Assembly: GCA_024404675.1 (NCBI GenBank) | Contig: JAKSPO010000001.1 | Coordinates: 248,001 to 312,000 of the forward strand | Length of the DNA: 64,000 nucleotides | DNA from: Lachnospiraceae bacterium | GTDB lineage: Bacteria; Bacillota; Clostridia; Lachnospirales; Lachnospiraceae | Direction: 5' to 3' | Shown here: positions 1 through 64,000 of the stretch, piece after piece | Layout: every line of letters begins with the position of its first letter | Numbering within the stretch: position 1 is the stretch's first letter | The notes under the pieces: model-generated | Database searches by the model: none | Told to the model about the DNA's origin: nothing | What the model saw: only the letters and a program-made list of their open reading frames with translations | Program-made: the position numbers and the translations under genes

Positions 1-1026
1 GGTATTACCTGTGATAAAGCCGGTAATGCAGTATCGGAAGCCTCATTAGTAATTCCACCCAAGCATGTATATTCGGATTCCTGTGACAATACCTGTAATG
101 TCTGTGGTGAGAAGAAAGCCGCAGAAGAAACGCATATTGCGGGAGCGGAATGGATTCGTAAGGATGGTAAGCACTGGCATATATGTATAAGTTGCGGCGA
201 GGTGATGGAGCTTGGAGAATGTAGTGCCTCTGACTGGATTACCGTAACCGAAGCCACCTGTGAGCAGGAAGGCTTTTATGTAAAGGAATGTGTTACCTGT
301 AAGGATAAGCTTGGCGAGAAAACTGTTCAAAAAACACATCAGTTCCACGAAGAGGTTACTGAGAATTCCACTAATGACAATGTTACCGAGAAGCGTTTTG
401 TATGTGATATCTGTAAGGAAACCCATATCGAGAACGTAGAACCTACGAAACACATCTATGTATTCGAGGAGGGGTATCCTGCCAACTGTATGGAAGAGGG
501 GCGAAAGGATTCCTATCGTTGCATTATCTGTGATGCAATTTCTCTTGATGAAAACGGTAAGACGCTAGTTTCTATGACTGACCTTATTCTTCCGAATGAT
601 CCGAACAATCACTACTGTACACTCATTACCGATGTGGAAGAAGAGCTTTCATATCTTGGAAACGAGAAGGAGCATTGGCTTTTATGCCCTTGTGGACGAG
701 AGGTTAATAGAGGCTCGCATGAATTTAGTGCAGACGGAACGATCTGTAAGGTTTGCGATTATTCCACTAAGGTCGATGATCACGGCGAAGCTGCGTTCTT
801 AGAGAAGGAGAATGCCAAGAAGAAGCATCGTACAATCTTACTTATCTGTATCGGTATCGGTGTAATTCTCGTAGCTTCCGTTGTGACGGTTCTTGTGCTG
901 AAGAAAAGATCGAATAAGCCGAATGAAACGATAGAAGAGAAACCGGCCGAAGAGTCTCCGACGACGGAATCTCCTTCAGAAGAAGCAAAGGTTTCTGATC
1001 ATTCAACAGAAGAGCATATCGAATAA
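1..1026 (+). CDS. Cysteine-rich surface protein with C-terminal membrane anchor (5' end outside window)
   Basis: The reading frame is open from base 1, so the true start lies upstream. The visible part contains many spaced CxxC pairs (for example CNVCG, CISCG, CVTC, CDIC, CIICD, CPCG, CKVCD) with H-x-H/W-H-type residues, as in repeated zinc-binding or disulfide modules of large Firmicutes surface proteins. An opening stretch (GITCDKAGN) resembles the end of an Ig-like domain. A hydrophobic helix of about 22 residues (TILLICIGIGVILVASVVTVLVL) is followed by KKR and an acidic Ser/Thr/Glu-rich tail of about 40 residues. This suggests an exported protein held by a C-terminal membrane segment, not an LPXTG anchor. 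Function is unknown. Confidence 0.8.
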   Translation, partial: GITCDKAGNAVSEASLVIPPKHVYSDSCDNTCNVCGEKKAAEETHIAGAEWIRKDGKHWHICISCGEVMELGECSASDWITVTEATCEQEGFYVKECVTCKDKLGEKTVQKTHQFHEEVTENSTNDNVTEKRFVCDICKETHIENVEPTKHIYVFEEGYPANCMEEGRKDSYRCIICDAISLDENGKTLVSMTDLILPNDPNNHYCTLITDVEEELSYLGNEKEHWLLCPCGREVNRGSHEFSADGTICKVCDYSTKVDDHGEAAFLEKENAKKKHRTILLICIGIGVILVASVVTVLVLKKRSNKPNETIEEKPAEESPTTESPSEEAKVSDHSTEEHIE

Positions 1027-1065
1027 ATTTTGAAAATACTAATAGAAATTCGATCAGTGATTGCG

Positions 1066-1097
1066 AAAAGCCTTCGGTATAAGCCGGAGGCTTTTTT
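1066..1097 (+). terminator. Rho-independent terminator after the surface-protein gene
   Basis: AAAAGCCTTCGG and CCGGAGGCTTTT form a 12-bp stem with one wobble pair and a short loop, followed by a T run. Confidence 0.9.
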
Positions 1098-1124
1098 GAT
1101 GATTCATAAATATTCAACATTATC

Positions 1125-1153
1125 TTGAATTTACTTTTTTATATGCATATAAT
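1125..1153 (+). promoter_or_regulatory. Sigma-A promoter for maf
   Basis: TTGAAT, 17 bp, TATAAT. The predicted transcription start near 1160 lies downstream of the ATG at 1154, which argues that maf starts at the later ATG (1190). Confidence 0.7.
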
Positions 1154-1189
1154 ATGGTTAAGATAGGTTATTTTGTGCCGGAGGAAGAA

Positions 1190-1774
1190 ATGCAGCAGAA
1201 TTATCCGATTTTTTTAGCAAGTAAATCTCCAAGAAGAAGAGAGATTCTTAGTATAATGGGCCTTACCTTTACGGTTGTAAGCTCCGATGCAGATGAAGTC
1301 ACTAGCGAAACAGAACCCGAAAAGCTTGTGGAAGAGCTTTCTCTTAGAAAGGCACTTGGTACCAGGGTTACGGATCCCGAAGCCATGGTAATCGGCTCTG
1401 ATACGGTTGTTTCATATGCAGGCAGAATACTCGGAAAGCCGAAGGATGAGGAGGAAGCATTTTCCATGCTTAAGATGCTTTCCGGGAATGTAAGCAGTGT
1501 ATATACCGGGGTAACGCTTTTCTTTCCATATAAGGATAAGCCGCCGGTTACTTTTCATACAAGGACTGAGGTTGTATTCGATACGCTTACGGATGCAGAA
1601 ATCCTTTCGTATATTAAAACCGGAGAACCGATGGATAAAGCAGGCGCTTACGGCATCCAGGGAACCTTCGGAAAGCATATTATAGAGATTCGTGGCGATT
1701 ATTATAATGTAATGGGACTTCCCATGCATGATTTATACAAAAAGTTGAAGGAAGAAAATATCATTTTCATATAG
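1190..1774 (+). CDS. maf: Maf-family nucleoside triphosphate pyrophosphatase
   Basis: A 194-residue Maf protein, a house-cleaning pyrophosphatase that hydrolyses non-canonical or modified NTPs. It was historically named a septum-formation inhibitor. The N-terminal phosphate-binding motif SKSPRRREIL (11-20), GSDTVV (69-74), LGKP (81-84) and KAGAYGIQG (about 150-158) are all present. The in-frame ATG at 1154 is rejected because the promoter -10 box abuts it. The ATG at 1190 has GGAGGA a few bases upstream and gives the usual family length. It appears to be a single gene, with a new promoter before argC. Confidence 0.93.
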   Translation: MQQNYPIFLASKSPRRREILSIMGLTFTVVSSDADEVTSETEPEKLVEELSLRKALGTRVTDPEAMVIGSDTVVSYAGRILGKPKDEEEAFSMLKMLSGNVSSVYTGVTLFFPYKDKPPVTFHTRTEVVFDTLTDAEILSYIKTGEPMDKAGAYGIQGTFGKHIIEIRGDYYNVMGLPMHDLYKKLKEENIIFI

Positions 1775-1782
1775 ATTTAGTA

Positions 1783-1810
1783 TTGATTATTTCATATTAT
1801 GGTGTATAAT
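1783..1810 (+). promoter_or_regulatory. Sigma-A promoter of the arg operon
   Basis: TTGATT, 16 bp, TATAAT. It implies a start near 1817 and a leader of about 45 nt. The leader is AT-rich and has TGAAT/ATGCA half-sites that only loosely resemble an ArgR box. Confidence 0.65.
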
Positions 1811-1861
1811 TATGAAATATTAATGAATATAATGCATAAATACAAACGGAGGATGCAAGAA

Positions 1862-2902
1862 ATGATTCGTGTAGGTATTCTTGGTGCTACCGGTTATGCC
1901 GGTCAGGAGCTTGTTAGACTTTTGCTTCAGCATAAGGAAGCGGAGATTGTTTGGTACGGATCTAAATCATATATCGATCAGAAGTTCAGCGATGTGTTCG
2001 GCAATATGTTCCGCATTGTTGACAACATCTGCATGGGCGAGGACATGGACAGACTTGCTGCGGAGTGTGATGTTATATTTACCGCTACACCGCAGGGCTA
2101 TTGCGCTTCCCTCATTAACGAGGAGATTCTTTCTAAGGTAAAGGTTATCGATTTGAGCGCAGACTTCCGTTTGAAGGATGTTTCTATTTACGAGGAATGG
2201 TATAAGCTTACGCATCCCTGTCCGCAGTTTATTGAAGAAGCTGTCTACGGTCTTTGTGAGATTAACCGTGATAAGATTAAGGATTGCAGACTTCTTGCCA
2301 ATCCCGGATGCTATACGACCTGTTCCATCACAACATTGTATCCGCTTGTAAAAGCAGGACTTATCGATCCCGATACGATTATTATTGATGCAAAGTCAGG
2401 TACCTCCGGTGCCGGACGTGGTGCTAAGCTTCCGAACCTTTTCTGTGAGGTGAATGAAAATATCAAGGCTTACGGCGTTGCAACCCATCGTCATACCCCT
2501 GAGATTGAGGAGCAGCTTGGTTATGCCTGTGGTAAGAATGTAACGCTTACCTTTACGCCGCACCTCGTTCCGATGCAGCGTGGTATTCTGGTTACCTCCT
2601 ATGCAAAGCTTATGCCCGGTGTTACTTCTGAGGATATTAAGGCAGCTTACGAGGCGGCTTACAAGGATGAATACTTCGTACGTCTTCTTCCCGAAGGAAC
2701 CTGTCCGGAAACCAAATGGGTAGAGGGCAGCAACTATGTGGATATCGGTTTTAAGCTTGATAAGCGAACCAATCGTATCATCGCTATGGGTGCCCTTGAC
2801 AATCTTGTAAAGGGTGCAGCAGGTCAGGCAGTACAGAATATGAATATTATGTTTGGACTTTCGGAGCAGGAAGGACTCAGACTTGTTCCGATGTATCCAT
2901 AG
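1862..2902 (+). CDS. argC: N-acetyl-gamma-glutamyl-phosphate reductase
   Basis: NADPH-dependent reduction of N-acetylglutamyl phosphate to the semialdehyde, third step of arginine synthesis. The Rossmann motif GATGYAG is at 8-14. The catalytic cysteine is in LANPGC (C150) and the catalytic histidine region is HRHTPEI (209-215). Length is 346 residues, normal for the family. An earlier in-frame ATG (1799) lies upstream of the predicted transcription start, while ATG 1862 has GGAGG 9 bases before it. It is the first gene of argC-argJ-argB-argD, with 14 bp to argJ. Confidence 0.96.
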   Translation: MIRVGILGATGYAGQELVRLLLQHKEAEIVWYGSKSYIDQKFSDVFGNMFRIVDNICMGEDMDRLAAECDVIFTATPQGYCASLINEEILSKVKVIDLSADFRLKDVSIYEEWYKLTHPCPQFIEEAVYGLCEINRDKIKDCRLLANPGCYTTCSITTLYPLVKAGLIDPDTIIIDAKSGTSGAGRGAKLPNLFCEVNENIKAYGVATHRHTPEIEEQLGYACGKNVTLTFTPHLVPMQRGILVTSYAKLMPGVTSEDIKAAYEAAYKDEYFVRLLPEGTCPETKWVEGSNYVDIGFKLDKRTNRIIAMGALDNLVKGAAGQAVQNMNIMFGLSEQEGLRLVPMYP

Positions 2903-2916
2903 GAAAGGATAGAATT

Positions 2917-4140
2917 ATGAAGAAGATCAATGGTAATGTAACTACCCCGAAGGGCTTTCAGGCAAGCGGCGTTATGGCCGGTATCCGTAAGAAGAACAGA
3001 AAGGATATTGCACTTGTATATTCCGAGGCAGACTGTGTTGCAGGTGCCACATTTACCACGAACAGAGTAAAGGCAGCTCCTGTTAACTGGGATATTTCCA
3101 TTCTTAGAAACGGCCTTTCGAAGCATGCCGTTGTATTAAACAGCGGTATCGCCAATGCATGTATGGGAGAGCAGGGTGTTAAGGACAACTTCGCATTTGC
3201 CGAAGCTGTAGCAAAGGAGCTTAATCTGAAGCCCGAGCAGGTATTTACCGCATCCACCGGCGTTATCGGACAGCCTATGCCGATGCAGGTAATTCTTCCC
3301 GGTATTCAGGAAGCCGCGAAGGCACTTTCCGACACAAACGAAGGTGGTAAGAATGCGTCCGAAGCCATTATGACAACAGATACCGTAAGTAAGACTGTAG
3401 CTTGTGAGCTTACCATTGGTGAGACGAAGGTAATGATTGGCGGTATGAGCAAGGGCTCCGGTATGATTCATCCGAATATGGCAACGATGCTCAGTGTTGT
3501 AACAACCGATATTAATATTGATGAGGCACTTCTGCAGGAGGCTGTTTCCGCTGCCGTTAAGGATACCTTCAATATGATTTCCGTTGACCGTGACACCTCA
3601 ACGAACGACACCTTTATCGTTCTTGCTAACGGCCTTGCAGGCAATGAGAAGATTGTTACTAAGGACAAGGCTTACGAGGAATTTGCCGCTGCACTTTTCG
3701 CAGTATGCGAAGACCTTGCAAAGAAGATGGCTCATGACGGCGAGGGGGCAACCAAGCTTCTTACCTGTGAGATTTATAACGCAAAATCTAAGGAAGATGC
3801 CCGTGTTCTTGCAAAGTCTGTTATATCCTCGAATCTTGTTAAGGCTGCATTCTTCGGAAGCGATGCCAACTGGGGACGTGTGCTTTGTGCACTTGGCTAT
3901 TCCGGTGTCGATTTCGACCCGACCAAGGTAGATATCACCATCGCCCAGGAGAAGGATAAGCTTGATATCGTAAAGAACGGTATGGCAATCGATTACTCCG
4001 AGGAGGTTGCAACTATGATGCTTAGTAAGGACAATGTAAGCTTCGTTGTTGATATGCATGACGGTGCCTTCGATGCTACCGCATGGGGCTGTGACCTTAC
4101 TTATGATTATGTTAAGATTAACGGCGACTACCGTTCATAA
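2917..4140 (+). CDS. argJ: Bifunctional ornithine acetyltransferase / N-acetylglutamate synthase
   Basis: Transfers acetyl from N-acetylornithine to glutamate. This recycles the acetyl group and defines the cyclic arginine pathway. Members can also use acetyl-CoA, which I infer here only from the absence of a local argA. The autoproteolytic site is in HPNMATML, with cleavage expected between A189 and T190 so that T190 becomes the nucleophile of the beta chain. Length is 407 residues, complete. Ribosome site AGGA precedes the ATG. It lies between argC and argB on one transcript. Confidence 0.96.
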   Translation: MKKINGNVTTPKGFQASGVMAGIRKKNRKDIALVYSEADCVAGATFTTNRVKAAPVNWDISILRNGLSKHAVVLNSGIANACMGEQGVKDNFAFAEAVAKELNLKPEQVFTASTGVIGQPMPMQVILPGIQEAAKALSDTNEGGKNASEAIMTTDTVSKTVACELTIGETKVMIGGMSKGSGMIHPNMATMLSVVTTDINIDEALLQEAVSAAVKDTFNMISVDRDTSTNDTFIVLANGLAGNEKIVTKDKAYEEFAAALFAVCEDLAKKMAHDGEGATKLLTCEIYNAKSKEDARVLAKSVISSNLVKAAFFGSDANWGRVLCALGYSGVDFDPTKVDITIAQEKDKLDIVKNGMAIDYSEEVATMMLSKDNVSFVVDMHDGAFDATAWGCDLTYDYVKINGDYRS

Positions 4141-4167
4141 TATCGTTTTTAACCAGGAGATAAGATA

Positions 4168-5064
4168 ATGAGCACGGATAAGAAAGTAAACCAGGCAATC
4201 GGAAAAGCAACGACCCTTATCGAGGCTTTGCCGTATATTCGTAAATTCAATAATAAAATCGTTGTCGTTAAGTATGGCGGAAGCGCAATGCTTGATGAGG
4301 GCCTTAAGAAAAATGTCATCCAGGACGTTGCACTTCTTAAGCACATCGGCATGCATCCCGTAATTGTTCACGGCGGTGGCAAGGAGATTTCCAAATGGGT
4401 TTCCATGATGGGGAAGGAGCCTGAGTTCGTGAACGGACTTCGTGTAACCGATGCGGAAACAATGGAAGTTGCAGAGATGGTTCTTAACAAGGTTAACAAG
4501 AGTCTTGTTCAGTTCCTTGAGTTAAATGGTGTAAAGGCAGTCGGCCTTACCGGCAAGGACGGCGGCATGCTTCGCGTTGAGAAGAAGTATGTAGACGGAA
4601 AGGACATCGGTTTTGTAGGAAATATCGTTGATGTAGATACCAATATTATCGATACCCTCATCGAAAACGGTTATGTTCCTGTCATCGCACCGATTGGTAT
4701 GGATAAGGACTACCTTGGTTATAACATCAATGCAGATGATGCAGCTTGTGCAATCGCAGGTGCACTTGGTGCGGAAAAGCTTGCTTTCCTTACCGATATC
4801 GAAGGCGTATGCAAGGACCCGAAGGATCCTTCCACCCTGATGTCTGTTCTGACCCTCGAGGATGCGGAGAAGCTGATTACCGACGGCTATATCGGCGGCG
4901 GCATGCTTCCGAAGCTTCGTAACTGTATCGACGCCGTTAAGAGCGGTGTAAGCCGTGTACATATTCTTGACGGACGTAAGGAGCATTGTCTTTTGCTCGA
5001 GTTCTTTACGCAGGAAGGCGTAGGAACCGCTATTGTTAACAATCTGGAGGAATCTTATGAATAA
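4168..5064 (+). CDS. argB: Acetylglutamate kinase
   Basis: Phosphorylates N-acetylglutamate, the controlled step of the cyclic pathway. Amino-acid-kinase fold motifs are visible: KYGGSAM (35-41) and VHGGGKEI (67-74). An N-terminal helix of about 25 residues ([11 protein letters not shown]) precedes the kinase core. In the family this extension marks arginine-inhibited hexameric enzymes, so feedback inhibition by arginine is likely (inference). Its 3' end overlaps the argD start by 8 bp, suggesting translational coupling. Confidence 0.95.
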
Positions 5065-6250
5065 GCAGGAAACTATCGCACTCGGCGAATCCTGTCTGCT
5101 TCATACCTATAACCGGTTCCCGATGGTTTTAGACCACGGAGACGGTGCATATCTGTATGAGACGGACGGAACGAAATATCTTGACTTTGCCGCAGGTATC
5201 GCCGTATTTGCCTTCGGCTATAATAACAAAGCATACAATGATGCCTTGAAGGGACAGATCGACAAGCTCATTCACACCTCCAATCTTTACTATAATGAGC
5301 CTTCTATTCATGCAGCGAAGCTTTTTTGCGAGGCTTCCGGAATGGACCGCGTATTCTTTACGAACAGCGGTACCGAGGCAATTGAGGGTGCAATTAAGCT
5401 TGCAAGAAAGTATTATTACAAAAAGCACGGTAGTGCCGACAGCGAAGTAATTGCGATGGAGCATTCCTTCCACGGCCGCAGTATGGGTGCGCTTTCCGTA
5501 ACCGGTAAGCTTGCCTACAGAGAGCAGTTTGAGCCGCTCATCGGTGGCGTCAGATTCGCTGATTTCAATGATTTCGAAAGCGTATGCTCGAGGGTAAATG
5601 ATAAGACCTGTGCCATCATTATGGAGACTGTTCAGGGTGAAGGCGGAATCTATCCGGCAGATGCCGCATTTTTGAAAAAGGTTCGTGCACTTTGTGACGA
5701 GAAGGACATTCTTCTGATTCTTGATGAAATTCAGTGCGGTATGGGTCGTACCGGTAAGATGTTTGCTTACCAGAATTACGGAATTGAGCCGGATATTCTT
5801 ACCTCCGCTAAGGCACTCGGCTGCGGTGTACCGGTAGGCTGCTTTGCCTGCAAGGAAAGCTGTGCAGCGATGGAGCCCGGTGATCACGGTTCGACCTACG
5901 GTGGCAACCCGCTTGTTTGTAAGGCTGTTGAGACAGTATTTACCCTTTTTGAAGAGACGAAGCTTGCGGAGCATGCAGCGAAGATGGGTAAGCTTCTGTA
6001 TGACGAGCTCGAGAAGGTAAAGGCAGATTATGCCTGCGTTACGGACCACAGAGGAATCGGTCTGATGCAGGGACTTGAGTTTTCTATTCCTGCAGGCCCT
6101 ATTGTAAAGGAAACAATCCATCAGGGCTGTATCGTAATCAGTGCCGGAACGAATATCATTCGTTTTGTTCCGCCGCTCATCATCGAAGAAACACATATTA
6201 AAGAGATGATCACCTGCCTTAGAAAGGCACTTGATATTGTAACTGCATAA
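5057..6250 (+). CDS. argD: Acetylornithine aminotransferase
   Basis: PLP-dependent class-III aminotransferase converting N-acetylglutamate semialdehyde to N-acetylornithine. It has NSGTEA (103-108), DEIQCG (223-228), Schiff-base lysine K252 in TSAKALG, and the STYGGNP motif. Length is 397 residues. The ATG at 5057 inside the end of argB has GGAGG upstream; an earlier in-frame ATG is less well placed. Last gene of the arg operon. No argF, carAB, argG or argH is in this window. Confidence 0.95.
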
Positions 6251-6256
6251 GAATGG

Positions 6257-6286
6257 ACAGGGCGACAAGGGTCGTCCTGTTTTTTT
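6257..6286 (+). terminator. Terminator of the arg operon
   Basis: ACAGGGCGAC/GTCGTCCTGT stem with one wobble pair and a 4-nt loop, followed by seven T. Confidence 0.92.
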
Positions 6287-6322
6287 AGTAATATAGCACA
6301 AAAATTGCTTCCGATTTTCTTC

Positions 6323-6351
6323 TTGCTTAATAGTGCAACTTAGGGTAGGAT
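6323..6351 (+). promoter_or_regulatory. Putative promoter of the comEA operon
   Basis: TTGCTT, 17 bp, TAGGAT. The predicted start falls near 6358, on top of the GTG that opens the longest comEA frame. Either the transcript is nearly leaderless or the downstream TTG at 6391, preceded by GGAAAGGA, is used. Confidence 0.45.
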
Positions 6352-6357
6352 AGAATT

Positions 6358-7014
6358 GTGTATGATGCTTTGTCCGGAAAGGACAGTTTCTTGAAGCGTA
6401 TTTCTATAATTATAACCGCGCTTTTTATTGTGATAGCCGGCTTCATTTACATTTTTAATTATTATTCCGGTAAGGAACTGAGAGATTATGGCCAAAAAGA
6501 AAGAACAACCGAAGAAGGTATCCCCTCTGCGAAAGATATTTCGCCTTCTAGTGAAGCTTGGGAAGCTGGCACTCCTTGGCTTGAAACTGAAGAATATTGC
6601 GTCTTCCTTTGCGGGGAAGTCCAAAGAGAAGGAGTCTACTACCTAGCGAAAGGAGCACGCATCGATGATGCGATTCTTGCGGCAGGCGGCTTTACCGATT
6701 CTGCCGATCGAAGCTATTGGAATCTTGCTGCCTTTATCTATGACGGTCAGCAGATTTATGTTCCTGCTAAGGGAGAGCTTTCTATGCCTGTCAAAGAGCA
6801 GTCGCATTATGATTCCTACGGAAGGCTTGATCTGAATACCGCAACTCTTTCGGAGCTCGTAGCGTTAAGCGGAATCGGAGAGAAGCGGGCAAGAGACATT
6901 TTATCCTATCGGGATAAGGTTGGCCGGTTTGAAAGCATTGAACAGCTGATGAATATTTCCGGAATTAAGGGTTCTACATTTTCCGATATCAAGGATTATA
7001 TTTTTGTACGATAA
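6358..7014 (+). CDS. comEA: ComEA-family DNA receptor (SLBB plus helix-hairpin-helix)
   Basis: Membrane-anchored double-stranded DNA-binding protein of natural transformation. One N-terminal transmembrane helix (about 14-35) is followed by a linker, an SLBB-like domain (about 80-138; CGEVQREGVYYL, AAGGFT), then a helix-hairpin-helix domain (159-218) with LNTAT, SGIGEKRA and SGIKGST. Length is 218 residues, typical of ComEA. Start uncertain: GTG 6358 (AGGA upstream) or TTG 6391 (GGAAAGGA 7 bases upstream), which would trim 11 residues. It opens an operon with a two-component system, a GerMN lipoprotein and comEC. Confidence 0.88.
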   Translation: MYDALSGKDSFLKRISIIITALFIVIAGFIYIFNYYSGKELRDYGQKERTTEEGIPSAKDISPSSEAWEAGTPWLETEEYCVFLCGEVQREGVYYLAKGARIDDAILAAGGFTDSADRSYWNLAAFIYDGQQIYVPAKGELSMPVKEQSHYDSYGRLDLNTATLSELVALSGIGEKRARDILSYRDKVGRFESIEQLMNISGIKGSTFSDIKDYIFVR

Positions 7015-7025
7015 GAGGTTTTATG

Positions 7026-7718
7026 ATGAAGAGAGTTCTGGTGGTTGACGATGAGAAGCTCATTGTAAAAGGAATCAAATTCAGCCTTGAGCACGACGGC
7101 ATGCAGGTGGATGTTGCCTATGACGGCGAGGAAGCGCTTCGTGCCATACAGGAGAATACCTATGACATTGTGCTTCTTGATGTGATGCTTCCGAAGCTTT
7201 CCGGTTACGAGGTATGTCAGCAGGTGCGTGAATTCTCGATGGTGCCGATTATTATGGTTACAGCCAAGTCCGATGATATCGATAAGATTTTAGGCCTTGA
7301 ATACGGTGCGGACGATTATATCACAAAGCCCTTCAATATCCTTGAAGTTAAGGCCAGAATGAAAGCTATTATGCGTAGAAGTGTGTTGCAGGAGTCTGCC
7401 CTTGAAAGCGCAAAACAGCTTGTTTATGAGGGCTTCCTGTTAGATTGTGAGAGCCGCAGACTTTTTATTGACGACAAGGAAGTCCGTCTTACAACGAAGG
7501 AGTATGAGGTTTTAGAGCTTCTTGCTTCGCATCCGAATAAGATTTACAGCCGTGACAACCTGATGAATATTATCTGGGGATATGAATTCGTCGGAGACCT
7601 ACGTACGGTTGATGTCCATGTCCGTCGACTTCGTGAGAAAATAGAAAAGGATCCCGGTGAACCGACATATATCCAGACGAAGTGGGGCTCCGGTTATTAT
7701 TTTAATGACAATGAATAA
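7026..7718 (+). CDS. OmpR/PhoB-family response regulator
   Basis: Receiver domain with acidic pocket D8/D9, phospho-acceptor D52 (VLLDVMLP), T79 and K101 (ITKPFN), then a winged-helix DNA-binding domain (about 130-230) with the LTTKEYEVLELL and VDVHVRRLREKI signatures. ATG 7023 and 7026 are both possible; 7026 lies 7 bases after AAGAGG. The gene follows comEA by about 10 bp and overlaps the histidine kinase start, so the pair is co-translated. Target genes cannot be read from the sequence. The operon itself is an obvious candidate. Confidence 0.93.
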   Translation: MKRVLVVDDEKLIVKGIKFSLEHDGMQVDVAYDGEEALRAIQENTYDIVLLDVMLPKLSGYEVCQQVREFSMVPIIMVTAKSDDIDKILGLEYGADDYITKPFNILEVKARMKAIMRRSVLQESALESAKQLVYEGFLLDCESRRLFIDDKEVRLTTKEYEVLELLASHPNKIYSRDNLMNIIWGYEFVGDLRTVDVHVRRLREKIEKDPGEPTYIQTKWGSGYYFNDNE

Positions 7719-9144
7719 GTTATTCGGCAGAATCAGTATCGGCTTTGTTATCTTTTTGTTACTTGTTCTGGTCGGTTTCGTTGGCAGTGTATCCGTATGC
7801 GTGGGACTGTATGTTTCCGAGAAGCGTTCGATTGCCGACACCCGTTCCGCAGAACAGCTTGAGGACTCTTTGGCATCTTTCATTCTGAAGATGAAATCGG
7901 AGGGCTTTCCCGATTTCGTTTCTAACCAGTCCTTAATCGAACAGATCAATAATCTTGCTTATCTTCACGAGGGACGCATTCTGATATGCGGCTCTGATTT
8001 TCGTGTCCATTACGATACCGGCTTTACTTATACAGGAAAATATTATATTTCCAATGCTGCTATGGCGGCAATCAAAGGAAAGAAGACGAAGCATATTGAC
8101 GAGAACAAGCACTTTATGGAGCTTTGCATTCCTCTGTCGGAAGGTCCGGGCGATCCGAGCATCGGTGTTATCGCTATACATTATTCCTTAGAGCCCGAAT
8201 TCAAGCTTCTTAGTAAGAAAGTGAATCGTTATATTGCCTATTGTACCGCAAGTCTTGTTTTATTGATTGTAGCTGCTTTGTTTGTAAGCATTCGGGTATC
8301 GAAACCGATTCGTAATCTTTCGAATGCATTTGTTCATCTATCTGACAAGGATCCGCTTCCCGTAAAGGGCTATCGTGAGATTTCTGAGATTGCCGATCGA
8401 ACGAATCAGCTTCGTCTTACGCTCAGCGAGATCGATCAGTCCAGACAGGCATTTGTTTCAAATGTTTCACATGAACTGAAGACGCCGATGGCTTCCATGA
8501 AGGTTTTGGCAGATTCGCTTCTTTCCGAAGAGGATGCACCGGTTGAGATGTATCGGGAATTCCTGCAGGACATTAATTCCGAGATTGATCGCGAGAATGC
8601 GATTATTTCCGATCTGCTGCTTTTGGTTGGAATGGACCGGAATAACAATAAGCTAAGCTTCAAAAACACCCATATCAATCCGTTAATTGAGATTGTTCTG
8701 AACCGTATTACCCCGATGGCTGCAACGCAGTCCATTGAAGTTGTTTACGAGAATTTTCGTGATGTATACGCAGATATTGATGAGAATAAGCTTATCATTG
8801 CGCTTACGAATATTTTTGATAATGCGGTCAAATACAATCGTCCCGGCGGTTATGTGCATGTAACACTGAATAATGATATTTCAAACCTTTATATTTCCGT
8901 GGAGGATAGCGGTATTGGCATCCCGGAGGAATCGCTGCCGCATCTTTTTGAACGGTTCTATCGTGTCGACAAGGCGCGTTCTAGGAGCACCGGCGGCAAC
9001 GGCCTGGGGCTTTCCATTTCTTATGAGATTATCAAGGCGCATCTTGGTGAGATCAAGGTTTACAGCCGTATTGACGAGGGAACAACATTTTTGATTCGAA
9101 TTCCACTGAAGAATACTGCAAAGGATACTACTTATAACGCATGA
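7711..9144 (+). CDS. Sensor histidine kinase
   Basis: Partner of the preceding regulator. Two transmembrane helices (about 7-35 and 173-196) enclose an extracytoplasmic sensor of about 135 residues. HAMP, then HisKA with phospho-acceptor H254 in SNVSHELKTPM, then HATPase_c with the N box (NIFDNAVKYN), G1 (DSGIGIPEE), F box (LFERFYR) and G2 (GGNGLGLS). About 477 residues. ATG 7711 overlaps the regulator's stop codon; ATG 7705 is an alternative. Its last four bases overlap the lipoprotein start. The sensed signal is unknown; the external domain suggests an envelope cue. Confidence 0.93.
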   Translation: MNKLFGRISIGFVIFLLLVLVGFVGSVSVCVGLYVSEKRSIADTRSAEQLEDSLASFILKMKSEGFPDFVSNQSLIEQINNLAYLHEGRILICGSDFRVHYDTGFTYTGKYYISNAAMAAIKGKKTKHIDENKHFMELCIPLSEGPGDPSIGVIAIHYSLEPEFKLLSKKVNRYIAYCTASLVLLIVAALFVSIRVSKPIRNLSNAFVHLSDKDPLPVKGYREISEIADRTNQLRLTLSEIDQSRQAFVSNVSHELKTPMASMKVLADSLLSEEDAPVEMYREFLQDINSEIDRENAIISDLLLLVGMDRNNNKLSFKNTHINPLIEIVLNRITPMAATQSIEVVYENFRDVYADIDENKLIIALTNIFDNAVKYNRPGGYVHVTLNNDISNLYISVEDSGIGIPEESLPHLFERFYRVDKARSRSTGGNGLGLSISYEIIKAHLGEIKVYSRIDEGTTFLIRIPLKNTAKDTTYNA

Positions 9145-10031
9145 AAAAGACGTTTTTATCTATTATACTTCTTATTGTCTCGTTAACGCTTCTTGGGTGT
9201 GGTAAGAAGAAGGAAGCGAAGGACGGTGTTACGATTTACAGTCTGAACCCTGAAGGACAGGGACTTGTAAAAAGAACCTACAGCTTCAATTCAAACCTGC
9301 AAGACACCCGAATCTCCGAGCTTTTGAATGCATTAACAGAGACGCAGACCGGCAAATACCGTGCCGTATTTTCACAAAGCGATTATATTGGGACTTTCGA
9401 GAACCAGTACGGTACTATCAAGCTTCGGTTAAATGCCGACGTTTTCAAGGAAAGTGATTCGATGCGTATGCTCCGTTTCGCTGCACTTGTGCGGTCCCTC
9501 TTTTCGCTAGAGGATATTCATGAAGTACAGCTTCTCATCGGTGAGAAGGAGGATGCTACCGTTCTTAGCTACACAAAGGATAGCTTTTTTGATACCATCG
9601 AACCATCCTTAGTATATCAGAAGTCCTATTTGTATTTCTCCGATCTTACAAGATATGGATTATATGAGTTTGAAATGATGCTTCCGATGGAAACTATCGA
9701 TAAGCATGCCTATCAGATTGTTGAAGCCTTGATTAAGGGACCCGAAGTTGGGTACTGTCTGCAGACTGTTCCGCCGCAAACCAAGATTCGTTCCGTTGTT
9801 GTTGAGAGAAATGTATGCTATGTCGATCTGAACGAGGAGTTTCTCGATTATCTTAATGAGATGCCTGCGTATCTGACGTTATATTCCATCGTCAATTCAC
9901 TTACAAAGCTGGATTATATTCAAGAGGTAGTCTTTTTGGTAAACGGTAGCAGCAATGTGACCTATCGGGATCTTGATTTACAGACGCATTTCTCATTCAA
10001 CCGTGTCATTGTTAACGGAAGTGAGGAATAA
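9141..10031 (+). CDS. GerMN-domain lipoprotein
   Basis: Type II signal peptide with lipobox LLGC (lipidated C20). The mature part is about 276 residues. The C-terminal half (about 190-285; YQIVEALIKGPEVG, LNEEFLDYL, TLYSIVNSLTKL, VVFLVNG) matches the GerMN fold first named from the spore germination protein GerM. The first half looks like a second, degenerate copy. It is coupled to the histidine kinase by a 4-bp overlap. In actinobacteria a GerMN lipoprotein (LpqB) follows the MtrA-MtrB two-component pair in the same order, so a role as sensor accessory is a reasonable inference. Confidence 0.85.
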   Translation: MKKTFLSIILLIVSLTLLGCGKKKEAKDGVTIYSLNPEGQGLVKRTYSFNSNLQDTRISELLNALTETQTGKYRAVFSQSDYIGTFENQYGTIKLRLNADVFKESDSMRMLRFAALVRSLFSLEDIHEVQLLIGEKEDATVLSYTKDSFFDTIEPSLVYQKSYLYFSDLTRYGLYEFEMMLPMETIDKHAYQIVEALIKGPEVGYCLQTVPPQTKIRSVVVERNVCYVDLNEEFLDYLNEMPAYLTLYSIVNSLTKLDYIQEVVFLVNGSSNVTYRDLDLQTHFSFNRVIVNGSEE

Positions 10032-10037
10032 CACCAT

Positions 10038-12260
10038 ATGAAACGACCGCTTCTTTGGGCGTCCGTCGGTGTATTGATTGGTGTTAGTTTTGCGGCGAAG
10101 CCAACTGTTCTTTTTATTGCCTTGGTTGTGCCTTTGTTACGCTTTCTCTTGAAAAGAAGGCGACTTTTAGCGGCAACAATGCTTCTTGGGATATTCCTGG
10201 GGGCCTTCACGCAGCTCTGTTACCAAACATATGAAAGAAAAGTTCGTTCGTATTCTGATAGCTGCTGTTACTTTGAAGGCACGGTTTCTCGACATACTTC
10301 AAACGGATATTATGTAAGACTAAGCGTCATCGGAACAGAGCAGGAGACTTGGCGACTGTTTCATATCTATCAATTTACAGCATACGTTCAAAGCGATGAA
10401 GCACCGGAGGAGGGGACGAAGGTTATCCTCGAGGGGGTGCCTGAAGGCTTCACTCATGCCGAGAATCCAGGGCAGTTCGATTCACTTGATTATTACAAGG
10501 GAATCGGAACGTTATATCGCCTACAACCATTGCAATGCATCACGGTTCGAAAACCATCTGTTCTTTCTAAGCATCTATCCGCGATTCGCAATTCCCTATC
10601 ATGCAAGCTACAGATGTTATATCAAACGGATACCTACGGACTAACCGCTTCAATCTTCCTTGGTGACAGAAGCAGTTTGTTAGAAGAGGAGCGACTTCTT
10701 TACGAGCGCTTCGGCGTAGCACATATTCTTGCAATCAGCGGCTTACACATCTCCATTCTATCAGAGCTTCTTTCTGCCTTTCTGTTATTGATATTTCCAC
10801 GTAGAGCTTCCGATCTTATCACCGGCCTCCTTCTTCTTGTGTATGGGGCTTTGTGCGGTTTCTCCATATCCTGTATGCGTGCAATTCTATGCTTTCTGAT
10901 CAATGCCTACGGAAGGCAATATCACAGAAGCTTTGATAGTCTGTCAGCCAATTCGCTGCTTCTCATATGCATACTTACGATATCTCCTTATCGAATCTGT
11001 AATCTATCGTTTCAACTTTCCTTTGCTTCCGGTTATCTTCTTGGATTATGTCGAAATAGTCATCTGAAAGAACATAAGCTTATCGAACTGTTTCGAACCT
11101 CTTTATATATGCAAAGCGGGTTACTGCCGATTGTCTTACAGTCCTTTTATTCCTTTTCAATCCTTGGGATTCTATTCAATGTTTTAATTCTTTCTGGCAT
11201 TGAGCTACTTTTTATCCTTTTGATCCTATCTGTTATATTATCATATCTATCCATTCTGTCAGGCTTTCTGTTCGCAGGCCCGGTTCATTATATGATTAAG
11301 CTGACGGAAGGACTGATGCGCTCCTTATCCGCACTTCAACCCTTTGAAGTGTGCCTCGGGCACCAGGAGCTCTTTCGAATCAGTATCTATTATCTGATTT
11401 TTGCAGCGATCTTATACTTTGAAAAGAGAGGCAAATGGAAGTATCACGCAAAGCTATATCTACTCTTAATGCTTCTATGGATTGTGCTTCTTCCAAATCG
11501 CCGGAGTCAGGCTGTATTTGCTACACTAAGTGTAGGGCAGGGTGATTGTAATGTAATCCTCTGTGGCGGCAATGCAATCGTAATTGATTGCGGCAGCTCT
11601 AACAAAAAAGACGTGGGAGAGAAGATTTTAAAGCCATTTCTAAATTATTACGGTTATCAAAGAATCGATTATCTGTTCCTTTCACACACGGATCATGACC
11701 ATACGAACGGTTTATCGCAGGAAGGCTCACTTCTAAATGAAACAAAGCTTATCTGTACAGATGAATATTATCATATTCCGGAATCATATCTGAATAGTGG
11801 AACGAAACTTCGATACACTAAAGGCGGAGAGCAATTTAGTATCGGAATGCTTGCTATTAAAGTCATTTCTACGAAAAGAGCCGAAATGTTCTTTGATAAA
11901 GAAGACGATGCAAATTCCCACAGTCAGATTCTTCTGGTCACATATCAAGGAACAAGCTTTTTGTATACCGGAGACTCAGATGCGGAAACGCTTGGAAGAA
12001 TTTCCCTTCCGAAGGTATATTATCTGAAGGTCCCGCATCACGGTAGCAGAAGCTCGTTAAATGAGCAGTTCTATGATACAATAAAGCCCAATGTCTCAGT
12101 GATCTCTGTCGGGAGAAACAGCTATGGGCACCCGCATCAGGAGGTTATGGATATACTAAATAGGTATACGGACCGGATATTTCTAACGAAGGAAGCCGGT
12201 GCAGTGATAACTGTCTTTCATGGCAAGGCAATTGACACATATTCCTACTTAAATCGATAA
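10038..12260 (+). CDS. comEC: ComEC/Rec2 DNA-uptake channel
   Basis: Polytopic membrane protein of 740 residues forming the channel that takes single-stranded DNA into the cytoplasm. An N-terminal hydrophobic pair and soluble DUF4131-like region are followed by the competence core (about 200-460; GDRSSL, HILAISGLHISIL, YGALCGFSISCMRA). A C-terminal metallo-beta-lactamase-like domain (about 495-740) has SVGQGD, FLSHTDHDHTNG and VPHHGSRSS. The metal-ligand HxDHDH is intact, consistent with nuclease activity. Last gene of the operon. No comEB or comGA in the window. Confidence 0.93.
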   Translation: MKRPLLWASVGVLIGVSFAAKPTVLFIALVVPLLRFLLKRRRLLAATMLLGIFLGAFTQLCYQTYERKVRSYSDSCCYFEGTVSRHTSNGYYVRLSVIGTEQETWRLFHIYQFTAYVQSDEAPEEGTKVILEGVPEGFTHAENPGQFDSLDYYKGIGTLYRLQPLQCITVRKPSVLSKHLSAIRNSLSCKLQMLYQTDTYGLTASIFLGDRSSLLEEERLLYERFGVAHILAISGLHISILSELLSAFLLLIFPRRASDLITGLLLLVYGALCGFSISCMRAILCFLINAYGRQYHRSFDSLSANSLLLICILTISPYRICNLSFQLSFASGYLLGLCRNSHLKEHKLIELFRTSLYMQSGLLPIVLQSFYSFSILGILFNVLILSGIELLFILLILSVILSYLSILSGFLFAGPVHYMIKLTEGLMRSLSALQPFEVCLGHQELFRISIYYLIFAAILYFEKRGKWKYHAKLYLLLMLLWIVLLPNRRSQAVFATLSVGQGDCNVILCGGNAIVIDCGSSNKKDVGEKILKPFLNYYGYQRIDYLFLSHTDHDHTNGLSQEGSLLNETKLICTDEYYHIPESYLNSGTKLRYTKGGEQFSIGMLAIKVISTKRAEMFFDKEDDANSHSQILLVTYQGTSFLYTGDSDAETLGRISLPKVYYLKVPHHGSRSSLNEQFYDTIKPNVSVISVGRNSYGHPHQEVMDILNRYTDRIFLTKEAGAVITVFHGKAIDTYSYLNR

Positions 12261-12298
12261 ATCTTTCCTTCAACACGGCGTGAAAAATTTACGTTTTA

Positions 12299-12327
12299 TT
12301 GACAAAAAATCAAGTATTCTGTATACT
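12299..12327 (+). promoter_or_regulatory. Sigma-A promoter of pssA
   Basis: Consensus TTGACA, 17 bp, TATACT. The predicted start is near 12334, so pssA must start at ATG 12366. Confidence 0.8.
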
Positions 12328-12365
12328 GTTGATACCGAAATAAATTGTGTGCAGGTGAGAAAGCT

Positions 12366-13016
12366 ATGGAAGAGTCACGTAAGAGATTTGTCGGTTTTTA
12401 TAATCCGTCCGTTATTTTAACTTATCTTGGAGTTTTGTGTGCATTTATCAGTATCTATCTTGGTGGTGTACCTGATTTTAAGTGGTCGATATTCTTTTTG
12501 ATGCTTGCGGGTGTCTGTGATATGTTCGATGGTACCGTTGCAAGAATGGTGAAGCGTTCCGAGCCTGCGAAGAAGTTCGGTATTCAGCTTGATTCAATCT
12601 GCGATATCTGTTGCTTTGGTATTACTCCGGCACTGCTTGGTATCAATCTTTCTTTGGAAACCGTAACCGACGGTCCTTGGCTTTCTTTTATTGCAGGCTT
12701 CTGTCTGACACTTTGCGGTATCATTCGACTTGCCTACTTTAACGTAATGGAAGAGGAGCGTCAGTCTCAGACGAACGCGCGCCGTTCTTCTTATCAGGGT
12801 CTTCCGATTACCAGCTCCGCTATCATGGCTCCGGTAGCTTACCTGATTGGCTCCCTTTTTGTTCCGAATAATCGCGGTCTTGTATATTGTGCCTTCGAGT
12901 TTCTGGTTGCATTTCTTTTTATATTCAACCTTCCCTGGCCGAAGCCGCACGGTAAGCAGTTTATTATTATGATTATTGTCGGACTTGCTTTGTTTACGGG
13001 AGTTTTTCTAGTATAA
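12366..13016 (+). CDS. pssA: CDP-diacylglycerol--serine O-phosphatidyltransferase
   Basis: Integral membrane CDP-alcohol phosphotransferase of 216 residues. The metal-binding signature is complete: D52, D55-G56, A59-R60, G72, D76 and D80. The QGLPITSSA segment is typical of the serine-specific branch, so phosphatidylserine synthesis is the best call. A different alcohol acceptor cannot be excluded without alignment. ATG 12366 follows AGGTGAG. No phosphatidylserine decarboxylase gene is adjacent. Confidence 0.85.
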   Translation: MEESRKRFVGFYNPSVILTYLGVLCAFISIYLGGVPDFKWSIFFLMLAGVCDMFDGTVARMVKRSEPAKKFGIQLDSICDICCFGITPALLGINLSLETVTDGPWLSFIAGFCLTLCGIIRLAYFNVMEEERQSQTNARRSSYQGLPITSSAIMAPVAYLIGSLFVPNNRGLVYCAFEFLVAFLFIFNLPWPKPHGKQFIIMIIVGLALFTGVFLV

Positions 13017-13051
13017 ATCGCATTTTCCGCTTTATCTGAGGAATCTTAATT

Positions 13052-14029
13052 GTGAAAACCATAAGAGAACATATAAAAAACGGTACATTTTCCAGCGCAT
13101 ATCTCTTGTACGGAAAGGATGAATATATGATTCATCTTTACATGAACAAGCTGATTAATGCTACAGTCGCCGAAGGGGATACTATGAATTACCATTCCTT
13201 TGTGAATGGTAAGCCGGACCCCAATGAAGTGCGTGAGCTGATGGAAACGGTACCTTTTTTTGCTGATCGGAGACTGATTCTGATTCGCGATAGTGGCTGG
13301 TTCAAGGGGCACAATAGCTTTAGTGAGGCAATAGAAGCGATTCCGCCTACAACCGTGCTTCTTTTTGTGGAGAGTGATGTCGATAAGACAAGCGATCTTT
13401 TTAAAGCCGTTAAGGAGCACGGATATGTTTCCGAAATCAATGGCTTGAGTGAAGAGGATCTAAGACTATTCATCGGTTCCACCTTTAAAAAACATGGACT
13501 TGGAATCTCTGCCTCCTGTGCAGATTATCTACTAGAGCGTGTTGGTGCCGATATGAATGTTCTGACGATGGAGATGGATAAGCTTGCTGCCTTCTGTAAA
13601 GGGCAGGGCGAGGTCAAGGCATCCGATGTAAAAAGGATTACAACACCTGTAACCGAAGGACAGATATTCGCTATGATGGATTGTATCGTGAATAACGAGC
13701 GCGCAAAAGCCATCGAGCTGTACGGAGAGTTGCTGGGGACGCAGGAGAGTCCGCTTCGAATTCTTTATATGCTTACCAACAATTTCTATTCCTTCTATAA
13801 GGTCATGGCACTTGCGGATTCCGGTATTTCTGCCGATGAGATTGCAACAAGACTTTCTATGCGGCCATTTGTCGTAAAGAAATTCCTTCGCCAGAAGAAG
13901 CGTTGGACGCTAAGCAAGGTTTTAAACGCAGTAGAAGACGGCAATGATATGGAGCGCCGCGTGAAGTCCGGCGACCTTGAAGAGCATATGGCTGCGGAAA
14001 TGTTTTTATTTAAATATACGACTGCATAA
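13052..14029 (+). CDS. holA: DNA polymerase III subunit delta
   Basis: Clamp-loader delta subunit that opens the sliding clamp. 325 residues. N-terminal AAA-like fold without a functional Walker A (YLLYGKDEYMI), RLILIRDSGW, and the C-terminal collar domain (ILYMLTNNFYSFYKVMALADSG, MRPFVVKKFLRQ) typical of HolA. GTG start with GAGGAA upstream. It lies 35 bp after pssA with no terminator between them, so they may share a transcript. Confidence 0.92.
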   Translation: MKTIREHIKNGTFSSAYLLYGKDEYMIHLYMNKLINATVAEGDTMNYHSFVNGKPDPNEVRELMETVPFFADRRLILIRDSGWFKGHNSFSEAIEAIPPTTVLLFVESDVDKTSDLFKAVKEHGYVSEINGLSEEDLRLFIGSTFKKHGLGISASCADYLLERVGADMNVLTMEMDKLAAFCKGQGEVKASDVKRITTPVTEGQIFAMMDCIVNNERAKAIELYGELLGTQESPLRILYMLTNNFYSFYKVMALADSGISADEIATRLSMRPFVVKKFLRQKKRWTLSKVLNAVEDGNDMERRVKSGDLEEHMAAEMFLFKYTTA

Positions 14030-14031
14030 GG

Positions 14032-14068
14032 CTTCGGCACATCATCGATATGGTATGATCTGCCGAAG
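14032..14068 (+). terminator. Stem-loop after holA
   Basis: CTTCGGCA/TGCCGAAG with an inner ATCAT/ATGAT pairing forms a long hairpin. The following T tract is poor (TTATTCT), so termination may be partial. Confidence 0.5.
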
Positions 14069-14094
14069 TTATTCTATATATGTAGAATTTTAGG

Positions 14095-14123
14095 TTGACA
14101 TTTGCCCGTGAATCAAGTATCAT
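14095..14123 (+). promoter_or_regulatory. Sigma-A promoter of rny
   Basis: TTGACA, 17 bp, TATCAT, about 55 bases before the start codon. Confidence 0.7.
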
Positions 14124-14179
14124 AGACTTGTTGAATTTTGCATTTTGAAAATTTAATATAACATTTTGGAGGTACTCCT

Positions 14180-15766
14180 ATGGTAGAGATTTCTCCCATC
14201 GTTTTGGGGCTCATTGTCATAGCGACCGCCATTGTGGTAGGATTGGTTGTATTTTTCTTAACCAAAAGCATAACTAAGAAGAATTGCGAGCAGCACTATC
14301 AGGAAACCGTAGGCACTGCAGAGCAGCAGGCTAAGGATATTCTTGCTAAGGCACAGAAGGAAGCAGTTCGTACGGCCGAGACCACAAAGAAAGAGGCTCT
14401 TCTTCAGGCGAAGGAAGAGAATCTTCAGGCGAAGAACGATCTTGACAGAGAGATCAAGGAGCGTAGAGCAGAGATTCAGTCTTATGAGAGACGAGTTACT
14501 GCTAAGGAAGAGAATCTGGACCGAAAGATTGAAGTACTTGAGAAGAAGGAAGCTCGTATGAACCAGAAGGAAGCCGAACTCGACAACAAGATTGCCGAGG
14601 CTGACAGTTTCCGTGAGAAGCAGGTTCAGGAGCTTGAGCGTATCTCAGGACTTACCTCCGATAAAGCAAAAGAATATCTTCTTGAAACTGTTAAAAATGA
14701 TGTAAAACATGAGTCTGCAATGCTCATTAAGGACATGGAGGCAGAGACCAAGCTGACGGTCGACAAGAAAGCAAAAGAGCTGATTGTTGGCGCAATTCAG
14801 AAGTGTGCTGCCGATCATGTTGCTGAGGCTACCATTTCCGTAGTACAGCTTCCGAGTGACGAAATGAAAGGACGTATCATCGGTCGTGAGGGACGTAACA
14901 TCCGTACGATCGAGACACTCACCGGTATTGATCTTATCATCGATGATACCCCCGAGGCAGTTATCCTTTCCGGCTTTGATCCGATTCGTCGTGAGATCGC
15001 AAGAATTGCTCTTGAGAAGCTGATTGTAGACGGACGTATTCACCCCGCTCGTATTGAAGAGATGGTGGAGAAGGCGCAGAAGGAAGTTGAGAATATTATT
15101 CGTGAGGAAGGTGAAGCTGCCGTTCTTAAGACCGGTGTTCATGGCCTTCATCCCGAAGTTGTTCGTCTCCTCGGTAAGATGAAATATCGTACCAGCTATG
15201 GTCAGAATGCATTGAAGCATTCCATCGAGGTTTCCATTCTTTCCGGTTTGCTTGCCGGTGAGATGGGTGCCGACGTTCGTCTTGCTAAGCGTGCCGGTCT
15301 GCTTCATGATATCGGTAAGTCCGTTGATCATGAGATGGAAGGAACGCACGTACAGATCGGTGTCGATATTTGTAAGAAATACAAAGAAAGCGCAGTGATT
15401 ATCAATGCAGTTGCCGCACATCACGGCGACGAAGAGTTTAAGTCACTGATTGCCTGCATCGTTCAGGCTGCCGATACGATTTCCGCCGCACGTCCCGGTG
15501 CAAGACGCGAAACACTTGATACTTATACCAACAGATTAAAACAGTTAGAAGATATTGCAAACAGCTTTAAAGGAGTTGAGAAATCTTTCGCTATTCAGGC
15601 AGGCCGAGAGGTTCGTGTTATGGTTGTTCCCGAGCAGGTTAATGACGATGATATGATTCTCATGGCAAGAGATTTGTCAAAGAAGATCGAATCCGAACTT
15701 GAATATCCCGGACAGATTAAGGTTAACATCATCCGTGAATCCAGAGTTACCGATTACGCAAAATAA
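14180..15766 (+). CDS. rny: Ribonuclease Y
   Basis: Membrane-anchored endoribonuclease that initiates mRNA turnover in Firmicutes. Order: N-terminal transmembrane helix (about 6-28), long coiled coil rich in K/E/Q (about 40-190), KH domain (about 225-290; [15 protein letters not shown]) and HD domain (about 340-430; GLLHDIGKS with H and D metal ligands). 528 residues, standard length. Ribosome site TGGAGG. Own promoter and terminator, so monocistronic. Confidence 0.97.
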
Positions 15767-15776
15767 GAAAAGTATG

Positions 15777-15811
15777 AACGGGTTGTTATTTGACAGCCCG
15801 TTTTTCTTTTT
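15777..15811 (+). terminator. Terminator of rny
   Basis: AACGGGTTGT/ACAGCCCGTT stem with one wobble pair and a T-rich tail. Confidence 0.85.
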
Positions 15812-15955
15812 GAATTTCAGTTATATTAGAATTTGACCGTGCGAACATTAGCTTAATAAGACGGCAGAACAATAGAAGAGATACATTTCGGTGTATTGTT
15901 AAGAAATATACGAACATAAAGGATATATTTCCTCATTTTTTGTTGCATTTTTCTG

Positions 15956-15984
15956 TTGTATTTTTCAACCTTGTATAGTAGAAT
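15956..15984 (+). promoter_or_regulatory. Putative promoter of the aminotransferase gene
   Basis: TTGTAT, 17 bp, TAGAAT, about 55 bases before the start codon. The 140 bases between the rny terminator and this promoter are AT-rich and show nothing else I can name. Confidence 0.45.
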
Positions 15985-16039
15985 ACAATACAGATTGTAT
16001 ACATGTCTACAATCATATCGAATATAAGGAGAACACATC

Positions 16040-17239
16040 ATGTCATTAGAATTATCCAAGAAGGGTCTTCTGGTAAAGCCTTCCTCAACACTTGCAATTA
16101 CGGCAAAGGCAAAGGAGCTTCGTGCCAAGGGTCTTGACGTTGTAGGTTTCGGTGCCGGAGAGCCCGACTTCAATACGCCGGACAACATTAACGCAACTGC
16201 CATTAAGGCAATTCAGGATGGTTTTACAAAATATACAGCAGCTGCAGGTACTCCCGAGCTTCGTAAGGCAATCAGCGACAAGTTCAAGACTGTGAATCAT
16301 CTGAACTACGAGCCCGACCAGGTTATCGTAAGTAACGGAGGAAAGCATGCACTCACCAATATCTTTGAGGCAATTCTTAACCCGGGCGATGAGGTTATTA
16401 TTCCGACACCTTTCTGGCTCAGCTATCCTGAGATTGTTAAGCTTGAGGACGGTGTTCCGGTATTTGTAAGATGTGATGCATCTCAGAATTATAAGATCAC
16501 TCCCGAGCAGCTCGCCGCAGCCTGCACCGAGAAGACGAAGGCATTTGTCCTGAACTCCCCGAACAACCCGACCGGTATGGTTTACTCTAAGGCAGAGCTT
16601 GAAGCTTTGGCTAAGGTAATCGTTGAGAAGGACATTTATGTTATTTCCGATGAGATTTATGAGTATCTCACCTACGACGGAGAGCAGATGGTAAGCATCG
16701 GTTCTTTGAACGATGAGATTCTTGCACATACCATCACCTGTAACGGTATGGCTAAGGGCTACGCAATGACCGGATGGAGAATCGGTTACACCGGCGCTCC
16801 GAAGGCTGTTGCTAAGGTTATGGCAAGCATCCAGAGCCACCAGACCAGCAACCCGAACTCCGTTGCACAGATGGCTTCCCTTGAGGCCATTACCGGACCG
16901 CAGGAGTCTGTAGGCATTATGAGACAGGAGTTTGACCGCAGACGTCTTTATATGTTCGATAGAATCTCTAAGATGCCGCATGTAAGCACAATCTGCCCGA
17001 GAGGTGCATTCTATGTATTCGTTGACATCTCTAAGGCACTCGAGCTTAGCTACAATGGTAAGAAGATTGAGACCTGCGCGGAATTTGCCCGTATTCTCAT
17101 CGAAGAATACCTCACCGCAGTTATTCCTTGTGCAGACTTCGGTTTCGCTGATCACATCCGTCTTTCCTATGCAATCAGCATCGAGCAGATTGAAAAGGGT
17201 CTGAACCGTATCGAAGAGTTCTTGAATAAGCTTCAGTAA
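16040..17239 (+). CDS. Class I pyridoxal-phosphate aminotransferase (aspartate aminotransferase type)
   Basis: 399 residues, fold-type I. Motifs: NSPNNPTGMVY, ISDEIYEYLTYDG, Schiff-base lysine K239 in NGMAKGYAMTGWRIGYTG, and a C-terminal arginine in HIRLSYA that binds the substrate carboxylate. It matches the AspB/AspC subgroup Ib, interconverting aspartate and oxaloacetate with glutamate/2-oxoglutarate. Substrate breadth cannot be judged. Strong AAGGAGAA ribosome site. The next gene is proC, separated by a hairpin, so the two may form an amino-acid operon. Confidence 0.9.
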   Translation: MSLELSKKGLLVKPSSTLAITAKAKELRAKGLDVVGFGAGEPDFNTPDNINATAIKAIQDGFTKYTAAAGTPELRKAISDKFKTVNHLNYEPDQVIVSNGGKHALTNIFEAILNPGDEVIIPTPFWLSYPEIVKLEDGVPVFVRCDASQNYKITPEQLAAACTEKTKAFVLNSPNNPTGMVYSKAELEALAKVIVEKDIYVISDEIYEYLTYDGEQMVSIGSLNDEILAHTITCNGMAKGYAMTGWRIGYTGAPKAVAKVMASIQSHQTSNPNSVAQMASLEAITGPQESVGIMRQEFDRRRLYMFDRISKMPHVSTICPRGAFYVFVDISKALELSYNGKKIETCAEFARILIEEYLTAVIPCADFGFADHIRLSYAISIEQIEKGLNRIEEFLNKLQ

Positions 17240-17248
17240 GTAACAAAT

Positions 17249-17274
17249 GGCAGGATTACTCCGGTAGTCCTGCC
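17249..17274 (+). other. Intercistronic hairpin between aminotransferase gene and proC
   Basis: GGCAGGATTAC/GTAGTCCTGCC, 11 bp with one wobble pair and a 4-nt loop, with no clean T run. It could be a weak terminator or an mRNA-processing or stability element. Confidence 0.6.
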
Positions 17275-17302
17275 GTTCATAAATTTATAGGAGAACGATA
17301 AT

Positions 17303-18109
17303 ATGAAGAAAATCGGATTTTTCGGAGCCGGCAATATGGGGCTTCCGATTTTGAAAGCAGCCGTACAGCTTCTTGGTGCGGACAATGTTGGATTTTACGA
17401 GGCAAATGCGGATAGAGCTTCTTATGTAAATTCTCTTACCGGTGCTGCTTTTTATAGCGACGAAATCGCTTTGGTTAATGACTGCGAATATCTTTTATTT
17501 GCCGTGAAGCCGCAGGTGGCGCCTTCCGTTTTTGAAAAGATTCAAGGATGCATCAAGCCGATGCATCGCATTATTTCCATTATGGCAGGCGTAGAGACCA
17601 AAACCATCAGAGAAGCTTTGAAAATAGAGGCAATGATTGTTCGTCTGATGCCGAATACGCCTGCGATGGTATCTGCCGGTATGACCTGTATGTGTCTTTC
17701 CGGATGTAAGGAGACTGATTCGGAAGTAGCTTTTGTAAAAGAGCTCTGTGAATCCTTCGGTCGTGTGGCAATCATTCCTGAGAGCCTGATGAGTGCAGCA
17801 TGCTGCGCAAACGGTAGCTCCCCTGCGTATGTATATATGTTCATCGAAGCACTCGCAGACAGTGTTGTCAAATACGGTATCCCGAGAGATCTTGCATATA
17901 CGCTTGCCGCACAGACAGTGATGGGTTCTGCGAAGATGGTCTTAGAAACCGGAGAGCATCCCGCTCGCTTAAAGGACAATGTATGCAGTCCTGCAGGAAC
18001 TACAATCTGTGCTGTAGAAGCGCTTGAGCAGGAAGGCTTCCGTAATGCCATTATGAAGGCTACGGATGCCTGCTACGAAAAGAGCAACGCACTCAGCAAG
18101 AACAAATAG
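17303..18109 (+). CDS. proC: Pyrroline-5-carboxylate reductase
   Basis: NAD(P)H-dependent last step of proline synthesis. Rossmann motif GFFGAGNMG at the N-terminus; FAVKPQV; RLMPNTPAMVSAGMT; and the C-terminal signature (GEHPARLKDNVCSPAGTT) covering residues about 217-234. 268 residues, standard. Ribosome site AGGAGA. Complete and unremarkable. Confidence 0.95.
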   Translation: MKKIGFFGAGNMGLPILKAAVQLLGADNVGFYEANADRASYVNSLTGAAFYSDEIALVNDCEYLLFAVKPQVAPSVFEKIQGCIKPMHRIISIMAGVETKTIREALKIEAMIVRLMPNTPAMVSAGMTCMCLSGCKETDSEVAFVKELCESFGRVAIIPESLMSAACCANGSSPAYVYMFIEALADSVVKYGIPRDLAYTLAAQTVMGSAKMVLETGEHPARLKDNVCSPAGTTICAVEALEQEGFRNAIMKATDACYEKSNALSKNK

Positions 18110-18110
18110 C

Positions 18111-18139
18111 TTGCACATTTATTTTAAAAAGCTTATAAT
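18111..18139 (+). promoter_or_regulatory. Sigma-A promoter placed just before a terminator hairpin
   Basis: TTGCAC, 17 bp, TATAAT, starting 2 bases after the proC stop. The predicted start (about 18146) coincides with the first base of the next stem-loop. Confidence 0.6.
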
Positions 18140-18145
18140 TTTACT

Positions 18146-18174
18146 AAGCCTTCCCGATGAGGGAGGGCTTTTTT
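18146..18174 (+). terminator. Terminator of proC, or 5' hairpin of the next transcript
   Basis: AAGCCTTCCC/GGGAGGGCTT with a 5-nt loop and six T. For transcripts from upstream it is a good intrinsic terminator. For RNA started at the embedded promoter it would be a 5'-terminal hairpin. Confidence 0.85.
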
Positions 18175-18212
18175 GTTAGAATTTGTAAGCATATAAAGGA
18201 GGTTAATGACCG

Positions 18213-19538
18213 ATGAATATGTATGATATTATTACTGCTAAGAAAAAGGGACTTGAGCTTAGTGATGAAGAGATTTCTTATTTTGTTAGCGGATATACAA
18301 AAGGTGAGATTCCGGATTATCAGGTTTCCGCTCTTTTAATGGCAATCTGTTTAAATGGTATGAATCTTCGCGAGACAACAACACTTACGCTTTGCATGCG
18401 TGATAGCGGCGATGTGATGGATCTCAGTTCGATTCCCGGTTTAAAGGCAGATAAGCACAGTACCGGAGGTGTTGGTGACAAGGTTTCCTTGGTTGTCGGT
18501 CCGATGGTAGCTGCACTCGGCGTTCCGGTTGCCAAGATGTCCGGCCGCGGACTCGGTCATACCGGCGGAACCATCGATAAGCTCGAAAGCATCCCCGGCT
18601 TCTGCACCGCACTTCCTACAGAGCGATTTTTAAATAACGTAAAGACGATGGGTCTTTCTATCGTTGGGCAGACTGCGGATCTGGCACCTGCCGATAAGAA
18701 GCTGTATGCCTTAAGAGATGTAACCGCAACCGTCGATAATATCTCCTTGATTGCTTCTAGTATTATGAGTAAGAAGCTCGCTTCCGGCTCCGATGTAATT
18801 GTTCTTGATGTCACAACGGGTAGCGGCGCATTCATGAAAACTGTCGAAGATGCCATTAAGCTTTCCGAAGAGATGGTTCAGATTGGTACCAGAGCCGGTA
18901 AGAAGGTTTATGCAGTCATCACCGATATGAATCAGGTGCTTGGTCATACCGTCGGCAACGCCCTCGAGGTGAAAGAAGCAATCGAAGCGCTGCACGGAAG
19001 AGGAGAAGCAGATCTTTTAGAGGCCTGCTACACGATTGCCGGATTTATGTTACTTGGGTGCGGCAAGGCAAAGGATCTTGCGGATGCGAAGGAGATGCTT
19101 TCCACTGTCATTGCAAATGGAAAGGCTTTCGAGAAATTCTGCGAATTCATTTCAGCACAGGACGGTGACGTAACCTTTATCATGGATCCCTCCAGGTTTT
19201 CCACGGCTGCACATTCTATTGATGTACTTGCAACAGAGGACGGATATATCGAATCGGTCAATGCAGAGCGTATCGGTCGTACCTCTGTACTGCTTGGTGC
19301 CGGTCGTGAAACAAAGGATGATCCGATTATTATGAGTGCAGGTATCGTAAATTACTGTAAAGTGGGAACATTCTTCAAAAAAGGGGATGTTCTTGCGACA
19401 CTATATGCAGAAGATGCGTCAAAGCTTACAGCAGCGATGGAATATTACAGAAGCGCCTATTCTGTAGTTCCTACTCCTGTAGACCAGCTAACCACAATAT
19501 ATGGTTATGTGGATATAGACGGCTTTCATACTATATAA
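18213..19538 (+). CDS. pdp: Pyrimidine-nucleoside phosphorylase
   Basis: Phosphorolysis of thymidine/uridine/deoxyuridine to base plus (deoxy)ribose-1-phosphate, nucleoside salvage. 441 residues. Phosphate-binding signature KHSTGGVGDK (81-90), then SGRGLGHTGGTIDKLESIPGF and RDVTATVD. The family's alpha domain, glycine-rich loop and C-terminal alpha/beta lobe (VGTFFKKGDVLATLYA) are all present. Ribosome site AAAGGAGGT. Thymidine phosphorylase (deoA) and Pdp differ mainly in specificity; Pdp is usual in Firmicutes. No deoC or cdd next to it. Confidence 0.9.
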   Translation: MNMYDIITAKKKGLELSDEEISYFVSGYTKGEIPDYQVSALLMAICLNGMNLRETTTLTLCMRDSGDVMDLSSIPGLKADKHSTGGVGDKVSLVVGPMVAALGVPVAKMSGRGLGHTGGTIDKLESIPGFCTALPTERFLNNVKTMGLSIVGQTADLAPADKKLYALRDVTATVDNISLIASSIMSKKLASGSDVIVLDVTTGSGAFMKTVEDAIKLSEEMVQIGTRAGKKVYAVITDMNQVLGHTVGNALEVKEAIEALHGRGEADLLEACYTIAGFMLLGCGKAKDLADAKEMLSTVIANGKAFEKFCEFISAQDGDVTFIMDPSRFSTAAHSIDVLATEDGYIESVNAERIGRTSVLLGAGRETKDDPIIMSAGIVNYCKVGTFFKKGDVLATLYAEDASKLTAAMEYYRSAYSVVPTPVDQLTTIYGYVDIDGFHTI

Positions 19539-19582
19539 ATACTACAAATTGTGTTGATTCACACCTTAAACCATAGATTTTG

Positions 19583-19611
19583 TTGACAACCGCTACTTTT
19601 TCGGCTATAAT
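19583..19611 (+). promoter_or_regulatory. Perfect-consensus sigma-A promoter
   Basis: TTGACA, 17 bp, TATAAT. Drives the metallophosphoesterase gene and probably scpA and scpB behind it. Confidence 0.85.
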
Positions 19612-19637
19612 GTGACTGTTAGAGGAGGTACTATCCC

Positions 19638-20411
19638 TTGTGTCCCTTTCGAACAGAACATTATAAAGCAGATTTCTCGTATTTACCTTATCACGAGGAA
19701 TTACCGAAACGGATAGCGGTTGTTTCTGATTTACATAATAATGTTTATGGACGAAACAACGAGCATTTGCTTTCGGCAATACATGCCGAGAATCCTTCCC
19801 TCATATTGATTACCGGGGATCTTGTGGTGAATGACCGTAGGGAGAATGGAAGAGCACTTAAGTTTTTGAAGGAGCTTTCAAAGCTTAAGCCTCCAATCAT
19901 CTATTCCCTTGGAAATCATGAAGAACGGTTTCGAAGAAGAGATGCAGCAGCATATCAGAAGTATGTGAAGCATCTGAAGGCGCTCGGGGTTCAATACCTC
20001 GACAATGCCTGGTTTGATCTTACGAAACATGTTCATATCGGAGGACTTACCGTTCCGTATCGATGCTATCAAAGGGGCTTCGGTGTTAAACTTCAGAAGG
20101 AAGAACTCGAGGAGCTTCTTCCGAAAAGGGATGGAATCCGAATCGTTCTGGCACATGACCCGCACTGGTTCCCGGTTTATAGAGATTGTGGGTACGACAT
20201 CATTTTGTCCGGTCATCTGCACGGAGGTATCGTAAGACTTCCAAGGCTTGGTGGTTTGATCAGTACAAGACTTCGGTTATTTCCGAAATATGATGCTGGT
20301 ATGTTCCGCGAAAGAAACAGTACGATGTTCGTATCAAGAGGACTTGGTACCCATACCATAAAGCTTCGCATCAATAATAAGCCGGAGCTGATGATGATAG
20401 ATTTACAGTAA
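19638..20411 (+). CDS. Metallophosphoesterase (YkuE-like)
   Basis: Calcineurin-like phosphoesterase of 257 residues. Di-metal motifs in order: SDLHNN (30-35), GDLVVN (60-65), GNHEE (92-96), LAHDPHW and SGHLHGG. No signal peptide or transmembrane helix is evident. TTG start, supported by AGAGGAGGT 8 bases upstream and a promoter just before; no ATG fits. It precedes scpAB by 15 bp, so the three are likely co-transcribed. Substrate unknown. Confidence 0.88.
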   Translation: MCPFRTEHYKADFSYLPYHEELPKRIAVVSDLHNNVYGRNNEHLLSAIHAENPSLILITGDLVVNDRRENGRALKFLKELSKLKPPIIYSLGNHEERFRRRDAAAYQKYVKHLKALGVQYLDNAWFDLTKHVHIGGLTVPYRCYQRGFGVKLQKEELEELLPKRDGIRIVLAHDPHWFPVYRDCGYDIILSGHLHGGIVRLPRLGGLISTRLRLFPKYDAGMFRERNSTMFVSRGLGTHTIKLRINNKPELMMIDLQ

Positions 20412-20426
20412 ATAAAGGAGGTAATT

Positions 20427-21206
20427 ATGGATCTTTCATTTAAGCTTGAAGCATTCGAAGGCCCGCTCGATCTTCTGTTACAGCTGATCGATAAGAACAA
20501 GGTAAATATTTATGATATTCCGATTGCCATGATTACCGACCAGTATATGCAGGTTTTAGAGGAGCTTAAGCAGTATCCGATCGATAACATGAGCGAGTTC
20601 CTTGTGATGGCAGCAACGCTTCTTCGTATCAAATCGCAGATGCTTCTTCCGGTAGAAGTGGAAGAGACCGAGGAGAATACCGACCCGAGAGCAGAGCTTG
20701 TCGAGAGACTTCTTGAATATAAGATGTATAAATACGCTTCCTACGAGCTGAAGGATCGTCAGATTGACGCCGCGAAGCATCTGTACCGCAAGGAGCAGCT
20801 TCCGAAGGAGGTTGTGAACTTTAAGGAAGAGGTTAGTGCAGAGCAGGTAATCGAAGAGGGCAATGTTACCCTTCTTAAGTTAAATACCATCTTCAACGAA
20901 GTCATGAAGCGTCAGGATAATCGTATCGATCCGATCCGTAGCAAGTTCGGAAAGATCGAAAAGGAAGAGATTAACTTTAAGGAAAAGATTCTCGATATCC
21001 AGAGATTTGGGCTTTCTCATCGTAAGTTCAGCTTCCGTAAGCTTTTAGAGAAGGCTATGGATAAGGTAGAGCTGATTGTTACCTTCCTTGGTATATTGGA
21101 GCTGATTCATATGGGGCGTGTATGCATTCATCAGAAGAAGCTTTTCGATGATTTTGAAGTAGAATATCTTGCAACGGACGTTGTTCCGATTGAGGCATTT
21201 GTTTAA
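20427..21206 (+). CDS. scpA: Segregation and condensation protein A (kleisin)
   Basis: Kleisin subunit that bridges the SMC dimer with ScpB for chromosome condensation and segregation. 259 residues. N-terminal signature FEGPLDLLLQLIDKNKVNIYDIPIAMIT; ATLLRIKSQMLLP; C-terminal winged helix (TFLGILELIHMGRV). AAAGGAGGT ribosome site. Followed by scpB 11 bp later. smc is not in the window. Confidence 0.96.
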   Translation: MDLSFKLEAFEGPLDLLLQLIDKNKVNIYDIPIAMITDQYMQVLEELKQYPIDNMSEFLVMAATLLRIKSQMLLPVEVEETEENTDPRAELVERLLEYKMYKYASYELKDRQIDAAKHLYRKEQLPKEVVNFKEEVSAEQVIEEGNVTLLKLNTIFNEVMKRQDNRIDPIRSKFGKIEKEEINFKEKILDIQRFGLSHRKFSFRKLLEKAMDKVELIVTFLGILELIHMGRVCIHQKKLFDDFEVEYLATDVVPIEAFV

Positions 21207-21217
21207 AGGAGCATATT

Positions 21218-21781
21218 TTGGATAACGAACAGAAGAAGGCTGCGCTGGAAGCAATCCTCTTTACGATGGGCGATGCCGTCGATGAGGAAAGGCTTGCTGC
21301 AGCGGTTGAAATCACGACCGAGGAAGTAACCATGCTGATGACCGAACTGATTGCAGATTACGAGTCCCGCAATCACGGCATCATGATTATGCGTGTCGGG
21401 AACAAATACCAGATGTGCACCAAGGTAACCTATTACGAAACATTGATTAAGCTTTGTCATGTACCGCAGAAGCATGTACTTACCGATACACTTTTAGAAA
21501 CACTTTCCATCATTGCTTATAAGCAGCCGATCACCAGAATGGAGGTAGAAGCGATTCGAGGCGTTCGCTGTGATTATGCAATCAACACGCTGATTGATTA
21601 TCATCTGATCTGTGAGCTCGGACGTCTGGATGCACCCGGAAGACCGATTCTGTTCGGTACGACGGATGATTTCCTTCGTAGCTTTGGGGTAAGCTCTCTT
21701 GAGGAGCTTCCGATCATCAGCACGGAAAAGGTGGAGCAGTTCAAGGAAGAAGCCGAGGAAGAGGCTGTCATTCAAGTATAA
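21218..21781 (+). CDS. scpB: Segregation and condensation protein B
   Basis: Dimeric winged-helix partner of ScpA. 187 residues. Characteristic segments: EAILFTMGDAVDEERLA, LSIIAYKQPITRMEVEAIRGV, LGRLDAPGRPILFGTT. TTG start supported by AAAGGAG 7 bases upstream. Ends in an acidic tail. Confidence 0.95.
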   Translation: MDNEQKKAALEAILFTMGDAVDEERLAAAVEITTEEVTMLMTELIADYESRNHGIMIMRVGNKYQMCTKVTYYETLIKLCHVPQKHVLTDTLLETLSIIAYKQPITRMEVEAIRGVRCDYAINTLIDYHLICELGRLDAPGRPILFGTTDDFLRSFGVSSLEELPIISTEKVEQFKEEAEEEAVIQV

Positions 21782-21796
21782 TATAGCATTTTACAC

Positions 21797-21825
21797 AAGC
21801 CGCAGCAGGAATGTTGCGGCTTTTT
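21797..21825 (+). terminator. Terminator after scpB
   Basis: AAGCCGCAGCA/TGTTGCGGCTT stem with one wobble pair and a 4-nt loop, T run after it. Confidence 0.92.
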
Positions 21826-21840
21826 CTATTAGTTAAGCGA

Positions 21841-21869
21841 TTGTTTTTCCTTTATGAGTATGCTATAAT
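21841..21869 (+). promoter_or_regulatory. Sigma-A promoter of the SNF2 helicase gene
   Basis: TTGTTT, 17 bp, TATAAT with extended TGC. The start near 21876 rules out the upstream in-frame start at 21872. Confidence 0.75.
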
Positions 21870-21901
21870 GATTGATACGCAAAAAGAAAGGAAGTCTGCC
21901 T

Positions 21902-24900
21902 ATGAACCTCTCAAAACGCTATATTCGAGACCTTTCGCTCGATGAAACCTCTTATACCGATGGCTTTCTTTATTACAAAAACGGTCGTGTTATCAGCGCC
22001 GAATCCAACAAGGATAAGTCGATGTATCGTTTCGCCGTTAAGGGTAACTACACCTATACGGTCAATGTATCGTTAGGAGAGAACAGCTGCCAGTACGGAT
22101 GTAATTGCTCTGCAAGCATTAACAATTCAGGCGCCTGCAAGCATGTCATTGCGTCCCTTCTCTTTTTGTATCATCTGCAGCACACAACCGTCAGCAATCC
22201 CGAGATGGATGCGCTTGATATGCGTTCCTCTCAGATTCTGAATTATTATATGGAGCTTGACGATTCCTTCGTAAAGAACGAGATCTGTCATGTCACGCCT
22301 TTCTTTTATTATAACGGTATGCTTCGAACCGATAAGGATTATGTAACCATGCGAATTTCCATGGGTGCGGAAAGACCTTATAAGGTTCAGTCCGTGAAGA
22401 AGCTTCTTGAGAACATCCGAGACAACCAGACATTTGTTCTTGGTAAGGATTTTAAGTTCCGCGGTACACTTACGGAGATGGATAGGGCGAGCGAGCAGTT
22501 AATCTCTTATCTGATTGATGTACTTTCCTTTGAGGAGCAGTACGGCATCGTAGGAGAGCTTTCTGTGTTCCAGAAGAACGATATTCGCCTTAACAAGCGT
22601 ATGTTCAAGAATATTCTTCATATTCTTCGAAATGATTCCTTTACGCTTACCTTGAACAATACGCGTGTCCTCGAGAATATCCGTTTCGTAGAAGGAAATC
22701 CCATCATTTCCTTTGATATTGATGCCATGGATGACTGTGTCGTGATTGCATACGGGGAATACGGACGGGTATTTCCGCTTACTGCTGATGGGGATCTGTT
22801 ATATTATAATGCGACAATCTATCGTCCCGACACGACATTTACCAAGAATTATCTGCCGATTTACAATTCCCTTTCTAAGGAGAACCCGCAGATTGTATTT
22901 CGCGGTGACTACGCAAAGCGTTTTTTGAATGATGTATTGCCGAAGCTGAATAACACGATGAATATTCAGATTCCGGACAATCTGCGTGACCATTATCTGA
23001 CATACCCCTTGCAGGCATTTCTTTATATGGATTATGCGCAGGGCAATATCAGTGCAGAGCTTCGATTCACCTACGGTGAGTATACCTTTAACAGCTTCTC
23101 CGAGCCGGATATTCACGGTTTCATCCTTGTTCGTGACAAGGAGCAGGAGAATATCATTCGTGAGGAGTTAGTGGATTATGGCTTTGAAAGACATAGCGGT
23201 TATTATCTTCTCTGCGATGAGGATGCCTTGTTCCGCTTCCTAACCGGTGACCGCGGACGCCTGCCGGAGCTTTGTGAGATGATGTTTTCGGAGTCCTTCC
23301 ATTCCCTTAAGGTTACAAGCGGCAAGAAGGTTTCTTACGGTCTTCATATGAATTCCGGCGAGAATTTCCTGTCACTCGATCTATCCTTAGAGGACGTACC
23401 GAAGGCAGAGCTTCGTGACCTGTTGCTTTCTGTACAGATGAAGAAGCAGTACTATCGTTTGAAGGACGGTAATTTCCTGCTTCTTGATTCCGATGAACTG
23501 TTGGATTCGATTGAGATACTTAGAAATCTGAATATTAACCTTCGTACGATGAAGGATTCGACAATCTCCGTAGAGAGAAATCTTGCCGGATATTTAAAGA
23601 GCCTTTTCTCCGAGGACGGTTATGAAGCCAAGGTCGATGAGTCAGTTATTCGCTTTGCAGAATCGATTAATAACCCGACGGAATTCCCGATTCCTGAGGG
23701 CATTCATGCTAATGTTCGCCAGTATCAGCGCGTAGGTTATTCCTGGATGCGAAACCTTGCGCAGTACGGCATGGGCGGTATTCTTGCGGATGATATGGGT
23801 CTTGGTAAGACATTACAGTCTATCATGTATCTGGCATCGCTTCCGGAGGATTCTCTTTCCATCGTCGTCTGCCCGTCCTCTCTGATGTTCAACTGGAAGG
23901 ACGAGATTGAAAACTTTGCACCGGGTCTTCCCTGTACCGTAGTTTGCGGTATTCCGGAGGAGCGAGGAAATCTGATATCTCACGCGAAGAACGGTATCAT
24001 CATTACCTCTTATCCGCTGCTAAGAAGAGATATTTCACTTTATAAAAATATTCAGTTCAAAGCTGTTATCATCGATGAGGCACAGAATATTAAGAACTCT
24101 ACGTCGCTTAACGCAATGAATGTTAAGAAACTGAATGCAGAGAATCATTTTGCGCTTACCGGTACACCGATTGAGAACTCCCTGTCGGAAATCTGGTCCA
24201 TCTTTGATTTCCTGATGCCAGGATATCTGTTCCATCATCCAAAGTTTATATCGGTATTCGAAAGACCGATTATGAACGAAGACAAGGATGCTTTGCATCA
24301 GTTGAATCTACGAATTCATCCGTTCATCCTTCGTCGTATGAAGCATGACGTTTTGGACGAGCTTCCGGAGAAGACCGAAGAGAAGATTCTTATCGATCTT
24401 ACCGAGAAGCAGAAGAAGCTCTATGCTGCATATCTTGAGCATTATAAGGGCGAACTCGATCTGAACAATGACGATTTCATCCAGAAGAATCAGATTCAGA
24501 TTCTGAGCGTTCTGATGCGTCTCAGACAGATCTGCTGTCACCCGGCAACATTTCTTGATAATTATGACGGTGATAGTGCTAAGATGGAGCTCTTGGTTGA
24601 GCTTCTTACAAATGCCATCGATTCCGGCCACAGAGTGCTTGTGTTCTCCCAGTTCACGTCGATGCTTGAACTGATTCGTACAGAGCTTGATAAGCTCGAG
24701 ATTCCGTACTTCTCCTTAGAGGGTAAGACGAAGATTGATGCAAGAAATCAGGCCGTAAAGCGCTTCAACGAAGGAGAGAAGAAGGTATTTCTGATCTCTT
24801 TGAAGGCAGGCGGTACCGGTCTTAATCTGATCGGTGCGGATACAGTCATTCATATGGATCCCTGGTGGAATCCGGCTGTAGAAGAGCAGGCAACCGACCG

Positions 24901-25084
24901 AGCTTATCGTATCGGCCAGCTGAAGAATGTCCATGTCATTAAGATTCTTTCTAAGGGAACGATTGAAGAGAAGATCTATCGTTTACAAAAGAAGAAGCAG
25001 AGTCTTGCAGATTCCGTTATCGATCTGAAGCAGGATTTCTTAAAGCAGCTTACTAAGGAAGAGCTTTTGGAAGTATTCTCCTGA
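21902..25084 (+). CDS. SNF2-family helicase with N-terminal SWIM zinc finger
   Basis: 1060-residue DEAD-like ATPase. The N-terminus has a SWIM zinc finger (C67, C69, C79, H81). A long middle region corresponds to the bacterial SNF2-associated segment. The helicase lobes carry Walker A (DDMGLGKTLQS, about 627-637), DEAQ (about 724), TGTPIENSLSEIWS, and lobe 2 with SQFTSML, LKAGGTGLNL and DRAYRIGQ. RapA-type bacterial members act on DNA-protein or RNA polymerase complexes; the target of this one is unknown. ATG 21902 follows AAAGGAAG. It sits directly after scpAB but has its own promoter. Confidence 0.93.
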   Translation: MNLSKRYIRDLSLDETSYTDGFLYYKNGRVISAESNKDKSMYRFAVKGNYTYTVNVSLGENSCQYGCNCSASINNSGACKHVIASLLFLYHLQHTTVSNPEMDALDMRSSQILNYYMELDDSFVKNEICHVTPFFYYNGMLRTDKDYVTMRISMGAERPYKVQSVKKLLENIRDNQTFVLGKDFKFRGTLTEMDRASEQLISYLIDVLSFEEQYGIVGELSVFQKNDIRLNKRMFKNILHILRNDSFTLTLNNTRVLENIRFVEGNPIISFDIDAMDDCVVIAYGEYGRVFPLTADGDLLYYNATIYRPDTTFTKNYLPIYNSLSKENPQIVFRGDYAKRFLNDVLPKLNNTMNIQIPDNLRDHYLTYPLQAFLYMDYAQGNISAELRFTYGEYTFNSFSEPDIHGFILVRDKEQENIIREELVDYGFERHSGYYLLCDEDALFRFLTGDRGRLPELCEMMFSESFHSLKVTSGKKVSYGLHMNSGENFLSLDLSLEDVPKAELRDLLLSVQMKKQYYRLKDGNFLLLDSDELLDSIEILRNLNINLRTMKDSTISVERNLAGYLKSLFSEDGYEAKVDESVIRFAESINNPTEFPIPEGIHANVRQYQRVGYSWMRNLAQYGMGGILADDMGLGKTLQSIMYLASLPEDSLSIVVCPSSLMFNWKDEIENFAPGLPCTVVCGIPEERGNLISHAKNGIIITSYPLLRRDISLYKNIQFKAVIIDEAQNIKNSTSLNAMNVKKLNAENHFALTGTPIENSLSEIWSIFDFLMPGYLFHHPKFISVFERPIMNEDKDALHQLNLRIHPFILRRMKHDVLDELPEKTEEKILIDLTEKQKKLYAAYLEHYKGELDLNNDDFIQKNQIQILSVLMRLRQICCHPATFLDNYDGDSAKMELLVELLTNAIDSGHRVLVFSQFTSMLELIRTELDKLEIPYFSLEGKTKIDARNQAVKRFNEGEKKVFLISLKAGGTGLNLIGADTVIHMDPWWNPAVEEQATDRAYRIGQLKNVHVIKILSKGTIEEKIYRLQKKKQSLADSVIDLKQDFLKQLTKEELLEVFS

Positions 25085-25131
25085 TCATAGAATGCTTCCT
25101 GACGGATTGATTAGAATTACATTATCGCATT

Positions 25132-25160
25132 AAAAAAACCGCTCATTGAGCGGTTTTTTT
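25132..25160. terminator. Bidirectional terminator between convergent genes
   Basis: AACCGCTC/GAGCGGTT with a 3-nt loop, flanked by seven A and seven T. Serves the helicase gene (+) and could stop readthrough from the minus-strand zinc-ribbon gene. Confidence 0.93.
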
Positions 25161-25175
25161 ATATCAGTGAAATGA

Positions 25176-27830
25176 TCAATCATCCAGATATTTGCTGTAA
25201 TATCTTCTTACAATGTAATCGAGGAAGGATTCGTTCAGATCACCGAAGGTCGTCTTGAGAACCTTCTTCATACCATTGATCTTGTTCTCGTCGTTCTCCT
25301 CGTTTGTGGCTTCAGGCTTTTCAAACTGCTTTACATAGCTTGCAGTCATATTTAACATAAGCCAGCTATTGAAAAGCGTTGCAAGCTGCTTACCGCTGAT
25401 GGAAAGTAAGAAGCCGGTTGTTCTGATGAGAGAGGGGTCAATCACATTCTTGATGTTACTCGGTACCTTATCAACAAATACACTCTTCACCTCATCATTG
25501 CTGGTTGCACGCATATGCGTTACAACAACGGTCGAGCCATCAAGGATATCCTTCTTGCCCTTCTTATACTTCGAATAACTGGATACGGTATGCGGCTTAT
25601 AGAAGTCAAATTCATCCTCGTTCGACGTATTCGGTTTATAATCGGGTACGAAGCCGGCGTAGTTATCCAGATCGTCGTTATCCTCGAAAACAATCTTGTT
25701 GCCCTTCTTATCAATGCTGAACTCAAGATTCGCTTTTCTGGTCTGTTCCTTCTGCTTCTGGGATTCTGCAAGCTCGTTGGCACGCTTACGTTCCTGAACC
25801 TTTTCGGTAAACTGGCGATATGCAGCTTCCTCGGGTGTTTCCTCTACATCCTGAGGCTTCTCCTGGTAGGAGTAATCCGGAACAAAACCCTTATACTCAT
25901 CAAGATCAGAGAAATCGTTACTCTTAAAGTTGGCAGGTTTCTTAGGCTGCGACTTTGTAAGGTTATCGCCGCTTACATTCGGGTTTGCAACGGAACTCGG
26001 GGCATCCTTTGCCGCCTTTCCAATCTCAACATTATTATCAATTACCTCTTCAATGATAGAAGAGTCTGCGGAAACAGAAATCTTCGTATCCTGAATATCC
26101 TTCGGACGACCGGAATCATTGGAGATGTAAGAATATTCGTCGAGGCCTTCGTATTTCTCCTTATCGGGAAGAATCTCATCAACAACAGAATTCTTCAAGG
26201 AAGCCTCAAGGCTTTCGGAATCCTTCAGATAGGAATCTAAAACATCCTCACCGGAATTCTCGGAAGCATCACTTGCTGCCGGTTCAACCGAAGGAGCAGG
26301 CTCAGACTGCTTTTGGCTCTTCTTAAGAGAAGCCTCACGAAACTGACTAAGAAAAGCAGAGTAAGCATCGTCCTCAGCATCGTCCTCGGCATCATTTGCT
26401 TCTTCCTTATCGATGGTAACGACATCCACCGCATCAACAATATTGCCGGCATCCAGTTCTTCGTCAGCAATCGGTTTCACTTCTACGAAAATCGGCTCGG
26501 AACTTGCAGGCTCACTAGCGGAACTTGCCGGCTCGGTATAAGCAGTTTCAAAGCTACTTTCAGAAGACTTAATGCTATCAGCGGTATAGCTTTCAGTAGT
26601 ATAATCAGAAGTGTAGCTATCAGAAGAAGTATAACCTTCGTTAGAAGAATAACTGTAATCACTCTTCAAGGAATCATTCACGTCATACGAATCGTTACTC
26701 TCGTAGCTTACCGCACTATCGGTATAGCTATCATAAGCGGATACATCGATATTGTCATCCATAACAGCATCGTAGGTGCTTTCGTAAGAAGGTGTATCAT
26801 ACGAATCAACGGAAGTCTCCTCGTAGGTATCTGAAAGCGTAGACGATTCATAGCTGTCGGTAACAAGCTCTTCATCGGAGGTCTCGGTAACAGAAACTTC
26901 TGTATCAACGTTATAATCCGAAATCGGAGAGGACACAGGCGTTACAAGCTTCGTGCGCTTTCCGTAGAACGGATCGGTCGAAAAGCTTGACAGGGGATCC
27001 TCACCGGGAGCTACGGTAAATCTGCTGTCGGGCTCATCGGAAGAGGTTACGGTCGAATAACGGTCACGCTTCGGTGCAGGCTGTGCCGGATTCATGAAAA
27101 GGTTCAGAATATCCTTATGCTTGGTATCCTCCTCTTTCTTCGGCGCACTGAAATTACCAAACTCATCATCGAAGAAGGAATTCTTAAAGGAAGAGGGCTT
27201 CGTAGAAGGCTTCACAGGTTCCTTCTTCAAAATAACCTCCTCAATCACAGGTTCTTCGATAACAGGCTCATCAATAATAGGCTCATCGATTACCGGTTCA
27301 TCAATGATAGAATCATCAATGACAGAGTCTTCAATTACCGGATCATCAAGCTTGGTTTCCTCTAAGACAGCCTCGAGAGCATCATAGGAAGGCTTAGAAC
27401 TGGAAACAGGCTCTGAAGGCGCACTGGATCTGGAAATCGGTCCGATATACATAGAAGGTGCCGGAGTGGGCTCAACAGGTGCCTCAGGTTCCGTTATAAC
27501 TTCCTCCTGTACAGGAGCGTTCTCAAGCTCGGCCGCACGTTTCTTTCTTGACTCCATCAGGCAATACTCAGCAAAAAGCTTCGGTCCGCGTTTCTGTTCC
27601 TTCTGGCTTACAAAGATACGATAGGCATTCTCTCTGGAAGAAAACTCGTAAGCGCAGTCAACACCGCTTGACTTCGCATACTCAACAAAGCCAATAGCAG
27701 CCTCCTCCTTCTGTAACGAAAACATAGGAACCTTAGCGGATGCGGCTTCTTCTTTCAAAAGTGCATTACATTCCGGACAGATAGTAACCGAAAGACCGTA
27801 TTCCTTTTGACAATTCGGACAAAATCCCAT
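25176..27830 (-). CDS. Very long acidic zinc-ribbon protein with repeat-rich disordered middle
   Basis: 884 residues; I do not recognise a named family. Residues 4-21 are a zinc ribbon (CPNC...CPEC). Residues about 34-100 look like a small globular domain (VEYAKSSGVDCAYEFSSRENAYRIFV). The middle (about 100-770) is low complexity: a pentapeptide repeat around VIDEP, a Tyr/Ser/Asp-rich stretch (about 320-430), and two copies of the motif LDxYxGFVPDY (about 642-652 and 721-731). The last 115 residues are ordered and helical. No signal peptide or transmembrane segment. GAGGAGGAG ribosome site. Its neighbour shares the zinc ribbon, so the two are likely paralogues. Confidence 0.85.
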   Translation of the reverse strand: MGFCPNCQKEYGLSVTICPECNALLKEEAASAKVPMFSLQKEEAAIGFVEYAKSSGVDCAYEFSSRENAYRIFVSQKEQKRGPKLFAEYCLMESRKKRAAELENAPVQEEVITEPEAPVEPTPAPSMYIGPISRSSAPSEPVSSSKPSYDALEAVLEETKLDDPVIEDSVIDDSIIDEPVIDEPIIDEPVIEEPVIEEVILKKEPVKPSTKPSSFKNSFFDDEFGNFSAPKKEEDTKHKDILNLFMNPAQPAPKRDRYSTVTSSDEPDSRFTVAPGEDPLSSFSTDPFYGKRTKLVTPVSSPISDYNVDTEVSVTETSDEELVTDSYESSTLSDTYEETSVDSYDTPSYESTYDAVMDDNIDVSAYDSYTDSAVSYESNDSYDVNDSLKSDYSYSSNEGYTSSDSYTSDYTTESYTADSIKSSESSFETAYTEPASSASEPASSEPIFVEVKPIADEELDAGNIVDAVDVVTIDKEEANDAEDDAEDDAYSAFLSQFREASLKKSQKQSEPAPSVEPAASDASENSGEDVLDSYLKDSESLEASLKNSVVDEILPDKEKYEGLDEYSYISNDSGRPKDIQDTKISVSADSSIIEEVIDNNVEIGKAAKDAPSSVANPNVSGDNLTKSQPKKPANFKSNDFSDLDEYKGFVPDYSYQEKPQDVEETPEEAAYRQFTEKVQERKRANELAESQKQKEQTRKANLEFSIDKKGNKIVFEDNDDLDNYAGFVPDYKPNTSNEDEFDFYKPHTVSSYSKYKKGKKDILDGSTVVVTHMRATSNDEVKSVFVDKVPSNIKNVIDPSLIRTTGFLLSISGKQLATLFNSWLMLNMTASYVKQFEKPEATNEENDENKINGMKKVLKTTFGDLNESFLDYIVRRYYSKYLDD
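27241..27345. repeat. Seven 15-bp tandem repeats inside the zinc-ribbon gene
   Basis: Seven contiguous 15-bp units of the type TCATCAATAATAGGC encode, on the minus strand, the pentapeptide [E/D]-[E/D]-[P/S]-[V/I]-I. Units differ mainly at third positions, so the peptide is better conserved than the DNA. Confidence 0.85.
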
Positions 27831-27851
27831 GAACGACTCCTCCTCTTAGCT

Positions 27852-27866
27852 TGCCACCGGGTGGCA
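27852..27866. repeat. 15-bp palindrome in the zinc-ribbon gene leader
   Basis: TGCCACC-G-GGTGGCA, about 20 bases before the start codon of the minus-strand gene. Possible operator or 5' hairpin. No clear consensus promoter was found around it. The rest of the 188-bp gap is AT-rich. Confidence 0.5.
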
Positions 27867-27978
27867 GATTCATATAATATCATAGTAGGACAGCAGTAGC
27901 TACCGCCATCCAGAAAATGTAAATTTAAACACAAAAACCTATTTAATAATTATAAACAATAATTGATGTTTTTTCAAG

Positions 27979-28005
27979 AAAATACTAAAGAAAAATCAGT
28001 ATTTT
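27979..28005 (-). terminator. Weak stem-loop downstream of the short zinc-ribbon gene
   Basis: AAAATACT/AGTATTTT, AU-rich 8-bp stem about 15 bases past the stop codon. Weak intrinsic terminator at best. Confidence 0.3.
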
Positions 28006-28018
28006 GAAGTAAATCCTT

Positions 28019-28933
28019 CTACAGCTCCAAGTTAGACTCGGATTCCGGAACATTTTCCGTAAAATCCTCAATCAAAAAGGTGTCAACAACGTGCTCAAGA
28101 AGATCCGGTGTGAGCATCGGGAACCGGGAAAGTGTCTCGCTTCGAACATATTCTGAAAGAAGAAGATCCTTTTCTTCGATAGACTCAGCATCCTTCACGG
28201 CTTCCGCAAGAACCTCCTTTGTAAAAAACATCTTCTGCCATGCAGCAATCTCTTTAAAAAGCTTATCCTCCTCTTCGGCGGCGGCCTTCAGCTTATCGTC
28301 TAATTTAAGCGAACGAATGCCTGCATACAAAAAGATGGCGAAGAAGAGAAACATCACAATTCTTGAGAATCTAACCGGGAGAAACGGAATGATACCCAGT
28401 TCACAAAGAATAATCGCCACCATGCCGATTGCACCGACAAGAATTAACATAATGGCACTGGAATGATTGTCCGCCGCCTTAAAGGAAGCAGAGGTGTACT
28501 GTAACGACTCTGTCCCTCGAAAACTACTGTTATTCATTGCGGTAACAACCGGTTCCTCCATCAGCTCCTTCATAAAAAGTCCATGCTCGTCAAGAATCGT
28601 TTCGTCAAAGGACTCCTCATCAGCGCCCTTCATTGCCTGCATAGCCTTTGAAACCTCGCCGGTAAGAAAGGCCTGAAAAGCCTTGCCAACCAAGCCTCTT
28701 ATCTTTGCATCACAAAGAAGCGGATACATCTCATCGTTCTCATCATACTCAAGGCAAGCCTCAAGGTTACTGTATTGTAAATAATCCAAAAAGCGCTCGG
28801 CGACGCGTTTGCTCTGAAAACGAACAATTTCTTCTAATTCGATTTCGGAAAGCTCCTCCACAAGCTTTGCGCCGCAATCGGGACAGATCAGAATCCCGTT
28901 TACATATTCGGTCTTACAATTCGGACAAAACAT
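28019..28933 (-). CDS. Zinc-ribbon membrane protein
   Basis: 304 residues. N-terminal zinc ribbon (FCPNCKTEYVNGILICPDCG) closely resembles that of the next gene downstream on the same strand. A cytosolic-type acidic region follows (about 30-165), then two transmembrane helices (about 173-192 and 198-217) and an acidic C-terminal domain of about 85 residues. Start is ATG 28933, preceded by GGGAGGAAT; an earlier in-frame ATG would put that ribosome site inside the gene. I recognise no function. The paired layout suggests a soluble and a membrane member of one system (inference). Confidence 0.85.
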   Translation of the reverse strand: MFCPNCKTEYVNGILICPDCGAKLVEELSEIELEEIVRFQSKRVAERFLDYLQYSNLEACLEYDENDEMYPLLCDAKIRGLVGKAFQAFLTGEVSKAMQAMKGADEESFDETILDEHGLFMKELMEEPVVTAMNNSSFRGTESLQYTSASFKAADNHSSAIMLILVGAIGMVAIILCELGIIPFLPVRFSRIVMFLFFAIFLYAGIRSLKLDDKLKAAAEEEDKLFKEIAAWQKMFFTKEVLAEAVKDAESIEEKDLLLSEYVRSETLSRFPMLTPDLLEHVVDTFLIEDFTENVPESESNLEL

Positions 28934-28977
28934 GATAATTCCTCCCAGATTATCAAAAATCAAAAATCATTGTAAGT

Positions 28978-29006
28978 ATTATACCTTGCCGAAACATTTC
29001 TTTCAA
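28978..29006 (-). promoter_or_regulatory. Sigma-A promoter of the zinc-ribbon membrane protein gene
   Basis: TTGAAA, 17 bp, TATAAT on the minus strand. Confidence 0.75.
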
Positions 29007-29082
29007 TGAAATTTCTTTTTTTCTTTAGAAAAAGCGGAAAATGTGTTATGCTATAGATAATTAACCGAAAGGACCATTGATT

Positions 29083-30999
29083 ATGCGAAGCCCTTTTCTT
29101 TCCGATGATATTCTTCTTGCAATCGAAAAGCCTGCCCGCTACATCGGCGGAGAGGTCAATATGGTTGTCAAGGATCCCGACAAATGTGATATTCGTTTCT
29201 GTATGTGCTTTCCGGACGTATACGAGGTCGGTATGTCGCACCTTGGCATTCAGATTCTTTATGATATGTTCAACCGTCGCCAGGACACGTATTGCGAGCG
29301 TGTCTATTCGCCGTGGGTAGACCTTGATAAAATCATGCGCGAAAAGCACATCCCCCTTTTCTCCTTAGAGACGCAGACGCCCATTATAAAGTTTGATTTC
29401 TTAGGAATTACCCTCCAGTATGAGATGTGCTATACCAATATTTTACAGGTACTTGATCTGAGCGGCATTCCGCTTCGTGCTAAGGACAGAACCGAAGAGG
29501 ATCCGATTGTAATCGGCGGCGGTCCTTGTAGCTACAATCCGGAGCCGATTGCAGAGTTCTTTGATTTCTTCTATATCGGCGAAGGCGAAACAAGCTACGA
29601 TGAAATTCTTGATACCTATAAAGCCAATAAAAAAGCAGGCGGTACGAGAGCAGACTTTTTAAGACAGGTTTCTCATATCGAGGGTATGTATGTCCCTTCT
29701 TTATATGAGGTTACCTACCACGAGGACGGCACGCTTGCAAGCTTTCTTCCGAAATATCCCGATGTCCCGAAGACCGTTAAGAAGAAGGTCGTTACCGATC
29801 TCAGCAACACAGTGTATCCCGAAAAGCCGCTCGTTCCGTTCATCCAGGTGATTCAGGACCGTGTGACGCTTGAAATTCAGCGCGGGTGTATTCGAGGCTG
29901 CAGATTCTGCCAGGCCGGAATGCTATACCGTCCGATTCGTGAGCGTAATGTCGACTGGCTTAAGGATGTTGCACAGAAAATGCTCGATTCCACCGGTCAT
30001 GAGGAGATCACGCTTAGCTCCCTTAGCTCAAGCGATTATTCCTGTCTTAAGGACCTTGTGTATCATCTGATTGATAACTATAAGGACCAGTATATTAATG
30101 TTGCGCTTCCTTCTCTGAGAATCGACGCATTTTCCCTCGATGTTATGAAGAAGGTGCAGGATGTGAATAAGTCAAGTATCACCTTCGCACCGGAGGCAGG
30201 TACACAGAGAATGCGAAATGTCATCAACAAGGGACTCACTACCGAAGATATTCTTGGTGGAGCGGGCAAAGCCTTTGAAGGCGGTTGGACGAAGGTAAAG
30301 CTTTACTTTATGCTTGGTCTTCCGACTGAGACTGACGCGGATGCAAGAGGGATTGCAGAGCTTGCCGAGCAGATTACCGAGGTATATTACCGCATTCCGA
30401 AGGAACAGAGAAAGGGCAAGGTATCGGTCAATGTCAGCACCTCATATTTTATCCCGAAGCCCTTTACCCCTTTTCAGTGGGCCGGCATGGCAACGAAGGA
30501 GGAGTTTCTGTCGCATCAGCGCATCGTACAAAGCTCGATTCGTGAGCAGTTAAATAACCGAAGCATCTCTTATCAATGGCACGATTCCGATACAAGCGTG
30601 ATGGAAGGCATCTTCGCACGCGGCGACAGAAAGCTGAATGATGTGATCGAAGAAGCTTACAAAAGAGGCTGCATCTATGATGCGTGGTCCGAGTATTTTC
30701 ACTATGATGTCTGGAAGGAAATCATGGATGAAAAGGGCATTACGATTGACTTTTACAACACAAGAGAGCGTTCCGCCGATGAGCTGTTTCCTTGGGATTT
30801 CATCGATATCGGCGTAACGAAGAAGTTTCTCTATCGCGAATATGAGCGCTCCAAGGCCGAGCAGATTTCTCCGAACTGCAGAAGAAAATGCAGCGGCTGC
30901 GGCGCACAGCGGTTTGGCTGCGGTGTATGTGTTGAGCCGCGTGATGAATTTGGTACAAGCTTATGCTATGACGGAAAGGATACAGGTGTGAACGGATGA
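29083..30999 (+). CDS. Radical SAM protein, TIGR03960 type
   Basis: 638 residues with an N-terminal B12-binding-like domain and a radical SAM core. The 4Fe-4S cysteines are C269, C273 and C276 in QRGCIRGCRFC. A Cys-rich C-terminus (CRRKCSGCGAQRFGCGVC) may bind another metal centre. This family is found next to a DUF2344 protein and RNase E/G, as here; its reaction is not established. ATG 29083 lies 9 bases after GAAAGGA; a TTG 6 bases earlier is less likely. Overlaps the next gene by 4 bp (ATGA). Confidence 0.92.
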   Translation: MRSPFLSDDILLAIEKPARYIGGEVNMVVKDPDKCDIRFCMCFPDVYEVGMSHLGIQILYDMFNRRQDTYCERVYSPWVDLDKIMREKHIPLFSLETQTPIIKFDFLGITLQYEMCYTNILQVLDLSGIPLRAKDRTEEDPIVIGGGPCSYNPEPIAEFFDFFYIGEGETSYDEILDTYKANKKAGGTRADFLRQVSHIEGMYVPSLYEVTYHEDGTLASFLPKYPDVPKTVKKKVVTDLSNTVYPEKPLVPFIQVIQDRVTLEIQRGCIRGCRFCQAGMLYRPIRERNVDWLKDVAQKMLDSTGHEEITLSSLSSSDYSCLKDLVYHLIDNYKDQYINVALPSLRIDAFSLDVMKKVQDVNKSSITFAPEAGTQRMRNVINKGLTTEDILGGAGKAFEGGWTKVKLYFMLGLPTETDADARGIAELAEQITEVYYRIPKEQRKGKVSVNVSTSYFIPKPFTPFQWAGMATKEEFLSHQRIVQSSIREQLNNRSISYQWHDSDTSVMEGIFARGDRKLNDVIEEAYKRGCIYDAWSEYFHYDVWKEIMDEKGITIDFYNTRERSADELFPWDFIDIGVTKKFLYREYERSKAEQISPNCRRKCSGCGAQRFGCGVCVEPRDEFGTSLCYDGKDTGVNG

Positions 31000-31781
31000 G
31001 AGTAAGAATTCGTTTTTCAAAATTCGGCTGTGCCAGATTTTTGGGACACCTTGATCTGATGCGGTATTTTCAGAAGGCTTTTCGAAGAGCAAAGCTTCCG
31101 CTTGCATTTTCCGAGGGCTACCATCCGCATCCGATTCTTTCCTTCGCGCAGCCGCTTTCGCTTTCCTACACAAGTGACGGCGAATATTTTGATATGGAGC
31201 TTACTATGGTGGTTCCGGTTTCCGAAATCTTCGAACGCTTACAGGCTGCCATGTGCGACGAGGTTCGTCTGAATAAGGTATCCGCTTTGCCGGATTATGT
31301 GCCGCAGACGAAGAAGGTTACCGGTATGTCCTTAATCACCGGTGCTATGTATGCTATTTCTCTTGAAAATATGCCTGAGGACATCGAAGCTTGTCTGCGC
31401 CGCTTTATGGAGCTTAAGGAGTATACCGTTGTCAAAACAACGAAGAACGGCACCAAGGACTGTAATCTGAGAGAAGGCGTATACGATCTGTATCTTTATG
31501 ATAACGGGAACGAAACCACGATTTACGAATCCGGTTCGTTCGATTATTCAAAAGAAGAAAGAGCGCAGGCTCTTACCAATGCTAATCTCTACCATGGTCG
31601 TGCCATTCTTGTAACGCTCGATGCCGGCAGTGAACGTAATATTTCCGCCGATATGTTTTTGAAGGGAATACTTTCCTACGGCGAATACGGAGAGCTTAGC
31701 TGTAAAAAGGCCGTACACCGAATGGATCTGTTCGGCAATTACGAAGAACGAAAGGTTCCGTTATGGAAGATCGAATTATAA
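30996..31781 (+). CDS. TIGR03936/DUF2344 protein, partner of the radical SAM enzyme
   Basis: 261 residues. The N-terminal segment (RIRFSKFGCARFLGHLDLMRYFQKAFRRAKLPLAFSEG, residues 3-40) is diagnostic of the DUF2344 family, often fused to the C-terminus of the radical SAM protein in other genomes. Here it is a separate gene overlapping by 4 bp at the 5' end and by 19 bp with the RNase G-like gene at the 3' end. Possibly RNA- or tRNA-directed, inferred only from neighbours. Confidence 0.9.
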   Translation: MRVRIRFSKFGCARFLGHLDLMRYFQKAFRRAKLPLAFSEGYHPHPILSFAQPLSLSYTSDGEYFDMELTMVVPVSEIFERLQAAMCDEVRLNKVSALPDYVPQTKKVTGMSLITGAMYAISLENMPEDIEACLRRFMELKEYTVVKTTKNGTKDCNLREGVYDLYLYDNGNETTIYESGSFDYSKEERAQALTNANLYHGRAILVTLDAGSERNISADMFLKGILSYGEYGELSCKKAVHRMDLFGNYEERKVPLWKIEL

Positions 31782-32962
31782 TCTGCAAAAAAGACGGCGT
31801 AACCATATCCGCCAAATTCACCGACAGACGCTGTAACCGACTTTCGTTCTACCGGGATGAAACCACGTTACGCGTCGGTGATATTTATATCGGGCGGATT
31901 GAATCGCTGGTTCCTTCGATGAACGCCTGCTTTGTAAACATTGGCTTTACGGACAATGTCTATGTTCCCTTTGAAAAGATGAATTCTCCGTATATCGAGC
32001 CCGCGCATCGGGACGGCAAGATTCATGTCGGCGATAAGCTACTTGTGATGATCGAAAGACTCCCCTCGAAGAATAAGCCTGCAAGCGCTGTCATGGATAT
32101 TTCTCTTGTTGGCAATAAGCTTGTACTGCTTCAAGGTCGGAAGGGGCTTTCATTTTCCAAAAAAATTACGGATAGTGAGCGAAGAGAAGCGCTTAAGAGC
32201 TTATTTGCCGAGAAAAAATGTGACGACTTCGGCCTGATGCTTCGTACCAATGCACCGTTTTCTTCTGATGAGGAGCTCCTTACGGAGTATTCGTTACTTA
32301 CGGATACATTTCGAAGTATCACAGAAAGGTTTCGCTATGGAAAGGAAGGAACCAGGTTATACCAGGGGCTTCCCGAGTATTTATGCTTTCTTCGGGACGA
32401 ATATCTTCCCGAGCTTTCCGAGCTTGTTACCGATGACCCGGATATCTTCTCGCAGGTTCAAGCTTACTGTAAGCAGTTCTTACCGAATGTTTCTGATAAG
32501 GTAAGGTTTTATGCGGATAAGAGAATTTCTTTATATCATGTATATGATATGAAACGGATTATCGAAGAGGCCACCGCAAGAAAGGTGTGGCTGAAAAGCG
32601 GTGCCTCCCTCGTATTTGATAAAACGGAAGCAATGACCGTAATTGATGTTAACAGCGATAAGGCTTCGGAAGCAAAGGGCGCTAAGGGATTATTGCATCA
32701 GATTAATTTAGAGGCCGCAGAAGAAATCATGCACCAGCTGATGCTACGAAACCTTTCCGGAATCATCATCGTCGATTTCATTAACACGAAAGGTAGCGAC
32801 GATGAAAAGGAGCTTTTAAAGCTTTTACAGGAGCTTAGCAGAAGGGATTACCGAAGAACCGTTGCGGTTGACATCACAGAGCTAGGACTTGTGGAGCTTA
32901 CAAGAGAGAAAAGAGAAGTGCCGATTTCTGAAAGAATCCGGCAGCTGTCCTTTATACCATGA
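31763..32962 (+). CDS. rng: Ribonuclease E/G family protein (short form without zinc link)
   Basis: 399 residues. N-terminal S1-like RNA-binding region (about 30-110; VGDIYIGRIESLVPSMNACFVNIG) followed by the RNase H-like/DNase I-like core. Both catalytic aspartates are present: D295 in VIDVNS and D338 in IVDFINT, 43 residues apart as in E. coli RNase E (303/346). The protein ends at ISERIRQLSFIP, where longer members continue into the CPxC zinc link used for dimer/tetramer formation, so that element is absent. Start lies inside the DUF2344 gene. Confidence 0.9.
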   Translation: MEDRIIICKKDGVTISAKFTDRRCNRLSFYRDETTLRVGDIYIGRIESLVPSMNACFVNIGFTDNVYVPFEKMNSPYIEPAHRDGKIHVGDKLLVMIERLPSKNKPASAVMDISLVGNKLVLLQGRKGLSFSKKITDSERREALKSLFAEKKCDDFGLMLRTNAPFSSDEELLTEYSLLTDTFRSITERFRYGKEGTRLYQGLPEYLCFLRDEYLPELSELVTDDPDIFSQVQAYCKQFLPNVSDKVRFYADKRISLYHVYDMKRIIEEATARKVWLKSGASLVFDKTEAMTVIDVNSDKASEAKGAKGLLHQINLEAAEEIMHQLMLRNLSGIIIVDFINTKGSDDEKELLKLLQELSRRDYRRTVAVDITELGLVELTREKREVPISERIRQLSFIP

Positions 32963-33000
32963 TTTCCGAAAAATAACAAGAATTCTTCGAATATATTTTC

Positions 33001-33029
33001 TTGACAAATATAGAAATATGTTGTATATT
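33001..33029 (+). promoter_or_regulatory. Sigma-A promoter of rplU
   Basis: TTGACA, 17 bp, TATATT. Confidence 0.85.
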
Positions 33030-33035
33030 GATTGA

Positions 33036-33112
33036 GTATGCCGCACAATGGGGTTTGAAGTGCATGAAAATGCCACCGTAGTTGGCGAGTAATGATAATA
33101 GGAGGTGCCATT
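33036..33112 (+). promoter_or_regulatory. rplU 5' leader, candidate L21 autoregulatory RNA
   Basis: The 77-nt leader contains CCGCACAATGGGG, a small hairpin (GCCA/TGGC around 33072-33085) and the ribosome site AGGAGGTG. Firmicutes rplU genes commonly carry a structured L21 leader bound by the protein. Position and length fit, but I could not test the covariance model. Confidence 0.45.
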
Positions 33113-33424
33113 ATGTACGCAATTATTGCAACCGGCGGTAAGCAGTACAAGGTAGCTGAAGGCGATATCATTAAAGTAGAGAAGCTTGGCGTAGCTGAGG
33201 GTGAGAGCTTTACTTTCGATCAGGTTCTCGCTGTTAACAATGACAGTGAGCTCGTTGTCGGAACACCGTGTGTTGCCGGCGCAACCGTATCTGCAACTGT
33301 TCTTGGTGAAGGAAAGGCTAAGAAGGTTATCGTTTACAGATACAAGAGAAAGTCTGGATATCATAAGAAGAACGGACACAGACAGATCTTCACTCAGGTT
33401 AAGATTGATTCCATCAACGCTTAA
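33113..33424 (+). CDS. rplU: 50S ribosomal protein L21
   Basis: 103 residues. YAIIATGGKQYKV at the N-terminus and KKVIVYRYKRKSGYHKKNGHRQ near the C-terminus are the family signatures. ATG 33113 follows AGGAGGTG; an in-frame ATG 21 bases upstream would place that site inside the gene. First gene of the L21-Prp-L27 ribosomal unit. Confidence 0.97.
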   Translation: MYAIIATGGKQYKVAEGDIIKVEKLGVAEGESFTFDQVLAVNNDSELVVGTPCVAGATVSATVLGEGKAKKVIVYRYKRKSGYHKKNGHRQIFTQVKIDSINA

Positions 33425-33426
33425 TT

Positions 33427-33744
33427 ATGATTAAGGTTTCTGTTGAAAAGAAGAAGGACGACATTGTTGCATTTTCCTGTAAAGGACATGCAGGTTATGC
33501 CGAGGAAGGGCAGGATATTATCTGTTCTGCTGTTTCTGCATTAATCATCAATGCGGTGAATTCCGTAGAAAAGCTTGCCGGATTGCGTTACGAAAGTAAG
33601 GATTGTTCCGGAAATCTGACTTTTCGTTTACTGGATGCGCCAAGTCCCGAATCGAATTTGTTATTGCAGTCTATGATTATCGGATTGCAGAGTATTGAGG
33701 CGGATTGTCCTAAATACTTAAAGGTTACGATTGTAGAGAGTTAA
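33427..33744 (+). CDS. prp: Ribosomal-processing cysteine protease Prp
   Basis: 105 residues. Catalytic dyad H21 (CKGHAGYAEEG) and C33 (DIICSAVS) as in characterised Prp. The enzyme removes the N-terminal extension of L27 before or during 50S assembly. It lies 2 bp after rplU and just before rpmA, the standard order, and its substrate is visibly present in the next gene. Confidence 0.95.
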   Translation: MIKVSVEKKKDDIVAFSCKGHAGYAEEGQDIICSAVSALIINAVNSVEKLAGLRYESKDCSGNLTFRLLDAPSPESNLLLQSMIIGLQSIEADCPKYLKVTIVES

Positions 33745-33770
33745 ACCACTTTTTAGGAGGTAAATGAATT

Positions 33771-34055
33771 ATGTTGAAGATGAACCTTCAGTTATTCGCT
33801 CATAAAAAGGGTGTTGGTTCCACTAAGAACGGTAGAGATTCCGAGTCCAAGAGACTTGGTGCCAAGAGAGCAGACGGTCAGTTTGTTAAGGCAGGCAACA
33901 TTATCTTCAGACAGCGTGGTACCAAGATTCATCCCGGCGTTAATGTAGGTATTGGCGGAGATGATACCCTGTTCGCATTGGTAGAAGGAACTTTGAAGTT
34001 CGAGACCAAGGCAGGCGGCAAGAAGCAGGCAAGTGTTTATCCTGTTGCTGAATAA
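33771..34055 (+). CDS. rpmA: 50S ribosomal protein L27 with cleavable N-terminal extension
   Basis: 94 residues. The first ten residues ([10 protein letters not shown]) are the Prp-cleaved extension; the mature protein would start at H11 ([14 protein letters not shown]), whose tail reaches the peptidyl-transferase centre. The Firmicutes consensus usually has FFA and then S or H at the site, so LFA/H fits. Ribosome site AGGAGGT. Confidence 0.97.
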
Positions 34056-34068
34056 GTAGCTTTTTCGG

Positions 34069-34102
34069 AAAGCCCTGGTAACAATATTACCAGGGCTTTT
34101 TT
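34069..34102 (+). terminator. Terminator after rpmA
   Basis: AAAGCCCTGGTAA/TTACCAGGGCTTTT with a 5-nt loop and a T run. Strong. Confidence 0.95.
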
Positions 34103-34105
34103 CAC

Positions 34106-34134
34106 TTTATAAGATTGCTTTTTTGTGCTATAAT
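34106..34134 (+). promoter_or_regulatory. Extended -10 promoter of obg
   Basis: TGCTATAAT (extended -10) with a poor -35 (TTTATA) 17 bp upstream. Confidence 0.55.
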
Positions 34135-34191
34135 AGATAGAGAATCTGTCAAAATGAAGCTTTCTTATATTATTTTATTACGGAGATTATT

Positions 34192-35478
34192 ATGTTTGCG
34201 GATGTAGCAACAATTTATATTCGTTCCGGCAACGGCGGCGATGGCCATATTGGTTTCCATCGTGAGAAATTTATTGCAGCCGGCGGTCCGAACGGTGGTG
34301 ACGGTGGTCGCGGCGGAGACGTGATCTTTATGATCGATGACGGTATGAATACCCTTAACGACTATCGTTATAAAAGAAAATACAAGGCCGAGAACGGCGA
34401 ACCCGGCGGCAACAACAACTGTTCCGGAAAGGATGGCGAGGATCTGATTCTTCGCGTACCGGAAGGAACTGTCATAAAGGAAGCCGAATCCGGCAAGGTT
34501 ATCGCCGATCTGTCTCATGACAATCGAAGAGTCACCGTGCTGCACGGCGGTCGCGGCGGTAAAGGCAATCAGCATTATGCTACTCCGACAATGCAGATCC
34601 CCAGATATGCGCAGCCCGGCCAGGAGGGACGTGAGCTTACCGTAGTTCTTGAGCTGAAGGTGATTGCCGATGTCGGTCTGGTCGGCTTCCCGAATGTCGG
34701 AAAGTCTACCTTTTTGTCACGTGTCAGCAATGCGAAGCCGAAGATTGCAAATTATCACTTTACAACCTTAAACCCGAATCTTGGCGTTGTAAACTTAGAG
34801 GGAACTGACGGCTTTGTTATCGCAGATATCCCCGGACTTATCGAAGGTGCATCCGAAGGTGTTGGTCTTGGGCATGAGTTTTTGAAGCATGTCGAGCGCT
34901 GCAAGGTGATTATTCATATTGTGGACGGTGCGTCCACGGAGGGAAGAGATCCGGTTGACGATATCAACAAGATCAATACCGAGCTTGCCAAATACAGCGA
35001 GGTTCTTGCCGGAAAGCCGCAGATTATTGCAGCGAACAAGATGGATCTGTTCAGCGAAGAGGAGCAGGAGATTGCGCTTTCTCTCATAAAGGACGGCTTG
35101 CCTGAGGGCACTGAGGTACATATGATATCTGCCGTAAGCGGTCAGGGTATTCGTGAGCTTTTGTATGCAGCTTATCATATGCTCAAGTCTGTGAAAGAAG
35201 ATCCGATCGTATTCGAGCAGGAGTACTTCCCCGAGACGATCAGCGGAGGCGACGAGCCATATACCGTTACCTACGATATGGAAACCAGCATGTATGTTGT
35301 GGAAGGTCCGAGAATCGAGCGTATGCTTGGTTATACGAACCTTGATTCCGAGAAGGGTTTTGAGTTCTTCCAGAATTTCTTAAAAACAACAGGTATACTT
35401 ACCGAATTAGAAGCACTCGGCATTCAGGACGGCGATACCGTTCGTATGTATGGTCTTCAGTTTGATTATTATAAATAA
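34192..35478 (+). CDS. obgE: GTPase Obg/CgtA
   Basis: Essential large-subunit-assembly and stress GTPase. 428 residues in three parts: glycine-rich Obg fold (1-158; GGNGGDGHIGFHREK), G domain with P loop GFPNVGKST (about 165-173), switch DIPGLIEGA and NKMD, and a C-terminal OCT domain (about 350-428). All motifs intact. It heads obg-yhbY-nadD-yqeK-rsfS. Confidence 0.97.
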   Translation: MFADVATIYIRSGNGGDGHIGFHREKFIAAGGPNGGDGGRGGDVIFMIDDGMNTLNDYRYKRKYKAENGEPGGNNNCSGKDGEDLILRVPEGTVIKEAESGKVIADLSHDNRRVTVLHGGRGGKGNQHYATPTMQIPRYAQPGQEGRELTVVLELKVIADVGLVGFPNVGKSTFLSRVSNAKPKIANYHFTTLNPNLGVVNLEGTDGFVIADIPGLIEGASEGVGLGHEFLKHVERCKVIIHIVDGASTEGRDPVDDINKINTELAKYSEVLAGKPQIIAANKMDLFSEEEQEIALSLIKDGLPEGTEVHMISAVSGQGIRELLYAAYHMLKSVKEDPIVFEQEYFPETISGGDEPYTVTYDMETSMYVVEGPRIERMLGYTNLDSEKGFEFFQNFLKTTGILTELEALGIQDGDTVRMYGLQFDYYK

Positions 35479-35490
35479 AGAGGTTACAAC

Positions 35491-35781
35491 ATGACCAGTA
35501 AACAAAGAGCTTACTTAAAAGGAATCGCAATGGTTACCGAGCCGATATTCCAAATCGGCAAAGGACGTCTTACTCCCGAGATCACAGAAGCAGTTGACGA
35601 GGCACTCGAGGCAAGAGAACTGATCAAGATCACAGTTCTTAACAACTGTCTTGAAGAGCCCGCCGAGCTTGCACGTGTTCTTTCGGAGCGTACGAAATCC
35701 GAAATCGTTCAGGTTATCGGTAAGAAAATCGTTCTGTATCGCGAGTCCAAAAAGAAGAAGAAAATCGAGCTCCCCAAATGA
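35491..35781 (+). CDS. yhbY: YhbY-type CRM-domain RNA-binding protein
   Basis: 96 residues, a single CRM domain (LTSKQRAYLKGIA-like N-terminus, QIGKGRLTPEI, LIKITVLNN) linked to 50S precursor binding. Lysine-rich C-terminus. Overlaps nadD by 4 bp. Confidence 0.93.
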   Translation: MTSKQRAYLKGIAMVTEPIFQIGKGRLTPEITEAVDEALEARELIKITVLNNCLEEPAELARVLSERTKSEIVQVIGKKIVLYRESKKKKKIELPK

Positions 35782-36374
35782 GAAAAACAGGTATACTCGG
35801 CGGCACCTTCAACCCAATCCATCTGGCACATCTGAGGATGGCCGAACAGGCTTATAAGCAGTTTGCGCTTGATGAGATGTGGCTTATTCCTGCGAAACTT
35901 CCGCCGCACAAAAGAGATCAGGTATTCAGTGACGAGCATAGACTCAATATGCTGCGCCTCGCAATATCCGAACATCCGGAGCTTTCGCTTCACCTGTATG
36001 AGTTTCTGAAGGACGGAGTTTCCTATACTGTTGAAACGTTGAAGGCTCTGCATGAGCGATATCCGGATACCGAATTTTATTACCTGATGGGAGAGGATTC
36101 GCTAAGGGATTTCCACACCTGGTATCATCCCGAAGAAATCAGCAGGCTCGCAACCATCATCGTTGCACCAAGAAGCGAGGATTCCGATGCCTTTTTGACA
36201 CTGCTTACCAGGCGTAGAAAGGAATACGGCAATGCATTCCCGGTGCTTTCTATGCCGCAAATTCCGATTTCTTCCACCGGCATAAGGAATGGTATGAAAG
36301 ACGGGGATTCCATGCTTTCTTCCGTTCCCGAAAAGGTTTATGAATATATGAAAGAGCATCAATTATATTGTTAA
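35778..36374 (+). CDS. nadD: Nicotinate-nucleotide adenylyltransferase
   Basis: Makes deamido-NAD from nicotinate mononucleotide and ATP. 198 residues. GGTFNPIHLAHL (8-19) with the adenylyltransferase HxGH-type motif, MGEDSL, and ISSTGIR near the C-terminus. ATGA overlap with yhbY indicates coupled translation. Confidence 0.95.
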   Translation: MRKTGILGGTFNPIHLAHLRMAEQAYKQFALDEMWLIPAKLPPHKRDQVFSDEHRLNMLRLAISEHPELSLHLYEFLKDGVSYTVETLKALHERYPDTEFYYLMGEDSLRDFHTWYHPEEISRLATIIVAPRSEDSDAFLTLLTRRRKEYGNAFPVLSMPQIPISSTGIRNGMKDGDSMLSSVPEKVYEYMKEHQLYC

Positions 36375-36385
36375 GAGGGTAGTTT

Positions 36386-36964
36386 ATGTATTCCTACGCC
36401 GAATATGAAGCACTTATGAAGAGTAAGCTTTCTGCACATCGATTCTATCATTCGCAGGGCGTTGCACATTTTGCTTCGGCACTTGCAATGGCGAACGGAC
36501 TTCCGTATGAAAAATGTCTGATTGCGGGAATTCTACATGATTGTGCAAAGCCTTTTCCGGAGAATGAGATTGCAGCGCATCTGAAAAAGCTCAATATTCC
36601 CTTCGATGCGGATCAGGAACAGATTCCCGGCATATTGCATGCAAATTACGGTGAATATCTGGCTCGAACGGAATATGAGATCGAAGACCGGGAGATTCTC
36701 AATGCGATTTTGTATCATTCAACAGGCAGACCGGCGATGAATTTTCTGGAAAAAGCAATCTTTTTAGGAGATTTTCTGGAGGTGGGACGGAATCACATAT
36801 GTAAGCCTTCTCTTCAGGAGCTCAGGAAGCTTGCATTTGTCGATATAGACCGTTGTGTATATCAGGTCTTAAAATGTACCTGTGATTATATAAGCGAACA
36901 GGGCGGCAGAAATGCCGAGATGCAGCTTGCTGCACTTAGGTATTACAGTCAATACGAACAATAA
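36386..36964 (+). CDS. yqeK: HD-domain phosphohydrolase YqeK
   Basis: 192 residues. HD fold with H22, H51-D52 (GILHDCAKPF) and YHSTGRPAM. Members hydrolyse diadenosine tetraphosphate symmetrically. The nadD-yqeK-rsfS order is the standard Firmicutes arrangement. Complete. Confidence 0.93.
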   Translation: MYSYAEYEALMKSKLSAHRFYHSQGVAHFASALAMANGLPYEKCLIAGILHDCAKPFPENEIAAHLKKLNIPFDADQEQIPGILHANYGEYLARTEYEIEDREILNAILYHSTGRPAMNFLEKAIFLGDFLEVGRNHICKPSLQELRKLAFVDIDRCVYQVLKCTCDYISEQGGRNAEMQLAALRYYSQYEQ

Positions 36965-36979
36965 GAGGAGGATGAGAGA

Positions 36980-37342
36980 ATGACTTCTAAAGAGAAAGCA
37001 ATTCTTGCTGCGGAAGCACTAGAAGAGAAGAAGGGTGGCGATGTTCGCATTATTGAAATCGGCGAGATTTCCACGATTGCGGATTATTTTGTCATTGCAG
37101 ACGGTGCCAATGCGCCACAGGTGGAAGCCCTGGTTGATAATGTGAAGGATAAGCTTGGCCGTGCCGGCGTTGATACAAGACGCACCGAAGGAATGCGAAA
37201 TTGTGGGTGGATTCTGATTGATTATGACGATGTTGTTGTTCACGTATTTTCTAAAAGCGACAGACTGTTCTATGACCTTGAGCGTGTCTGGAGAGACGGC
37301 AAGCAGACCTCAATATCCGAACTTAAAGGAACCGAAGCTTAA
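36980..37342 (+). CDS. rsfS: Ribosome silencing factor
   Basis: 120 residues, DUF143/Iojap. Binds L14 on the 50S subunit and blocks subunit joining in poor conditions. Diagnostic ADYFVIADGANAPQVEAL, EGMRNCGWILIDYDDVVVHVF and YDLERVWRDG. Ribosome site GAGGAGG. Last gene of the obg run. Confidence 0.96.
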   Translation: MTSKEKAILAAEALEEKKGGDVRIIEIGEISTIADYFVIADGANAPQVEALVDNVKDKLGRAGVDTRRTEGMRNCGWILIDYDDVVVHVFSKSDRLFYDLERVWRDGKQTSISELKGTEA

Positions 37343-37345
37343 CCA

Positions 37346-37381
37346 TTAACGGAAAGATAACCTTGTTTATCTTTCCGTTAA
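37346..37381. repeat. Perfect 15-bp inverted repeat after rsfS
   Basis: TTAACGGAAAGATAA/TTATCTTTCCGTTAA with a 6-nt loop, 4 bases after the rsfS stop. No T tract follows the stem; the next gene's ribosome site AGGAGGGG begins 6 bases later. Confidence 0.85.
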
Positions 37382-37399
37382 TTATAGGAGGGGGAAATT

Positions 37400-38482
37400 A
37401 TGAAAATAGTATTTAAAAGCTTATTACTTCTTATGTTTGCAATCCTTTTGACCGGGTGTGGGAAGAAAGATTCTGCCGCCCCTTTCAAATGGTTCGATGT
37501 CTATTTAGGTGACACATTAGAGAATGGAAAGATTAAGCTGTCTGAATTTCCGGATGTAGTATTTCAATCTGATTTAAACTATGATTTGGAATATAATGAT
37601 TATCCAGATGTAAGTCTATATGCTAAAGTTTCAGACACAAGGGAACTTTTGTACGGCCACCTGCGGATAAGAAGCATATATTTCTGCGACTTAAATGGGG
37701 ACGGGAAGCGCGAAATCTGTTCGACTGTATCGGGAATTTTTTCAGAAATAGTATATGATTTTTGTATCATTTATGATTATGCAAACAAAAAACACGTAGT
37801 ATTTCGTGATGACAATGACTATTATAGGTTAAGTCTCAAAGACAATTCACTCGTAATAAACCAATATGATTTCAGAACCAGCAAGATTATAAAAAGCGGC
37901 AGTTTCATCTATAAAGATAACGATTATCAGATCGTCTGGAATACAGACGATACACTAATCAGTAAAGATACGATTGACAAGACATTCACAAGTAAGGTTT
38001 CTTTCGCTGATTATTACGAAGGTGGACTGTTGTACAAAAATGCTTTAAACAGAGATATCATACAAAATAGTCACTCGAGTCGCTACATCAGTCATACACC
38101 GATATACAAGTTTGATAATCTCGAAGAGCTGGAAGCCTTCAAAGAAAACTGTCAAGCCAACCTTATCTTAAACGAAGGATATAATGAAATTCCTTCATTT
38201 CAATCAGTAACAGAAAACTATGACGAAGGATTCTTTAAGGATCATTCAATTCTTCTTGCCTATGTTCCCGTAGACAACAGTACAATTCGGTGCGAAGTAA
38301 CCAACCTTTACATTGACGAAACAAACTGCAAAATGTTCGTTTCTCTATTAAACACCAGGGATGCAAGCGACCAATGTGTTTCAGGTTGGTTGGCTGTTGC
38401 AGAAATCAGTAAAGCCTCTACTCAAAACTGTACTTCGTTTGATGCAATCATAATAAAGTATCCAGATTTGGCGAACAAATAG
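37400..38482 (+). CDS. Lipoprotein, first of a tandem pair
   Basis: 360 residues. Lipobox LTGC at residues 18-21 of a clear type II signal peptide. The mature part has an EF-hand-like calcium loop (DLNGDGKREI) in a FG-GAP-like segment (IYFCDLNGDGKREICSTV), then about 250 residues without recognised motifs. The next gene is a paralogue over its whole length. No promoter of its own was seen beyond the hairpin. Codon use is more AT-rich than neighbours, hinting at recent acquisition or relaxed selection. Function unknown; surface, probably Ca-binding. Confidence 0.85.
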   Translation: MKIVFKSLLLLMFAILLTGCGKKDSAAPFKWFDVYLGDTLENGKIKLSEFPDVVFQSDLNYDLEYNDYPDVSLYAKVSDTRELLYGHLRIRSIYFCDLNGDGKREICSTVSGIFSEIVYDFCIIYDYANKKHVVFRDDNDYYRLSLKDNSLVINQYDFRTSKIIKSGSFIYKDNDYQIVWNTDDTLISKDTIDKTFTSKVSFADYYEGGLLYKNALNRDIIQNSHSSRYISHTPIYKFDNLEELEAFKENCQANLILNEGYNEIPSFQSVTENYDEGFFKDHSILLAYVPVDNSTIRCEVTNLYIDETNCKMFVSLLNTRDASDQCVSGWLAVAEISKASTQNCTSFDAIIIKYPDLANK

Positions 38483-38490
38483 GAGGAATT

Positions 38491-39594
38491 ATGAAAAAAA
38501 CATTATGTGGCTTATTATTCCTGATGATTGCAACCCTTTTAATCGGTTGTGGAAAGGATAACTCCAACCAGAAAAAGACATTTGCCTCCTTTAAATGGTT
38601 CGATGCCTATCTGGGTGACACCTTGGAAAACAGAGAAATTTCACTGTCTGAATTCCCCGGTACAGTATTTCATACATATTTTTATAAAACAAGATTTGAA
38701 GCTGATTTAATTAACGCGACTCAAGAAGTATATACCGAAAAAAACGACGAAAAACTCTTATTGTTTGAAGGCTGGCCGGTAAAAAGTATATATTTCTGCG
38801 ATCTGAACGGAGACGGAAAGCCTGAAATCTGTTCGACTGTATCGCACTATGATTCGGAAATAATATATGATTATTGTATCATTTATGACTATGCAAACAA
38901 TGAAAAAGTAATATTTCGTGATAACAATGCCTATTACAGGCTTAGTCTGAAAGACAATTCCCTTATAATAAACCAGTATAGCTTAAGAACAGGTATGCTG
39001 ATGAAAAGCGGTGGTTTTATCTGTACAGATGGCAATTATCACATTGACTGGAGTGCTGATGAATCTCTATTCGATGCAGACACGATTGATAAAAACTTTG
39101 TGAACAGACTTTCTTTCACCAATTATACCGAAGACGAACAGCTTTATAAAAATTCATTAAATTACGAAATTATACAGAATAACAACCAAAATTTAACAAC
39201 GAGCCGTACCCCCATATACAGATTTGATAATACAGAGGAACTTGAGTCCTTTATGGATACCTTTCAATCTATTCTTAACTTTAACGAAAGATATAAAGAT
39301 ATTCCATCGTTTCGATCAATTGCAGAAAACTATGACAAAGCATTCTTTGAAAAAAAGTCAGTTCTTGTTGCCTATATACCTATAAGCAGCAATTCAATTC
39401 AGTACACCGTCGAAAGTGTTTATATTAATGGACCAACCTTCTACATGTTCATAAAGCAGTTGAATCAACCCGATGAAAAAGATGATGTTATGTCTGGCCG
39501 TTTTGCATTTGTAGAAATTAACAAAGAAGCAATTCGCGACTGTTCATTGTTTGATGCAAGAATTCTGAAAAAATATCAGATTTACTACCAATAA
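38491..39594 (+). CDS. Lipoprotein, second of a tandem pair
   Basis: 367 residues, lipobox LIGC. Same layout as the preceding gene, including SFKWFDAYLGDTLEN, DLNGDGKPEICSTV, YRLSLKDNSLIINQY and DNTEELESF. Conservation along the whole length points to gene duplication. The region after the signal peptide (about 60-90) and the extreme C-terminus differ most. Spacing to the first copy is 8 bp, with GGAGG. Function unknown. Confidence 0.85.
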   Translation: MKKTLCGLLFLMIATLLIGCGKDNSNQKKTFASFKWFDAYLGDTLENREISLSEFPGTVFHTYFYKTRFEADLINATQEVYTEKNDEKLLLFEGWPVKSIYFCDLNGDGKPEICSTVSHYDSEIIYDYCIIYDYANNEKVIFRDNNAYYRLSLKDNSLIINQYSLRTGMLMKSGGFICTDGNYHIDWSADESLFDADTIDKNFVNRLSFTNYTEDEQLYKNSLNYEIIQNNNQNLTTSRTPIYRFDNTEELESFMDTFQSILNFNERYKDIPSFRSIAENYDKAFFEKKSVLVAYIPISSNSIQYTVESVYINGPTFYMFIKQLNQPDEKDDVMSGRFAFVEINKEAIRDCSLFDARILKKYQIYYQ

Positions 39595-39652
39595 ATTGAA
39601 AATACAGTTTATCAGATAATACCTCATCTCAACAAATCATATTCAAGTAATC

Positions 39653-39685
39653 AAAAGGGAGAGTTCTTACAGAGCTCTCCCTTTT
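39653..39685. terminator. Bidirectional terminator between lipoprotein gene and lexA
   Basis: AAAAGGGAGAG/CTCTCCCTTTT continuing inward to a 3-nt loop, about 16 bp of stem. Followed by a short T run on both strands. Confidence 0.88.
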
Positions 39686-39716
39686 ATATACCATACTATA
39701 CAAAACAATAAACAGA

Positions 39717-40328
39717 CTAAAATAACCGAAACAGACCGATAACCTTTCCAAGAATCTCGCAATGATCAACAATAATCGGATCCATGTAATCATTCTCAGG
39801 CTGAAGACGATAGTGACCTTTCTCTTTATAGAAAGTTTTAACAGTAGCAGAATCATCGATCAAAGCAACGACAATCTCACCGTTACGAGCAGTAGACTGC
39901 TTCTGCACGATAATCTGATCGCCGTCATAAATACCTACATTGATCATGCTTTCGCCCTTTACACGAAGCATAAAGGTCTCTTCATTAGGCATATATTCGG
40001 AAGGGATCGGAAAATAATTCTCAATAGATTCCACTGCAAGAATAGGCTGACCTGCAGTGATTGTACCAATCATTGGCACATTAACAACCTCACGCTTAAC
40101 AAGATTAAATTCATCATCAATAATCTCAATGGCACGAGGCTTGGCCGGGTCTCTACGGATATAGCCGTTCTGTTCCAAGGATTCCAGGTGCGCATGAACA
40201 GAAGAGGTGGAGCGCAGATTCACAGCTTCACAAATATCACGAAGCGCAGGCGGATAGCCTTTTTCAAGAATCTGTTCTTTAATATATTCTAAAATCTCCT
40301 GTTGTTTCTTTGTAATCTTACCGGGCAT
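39717..40328 (-). CDS. lexA: LexA repressor
   Basis: 203 residues. N-terminal winged helix-turn-helix (1-65; GYPPALRDICEAVNLRSTSSVHAHL), autocleavage site A92-G93, catalytic S127 (GESM) and K164 (SATVKTF). Start is ATG 40328, with GGAGG about 7 bases upstream; the frame is open further 5' but that part lies around the promoter. Represses itself and the divergent yneA-like gene through CGAAC/GTTCG boxes; RecA-stimulated self-cleavage relieves repression. Confidence 0.97.
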   Translation of the reverse strand: MPGKITKKQQEILEYIKEQILEKGYPPALRDICEAVNLRSTSSVHAHLESLEQNGYIRRDPAKPRAIEIIDDEFNLVKREVVNVPMIGTITAGQPILAVESIENYFPIPSEYMPNEETFMLRVKGESMINVGIYDGDQIIVQKQSTARNGEIVVALIDDSATVKTFYKEKGHYRLQPENDYMDPIIVDHCEILGKVIGLFRLF

Positions 40329-40357
40329 AAAGCACCTCCATAGAATGATCTGAATAG

Positions 40358-40386
40358 AGTATAACACATATCAATCGAAAAATCAA
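40358..40386 (-). promoter_or_regulatory. Promoter of lexA
   Basis: TTGATT, 17 bp, TATACT on the minus strand. A LexA box overlaps the -35. Confidence 0.75.
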
Positions 40387-40398
40387 AACATTTGTTCG
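40385..40398 (-). promoter_or_regulatory. LexA box over the lexA -35 (autoregulation)
   Basis: Minus strand CGAACAAATGTTTT, one mismatch from the Firmicutes SOS consensus CGAACRNRYGTTYG. Confidence 0.7.
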
Positions 40399-40416
40399 AA
40401 AAAATGCACAAATAAT

Positions 40417-40430
40417 CGAACATATTTTTG
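40417..40430 (+). promoter_or_regulatory. Degenerate LexA box in the lexA/yneA intergenic region
   Basis: CGAACATATTTTTG, one mismatch from the same consensus, between the two divergent promoters. Confidence 0.55.
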
Positions 40431-40454
40431 GTTATTTTTTAGGCAATCCATCAG

Positions 40455-40483
40455 TTGACAACCGAACAGCCGTTCGATATAAT
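40455..40483 (+). promoter_or_regulatory. Promoter of the yneA-like gene
   Basis: Consensus TTGACA, 17 bp, TATAAT. A LexA box fills the spacer. Confidence 0.85.
40463..40476 (+). promoter_or_regulatory. LexA box in the yneA-like promoter spacer
   Basis: CGAACAGCCGTTCG, both half-sites perfect. Confidence 0.9.
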
Positions 40484-40493
40484 GAAGCCATAC

Positions 40494-40507
40494 CGAACAG
40501 TCGTTCG
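40494..40507 (+). promoter_or_regulatory. LexA box just after the yneA-like transcription start
   Basis: CGAACAGTCGTTCG, both half-sites perfect, 31 bp (three helical turns) from the preceding box. Confidence 0.9.
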
Positions 40508-40554
40508 AGAATTTAATCAAAATCATTCATTATTCTTTAAAGAGAGGTTAATAT

Positions 40555-40884
40555 ATGAAAAAGAATTCTTTAAGAACTTATAACGGATTGAAGAACAAGC
40601 TTATTCTTGTTGCTGTATTTGCTTTGGTTGCATTACTGATGATCGGTACCAAGGTTTATCGTAACAAGGCATATGGTAACAGCTATGATGACAAGTATGT
40701 AGTCAGTATTCAGATTGAAGAGGGAGATACCCTTTGGGGAATTGCATCCAGATATTATATTCCGGAATGCGGTTCCATGAAGCAGTATGTAAAAGAGATC
40801 TGTAAAACCAATTCCCTGAAGTCCGATTCCATCCATGCAGGTAACTATCTTTTGATTCCCTGCTATACATCCGCTTGTAAATAA
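40555..40884 (+). CDS. yneA: YneA-like SOS cell-division inhibitor (membrane LysM protein)
   Basis: 109 residues: one transmembrane helix (about 15-35), then a LysM domain (about 50-103; VSIQIEEGDTLWGIASRYY, NSLKSDSIHAGNYLLIP). YneA of Bacillus, also divergent from lexA, delays division during the SOS response. Topology, size, LysM domain and two perfect LexA boxes support the same role; sequence identity was not measured. Ribosome site AGAGGT. Ends 1 bp from the convergent ttcA stop. Confidence 0.85.
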   Translation: MKKNSLRTYNGLKNKLILVAVFALVALLMIGTKVYRNKAYGNSYDDKYVVSIQIEEGDTLWGIASRYYIPECGSMKQYVKEICKTNSLKSDSIHAGNYLLIPCYTSACK

Positions 40885-40885
40885 A

Positions 40886-41605
40886 CTAATTTCGTCTGTG
40901 CCATTCCTTGAGTGTTCCGTCCGAGACCGCATTGAATAAACGTTCCCGCACGCCCGGCGTTTTGTTGTTTATTTCCTTGATCAATTCAGTAGCATATTCC
41001 CTTGTTGTATTTCCGTCTGCGCTGCAAGGATTTTTGAATACCGGAAGAGCATATTTATTCTTAAAGCCTACAATATCAGCTTCGTTCACATATATTAACG
41101 GTCTGATTAAGGAAAGACCGGTTCTGTCCCAGACCGTAACCGGTGCAAAGGTATGAAACCTTCCTTCGTAAATCAACGACATCATCATTGTTTCAACGAC
41201 ATCATCTTTATGATGTGCATATGCAATTTTATTACAGTTTAATCTGATGGCTTCCTCGTTCAAGGCACCTTTTCTAAGCTTAGCACAAAGAGAGCATGGG
41301 TGCTTTTCCTTTCTTTCCTCGAAGATAATCTGCTTTATATTCGTATTCACAACATAAAAAGGAACCTGCAGACTTTCACACAAATCACGAATCCTCGTAT
41401 AGTAGGTATGAAATCCCAGATCAACCGATATCGCAGTCAGTTCAAAGTTCACCGGATAGAACCTTTTTAATTCTGAAAGTGCATACAGCAAGGTGAGACT
41501 GTCCTTACCGCCGGATATGCCAATTGCAATTCTGTCTCCCTCGGAAATCATCTGATAATCATCGATTGCTTTTCTTGTTAAACTTAATAGCTTCTGTAAT
41601 TTCAT
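40886..41605 (-). CDS. ttcA: TtcA-family tRNA thiolation ATPase
   Basis: 239 residues, PP-loop enzyme. SGGKDS at 31-36, a CSLC pair (HPCSLCAKLRKGAL), a third cysteine in NPCSADG and the AHHKDDVVET motif are typical of TtcA, which makes 2-thiocytidine at tRNA position 32 with an Fe-S cluster. The frame is open upstream to 41686, but the promoter -10 lies inside that part, so ATG 41605 is the first usable start. It has only AGG directly before it; a strong AGGAGG further upstream faces no start codon. Confidence 0.85.
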   Translation of the reverse strand: MKLQKLLSLTRKAIDDYQMISEGDRIAIGISGGKDSLTLLYALSELKRFYPVNFELTAISVDLGFHTYYTRIRDLCESLQVPFYVVNTNIKQIIFEERKEKHPCSLCAKLRKGALNEEAIRLNCNKIAYAHHKDDVVETMMMSLIYEGRFHTFAPVTVWDRTGLSLIRPLIYVNEADIVGFKNKYALPVFKNPCSADGNTTREYATELIKEINNKTPGVRERLFNAVSDGTLKEWHRRN

Positions 41606-41671
41606 CCTGGTTTCTGAATCATAAGAGTGTGTCTTTGATTCTGTATCCTCCTGTGTATAATTACTCTTTAC

Positions 41672-41699
41672 AGTATAGCAGAACACATTTTATATGCAA
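41672..41699 (-). promoter_or_regulatory. Promoter of ttcA
   Basis: TTGCAT, 16 bp, TATACT on the minus strand. Confidence 0.6.
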
Positions 41700-41820
41700 T
41701 ATGTAATGATATTTTGCATCAATAATTTGCTTCCCTTTATATACATTATATTGCGATTTTTATGGAAATATAATACTAATTATGTTATTATAATTACATA
41801 AATATACGGAGGAATGTAAA

Positions 41821-42747
41821 GTGGAACAGCAGCTTCAGAGAATTGCATACGAGATTAAAAAGAATATCAAAGGTAAGGATTCTGTCATCTACAACGTACT
41901 TTGTACCATGCTTGCCGGCGGTCACATTTTGTTAGAGGATGTTCCCGGTGTCGGTAAGACAACACTTGCATTAGCATTTTCCGAAGCCATGGCACTTTCT
42001 TATAAACGTGTCCAGTTCACGCCCGATGTTATGCCCAGTGACATCACCGGTTTCTCTATGTATAACAACCAGACGAAGCAGTTTGAGTATCATCAGGGAG
42101 CAGCAATCTGTAATCTTTTACTTGCCGATGAAATCAACCGTACTTCTCCTAAGACACAATCCGCTTTGCTTGAGTTGATGGAAGAGGGCAAGGTTACTGT
42201 TGATGGGATTACGCATACTTTACCGAAGCCGTTCTTCGTGATTGCCACTGAGAATCCGTTTGGTTCTGCCGGTACGCAGCGTCTTCCTGAGTCCCAGATG
42301 GACCGTTTTATGGTTCGCCTTTCCATGGGATACCCGAATCATGAAGCTTCCGTTGATATTTTGAAATCCGATTCTGTTTTTGAGAAGATTTCTGCAATCG
42401 TCAATAACGAAGGCTTTCTATATATGCAGCAGAAGGCGCAGGAGATTTACGTTGATGAATCTGTCTATGAGTTTATAGTAAATGTTGCTGAAAGCACACG
42501 TAACTCCGAGTATATTCAGCTCGGTATCAGTCCGCGTGGTATGAAAGCGCTTTTAAGAATGTCCAAGGCATACGCATATATGCTTTCCGAAAGCTATGTT
42601 TCCATAGAAGATGTGATTGCCAATATTCCTGCGGTTTTATCACATCGTATTGTTTTAAATTCTAAAGCCAAAGCTAAGGATATTGACGTCAATACCGTAT
42701 TACAGAAGATCATCAACGACGTCCAGGCACCTAAGATTACACACTAA
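41821..42747 (+). CDS. MoxR-family AAA+ ATPase
   Basis: 308 residues. Walker A in LEDVPGVGKTTLA (about 36-48), Walker B LLLADEINR, sensor FVIATENPFGSAGTQRLPESQMDRFM, and a C-terminal AAA lid. MoxR ATPases act as chaperones for metal or complex insertion and are typically followed by a DUF58 and a transglutaminase-like protein, as here. GTG start with GGAGG upstream. Confidence 0.94.
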   Translation: MEQQLQRIAYEIKKNIKGKDSVIYNVLCTMLAGGHILLEDVPGVGKTTLALAFSEAMALSYKRVQFTPDVMPSDITGFSMYNNQTKQFEYHQGAAICNLLLADEINRTSPKTQSALLELMEEGKVTVDGITHTLPKPFFVIATENPFGSAGTQRLPESQMDRFMVRLSMGYPNHEASVDILKSDSVFEKISAIVNNEGFLYMQQKAQEIYVDESVYEFIVNVAESTRNSEYIQLGISPRGMKALLRMSKAYAYMLSESYVSIEDVIANIPAVLSHRIVLNSKAKAKDIDVNTVLQKIINDVQAPKITH

Positions 42748-42765
42748 AAGAGACGGAGCTGTTTC

Positions 42766-43839
42766 ATGAAGAGGCATATCGGAGTAATCCTTCAATATAT
42801 CATCCTAATGGTCCTGTTGACCCTACTGCATGTTTATAATAATCATGCAGTTACTTTGATGCTTCTTATTTTCGCAGTTCTGATACCTGCTATTTCTATC
42901 ATTTTCTTTTTATTTGAAAGACGTAAGCTTTCGATTACCGTATCCTTTCAACAATATATGTGTTACAGAAACCAGGAGAATCATCTGACCTTTCATATTA
43001 AGAATCCCGGTTTCTATCCGCATACCCGATTGAAGCTTTATTTCAGATTGAAGAACGGAATCACAGATAATAATTATGTACATGAACTAGAGCTTTTTGT
43101 CCCTGCGCATAAGACAATCGATTATCAGATGCCTCTTGTATTCATGTTTTGCGGCGTCTATCAAGCTGAACTGTTTCAATACAGTACGGAGGAGCTGTTT
43201 CATTTTTCCGGGCATAAACAGGATATTAAGGTTAGTGTTGAGGCAGTTGTTCTTCCCGGCAATGTTGCACTTCCCGATTCTTTGTCCGATTTGACCGGTT
43301 CTTCCATGAATGAAGAGATTTCCGAACTGAATCAGAAAGGTGAGGATTTTTCTGAGATCTTTGATATTCGTGAATATGAGATGGGAGATAAGCTGCAGGC
43401 TGTCCACTGGAAGCTTAGTGCCAAAAGCGAAGAGCTTCTTGTGAAAGATTTTGCTTCGTTAACCGGCGAGATGTTTCAGTTAATTCTGGAGCTTAGCTAT
43501 AAGGATATGCGACATATGGATTCTTTTTTCGATCTGCTTTGGTCAGCAGCGAGCTTCTATGTGAATCATAATATGACATTTTCCATATGCTGGATGAGCT
43601 CTGATGGAGAGTTTCATCGTGTTTCCATCAATGATACGGATGATATTGTTAAGGTTATTCTTCAACTTTACTACGAACAGCTTCCGATTCATGCCTATAC
43701 ATTTAAAGAGGTTATGCAAGCCGGAAGTATCGGTTCATCACATTTTTTGATTACCACGAATATTTATAATAGCAGCGATAATCTTACCCTTGCTTTCTCC
43801 TACAAGAATCTAGCAAGAATGTATAAAAATACGCGATAG
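42766..43839 (+). CDS. DUF58 (VWA-like) protein of a MoxR operon
   Basis: 357 residues. Two N-terminal transmembrane helices (about 7-25 and 29-48), then a beta-rich region and the DUF58 signature IFDIREYEMGDKLQAVHWKLSAKSEELLVKDF (about 201-232). Usually membrane-associated partner of the MoxR ATPase. Its specific client is unknown. 18 bp to the MoxR gene. Confidence 0.9.
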   Translation: MKRHIGVILQYIILMVLLTLLHVYNNHAVTLMLLIFAVLIPAISIIFFLFERRKLSITVSFQQYMCYRNQENHLTFHIKNPGFYPHTRLKLYFRLKNGITDNNYVHELELFVPAHKTIDYQMPLVFMFCGVYQAELFQYSTEELFHFSGHKQDIKVSVEAVVLPGNVALPDSLSDLTGSSMNEEISELNQKGEDFSEIFDIREYEMGDKLQAVHWKLSAKSEELLVKDFASLTGEMFQLILELSYKDMRHMDSFFDLLWSAASFYVNHNMTFSICWMSSDGEFHRVSINDTDDIVKVILQLYYEQLPIHAYTFKEVMQAGSIGSSHFLITTNIYNSSDNLTLAFSYKNLARMYKNTR

Positions 43840-43856
43840 GAACGATAGAAACGGTA

Positions 43857-46331
43857 ATGAAGACTAAGGCAGAAAACAAACAATTGAATCTGCGTGACAC
43901 CTATATACAGCAGACCGGTCTGGTGCTTTCCGACATGAATTATATGTCTCTTTCAAAGCGCGATAAGTTGATCGTATGCCTTGTAAAGGCTGTCCTTATC
44001 TTTTCTGTAACGATGGGACTCAATCTGCTTGTTATTACAAGCTTCGAGCTTCCGTGCAGCATCGTCGTTATCACTGCGTTTGCGGCACTTCTTTCATTTG
44101 CCTTATCACTTTTATATATCAGAAGACTGTATTTTAACATCGGTTATATTGGTTTGTTACTTCTGTTCATTGGCATGGCCTATGCACTTCTCAGATACGC
44201 CAACAGTGGTATGAACGCCATTGTGAATATTATTATGGAGGCTGTTGACCGTAAGCTGAATCTCGGCGGTGTGAGAGTATACCAGGAGTTATATACCAAT
44301 CGATTCGTTTCCATAACCAGCTGTCTACTGTTGATTATGTTTCTTGAAGTATGCTTTTTGAATTCTCTGATATCGGAATATATGTCAGGATGCGGCGTAT
44401 TTCTTGTGATCTATCCTCTGTTCCAGCTTTGTATCTATCTCGACGATACTGTGAATTTTTTCTGTCTTGCCATGATATTCATTCCGATCGTCTGCTGTAT
44501 GATACTAAAGCGTTCAAGGCGTTTTCGTCTATCTCTGAATAAGCAGGAACTTGGTTACCATTTTACCAAAAACAAGATTGCCTTTAACGGTCGTTCCTTC
44601 AAAAAGACCAATGTCATCATGTCCGTATTCAGTGGAATTGTTGCTGCAGTCGTTCTGATCCTTTCAATCCTTTTTGCTAAAGCTATGCCTTTCTCCTTAA
44701 GAAGCGGTCACAGCGCGTGGAAGGATATGACCGATCAGGATGTTGCTGAATTTGCTATGAACGGCTTTTCGGGTTACTTTAACAGCTATTATGCTACCGG
44801 TGGTATCAGTGGTGGTAAGCTTGGCGGTGTGAGAGAGGTAACACTTGATTTTCAGACCGACCTGATCGTTCGATATGTTCCCTATGCGAATGAATCTCTT
44901 TACCTGAAGGCTTTTGTTGCCGGTACCTATAATAAGAATCAATGGATACGCGTAAAGGATTTCGACGGGCTGTTTCGCCAACCGTACTATTTTTCACCGG
45001 AAAGTGATCGTCTGGTGAATATCGAGAGCAATTACTTACTCTCGCTACTTAATAGCGGTGTAGGTGATACAGCAACTGCTCAGATGACGATTACCAATAT
45101 CGATGCTGACAGAAAGTATTATTATTACCCTTATTATACGAATCTTAACAGTGCTGAGATTTCTATGCGAGGCGGTGAGCCTCGTTCCATCACGGGCGAT
45201 ATTGTTACCGGTAAGATGCCTTCCTCGAACCGATACACCTTGACCTTCCAGCCTTTACTCAATAAAACGCTTGCTTATCAGGCGAATATCAGAGAGGATG
45301 ATACCGAACTATACAGGGATTTTGTTTATAACCATTATCTCGATGTTCCAACCAACTTACAGAATCTTTTAAATACCATCTGTGTCGAGCAGAATTTCCA
45401 CGGAAATACGATGGAGATTGTCAATCAGATTCGAAACTATTTCTTTAAAAACTATACCTATACACTTTCTCCCGGTAAGACACCTGCCAATCGTGATTTC
45501 ATCACATATTTTCTTACCAGACAGAAGAAGGGATATTGCGCGCATTTTGCCTCCGCAGGTGCCATGCTGTTACGTCAGATGGGCATCCCTACGCGTTATG
45601 TAGAGGGCTATTGTGTAGATATGGGTACCGTTGCTGATTCCGATGCGGTCTTAGACGAAGACTGGGAAGATTGGTACGAGGGAGATTATATTCTTGACAG
45701 CAAGGGTAATCAGATATATGTCGTAGAGGTTGAAGTAAACGATTCAAAGGCACACTGCTGGGTTGAAGTATATATAGACGGATTTGGATGGATGCCGGTA
45801 GAACTGACAACCGGCAGGCAGGAGAATACCGCAGAGAATGCTGACTTCTGGGCTAACTTCCGTAATCTGTTCGGTAACGACGAGGATAATGAATCACCGC
45901 TTCAGAATCTTACCAATCAGCTAAGAGGTCTTGGAAACGGAATCATGATAGTAATCGCTATAGCAGCCGGAATTCTTGTTATCATTCTTCTGTTGCTTAG
46001 ATTTATTAGCTCTTATCGAATATATTATTTGAATAACAACAGAAGATTAATCAATCAATATGTTTTACTTAACAAGTTACTGAATCGTTATCAGTTGACC
46101 GAAGCCGGCAATGTATATCACAAAAAAGCCGCGGAGATTGCTGTTTCTTACGGAATCAGCGAGCAGCTTTCATATGATTATATTCATGCAGTAGAAAAGG
46201 CCAGCTTCAGTAATGAAAAGCTGACCCATGAATCATTAAATCAGGCAACAACAGTATTCCGTATGTACCTTAAGGAAATACGTAGGAGAGTACCGTTCCT
46301 GTCAAAAATTAAGCTTTTGATCAAATACTAG
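43857..46331 (+). CDS. Transglutaminase-like membrane protein (TgpA type)
   Basis: 824 residues. About six N-terminal transmembrane helices (about 38-265), a large extracytoplasmic part with the transglutaminase-like core (C561 in KKGYCAHFASAGAML, H633 in KAHCWVEVY, and GWMPVELTTG where many members have Asp), a further helix near 700 and a cytosolic tail. Probably a protease- or transglutaminase-type enzyme acting at the surface. Third gene of the MoxR operon. Its stop codon shares CTAG with the convergent recombinase gene. Confidence 0.92.
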   Translation: MKTKAENKQLNLRDTYIQQTGLVLSDMNYMSLSKRDKLIVCLVKAVLIFSVTMGLNLLVITSFELPCSIVVITAFAALLSFALSLLYIRRLYFNIGYIGLLLLFIGMAYALLRYANSGMNAIVNIIMEAVDRKLNLGGVRVYQELYTNRFVSITSCLLLIMFLEVCFLNSLISEYMSGCGVFLVIYPLFQLCIYLDDTVNFFCLAMIFIPIVCCMILKRSRRFRLSLNKQELGYHFTKNKIAFNGRSFKKTNVIMSVFSGIVAAVVLILSILFAKAMPFSLRSGHSAWKDMTDQDVAEFAMNGFSGYFNSYYATGGISGGKLGGVREVTLDFQTDLIVRYVPYANESLYLKAFVAGTYNKNQWIRVKDFDGLFRQPYYFSPESDRLVNIESNYLLSLLNSGVGDTATAQMTITNIDADRKYYYYPYYTNLNSAEISMRGGEPRSITGDIVTGKMPSSNRYTLTFQPLLNKTLAYQANIREDDTELYRDFVYNHYLDVPTNLQNLLNTICVEQNFHGNTMEIVNQIRNYFFKNYTYTLSPGKTPANRDFITYFLTRQKKGYCAHFASAGAMLLRQMGIPTRYVEGYCVDMGTVADSDAVLDEDWEDWYEGDYILDSKGNQIYVVEVEVNDSKAHCWVEVYIDGFGWMPVELTTGRQENTAENADFWANFRNLFGNDEDNESPLQNLTNQLRGLGNGIMIVIAIAAGILVIILLLLRFISSYRIYYLNNNRRLINQYVLLNKLLNRYQLTEAGNVYHKKAAEIAVSYGISEQLSYDYIHAVEKASFSNEKLTHESLNQATTVFRMYLKEIRRRVPFLSKIKLLIKY

Positions 46332-47380
46332 TCCTTTCTTAAATGAACCTTATCGCGAGCAGATCTGCGTCGTTCATCCTCTAAGGCCGCATAATGCTTT
46401 CTGGTGGTATTTACATCCTTATGGCCAAGTACATCGGCCACCAGATAAATATCGCCTGTTTCGCGATATAAAGCGGTACCGTAGGTACTTCTAAGCTTAT
46501 GGGGCGTAATATGCTTTAAGGGAATGCATTTCTGCGCATATTTCTTAACAAGATTCTCAGCTGCACGAACAGTCAGACGACGCATCTGGCCGGATAGAAA
46601 CAAGGCATCTTCATGGCCTTCTTTGGTTTCCTGCGACTTACGAATCTCAAGATAATTAAGCAGAGCTTCGCGAACCTCATCACCAAAATATACAAAAGCC
46701 TCATAGCCGCCTTTTCGAACAACCTTCATACGATCATTATCGAAATCCAGGTCTTTTATGTCTAATCCAATACATTCCGAAATTCGAACACCTGTTCCAA
46801 GCAGTAATGTAAGTAATGCGAGGTCTCTAAGCTTATTCCTTTGAAAAAAGGCATTCTGACGACTTGTACCATAATATTCATGTTCCACACAATCTAACAA
46901 TGCAGCGGTTTCGTTCGGTTCCAGGCGAATAATTGCCTTTTCATGAAGCTTAGGAATTGCCACCTGAATCGCAGGATTATTCTCAACAGAATGATTCTTA
47001 TACAGATAATTATAGAATGATCGTAAGGAACTGATTTTGCGCTTGATACCGCGTTCATTGTTCGTAATCACGGAATCATCCTTACGATATACCTTGAGAT
47101 AATCCAAATATTCCTCAATATCATAGGATTGTAATTCCGACAGAATTGATAAAGGAATGTCACGAATCGGTTTCCCTTTTAATGTAGGATTCGTTGCTGC
47201 AAGATATTCAAAGAAAACCTTCAAATCAATCGCATAAGCAATTCTTGTTCGTGATGCAGTAACTTGTTCAATACCACGAAAATACGTTCCACAATACGGA
47301 GGAAGTTCCATACGAAGTTCACGCAAGCGAATCTCGTTATCGATATTATTTTGTTCAGAATAGGACTTGTTGTCAGCCAT
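46328..47380 (-). CDS. xerS: XerS-like single tyrosine recombinase
   Basis: 350 residues, about 50 longer than XerC/XerD. Catalytic set complete: R199 (GTGVRIS), K223 (VRKGG), H294 and R297 (HKLRSTYG), H320 (LGHKDVN) and Y330. The long N-terminal core-binding region (LPPYCGTYFRGIEQ, IPLSILSELQSYDIEEYLDYLK) resembles the XerS family that resolves chromosome dimers alone in streptococci/lactococci. ATG 47380 lies after GAGG. Its stop overlaps the convergent transglutaminase gene's stop. A generic integrase is less likely because no element genes surround it. Confidence 0.82.
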   Translation of the reverse strand: MADNKSYSEQNNIDNEIRLRELRMELPPYCGTYFRGIEQVTASRTRIAYAIDLKVFFEYLAATNPTLKGKPIRDIPLSILSELQSYDIEEYLDYLKVYRKDDSVITNNERGIKRKISSLRSFYNYLYKNHSVENNPAIQVAIPKLHEKAIIRLEPNETAALLDCVEHEYYGTSRQNAFFQRNKLRDLALLTLLLGTGVRISECIGLDIKDLDFDNDRMKVVRKGGYEAFVYFGDEVREALLNYLEIRKSQETKEGHEDALFLSGQMRRLTVRAAENLVKKYAQKCIPLKHITPHKLRSTYGTALYRETGDIYLVADVLGHKDVNTTRKHYAALEDERRRSARDKVHLRKD

Positions 47381-47432
47381 ATCAAAAAACCTCAAAGAAA
47401 AAGAATCCGGCACATTATAGGGCCTTAATGGA

Positions 47433-47461
47433 ATTATAGCACTATTCCGGCTTAAAATCAA
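47433..47461 (-). promoter_or_regulatory. Promoter of the xerS-like gene
   Basis: TTGATT, 17 bp, TATAAT with extended TGC on the minus strand. Confidence 0.75.
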
Positions 47462-47462
47462 C

Positions 47463-47500
47463 ATATTTCTTCGTTAAACCTGTGTTTAGCGAAGAAATAT
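47463..47500. repeat. 38-bp near-perfect palindrome next to the xerS-like promoter (candidate dif site)
   Basis: ATATTTCTTCGTTAAAC and GTTTAGCGAAGAAATAT pair over 17 bp with one mismatch, separated by CTGT. It begins 1 bp outside the -35 box. There is no T tract and the upstream gene already has a terminator. In streptococci the recombination site of XerS lies beside its gene. Confidence 0.8.
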
Positions 47501-47527
47501 ATTGACAAGTTCACTGCGCTACCCCTT

Positions 47528-47557
47528 TGAATTTCGCCCCGCAGGGGCCAAAATTCA
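47528..47557. repeat. Second imperfect inverted repeat in the same gap
   Basis: TGAATTT-CG-CCCC, GCA, GGGG-CCA-AAATTCA. GC-rich core in AT flanks. Could be a hairpin or a recombinase site. Confidence 0.6.
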
Positions 47558-47594
47558 TTCACTTCATTCTGTAAAAGCCTCCTGCAAATCACAT

Positions 47595-47626
47595 AAAAAA
47601 ACGACCTGCATTGCTGCAAGTCGTTT
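47595..47626 (-). terminator. Terminator of the blaI-like gene
   Basis: On the minus strand AAACGACTTGCA/TGCAGGTCGTTT with one wobble pair and a 4-nt loop, followed by seven T. Confidence 0.88.
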
Positions 47627-47639
47627 CAAAATAATTCAA

Positions 47640-48014
47640 TTATAATAAGCGTCTGTACTGGGAGTCAAGAATCTTTCTTAATTCACGAACTTCTTCGGCA
47701 TCCAGATTCTGCTTAGCAAGGAATTCTGTGAAGAATGCGATCAATTCGCCGCCAAAAACCTTATCGATCAAAGCTCTTGTCTCAATCTGCTGAACTTCAT
47801 TCTTCGTAATTACAGCCTTACAGACAAACCCGGGATCCTCACGCTTTACGGCGCCTTTTTCAATCAAGCGCTTGATTACTGTATACGTGGTGTTTTTCTC
47901 CCAACCGATATAGTCTTTTATTATTTTTGCAATATCTTTTGCAGCCAGGCTCTGATTGGACCATAGCAATTCCATGACATTCAATTCGCCTTCGTGCAGT
48001 CTAATATCTCCCAT
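47640..48014 (-). CDS. BlaI/MecI/CopY-family transcriptional repressor
   Basis: 124 residues. Winged helix-turn-helix (about 8-75; LHEGELNVMELLW, KDIAKIIKDYIGWEKNTTYTVIKRLIEKGAV) and a C-terminal dimerisation helix region, as in BlaI. Relatives repress beta-lactamase or metal-transport genes and usually sit beside a BlaR/MecR sensor-protease; none is present here, so it is an orphan. ATG 48014 chosen over TTG 48023. Several palindromes upstream suggest autoregulation. Confidence 0.88.
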   Translation of the reverse strand: MGDIRLHEGELNVMELLWSNQSLAAKDIAKIIKDYIGWEKNTTYTVIKRLIEKGAVKREDPGFVCKAVITKNEVQQIETRALIDKVFGGELIAFFTEFLAKQNLDAEEVRELRKILDSQYRRLL

Positions 48015-48043
48015 AAATAACAACCATCCCTATACCTTTTAAA

Positions 48044-48058
48044 TACATTACTGATGTA
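48044..48058. promoter_or_regulatory. Operator-like palindrome 1 of the blaI-like gene
   Basis: TACATTACTGATGTA, 5-bp TACAT/ATGTA arms. TACA/TGTA half-sites are typical of BlaI-family operators. In the mRNA leader. Confidence 0.6.
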
Positions 48059-48063
48059 AATAC

Positions 48064-48076
48064 TACTACATTAGTA
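48064..48076. promoter_or_regulatory. Operator-like palindrome 2 of the blaI-like gene
   Basis: TACTACATTAGTA (TACTA/TAGTA arms), close to the mec/bla operator half-site TACTACA. Confidence 0.6.
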
Positions 48077-48092
48077 CGCTTCGGTATGTTTT

Positions 48093-48121
48093 ATTCTACA
48101 TAATTAGAATTATGTTGTCAA
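48093..48121 (-). promoter_or_regulatory. Promoter of the blaI-like gene
   Basis: TTGACA, 17 bp, TAGAAT on the minus strand. Confidence 0.75.
48099..48114. repeat. Palindrome filling the blaI-like promoter spacer
   Basis: CATAATT-AG-AATTATG, 7-bp perfect arms exactly between -35 and -10. Confidence 0.6.
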
Positions 48122-48134
48122 TTGATAATTGACA
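48116..48134. repeat. Palindrome covering the blaI-like -35
   Basis: TGTCAATT-GAT-AATTGACA, 8-bp perfect arms; contains TTGACA on both strands. Lies 20 bp past the stop of the ATPase gene, so it could also be that gene's 3' hairpin. Confidence 0.6.
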
Positions 48135-48153
48135 TATTCCGTCGACTATTTTT

Positions 48154-49413
48154 TCAAAATTGTGTTAGCTCAAGAAAATAATACTGTATGTTGTGGTCGG
48201 CATTTTTCGGTTGATTTTTCTTATCTGTCGGGTTCAAAAAATAACGATTCTTTAACCCCTTCACAATATCCGAAGCATTATTAGTCGCATCGATTATATC
48301 CTTTGCTCGATAGGTAATGATGCAATTCTTGCCGATATATGGAATGTAACGATTTCGTCCCCACCTGAGTGCTTCTACCCTATCAGCCTGATTCGAAACA
48401 ACATGATACAGGTAATTCTGATAGATATATTCAGGAAGCTCTTCCCCGGCATCCATCTTTAAAAAGCAGTCATAATCCGAAAGGATATACCGAAGCATTC
48501 CGCAATCAGCAGGTTCAAATCTATAGAGGTTATCCGAGACATTGATTCGGGTAAATATACGATTATCTGAAAGATATTGCAGTGTCGCCTGATACTCCTT
48601 CAGCTGCGCGCCTCTTCGAATATGTCCGGGATGAAAGGCTCCTCGATTCTCTGTTCCATACTTCTTAATATACGAAAGAAGCTGCATAATTTGGGTATAA
48701 CTGACTCCCTCCGGCATATCCTTTGTATAGCGTAATACCGTTGTGGAATACAGATATTCCTGGATTCGGTAAAGCTCGGAAATATCTGTACGGTTCGCGA
48801 TATACTGCCTGATTGCCTCCGGATAGCCACCTACCAGTAGATAATCGTGGAACAGCTCTCGCACCTCATCGTCAATCATATCCGGCAAATCATGCTTACT
48901 TTCATATTGTGTTTTTAAGATTTCAGCGTAATTCTCCCCTTCAATCGAAGAAACCGCCTCTAAAAACTCATAAAACGAAAATGTAGGCACGAACAAGTTT
49001 TGTACAATATTCTTACCACAAGAGTCATTAAGCTTCAAATAATCGATTCTGGAGGTTGTTACAGCCAATCGATACGGTAAGTCCCCCGAAAGCATCACAG
49101 AAGCCTTCTCGTAAAGTACCTCGACACTGTCAAGGATCAGATAAAGCTTATTTCTAACCGCCGATTCGTCCATTAAAAAGAACTCGGACAAATAAGCCAC
49201 CAGTCCGCTACCATCGGAAAGCGCCTTCATAAGGCCGGTTCGAAACTCAATATCGGTATTCAAATCACAGATAATGTAGCTACGAATTCCTTCATTTTCA
49301 CAAAAACTACGTAGAAGATACGATTTGCCGACGCCGGGCGGGCCATACAGAACAAGCGGCGCTTCCGACTTACTCATACACTGCTTGATTGTATGCTCTA
49401 ATGTACGCTTCAT
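48154..49413 (-). CDS. AAA-family ATPase of the DUF4143 type
   Basis: 419 residues. Walker A GPPGVGKS (24-31); Walker B-like LYLILDSVEVL; FSFYEFLEAV; DYLLVGGYPEAIRQY, a segment typical of AAA_14/DUF4143 ATPases. The C-terminal half should carry the nuclease-like DUF4143 fold. Such proteins are widespread in anaerobes with no settled role. Its ATG overlaps the rluD stop by 4 bp, an unusual coupling with a translation gene. Confidence 0.85.
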   Translation of the reverse strand: MKRTLEHTIKQCMSKSEAPLVLYGPPGVGKSYLLRSFCENEGIRSYIICDLNTDIEFRTGLMKALSDGSGLVAYLSEFFLMDESAVRNKLYLILDSVEVLYEKASVMLSGDLPYRLAVTTSRIDYLKLNDSCGKNIVQNLFVPTFSFYEFLEAVSSIEGENYAEILKTQYESKHDLPDMIDDEVRELFHDYLLVGGYPEAIRQYIANRTDISELYRIQEYLYSTTVLRYTKDMPEGVSYTQIMQLLSYIKKYGTENRGAFHPGHIRRGAQLKEYQATLQYLSDNRIFTRINVSDNLYRFEPADCGMLRYILSDYDCFLKMDAGEELPEYIYQNYLYHVVSNQADRVEALRWGRNRYIPYIGKNCIITYRAKDIIDATNNASDIVKGLKNRYFLNPTDKKNQPKNADHNIQYYFLELTQF

Positions 49414-50333
49414 GAACCCAACTTCCTTAACTTTTCAATTAATTCCTTAAAATAAGGCGGTAAATCCGCAGAAAATTCAACATATTCACCGCTTAAGGGA
49501 TGAATAAATCCAAGAATTCCTGCATGCAATACCTGCCCGTTCGTATCATAGGGCTGCTTCTCGCTTCCATATACGGTATCCCCGAGAAGCGAATGACCAA
49601 TCGAGGACATATGTACGCGAATCTGGTGCGTTCTGCCCGTTTCAAGCTGACAGGAAAGTAATGTGTATTTTTTACCAAAATGCTCTAAAACATGATAATG
49701 TGTCACCGCATGACGACCGTCCCGAACAATGGCCATCTTCTTACGGTCCACGGGATGACGACCAATCGGAGCATCAACCACGCCGTCCTCCTTTACATTG
49801 CCGTTTACAATGCAATAATAGACTCTTTTGATGGAATGCTCCGCAAGCTGTTTAGAAAGGCTCAGGTGTGCCCGGTCGTTCTTACAGGCAACCAAAACTC
49901 CGGTAGTATCCTTATCAATACGATGCACAATTCCCGGTCGAAGCTCGCCGTTGATTCCGGAAAGATTCTTACAATGATACAGTAAAGCATTGACCATCGT
50001 GCCGGTATAATGCCCATTTGCCGGATGAACGACCATATTCTTCGGCTTGTTGATTAGTATCACATCCTCATCCTCGTAAACGATATCAAGCGGAATATTC
50101 TCTGCCTTAAGCTCTGTTTCCTCAGGTGCAGGAACCGTAACGCTTAGCTTGTCGCCGGCCTTAACCTTGGTGGATGTTTTGGTAACCACTTTATCTGAAA
50201 TAGACACAAGACCGTCTCGAATTAATTGTTCCGCACGAGAACGCGTAAGCTCTTCGTCGCAATCGGCAATGGCTTTATCAAGACGAATGCCATCCTGGTC
50301 ATACTCTATGTAATAGGTTCTCTCCTGTTCCAT
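49410..50333 (-). CDS. rluD: RluD-family 23S rRNA pseudouridine synthase
   Basis: 307 residues. S4 domain (about 15-68; IRLDKAIADCDEELTRSRAEQLI) then the pseudouridine synthase core with catalytic D140 in HRIDKDTTG and the LETGRTHQIRVHMSSIGHSLLGD motif. Follows lspA, as usual in Firmicutes. Confidence 0.94.
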   Translation of the reverse strand: MEQERTYYIEYDQDGIRLDKAIADCDEELTRSRAEQLIRDGLVSISDKVVTKTSTKVKAGDKLSVTVPAPEETELKAENIPLDIVYEDEDVILINKPKNMVVHPANGHYTGTMVNALLYHCKNLSGINGELRPGIVHRIDKDTTGVLVACKNDRAHLSLSKQLAEHSIKRVYYCIVNGNVKEDGVVDAPIGRHPVDRKKMAIVRDGRHAVTHYHVLEHFGKKYTLLSCQLETGRTHQIRVHMSSIGHSLLGDTVYGSEKQPYDTNGQVLHAGILGFIHPLSGEYVEFSADLPPYFKELIEKLRKLGS

Positions 50334-50354
50334 ATGCTCTCCCGGTATAAAGAA

Positions 50355-50378
50355 GACGAGTCATTATTTTGACTCGTC
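50355..50378 (-). terminator. Hairpin overlapping the lspA stop codon
   Basis: GACGAGTCA/TGACTCGTC with a 6-nt loop that contains the lspA stop. On the minus strand it is followed by TTCTTTAT. Probably a partial terminator between lspA and rluD. Confidence 0.6.
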
Positions 50379-50909
50379 CTTCGTGTTGTCTTTCTTGTCT
50401 GTGCCAAAGAATGGCAGGAAACTAAGCTCATCATCGGTATGATAAAAGCATACCAGATAAAGCAGTACAAAAATCGCTACTGTCACATAAATGTCAGCAA
50501 CATTGAATATCGGAAAATTAATCAGTTCAAAATATATAAAATCCGTAACGAAGCCGAACACAATTCGATCAATCAGATTACCAATCGCACCTGCTACAAT
50601 GAAAAGCATCACAAAATACATTGCGACATATCTTCTGCCCCTCGGGATTCTTACCATCAGGTAGATAAACAGAATAAGAATGCCGATGGAAATGATTGAA
50701 AGGAGGTCGTATTTACCTTGAAACAAGCCCCATACGGCGCCACGATTCTCCAGATATTGAAAGCAAAGAACCCCGGGAATCAGTTCAACCTTCTTCGGTG
50801 GATTGACAAGGCTCTGACGAACCAGATGCTTTGTAACCTGATCAAGAATCACAAGAACAATCGGCAGAAACAATAAATATATTTTATAATTATTCTTTAT
50901 CTGCTTCAT
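50364..50909 (-). CDS. lspA: Signal peptidase II
   Basis: Prolipoprotein signal peptidase, which cleaves lipobox peptides such as those of the lipoproteins elsewhere in this window. 181 residues, four transmembrane helices. Conserved LENRGAVWG, GNLIDRI (D114), VTDFIYF (D123) and FNVADIYV (D139); D123 and D139 correspond to the catalytic pair. Acidic/lysine C-terminal tail. Starts inside the end of divIVA. Confidence 0.95.
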   Translation of the reverse strand: MKQIKNNYKIYLLFLPIVLVILDQVTKHLVRQSLVNPPKKVELIPGVLCFQYLENRGAVWGLFQGKYDLLSIISIGILILFIYLMVRIPRGRRYVAMYFVMLFIVAGAIGNLIDRIVFGFVTDFIYFELINFPIFNVADIYVTVAIFVLLYLVCFYHTDDELSFLPFFGTDKKDNTKDESK

Positions 50910-51408
50910 CCTTGTTCACGCTCTGAAGATATTCCGTATATGCCTCAAATTCCTTCATGTTAATCTGAAAAACCTTACTCTCAAGAAGCTCCTTCTGCGA
51001 CTCGATGAGCCCCATGCACTGGGAACGGTAGCTTTCATACTGCTGCATAAGCTTCAAGGTCTGTGTATGCAGATCCTGCAGCTGCTTCTCTGCGTTGTTG
51101 CGAATCATCTGTGCATCCGCAAGTGCCTGCTTGTGAATCCCCTTCGCATCCTTCTCTGCAGCAAGCTTGGTCTCCTCAGCAGACTTCTCTGCAAGCACCA
51201 AAGCCTTATGCAAGGACTTCTCAATCGTCAAATAATACTGCACACGGTCATTCAATGTACTGACCTTGTCCGTAAGCTCAAGATTCTGACGGTACAATAC
51301 CTCATAATCCTTGTTGAGCTGTTCCATAAAGCTGTCAACCTGACCCTTGCTGTAACCGCTTGCAGAGGTCTTAAACTTCGTATTCTGAATTTCTACCGGT
51401 GTCAGCAT
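50890..51408 (-). CDS. divIVA: DivIVA-domain protein
   Basis: 172 residues. N-terminal lipid-binding domain (LTPVEIQNTKFKTSASGYSKGQVDSFM) then a long coiled coil. Localises to negatively curved membrane at septum and poles and organises division or growth machinery. Follows sepF by about 12 bp and overlaps lspA by 20 bp. Confidence 0.94.
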   Translation of the reverse strand: MLTPVEIQNTKFKTSASGYSKGQVDSFMEQLNKDYEVLYRQNLELTDKVSTLNDRVQYYLTIEKSLHKALVLAEKSAEETKLAAEKDAKGIHKQALADAQMIRNNAEKQLQDLHTQTLKLMQQYESYRSQCMGLIESQKELLESKVFQINMKEFEAYTEYLQSVNKDEADKE

Positions 51409-51420
51409 AATATTCTCCCC

Positions 51421-52230
51421 TTATCTTCTGTTGAATGTCGGTACACCCATGCTCTCCTGATTCATCAAGGAGTTGAAATCGCCTGTAACCTCAATGTCAC
51501 GAGGCGTAAGAAGAAATACAAGATTGGAAACCTGTCTCCATTCTGCATTGATTGTATAAACACAGCCGCATACAAAGTCCATCACACGCTGCGTGTTCTG
51601 TGCATCAAAGCCCTCGAAATTGATGATGATCGGATTACCGCTAATCAGAATATCACAGATCTCGCTGGCATCCTCAAAGCTCTTCGGCTTAATAAAGGTA
51701 ACGCCAAGAGCATCCCGGGTAGTCGGCTGTGCAACAGGAGCCGGTGCAGTATATGCAGGCTGGCGATAGGTATTCTGCTGAACCACAGGTTCCTCGTTCG
51801 GTACCGTCTGAAGACGAGGATTCTGCTGACGGTACTGCTGTGCTTCCTTTGCCTTATAACGCTGCTCAAAGGTTGTAGTACCCTTCGAATAACCGCTTCT
51901 TCTCTCCTGGATAGAAACTGTGTTGTTATCATAAAGAGGTGTACGATTATTTGCGGAAGGTCTCTGGGCCTTCGGTGCCTCACTTGCTACCTCATAAGGC
52001 TCGTTGTCATAATACTCATCCTCCACAGGCTGCTGCTTCGGTGCCTTCTTACGAGACAAAGCCTCCTTAAACGAGAACTTCGGCTCAGCATCACGCTGTG
52101 CCTTCTTCTCCTTCTTCAGACGCTCCTTCTCCTCCTCAGCGGCAAGATAATCGTCATAATCGTCGTAATCGTCAAAGTCACTGTCATCATTCAGCTTCAA
52201 GGATTCAATAATGTTCTTAAAAAAACCCAT
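51421..52230 (-). CDS. sepF: Cell division protein SepF
   Basis: 269 residues, longer than the usual ~150 because of a charged, Gln/Arg-rich linker. N-terminal amphipathic membrane-binding helix (MGFFKNIIESLKL), acidic Asp/Tyr stretch, linker (about 60-165), then the SepF fold (about 170-260; VTFIKPKSFEDASEICDILISGNPIIINFEGFD). Links FtsZ filaments to the membrane. Between yggS and divIVA as in other Firmicutes. Confidence 0.95.
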   Translation of the reverse strand: MGFFKNIIESLKLNDDSDFDDYDDYDDYLAAEEEKERLKKEKKAQRDAEPKFSFKEALSRKKAPKQQPVEDEYYDNEPYEVASEAPKAQRPSANNRTPLYDNNTVSIQERRSGYSKGTTTFEQRYKAKEAQQYRQQNPRLQTVPNEEPVVQQNTYRQPAYTAPAPVAQPTTRDALGVTFIKPKSFEDASEICDILISGNPIIINFEGFDAQNTQRVMDFVCGCVYTINAEWRQVSNLVFLLTPRDIEVTGDFNSLMNQESMGVPTFNRR

Positions 52231-52245
52231 CGGTGTGCTCCCCTT

Positions 52246-52941
52246 TTAAATAGTATAATCTCTATGTCCGAAAATATAAGTTCCGACGCGTACATGGGTT
52301 GCGCCTTCTTCCACGGCAACACCATAATCTCCGCTCATACCCATCGATAATACATCAACATTAATATTATCAATGTTTTTCGCATTTATGTCAACCAGAA
52401 AATTCTTGAGCGCACGAAAATGAACTCTGTTATCCTCTGCATTCTCCACAAACGGCGCAACAGTCATAAATCCGCGAAGTCTTACGTGGGTAAGCTTGGC
52501 AATCTCCCGTACGATATCCTCTGCTGACGCTAATGTGATACCAAACTTACTTTCCTCGCCGGCAACATTGATCTCAAGAAGAATATCCTGAACCTTTCCA
52601 AGCTGCGCAGCGTGTCTGTCAATATCTTTTGCAAGCGCAATCGAATCAACCGAATGAATCATCGTACTGACCGAAACCGCTTTCTTCGCTTTATTAGACT
52701 GCAAATGCCCAATCAGATGCCAGCGAAGCGGCATATCGGAAGCTAAGCTATGCTTTTCACACATCTCCTGGACCTTATTCTCACCAAAGTCAATCTGTCC
52801 GCCCTCTGCCGCTTCAAGAACCATACTAAGAGGCTTCGTCTTGCTGACCGCAATCAGCGTGACCTCGGAAGGATCACGACCGACACGCTCGCAATGAAGT
52901 CTGATCTGTTCCCTGACTTCGGCGATTCTTTCATTGATCAT
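52246..52941 (-). CDS. yggS: YggS-family PLP homeostasis protein
   Basis: 231 residues, alanine racemase-like barrel only. PLP lysine K34 in IAVSKTKP, FGENKVQE, WHLIGHLQSNKAK, and the C-terminal SMGMSGDY and VRVGTYIFG. Buffers pyridoxal phosphate; no catalytic reaction known. Upstream of sepF as usual. Confidence 0.95.
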   Translation of the reverse strand: MINERIAEVREQIRLHCERVGRDPSEVTLIAVSKTKPLSMVLEAAEGGQIDFGENKVQEMCEKHSLASDMPLRWHLIGHLQSNKAKKAVSVSTMIHSVDSIALAKDIDRHAAQLGKVQDILLEINVAGEESKFGITLASAEDIVREIAKLTHVRLRGFMTVAPFVENAEDNRVHFRALKNFLVDINAKNIDNINVDVLSMGMSGDYGVAVEEGATHVRVGTYIFGHRDYTI

Positions 52942-52965
52942 ACCCTATACCTCGTGATACCAAAA

Positions 52966-54531
52966 TTAATAAATCGTTTGAGACTCCTCGATTGTGGAAG
53001 AATCCTCCGCAATATGGTCATGCTCGGAGATACTGTAACTCATACCGTTTTTCACAACGCAGAACTCGGTACCTTCCTGCATCATATCCACTCTTCTGAA
53101 CTGTGCAAAGCCTTTATTGACACAATAAACGCCGGTCAGCTTACCGACGAGCGAAATCTGGAAGGTTTCCTGGGATTTTTCGTCATAAATGAAGGTGCCG
53201 TAGGTAATGGACTTCATATCAATATAATTGTACTGCTCGTCCTCGTAATAAATCTCAGTCGGAAGGAAATCATAATACTTCTTCTTCGTTTCCTCATCAT
53301 GACGAAGGATGCAGACACCGTACTGCTTATTGTCGCCGCCTCTTGTGAAATATTCCTTCGGAACCATATAGAATTCCTTCTCCACAAGTGAGGACTTCGG
53401 AATCTTAAGACCGGTCTGGTGGTCCATATCGAGTGCAATCGTCAGAAATCTTTTGTTCAGATAACGAACCATGTACTGATTCAACGTAATACGGGCAAAA
53501 TACCCTTCTCCGACATGCATAAACATAACCGGCGAAGTAAGACGAAGATTATCCTCTTCGATCGTATAGGTAAGCGTATTCTGCGAGCTAAGCTTGTTAT
53601 ACTGCTCCTCGGTAAGATTCAGAACAAGATCCCAGTTCTCATCCGCAAGAAGCTTATAAATTACGCTTCCCTGCTCCTTCAGGTTCGAATCAAAAAGATT
53701 CATGCTCTTATACCCGGAGTGATCAAAGGTATCAAGAGTAACCTGGTCAGCCGTAAGTCCGTCAAGCGTATCATAAAAATATGATATAAGGCCGGGCGCA
53801 TCGGATTTGTGAACCGTCAAAGCACCGGAATAATCCTTGTCAATCAGAATCTGATTCAGATTCTCCAAAAGGTACATATCGGAGATACTGTTCTCCATCG
53901 TAGTAAGGTCATCACGAAGCGTATATACCATCGAAAAATCATTATGTGAATAGTCCCGGTTAAAGCTGCCGATACAATCCTTAATTTGGGAGATATCCTC
54001 CTCGGAAAGTGTATAATTGAAATCATTACCGGATATCAGGTTATAAATCTGACGGCTTTCATCGATGGAATAAATGGTCTCGCCCTTTGCTACTCTCGTG
54101 CCGCTTCGCATATAATAATTGACATAGCCGGCAATCCCTGTCTTCACAGGAATCTCATTACGAACGATTACCGCCTCCGCCTTCGTATTCGACGCAAGCG
54201 CAAGCTGCTGCACCTCATAGATAGAAAGATGCGAACGATTGAAGTAAATGATAATATTGATGAAAATATAAACACAAAACAGTCCGAAGATGATCGTGCC
54301 GATATTCAGCTTCGATACAGCGGTACTTCTTCTCGGAACACGTTTCGTTACAGGTCTTTCTACACGATTGCTGCGTACGACCGGTTTATTATGTGCTTCC
54401 GCAGAAGCCGGTCTGTTAGCAGCAGTTTTTTCGGAAGATTCGACACTGCTTCTACGAACCGATGCCGGTCTTACAGACGGATTGCCGCCGGTTCTTTGGG
54501 GCTTTCTTCCGGTTTCTTTCGTAGGCTCCAT
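52966..54531 (-). CDS. HlyD-like membrane protein linked to the division cluster
   Basis: 521 residues. Basic, Arg/Ser/Pro-rich cytosolic N-terminus (about 75 residues, disordered), one transmembrane helix (about 76-96), then an extracytoplasmic region beginning like a biotin/lipoyl-like membrane-fusion domain (AEAVIVRNEIPVKTGIAGYVNYYMRSGTRVAKGETIYSI) and a long tail. HlyD-type adaptors normally partner ABC or MFS exporters, but no exporter is near; 24 bp to yggS suggests a role in envelope or division. Confidence 0.8.
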   Translation of the reverse strand: MEPTKETGRKPQRTGGNPSVRPASVRRSSVESSEKTAANRPASAEAHNKPVVRSNRVERPVTKRVPRRSTAVSKLNIGTIIFGLFCVYIFINIIIYFNRSHLSIYEVQQLALASNTKAEAVIVRNEIPVKTGIAGYVNYYMRSGTRVAKGETIYSIDESRQIYNLISGNDFNYTLSEEDISQIKDCIGSFNRDYSHNDFSMVYTLRDDLTTMENSISDMYLLENLNQILIDKDYSGALTVHKSDAPGLISYFYDTLDGLTADQVTLDTFDHSGYKSMNLFDSNLKEQGSVIYKLLADENWDLVLNLTEEQYNKLSSQNTLTYTIEEDNLRLTSPVMFMHVGEGYFARITLNQYMVRYLNKRFLTIALDMDHQTGLKIPKSSLVEKEFYMVPKEYFTRGGDNKQYGVCILRHDEETKKKYYDFLPTEIYYEDEQYNYIDMKSITYGTFIYDEKSQETFQISLVGKLTGVYCVNKGFAQFRRVDMMQEGTEFCVVKNGMSYSISEHDHIAEDSSTIEESQTIY

Positions 54532-54571
54532 ATCAAATCCTCCTTTCTAAAGTCATACTCTATAAAATTAT

Positions 54572-54600
54572 ACTATACTTGTAGAAAAAATGGAAGTCAA
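54572..54600 (-). promoter_or_regulatory. Promoter of the HlyD/yggS/sepF/divIVA/lspA operon
   Basis: TTGACT, 17 bp, TATAGT on the minus strand. Confidence 0.7.
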
Positions 54601-54678
54601 AAAAACGAATTCCGGTAAAATTCTTTCATTTTTCACAAATAATACCTATGCTCCCGGCCGTCATTTATCTACATTCCA

Positions 54679-54720
54679 AAGTGACTGAAAGAAACAAATC
54701 CTAAGTGTCCTGAAGAAACA
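54679..54720. repeat. Imperfect 18-bp direct repeat
   Basis: AAGTGACTGAAAGAAACA and AAGTGTCCTGAAGAAACA, 24 bp apart start to start, in a 260-bp non-coding gap with nothing else of note. Meaning unknown. Confidence 0.35.
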
Positions 54721-54741
54721 CCTCCATAATCCTACAAATCG

Positions 54742-54769
54742 AAAAAAGGACCTGTCAATAGACAGGTCC
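54742..54769 (-). terminator. Terminator of the small P-loop gene
   Basis: GGACCTGTC/GACAGGTCC with a 4-nt loop; six T after the stem on the minus strand. Confidence 0.92.
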
Positions 54770-54791
54770 CTAAACATACCATACGCTCAAA

Positions 54792-55211
54792 TTACAGTGC
54801 TACGATAACCTTAGACTTAACCAGCTCGGAAAGCGTCTCGGAATTAGCGGAAAGGCTGATAATAATATCAACATTAAACTTAGTAGAAATCATATCAAGC
54901 TTCTCGATAACACGATCGATATCATCGGCGTTCATGCAAGCGATTTTCAAAAAGCTGTCAAGGTATATCTTCTCAAGATCGTGATCCTGTGAAACAAGAC
55001 CGCAAATAAATCCAACAAATTCAGATGCACACTCTACGCAATAATCGTTTACATTAATCAAACGAATCTTGTTGCTGAGCTCGTACATATGCTTATTGCT
55101 CTTGTCCAAATATACGATGGTACCCTTGGATGTTGCGACATCGGCATTCACCTTATCAAGCAAAATCTTCGTCTTTCCTTTACCCTTTTCACCGGCAATA
55201 ATCTGTACCAT
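54792..55211 (-). CDS. Small P-loop protein of unknown function
   Basis: 139 residues. Walker A GEKGKGKT (about 7-14) right at the N-terminus, IVYLDK as a possible second strand, and VDIIISLSAN near the C-terminus with no acidic Walker B residue. No membrane segment. Own promoter and terminator, so monocistronic. Stands between the division operon and the cell-shape operon. I do not recognise a characterised family; it may be a regulatory or signalling ATPase. Confidence 0.8.
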   Translation of the reverse strand: MVQIIAGEKGKGKTKILLDKVNADVATSKGTIVYLDKSNKHMYELSNKIRLINVNDYCVECASEFVGFICGLVSQDHDLEKIYLDSFLKIACMNADDIDRVIEKLDMISTKFNVDIIISLSANSETLSELVKSKVIVAL

Positions 55212-55249
55212 TGTTTTGTCCTCCTTAAAAAGATTTTTAAGATAGCTTT

Positions 55250-55278
55250 ATTATATTACAGCGAGGGAAAAATAACAA
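55250..55278 (-). promoter_or_regulatory. Promoter of the small P-loop gene
   Basis: TTGTTA, 17 bp, TATAAT on the minus strand. Confidence 0.7.
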
Positions 55279-55297
55279 CTGCATTTGTTGTTTTTTG
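55266..55297 (-). terminator. Terminator of the cell-shape operon
   Basis: AACAAC/GTTGTT with a 7-nt loop, then ATTTTT on the minus strand. It overlaps the -35 region of the next promoter. Confidence 0.45.
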
Positions 55298-55313
55298 AAG
55301 AAAAATAAACTAG

Positions 55314-56333
55314 CTACTCTCCTACGCAGTAAGTTGACATTAAATCATTCAATTTCTCGTATAATTTTGCTTCTGTCTCTGCTCGATATACACCGATGAT
55401 GTATTCCGTACCAAGAGAATTCCTGATATGCATAAGCATGCAATAGCCTGCATACGTTGTCGTTCCCGTCTTACCACCGAGAATTACGATGCCATTCGGA
55501 TACGGGTAAGACTTCGATGCATTGTTAAGCTTGAAGCAGTTCGTCGTAACAACCTCTCTCGAACGCTGCGCACCGTTAGCATCGGTATAATTATACTTAG
55601 CCTTGGTAATCTTCATAATATCACGAAAATCGGCATAGGTCATGCATTCCTGATAGACGATATACATATCATATGGCGTTGTCTTATGCTTATCGTCATG
55701 AAGACCGCTCGCGTTCATAAACTTCGTTGTGGTGCCGCCAAGCTTTGTCATCTCGCCGTTCATCATCTTCACGAAATCCTGCTCGCTTCCCGCAACATGC
55801 TGCGCAAGGGCAAATGCAGCGTTATTCGCAGAGCTAATCAGCATACACATCAATAGGTCATGTACCGTCAGCACATCGCCCTCTTCCAGATCAACGACGG
55901 AGCCACGCTTCATCGCAGCAATTTCCTTCGTAATAACTACCTTATCATCGGGCTTTGTATGACGCATTACAACAAGTGCCGTCATCAGCTTCGTAATACT
56001 TGCCGGGAAGAACAGCTCATCCATCCTAGAACCGAACACTAACTTATTCTCGGTTCGATTGATGACAAATGCGCATCCCTTTCGGTCAGGCTGCGCTTCA
56101 TCAAAAACATAATCCTTTGAAAGCATCTCCGGCTCGATATTGCAGACAAAAAACTGCGTCAGAAGCGGCGCATAGCTTGCCTCAGCCATAGCACCGACAT
56201 CCTGCTGCACTACACTGTCCTTCGCCCGGTAGTTTCCCAGAAGATCCGCATCCTTCTCCTTACAGCCGACAAGCGAACATAAAAAGGTGGCCATAAGAGA
56301 AAGAGCAATCAATTTTCGCAACATTTTCCTCAC
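55314..56333 (-). CDS. dacA: D-alanyl-D-alanine carboxypeptidase (S11 family)
   Basis: 339 residues. Signal peptide ending in LVGC, so probably a lipoprotein rather than the usual C-terminal-anchored form. Serine-peptidase triad motifs: SxxK in PASITKLM, SxN in ISSANNA and KTG in GGKTGTT. Trims pentapeptide side chains of peptidoglycan. GTG start is 9 bases after AAAGGA and overlaps the rodA stop; ATG 56324 is an alternative. Last gene of the cell-shape operon. Confidence 0.92.
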   Translation of the reverse strand: MRKMLRKLIALSLMATFLCSLVGCKEKDADLLGNYRAKDSVVQQDVGAMAEASYAPLLTQFFVCNIEPEMLSKDYVFDEAQPDRKGCAFVINRTENKLVFGSRMDELFFPASITKLMTALVVMRHTKPDDKVVITKEIAAMKRGSVVDLEEGDVLTVHDLLMCMLISSANNAAFALAQHVAGSEQDFVKMMNGEMTKLGGTTTKFMNASGLHDDKHKTTPYDMYIVYQECMTYADFRDIMKITKAKYNYTDANGAQRSREVVTTNCFKLNNASKSYPYPNGIVILGGKTGTTTYAGYCMLMHIRNSLGTEYIIGVYRAETEAKLYEKLNDLMSTYCVGE

Positions 56334-57553
56334 TTCAGATCATCCTTTAACAAAACTTTTAGATCCATATCGTATTTTTCCTTCTCCAGGGCTGTATTCT
56401 TGTCCTGAAGACCAACATTTAATAGGACACCGATTGTCATCATATTCGTTAACAAAGAGCTTAGTCCGGAGCTCATAAAGGGAAGCGGAATACCGGTATT
56501 CGGAAGAAGGGAAACCACAACGCCGATATTAACGATTGTCTGCAGGCAGATTGCAACAGATATTCCGGAAGCAATCAGGTAGCCAAGGCGGTCTCTTGCA
56601 TTCATCGCAATACGAAAACCGATGAAGGTAAGCAGGAAGAAGAAACCTACAACAACCAGACAGCCAAAGAAGCCGAACTCTTCGGCAACACTGCAGAAGA
56701 TAAAGTCGGACTCTACTACCGGTACGTAGTTCGTCAGCCGGAACGAATCGTCTCCGATGATCATCTTACCGAACATACCGCCGGATTCGATTGCCGCAGC
56801 CGCATTGTTCTGCTGATACATCAGGTCCGGATAACGCTCCGGATGCAGAATCGAAAGAATACGCGGTTGCTGCCAAACCGGATCAAGAAGCTTCTGAAAC
56901 GGCTGCTGAATATACCAGAACAGAAAGCTTACAAGCGGGATACCGACAAGTAGTCCCGGAACGATGATCTTATAGGAAAGACCACCGATATAAAGCATAA
57001 AAAGAAACGTAGCAATCAGCACAATACTTGTGGAAAAGTCCGGCTGGTCGAATACCAGGAAAATCGGGAACATACCGAACACAAGAATTCCGGCAAGATA
57101 CCAGAACCGGTTCATTCTCTCTCCGACACGCACCAGAATTGTTGCCACACATACAATCAATATAATTTTGGTAAGCTCGGACGGCATGAACTCAAAGCCT
57201 TGTCCCGCTCTACCACCGCCGCCGATCTTGATCCATCTTCTCGCCTGGAAATGCTGCCAGCCGTATACAAGCGGAAACATCGAATAGGTGACATATTTAC
57301 AGATCATCATCAGAACGATATTACCAAGGTATAAAAGGATATACAGCTTGGCAATGAAATGATAATCAATCAGCGATACGACGAACATAACGAAGAATCC
57401 GAATATCAGTCCGTACAGCTGTCTTTCAAACTGGTTCTCATCACTATCCTGCAGCTTCTGAATCAGCACCAGGCTGATCGTTCCAAGCAGGATGATGATG
57501 GAAACAATCGAGAACTTATAATTGTTAATATGATAATGTAGCTTACGAAACAT
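56330..57553 (-). CDS. rodA: RodA-type SEDS glycosyltransferase
   Basis: 407 residues, about ten transmembrane helices. SEDS signatures: FMPSELTKIILIV, ESDFIFCSVAEEFGFFG and GIPLPFMSSGLSS. Polymerises lipid II for elongation together with the class B PBP encoded upstream in the same operon. FtsW/SpoVE homologues look similar, but the mre/PBP2 context favours RodA. Confidence 0.93.
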   Translation of the reverse strand: MFRKLHYHINNYKFSIVSIIILLGTISLVLIQKLQDSDENQFERQLYGLIFGFFVMFVVSLIDYHFIAKLYILLYLGNIVLMMICKYVTYSMFPLVYGWQHFQARRWIKIGGGGRAGQGFEFMPSELTKIILIVCVATILVRVGERMNRFWYLAGILVFGMFPIFLVFDQPDFSTSIVLIATFLFMLYIGGLSYKIIVPGLLVGIPLVSFLFWYIQQPFQKLLDPVWQQPRILSILHPERYPDLMYQQNNAAAAIESGGMFGKMIIGDDSFRLTNYVPVVESDFIFCSVAEEFGFFGCLVVVGFFFLLTFIGFRIAMNARDRLGYLIASGISVAICLQTIVNIGVVVSLLPNTGIPLPFMSSGLSSLLTNMMTIGVLLNVGLQDKNTALEKEKYDMDLKVLLKDDLK

Positions 57554-57578
57554 ACTTAAGTCCCTTATCCCCCGACAA

Positions 57579-58298
57579 TCAGTCGATCAGTTCATATAAC
57601 TCCTCGTCTCCGCCGAAGGTATCATTCTCCACGGGACGAATCTTCACACTTTCGTCAACAATCTCTGCAATCATACTGCAGTTGTCAAGATGCTTCTTTC
57701 GAAGTGCCTTTGCTTCCTTCTTACGTTCCTTCTCGGTACCCGCCTCGAAGTCATATTCGTATTTGCCGATGGAAAGACGCTCCGGATGCATCTGTGCCGC
57801 AAAGACAAATGCCTCGCGGTTTGAGTTGGTTCCTGCTATCGCTGTACCAAAAAGACCGCCGATGACAATAATATTTCCGCCGCTTACAATCTCTGCACCG
57901 GCTTCAACATTACCAACGATAATGATGGAATTCTCGGTCTCAAGTCTACGTCCGGTACGAAGCACGCCCTGAAAGAACTGCGCCGTCTTCGTAGAAAGAC
58001 TTCCGATTACCTGATCCATCGACTGCTTTAACAGTGCTTCGTTCGTTTCGTTACCGTCAATCACGCAGATGATATCAAGCTCGGAATTCTCGGAAATAAC
58101 ACGAAGCACTTCCTTCTGCTCATCCGTTGAAAGCTCACGGCCTTCGAATTTCATAGACATATGCGCATTGCCAAGAAACTTCGCAGAGCTTTTGATGCGC
58201 TCCTCAAGACTAGAAAGGATCTCTTCAAAGCTTGCGTCCTTATTCAGAACAAGCATAATTCCATCCTTATAGCCCTTTAAAATAACATTATTATTCAT
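57579..58298 (-). CDS. minC: Septum-site-determining protein MinC
   Basis: 239 residues. N-terminal FtsZ-inhibiting domain (1-about 100) and C-terminal beta-helix (about 120-200; GVLRTGRRLETENSIIIVGNVEAGAEIVSGGNIIVIGGLFGTAIAG). MinC normally needs MinD for membrane targeting; here the next gene is rodA only 25 bp away and no minD or minE is in the window. Confidence 0.93.
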   Translation of the reverse strand: MNNNVILKGYKDGIMLVLNKDASFEEILSSLEERIKSSAKFLGNAHMSMKFEGRELSTDEQKEVLRVISENSELDIICVIDGNETNEALLKQSMDQVIGSLSTKTAQFFQGVLRTGRRLETENSIIIVGNVEAGAEIVSGGNIIVIGGLFGTAIAGTNSNREAFVFAAQMHPERLSIGKYEYDFEAGTEKERKKEAKALRKKHLDNCSMIAEIVDESVKIRPVENDTFGGDEELYELID

Positions 58299-58310
58299 GT
58301 ACTCTCCTGC

Positions 58311-61166
58311 TTAGTCGGTGTAACCAACCGGAACGACATTGGCTGCAAGAACATTGCCGCTCAAAAGCTTATCCTTGTTATCACCCATGAAATAGTAGCC
58401 GTATACCTCTCTTGCAACAACCGCCGCATGGGAGGAAGCATAACCGTTCGGAATTACAACGGTAACACAGATTTCCGGATTCTCACTCGGCGCATAAGAA
58501 AGAAACAGCGCATTGTTCGGGTGATTCAGGCTGACCTGTGCAGTACCGGTCTTTCCGCTTACCTTAATATCCATATTGCTGTAATACTTACGAATACCGG
58601 AATCTCTTGAATTGACAACGTCATACATACCGGTCTTAACAGCATTCCAGTACTCCTTCGGTACCTCAAGCTGATTCAGAACGGTTGCTACATTACTGAG
58701 AAGAATCTCGCCGGTCTGCCCAACAACACGGTTGACAAGCGTCAGGTTATAACAGGTTCCCTCGTTCGTAAGCGTCGTCAGATATCTTGCAATCTGAATC
58801 GGTGCAAAGCTGTGATAATAACCGATTGAGGTACGAACGGCATCCTTCGGGGAAATCACAGGTGTTGCCTCGGAAAGCTCTACGCCGGACTTATCTCCGA
58901 AGCCGAACAGCTTCGCATACTTCTGAATAGTCTTAATACCGAGCGCATCGACATACTCTCCTCGCTGGTTGATCGAAAGACGATATCCGACCGTAAAGAA
59001 GAAATAGTTGCACGAGTGCTTGATCGCTTCGGAAACATTAATATTACCGTGCGAATTCGGGTAAGCCCAGCATCGCGGAGAAGGATCGACATCAAGGAAT
59101 TTTCCCTGATCCTTAATCTTCTCGTCAACGGTAATAACCCCCTCCATCAGACCCATAATCGAGGCAAGCGGCTTGAACGTCGAACCGGTCGTTGTCTTAG
59201 ACGAAGTCGCACGAAAGACAAGCGGATAGGATTTGTCATTCAAAAGCCTGTTGTAATAGCTCATGTTGACCTGATTGGTGAGGTAATTATTGTCATAGCT
59301 CGGATAGGATGCCATGCACGATACCATTCCGGTCTTCGGATCGGTAATGATAATCGAACCGCTACAGGGCTCAAGTGCAAGCATAGCAGGCGTAATTTCC
59401 ATCGTACGGATCTTACGCGTCATAAAATCATACGCATCCATAGAATAATCCTGCAGCTTCGCATATGTATCCGGATCGGGCTCCAAAACGCCCTGGTCAT
59501 ATAATACAATGGCGATGTCACGAAGCTTGATGACATAGTCGAATATGAGTGTACGGTATATCTTACTCTTAAAATCCGAATCCTCACGAAGGTGCGTGAT
59601 GATATATTCCCGCAAATACCCGTAAAGCTCATTCGTGTCATAGTACTCCGCGCCGATATTCAGCTTATCAAGATTAACCCAGCCCTTTGTAATCGCATAC
59701 TGCAGAAAATGGCTGAGGCTCGTACGATCGTTGATATAATTCTGGTATTCTTCGTCTCTTGTGTTGATTGCACCGCTGTTTATAATTCCCCAGCCCGAGC
59801 TTCCGAGCTTCTGGTACATAAAATCAAGATATTCCTTTACAAGCTTTGTCAGCTTATTGCCATAAAGCATACAATCGGGTTCAAGATTCTTCAGATAATT
59901 GCTCCAGATGTACTCCTCATTCTTCTGGAACAGATAATACATATCCCGCTCAATCTGCGTTGCATCGGGAGCCGAAAAATGCTCGGTATTAATCACGCGG
60001 TTACTGAAAAGTGCATAATACACCTCATAAATCGGAATCGTAATCTCGGTTGCATCCTCGCCCTTAGATCCGTAGTTCATATCCTTAACAATAGCGGAAA
60101 GTAAGATGCCGGCTACATTTCTCTTAATGATATTGTAACAGCAGATCTGCTGCTCACGGTCAAGGGAAAGATAGACATCGTTGCCGGGAACCGGCTCCTT
60201 CGTTACCGTTTTGGTACGCACCTGTCCACGGTCGTTAATAAGAATGGTTGCCGTTCCGTCAGTACCGGAAAGGTAGGTTTCATAAGTCTTCTCGATACCG
60301 TTCTTACCAACGATACTCGTCTCGTTATATTTCGTACCGGTGCCGGCTTCCTTTAATACGGCAAGCTCTTCTCCGTTAACCAGACCGACATAACCGATAA
60401 TATGCGCAAAATACTCCGCATCCAGATAGATTCTTCTTGAGGATTTCGTAATCTCAAGTCCGGGGATAATCGTCGTATTCTCATAAAACATAATACGAGC
60501 CTCATCGCTTATGTTACTTACAACACGGAAGGACGAGTAGCTCGGATACATCGTAAAGAACTGATACCGATAAGCCATAATCTCCAAAGCGTCGGCCTTT
60601 GAGTATTTGTCCGAAATCTGGAACATTCTCGAGGTATTGCTACCGTAACGCATGAAGTTGAATACATCCTCAGCGGTTGCATTATAATGAATCTCCTTCA
60701 GATCGTTAACGCTCTGCAAGCCATAGGCATTCTTCTTGAAACGATTCAAGGAAGAGCCGCTTATGGTAAAGCGAAGGCTTCCGTCCTCATCCATCACAAT
60801 CGGGAAGTTAAACTCACGCTTATAATCGAAGTTTCGCATGATCTTGATCAACTCATAGATTGCGGTATTCATCTTCTCATTATTGTTAAGCTCGGCGGAG
60901 TTGAACATATCGAGATTGAACTGCAGCTCATTATAGGCAAGCAGATTGCCGTTTCTGTCATAGATATTACCACGTGTCGAAGGAAGCGATACAACCTTTG
61001 TATAGGATTTTTCATCACGGGTAATCTTCGTCTCTTCAGGCTCAACCATCTGCATGTTGAAGATCTGAACGATCATTATACCGAATGCGATAAACAGAAT
61101 AAGACCGACGGGTACCAGTCGGTTTGAGAAAAGCTCCTTCAGTTTTTCGCCAAGTGTCTGCTGCAT
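58311..61166 (-). CDS. mrdA: Penicillin-binding protein 2 with large insertion
   Basis: 951 residues against about 600-700 for most PBP2. One transmembrane helix (about 17-39), the STRGNIYDRNG motif, PBP dimerisation domain, and a transpeptidase with active serine S662 in GSTFKP, SCN at 718-720, and KTG at 872-874 (SGKTGTAQV). Between VYLSLDREQQ (about 331) and the first transpeptidase strand (GSIIITDPKTG, about 603) lies an insertion of roughly 250 helical residues. Partner of RodA in lateral wall synthesis. Confidence 0.93.
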   Translation of the reverse strand: MQQTLGEKLKELFSNRLVPVGLILFIAFGIMIVQIFNMQMVEPEETKITRDEKSYTKVVSLPSTRGNIYDRNGNLLAYNELQFNLDMFNSAELNNNEKMNTAIYELIKIMRNFDYKREFNFPIVMDEDGSLRFTISGSSLNRFKKNAYGLQSVNDLKEIHYNATAEDVFNFMRYGSNTSRMFQISDKYSKADALEIMAYRYQFFTMYPSYSSFRVVSNISDEARIMFYENTTIIPGLEITKSSRRIYLDAEYFAHIIGYVGLVNGEELAVLKEAGTGTKYNETSIVGKNGIEKTYETYLSGTDGTATILINDRGQVRTKTVTKEPVPGNDVYLSLDREQQICCYNIIKRNVAGILLSAIVKDMNYGSKGEDATEITIPIYEVYYALFSNRVINTEHFSAPDATQIERDMYYLFQKNEEYIWSNYLKNLEPDCMLYGNKLTKLVKEYLDFMYQKLGSSGWGIINSGAINTRDEEYQNYINDRTSLSHFLQYAITKGWVNLDKLNIGAEYYDTNELYGYLREYIITHLREDSDFKSKIYRTLIFDYVIKLRDIAIVLYDQGVLEPDPDTYAKLQDYSMDAYDFMTRKIRTMEITPAMLALEPCSGSIIITDPKTGMVSCMASYPSYDNNYLTNQVNMSYYNRLLNDKSYPLVFRATSSKTTTGSTFKPLASIMGLMEGVITVDEKIKDQGKFLDVDPSPRCWAYPNSHGNINVSEAIKHSCNYFFFTVGYRLSINQRGEYVDALGIKTIQKYAKLFGFGDKSGVELSEATPVISPKDAVRTSIGYYHSFAPIQIARYLTTLTNEGTCYNLTLVNRVVGQTGEILLSNVATVLNQLEVPKEYWNAVKTGMYDVVNSRDSGIRKYYSNMDIKVSGKTGTAQVSLNHPNNALFLSYAPSENPEICVTVVIPNGYASSHAAVVAREVYGYYFMGDNKDKLLSGNVLAANVVPVGYTD

Positions 61167-61177
61167 AATCTAAAAAC

Positions 61178-61699
61178 CTACTCTACCTTCGAATAATCGG
61201 TATATAACGGCTTCGTAACCTTCCAATAGACAAGATCCAGGATGCGATATACAACAAGAAATACAAGCGCTGTATAAAGCGCAAGCGGAATCATCTGGTT
61301 GATAACATACGCGCCGATGTTCGTACGTCCCCTCGTAAGAAAGAGAAATACATAGAACAGAAAGCTGAAGATAAATTCTGAGCCCGCAGCCATCGCAAGT
61401 GGCAGCAGAATATCGTTCTGCACATAGTATTTCGCCATAGCGCCGTTCAGATAACCGATAAACATATAAAAGAAAGCAAATACGCCCAGAAGACCGCCGG
61501 CCGTGATATCAAGCACGAGTCCAGCGAAAAAGCCGACAAGCATTCCCTTTGTCTTGCCGCGCTGATAGGCTGCCGCAACAACGATCATAACAATCAAATC
61601 GGGTACGATATTATTACCGTACGCGATATAGCTGAATACTGTTGTTTTTAAAAGCACAGCGATTAATATTTCAACCGCATATACCGCTACAACGACCAT
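61178..61699 (-). CDS. mreD: Rod-shape protein MreD
   Basis: 173 residues, five or six predicted transmembrane helices, with GLVLDITAGGLLGVFAFFYMFIGYLNG typical of MreD. Connects MreC/MreB to wall synthesis. Between mreC and mrdA. Confidence 0.92.
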   Translation of the reverse strand: MVVVAVYAVEILIAVLLKTTVFSYIAYGNNIVPDLIVMIVVAAAYQRGKTKGMLVGFFAGLVLDITAGGLLGVFAFFYMFIGYLNGAMAKYYVQNDILLPLAMAAGSEFIFSFLFYVFLFLTRGRTNIGAYVINQMIPLALYTALVFLVVYRILDLVYWKVTKPLYTDYSKVE

Positions 61700-61717
61700 G
61701 GTTTGCTCCTTTTACTA

Positions 61718-62605
61718 TTAATGAATCGGTGCGGAATCCTCTTCGTCATCCGCAAGATAATCCTTCTTCAGATCCGTAACAATCAGTACCGTAGACAAAT
61801 GCTCGAAGTCTACAACCGGTGTCAGATAACCGTTCTTCGTAAGTCCGTCGTTCTCACTTTGAATATTGGAGATGTAGCCAATCAGGATATTCGGCAGATA
61901 TTTCTCACTAAGCGGGGAGGTGTAAACCTTATAGTTGTTCTTCGCCTCCGAGTTAATGGAAAGGTCTCGAATCTCGATATAACCGATTGAAAGCATCTCA
62001 AGGTTACCGCATACGATACAGTCATCGTTCGTTTTGGTAACGATTGCACTGACGTAGTTATTATCGTCGATAACGGAACGAACGACCGAATAGTTCGAAC
62101 CAACCTCTGTGATAATGCCGACAAGTCCGCTTCCGGCAAGTACATTCATATCGACCTTAATACCGTCCTTATAGCCCTTATCAAGGGTAAATCTCGCATA
62201 GTAACCGCTTGAGTCCTTTGCGATAATATTGGCGCCGACCGTATTATAATCCTTATAATTGTCGGAAAGTGACAGTAGCTGCTTGATTCTTTCAAAATCG
62301 TAAAGCGACTGCTCAATCTCTTCCTTCTCACGGGCGAGACGGCCATTTTCCTCTTGGAGCCTTGCAATCTCCTTTTGCAAGGTTTCTACCTCTTCAAAAT
62401 TATCGATTGCATTGTTGATGCTGTTACCGATTGTGGTAATACCCTTCTGCAAGGGAACCACAAAGGAATTAAGCCTCGTTCGAATCGGTGTAAACACATT
62501 ATCGAACTTATAGGAGAAGAAAATCATGAATACGCATACCATCGTCATGATAAGTAGTACATAACGCGGCTCAATATCATATTTCGGCTTTTCACGCTCT
62601 TTCAC
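61718..62605 (-). CDS. mreC: Rod-shape protein MreC
   Basis: 295 residues. One N-terminal transmembrane helix (about 13-31), coiled coil (about 62-105) and the beta-rich periplasmic-type domain (GANIIAKDSSGYYARFTLDKGYKDGIKVDMNVLAGSGLVGII). Scaffold of the elongasome outside the membrane. Confidence 0.94.
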   Translation of the reverse strand: MKEREKPKYDIEPRYVLLIMTMVCVFMIFFSYKFDNVFTPIRTRLNSFVVPLQKGITTIGNSINNAIDNFEEVETLQKEIARLQEENGRLAREKEEIEQSLYDFERIKQLLSLSDNYKDYNTVGANIIAKDSSGYYARFTLDKGYKDGIKVDMNVLAGSGLVGIITEVGSNYSVVRSVIDDNNYVSAIVTKTNDDCIVCGNLEMLSIGYIEIRDLSINSEAKNNYKVYTSPLSEKYLPNILIGYISNIQSENDGLTKNGYLTPVVDFEHLSTVLIVTDLKKDYLADDEEDSAPIH

Positions 62606-62642
62606 TATATCCTCTCCTTTCGTTCAAAATTGATATATTTCA

Positions 62643-63674
62643 TTAAAAATAATCGTCGGCAATCGCCTGCTTTAAGCTGATTGCGTAACGCTCGTAGTAT
62701 TTGTCTTCAATAATTTTCGCAAGACCGTTCATAACCGTCATCAGACCGTAATCACATACCGTAACCTTGTTGCCGATATTGGTTTTAAACAGAAAGTCCA
62801 TCCCCGGAAGGCATGCGCACCCACCGGTCACATAGATTCCGTTATGATATACATCCGCAGCAATCTCCGGCGGCGTACGGTCGAGAATGACACGAATACT
62901 CTCGAAAATTGTCTGCATCTGCTCGGAAACTGCGGTATTGATCAGCTCGGAATCGATCTCTCGCTCCCTCGGAAGACCGGTAACCAGATCTCTGCCGTAG
63001 GCAACCACGGAATCCACCTTCTTCTCCGTGAAGGAAGCAAGCTTCAGCTTCAGATCCTCCGCCATCTTCTTACCAATCAAAAGATTATACTTCTTACGAA
63101 TCAGATTGATGATTGCTTCGTTAAATGCATTGCCGCCGACGGGCAGCAGCTTACTGAACATGATTCCGCCAAGGCTGATTACCGTAATCTCGGTCGTATC
63201 GGCACCGATATTGACCATCATCGTGCCCTGCGAATTGATGATATCGATTCCCGCACCGATTGCGTCGGCAATCGGCTTTTCTACCAGTCGAATCTTCTTC
63301 GGGCGAACGATTGTGCCGTCTACGAGATCGTAAAATGCCTTCTTCTCCACCTCGGTAATATCCGCCGGCACCGCAATATAAAAATCCGCCCCGCGAAACT
63401 TACCGAATATTCTTGTAAGATCAAGGAATATACAGTTAAGAAGCGCTGTCATTGTCTGAAAGCTTGCAATAACGCCGTGGGATATCGGGAACTGCACATC
63501 GATATAATCAGGGGTCTTACCGTACATCTCAAAGGCCTCGTCACCGATAGCAAGAATGCTCTTCTTTTTGCCAAAGGCAATGACGCTCTTCTGGTTGTAA
63601 ACGACACCCTGTCCCTTACGATAGATTTTCGTAGAATCCGTTCCGAAATCAATTCCGAAGATTTTCGAAGCCAT
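62643..63674 (-). CDS. mreB: Rod-shape actin homologue MreB
   Basis: 343 residues. Actin-fold phosphate motifs GIDFGTDSTKIY and NIGADTTEITVISLGG; AVPADITEVEKKAF; YVTGGCACLPGM. Forms membrane-associated filaments that guide wall synthesis. An 18-bp gap separates it from radC, so radC and mreBCD are probably one transcript. It has no N-terminal membrane helix. Confidence 0.94.
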   Translation of the reverse strand: MASKIFGIDFGTDSTKIYRKGQGVVYNQKSVIAFGKKKSILAIGDEAFEMYGKTPDYIDVQFPISHGVIASFQTMTALLNCIFLDLTRIFGKFRGADFYIAVPADITEVEKKAFYDLVDGTIVRPKKIRLVEKPIADAIGAGIDIINSQGTMMVNIGADTTEITVISLGGIMFSKLLPVGGNAFNEAIINLIRKKYNLLIGKKMAEDLKLKLASFTEKKVDSVVAYGRDLVTGLPREREIDSELINTAVSEQMQTIFESIRVILDRTPPEIAADVYHNGIYVTGGCACLPGMDFLFKTNIGNKVTVCDYGLMTVMNGLAKIIEDKYYERYAISLKQAIADDYF

Positions 63675-63692
63675 ACAAACCTCACTAACTAA

Positions 63693-64000
63693 TTAAACTG
63701 AATCATTAAAACTGTAAAAGCAGTTATCACCGAATATAATATGATCCGTCATCGGAAGCTCAAGCATATCCCCTAACGAACGAATTCGGTTCGTTAATTC
63801 CCGATCGTCTCTGCTTGGTGACGGATCGCCGCTTGGATGATTGTGCATCAGAACAAAGGATACTGCCTGATTTCTGAGAGCAATCCGAAAGATATCTCTT
63901 GGCGCAACCGGCGAATAATTCACCGTTCCCCTTGCTACAACCACCTCGCGAATACGTCTTAGCTTATTGTCTAAAAGAAGAAGCCAGACCTCTTCCTGCG
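63693..64000 (-). CDS. radC: RadC/JAMM-domain protein (5' end outside window)
   Basis: Only the last 102 residues are visible; the frame is open to the right edge (EEVWLLLLDNKLRRIREVVVARG). JAMM metal motif HNHPSGDPSPSRDD is intact. RadC is a conserved protein of unclear function, not a proven DNA-repair enzyme. Commonly next to mreB. Confidence 0.93.
   Translation of the reverse strand, partial: QEEVWLLLLDNKLRRIREVVVARGTVNYSPVAPRDIFRIALRNQAVSFVLMHNHPSGDPSPSRDDRELTNRIRSLGDMLELPMTDHIIFGDNCFYSFNDSV

What the first reader, a model, noticed from the sequence alone, without database searches (positions are those of the whole stretch)
46328..47500. XerS-like recombinase, adjacent palindrome and coding-strand switch suggest a chromosome terminus with dif
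The recombinase has XerS length and N-terminal features. A 17+4+17 palindrome lies 1 bp outside its promoter. From this point all genes run leftward, while most genes before it (including rplU and rpmA, which are normally co-oriented with replication) run rightward. Opposed leading-strand genes meeting at a point is what a terminus looks like, and in streptococci the XerS target site sits next to xerS. If right, this is a XerS/dif unit in a Clostridia genome.
Basis: partly seen in the sequence, partly recalled or inferred. Interest (0 to 1): 0.78.

Follow-up and report, generated by a model that had tools for sequence, protein, structure and literature searches.

The report
Single-enzyme chromosome-unlinking site in Lachnospirales
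This is the spot at the end of the replicating chromosome where one recombinase most likely separates joined sister chromosomes, together with the gene for that enzyme; it looks like a one-enzyme version of a usually two-enzyme system, found across an order of gut bacteria and borrowed by some of their filamentous phages.

Summary
Window 46328-47380(-) encodes the only full-length tyrosine recombinase found in this 98.7% complete Lachnospiraceae-type genome. The palindrome 82 bp upstream of its likely start is single-copy. Gene direction and GC skew switch here: best change point 46.3 kb, site centre 47.48 kb.

The site has an 11+6+11 core, TTCGNNAAA-6-TTTNNCGAA. It matches at least 20 of 22 positions, always upstream of xer, in 50 of 75 distinct relatives' loci. 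In three single-contig genomes it sits 47.5-53.0% of the way round from dnaA although xer is 0.5-1.1 Mb off, so the site, not the gene, tracks the terminus. No B. subtilis-type dif appeared in 19 genomes of the group; 6 of 8 control genomes had one. In one proviral contig a Zot-type phage is bounded by the full site and a half site sharing 29 bp, the signature of Xer-dependent integration.

It is not XerS by NCBI's cut-off (212 against 267 bits) but a sister lineage of XerS (98/95) with a differently spaced site. No recombination was shown experimentally.

The parts
46328..47380 (-). xer: XerS-related tyrosine recombinase, 350 aa from the likely start (M29 of the 378-aa ORF 46328-47464)
   Evidence: only full-length Phage_integrase match in the genome
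47463..47500 (-). dif-like site, full palindrome as first reported (17+4+17); flanking complementarity reaches 47458-47505
   Evidence: single copy; conserved
47468..47495 (-). 28-bp core of the site: two 11-bp half sites around a 6-bp centre (47479-47484, CACAGG on the minus strand) that gives the site its direction
   Evidence: conservation profile of 75 pattern-picked sites; the 11+6+11 reading follows E. coli and B. subtilis dif geometry (PMC5357621, passages)
46300..47500 (.). replication-terminus switch point: coding strand and GC skew change sign

Best explanation
The locus is a single-recombinase chromosome dimer resolution unit. One Xer protein binds both half sites (TTCGNNAAA and its mirror) of a 28-bp dif at the replication terminus. 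Two such sites on a dimeric chromosome are brought together at the septum, probably by FtsK, whose gene with a gamma domain lies 21 kb away. The protein exchanges strands across the 6-bp centre and releases monomers. Shown here by sequence: site, gene, active-site residues, terminus position, single copy, no XerC/D and no B. subtilis-type dif found, conservation in many genomes of the order, and a phage bounded by the equivalent site in a relative. Inferred: binding by this protein, cleavage positions, FtsK activation, and that dimers are the physiological substrate.
Against: No biochemical evidence. In 19 of 75 distinct genome-contig loci no site exceeded 15 of 22 positions in the stretch held (some stretches are short), and the 6 loci at 16-18 overlap the shuffled range, which reached 16-17 in 5 of 80. 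In 10 of 37 genomes with the orthologue the strict pattern found no site, though looser scans found candidates in several. Two of 45 loci, L054 and L095, have reversed local skew; for L054 the wider profile agrees with the site. One of five stretches left of the site in G256 is negative. A XerD-type protein is over cut-off in 5 of 41 genomes, one of them in the own family, and G015 of the own genus has one at 235.8 bits, under the cut-off of 329.6, so in those the pairing of site and enzyme is not settled by elimination. The own genome is 98.7% complete, so an unassembled second Xer is not excluded.
Confidence: 0.92

Rival explanations
1. The palindrome is an operator through which the recombinase or another regulator controls xer transcription, and its position at the terminus is incidental.
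For: In 19 of 19 site-bearing genomes of the genus the core ends 37-189 bp before a start codon of xer. Autoregulation could coexist with a dif function.
Against: Outside the genus it lies up to 4.8 kb upstream, with other ORFs between in the loci looked at, and in three single-contig genomes it is 0.5-1.1 Mb from xer yet at the terminus. It occurs on viral contigs: in 114 of 120 the stretch held shows no match to this protein.
Confidence: 0.04
2. The recombinase is the integrase of a decayed mobile element and the palindrome its attachment site.
For: Tyrosine recombinases next to att sites are commonly integrases (recalled). Mobile elements do sit at this site in relatives.
Against: A full-length orthologue is in 37 of 41 genomes, own included. 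Structure and sequence fall with Xer proteins. The three viral contigs that hold xer (L339, L340, L344) show no other match to it at E 1e-3; three other viral loci (L326, L367, L371) hold recombinases of 25-29% identity. The tree was not compared with a species tree.
Confidence: 0.02
3. The locus is a bona fide member of the streptococcal XerS/difSL family acquired by transfer, with nothing specific to Lachnospirales.
For: Sister grouping with XerS, 98/95. Both half sites of difSL, which one search places 52 bp before xerS in L251, can be written TTCNNNAAA.
Against: 212 bits against a cut-off of 267. Orthologues form their own clade, 100/99. The centre is 6 bp between TTCNNNAAA arms, where the same reading of difSL gives 8 (published as 11).
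Confidence: 0.1

Closest known systems
XerS/difSL of streptococci and lactococci (PMC5357621, passages read)
   Same: One recombinase of about 350 aa, site next to the gene, closest clade in the trees made here, similar half-site outline TTCNNNAAA (noticed after the fact).
   Different: Below NCBI's XerS cut-off. Near-perfect palindrome with a 6-bp centre, not a 31-bp site with 11-bp centre. In some genomes the gene is far from the site.
XerH/difH of Helicobacter and Campylobacter
   Same: Single recombinase; strong structural match over 284-289 residues.
   Different: Only 22% identity over the aligned chain; different taxon. The sites were not compared here.
XerL/dif of Legionellales (PMC9765430; passages and the Discussion read)
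   Same: Single recombinase, long uninterrupted inverted repeats, terminus location, mobile element at the site, gene can be unlinked from the site.
   Different: Different taxon. That paper says no XerC, XerD, XerS or XerH orthologue had been identified in Legionella by sequence, whereas this protein is readily recognised. Sequences were not compared here.
XerCD/dif and CodV-RipX/dif
   Same: 28-bp site of 11+6+11 at the terminus, catalytic residues.
   Different: Two recombinases there, one here; no B. subtilis-type dif in 19 genomes of the group searched.
IMEX phages such as TLC-phi and CTX-phi (PMC5357621, passages)
   Same: Zot-type phage at dif with one matching arm plus centre and one divergent arm; apparent tandem arrangement of two elements.
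   Different: The host system has one recombinase, so both strand exchanges would have to be done by the same protein.

Membership tests
XerS (NF003462) | Whole-protein score at or above NCBI's cut-off of 267 bits | tested here: not met
   212.3 bits
XerS/difSL | Single Xer recombinase, no XerC/XerD | tested here: met
   own genome:
XerS/difSL | Site adjacent to the gene at the terminus | tested here: met
   window and genus; not so in three genomes of another family
XerS/difSL | 31-bp site with 11-bp centre | tested here: not met
   6-bp centre between half sites; difSL itself seen in L251
XerS/difSL | Phylogenetic placement within XerS | tested here: not met
   sister clade joined at 98/95, each side 100/99, with only 4 XerS rows
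dif (general) | One copy per chromosome | tested here: met
   own genome 1; 26 of 27 site-bearing genomes have 1, G007 has 2
dif (general) | At the GC-skew switch opposite the origin | tested here: met
   skew switch in own genome; position opposite dnaA only in relatives, because the own dnaA is on another contig
dif (general) | Cleaved and recombined by the Xer protein | not testable with these tools
   indirect only: phage bounded by full and half site
Xer tyrosine recombinase | Catalytic R-K-H-R-H-Y and fold | tested here: met
FtsK-activated Xer | FtsK with gamma domain that contacts the recombinase | tested here: inconclusive
   gamma domain present 21 kb away; contact untested; the polar 7- and 8-mers found are purine-rich and cannot be told from coding bias

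The most novel reading that the evidence does not exclude
Lachnospirales use a distinct single-recombinase Xer lineage with its own palindromic dif code. Gene and site travel as a module in some genera and separate in others. The site is a shared target for filamentous phages, for short 0.75-0.83 kb tandem modules that may be their satellites, and for many tailed phages that carry a dif-like site with a variable 6-bp centre for resolving or integrating their own genomes with the host enzyme.
Probability: 0.5. Interest if true: 0.75.

Novelty: new variant of a known kind. Interest (0 to 1): 0.62.

Why it matters
Chromosome dimer resolution uses two recombinases in most bacteria; single-enzyme systems are described for XerS, XerH, XerL and archaeal XerA (PMC5357621 and PMC9765430, passages). 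This would add a large gut order, with a symmetrical site suited to asking how one enzyme gives ordered strand exchange. It also identifies an integration target for phages and a terminus marker for genomes of gut Lachnospiraceae, and shows genomes where site and gene have separated while the site stayed at the terminus.

Tried and rejected
Exact core patterns in viral contigs gave 0; the palindrome-only pattern gave the hits. I first noted small viral contigs as Microviridae; Pfam gave terminase or portal matches (some weak) for the 10 proteins tested, so that was dropped. A KOPS-like motif was not separable from purine-rich coding bias. The 63-aa integrase-like frame on C2 is taken as a fragment, not a second Xer. 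TATTCGNNAAANNNNNNTTTNNCGAATA at phylum level gave 0 of 398, but it also missed the own genome and the five other genomes of the order in the sample, so it says only that this strict form was not seen elsewhere. Of 120 viral loci only 15 share a 6-bp centre with a host site in hand, and 2 of 120 have a second half site, so for most viral sites the host and the role are unknown. Matches in annotated collections are mostly at chance level: plasmids, 19 records, best E 5e-3, 7 of them Pseudomonas; phages, 40 records, best E 4e-5 to a human faecal phage, 27 of them Escherichia phages, those listed at about E 10. Half sites in L068 and L095 are poor and not used. At least one of the 75 pattern-picked sites (L058, -1105) is a wrong pick; one search gives its better site at -1299. 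Literature: no paper on a Lachnospiraceae dif was seen in the listings of searches (10 of 199 listed) and 111. Supplements were not readable, so Kono et al. 2011 (PMC3025954, passages only), who predict B. subtilis-like dif in 97 of 100 Firmicutes, could list some Lachnospiraceae.

Full report
What is there. The window is G000:C1:248001-312000 of a 2.25-Mb, 34-contig genome, 98.7% complete; named relatives of the protein are nearly all Lachnospiraceae. ORF 46328-47464(-) is a tyrosine recombinase. Orthologues begin at its M29, so the likely CDS is 46328-47380, 350 aa. The residues matching the XerD catalytic set (numbering recalled) are invariant in 26 of 26 aligned orthologues. The palindrome 47463-47500 is real. 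It scores above 40 of 40 shuffles, but two other inverted repeats in the window score about as high, so its meaning rests on conservation.

Terminus. Gene direction switches at this point: 14 of 14 minus ORFs put to Pfam right of the site match something, one only under cut-off, and 4 of 4 overlapping plus ORFs match nothing. On the own contig, skew is positive in 11 of 13 stretches left of the site and negative in 6 of 6 right of it; the maximum-likelihood change point within the window is 46300 and the site centre 47482. The plain cumulative-skew maximum within the window is at 39061, with a nearly equal value at the site (1278 against 1194). xer lies on the positive-skew side and is read away from the site, which can explain the 1.2-kb offset. 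The own dnaA is on another contig, so the position opposite the origin could not be measured there.

Relatives. With up to 3 mismatches the core pattern occurs in 27 of 41 genomes (own plus 40 relatives), once in 26 of them; reading the pattern backwards gave 1 of 41. A full-length xer orthologue is in 37 of 41; the four without it (G011, G020, G021, G039) have no site. In 19 of 19 site-bearing genomes of the genus the core ends 37-189 bp before a start codon near M29. Among 75 distinct genome-contig loci (five repeats of genus loci dropped), 50 have at least 20 of 22 site positions, all upstream of xer; 6 have 16-18 and 19 have 15 or fewer. Mononucleotide shuffles reached 16-17 in 5 of 80, so the middle class is uncertain. 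L079 and L083 come from one assembly. Conservation in 75 pattern-picked sites, at least one wrongly picked, stops sharply at about 34-36 bp. A gapped core was found in 190 of 295 genomes of the order against about 63 of 295 for the backwards control, counted by eye.

The site follows the terminus, the gene does not have to. In three single-contig genomes of another family (two of one genus) the site lies 0.509, 0.530 and 0.475 of the way round from dnaA, while xer is 0.5-1.1 Mb away. Sampled skew flips at the site: G137 11 of 11 left positive and 9 of 9 right negative; G320 7 of 7 and 10 of 10, G256 4 of 5 and 5 of 5, G280 5 of 5 and 4 of 4. In Hungatella hathewayi it flips between 2.866 and 2.920 Mb, with the site at 2.873. 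In 45 loci with at least 18 of 22 site positions and 1.5 kb each side, left skew exceeds right in 43 and the signs are plus and minus in 31; these are related organisms, so the p-value there is nominal.

One recombinase. The own genome has one full Phage_integrase protein and one 63-aa frame. XerD (TIGR02225) over its cut-off was found in 5 of 41 genomes and 0 of 22 of the genus; the cut-off was reached in only 4 of 14 controls, and G015 of the genus has a match at 235.8 bits. XerC was not searched as its own family; the Phage_integrase search covers it for the own genome. The B. subtilis dif core at up to 3 mismatches was found in 0 of 19 genomes of the group and 6 of 8 other Bacillota.

Hijackers. 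The full palindrome pattern occurs in at least 120 viral stretches; the scan stopped at its limit. Contig L344 has the full site at 8589, 745 bp upstream of the match to a xer orthologue of 61% identity, and at 2361 a copy of the left arm and centre with the other arm different. The 29 bp 2352-2380 and 8580-8608 are identical. Between them lie a rolling-circle replication protein (Pfam PF23343) and a weak Zot match (PF05707, E 7e-4, just under its cut-off). The DNA left of the half site encodes relatives of the L320 element, which has a Zot protein over cut-off and starts with the same site, so two elements seem to stand in tandem. L340 is 99.6% identical to [Clostridium] symbiosum ATCC 14940 over xer, the site and 48 bp beyond, and has a Zot gene further on. 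This resembles Xer-exploiting filamentous phages (PMC5357621, passages). Of 120 viral loci, 2 show a second half site and 15 share a centre with a host site in hand; several others are tailed phages with unknown hosts. Among host loci, 4 of 77 tested show a second half site, of which L041 and L083 are convincing.

How it most likely works. Two protomers of one Xer bind the two half sites. The asymmetric 6-bp centre sets direction. FtsK, with a gamma domain in 9 of 9 genomes tested and 21 kb away in the own genome, probably brings and activates the sites. These steps are inferred from XerS, XerH and XerCD; nothing here shows binding, cleavage or FtsK dependence.

Novelty. Searches of an open-licence library listed no description of a Xer/dif system in Lachnospiraceae; subscription papers and supplements were not seen, and the original XerS paper is not held. 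I rate it a new variant of the single-recombinase Xer kind.

Noticed in passing
L083 1205-2900 and L041 3819-4625: Tandem modules of about 820 bp (L083) and one of about 750 bp (L041) are bounded by the full site and half sites; they hold only short ORFs (up to 130 and 172 aa), not searched for families. The two L083 modules each hold a match to the Rfam ssNA-helicase RNA (RF03070); none reached threshold in L041, 10 further site loci or the window.
   Followed up: partly
L278 8092 (G007:C19:81091): A second copy of the site in a genome of the same genus lies in mobile-looking DNA (SNF2-type helicase of 1775 aa, PIN protein, DUF5688); perhaps a plasmid or conjugative element using the host Xer.
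   Followed up: partly
L413 3001-3034 (Lactococcus cremoris plasmid pUC073A): A weak match to the site (34 bp, 85%, E 0.2) lies about 2 kb from a plasmid gene annotated xerS; weak matches also on Butyrivibrio fibrisolvens (E 5e-3), B. proteoclasticus and Roseburia (E 0.7 each) plasmids.
   Followed up: partly
L291-L410: Many viral contigs carry the palindrome, several of them tailed phages; it is intergenic in 14 of 16 examined, with 60 different 6-bp centres among 120 loci.
   Followed up: partly
L133 and L134-L137: 300-aa XerD-type proteins in other genomes of the order; L133 has serine where the catalytic lysine aligns, in one alignment only.
   Followed up: no
window 50364-63674 and G000:C1:316832: Division and cell-shape genes (DivIVA, SepF, FtsW/RodA-type, MinC, PBP, MreC, MreB-type) and FtsK lie within about 22 kb of the terminus.
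   Followed up: no
window 33092-35478: rplU, rpmA and obg lie about 12-14 kb from the terminus, unusual for ribosomal protein genes (recalled).
   Followed up: no
L258 1410-1437 in gene orientation: A long-branch orthologue has a diverged palindrome with the same 11+6+11 spacing just before its start, suggesting that protein and site changed together.
   Followed up: no
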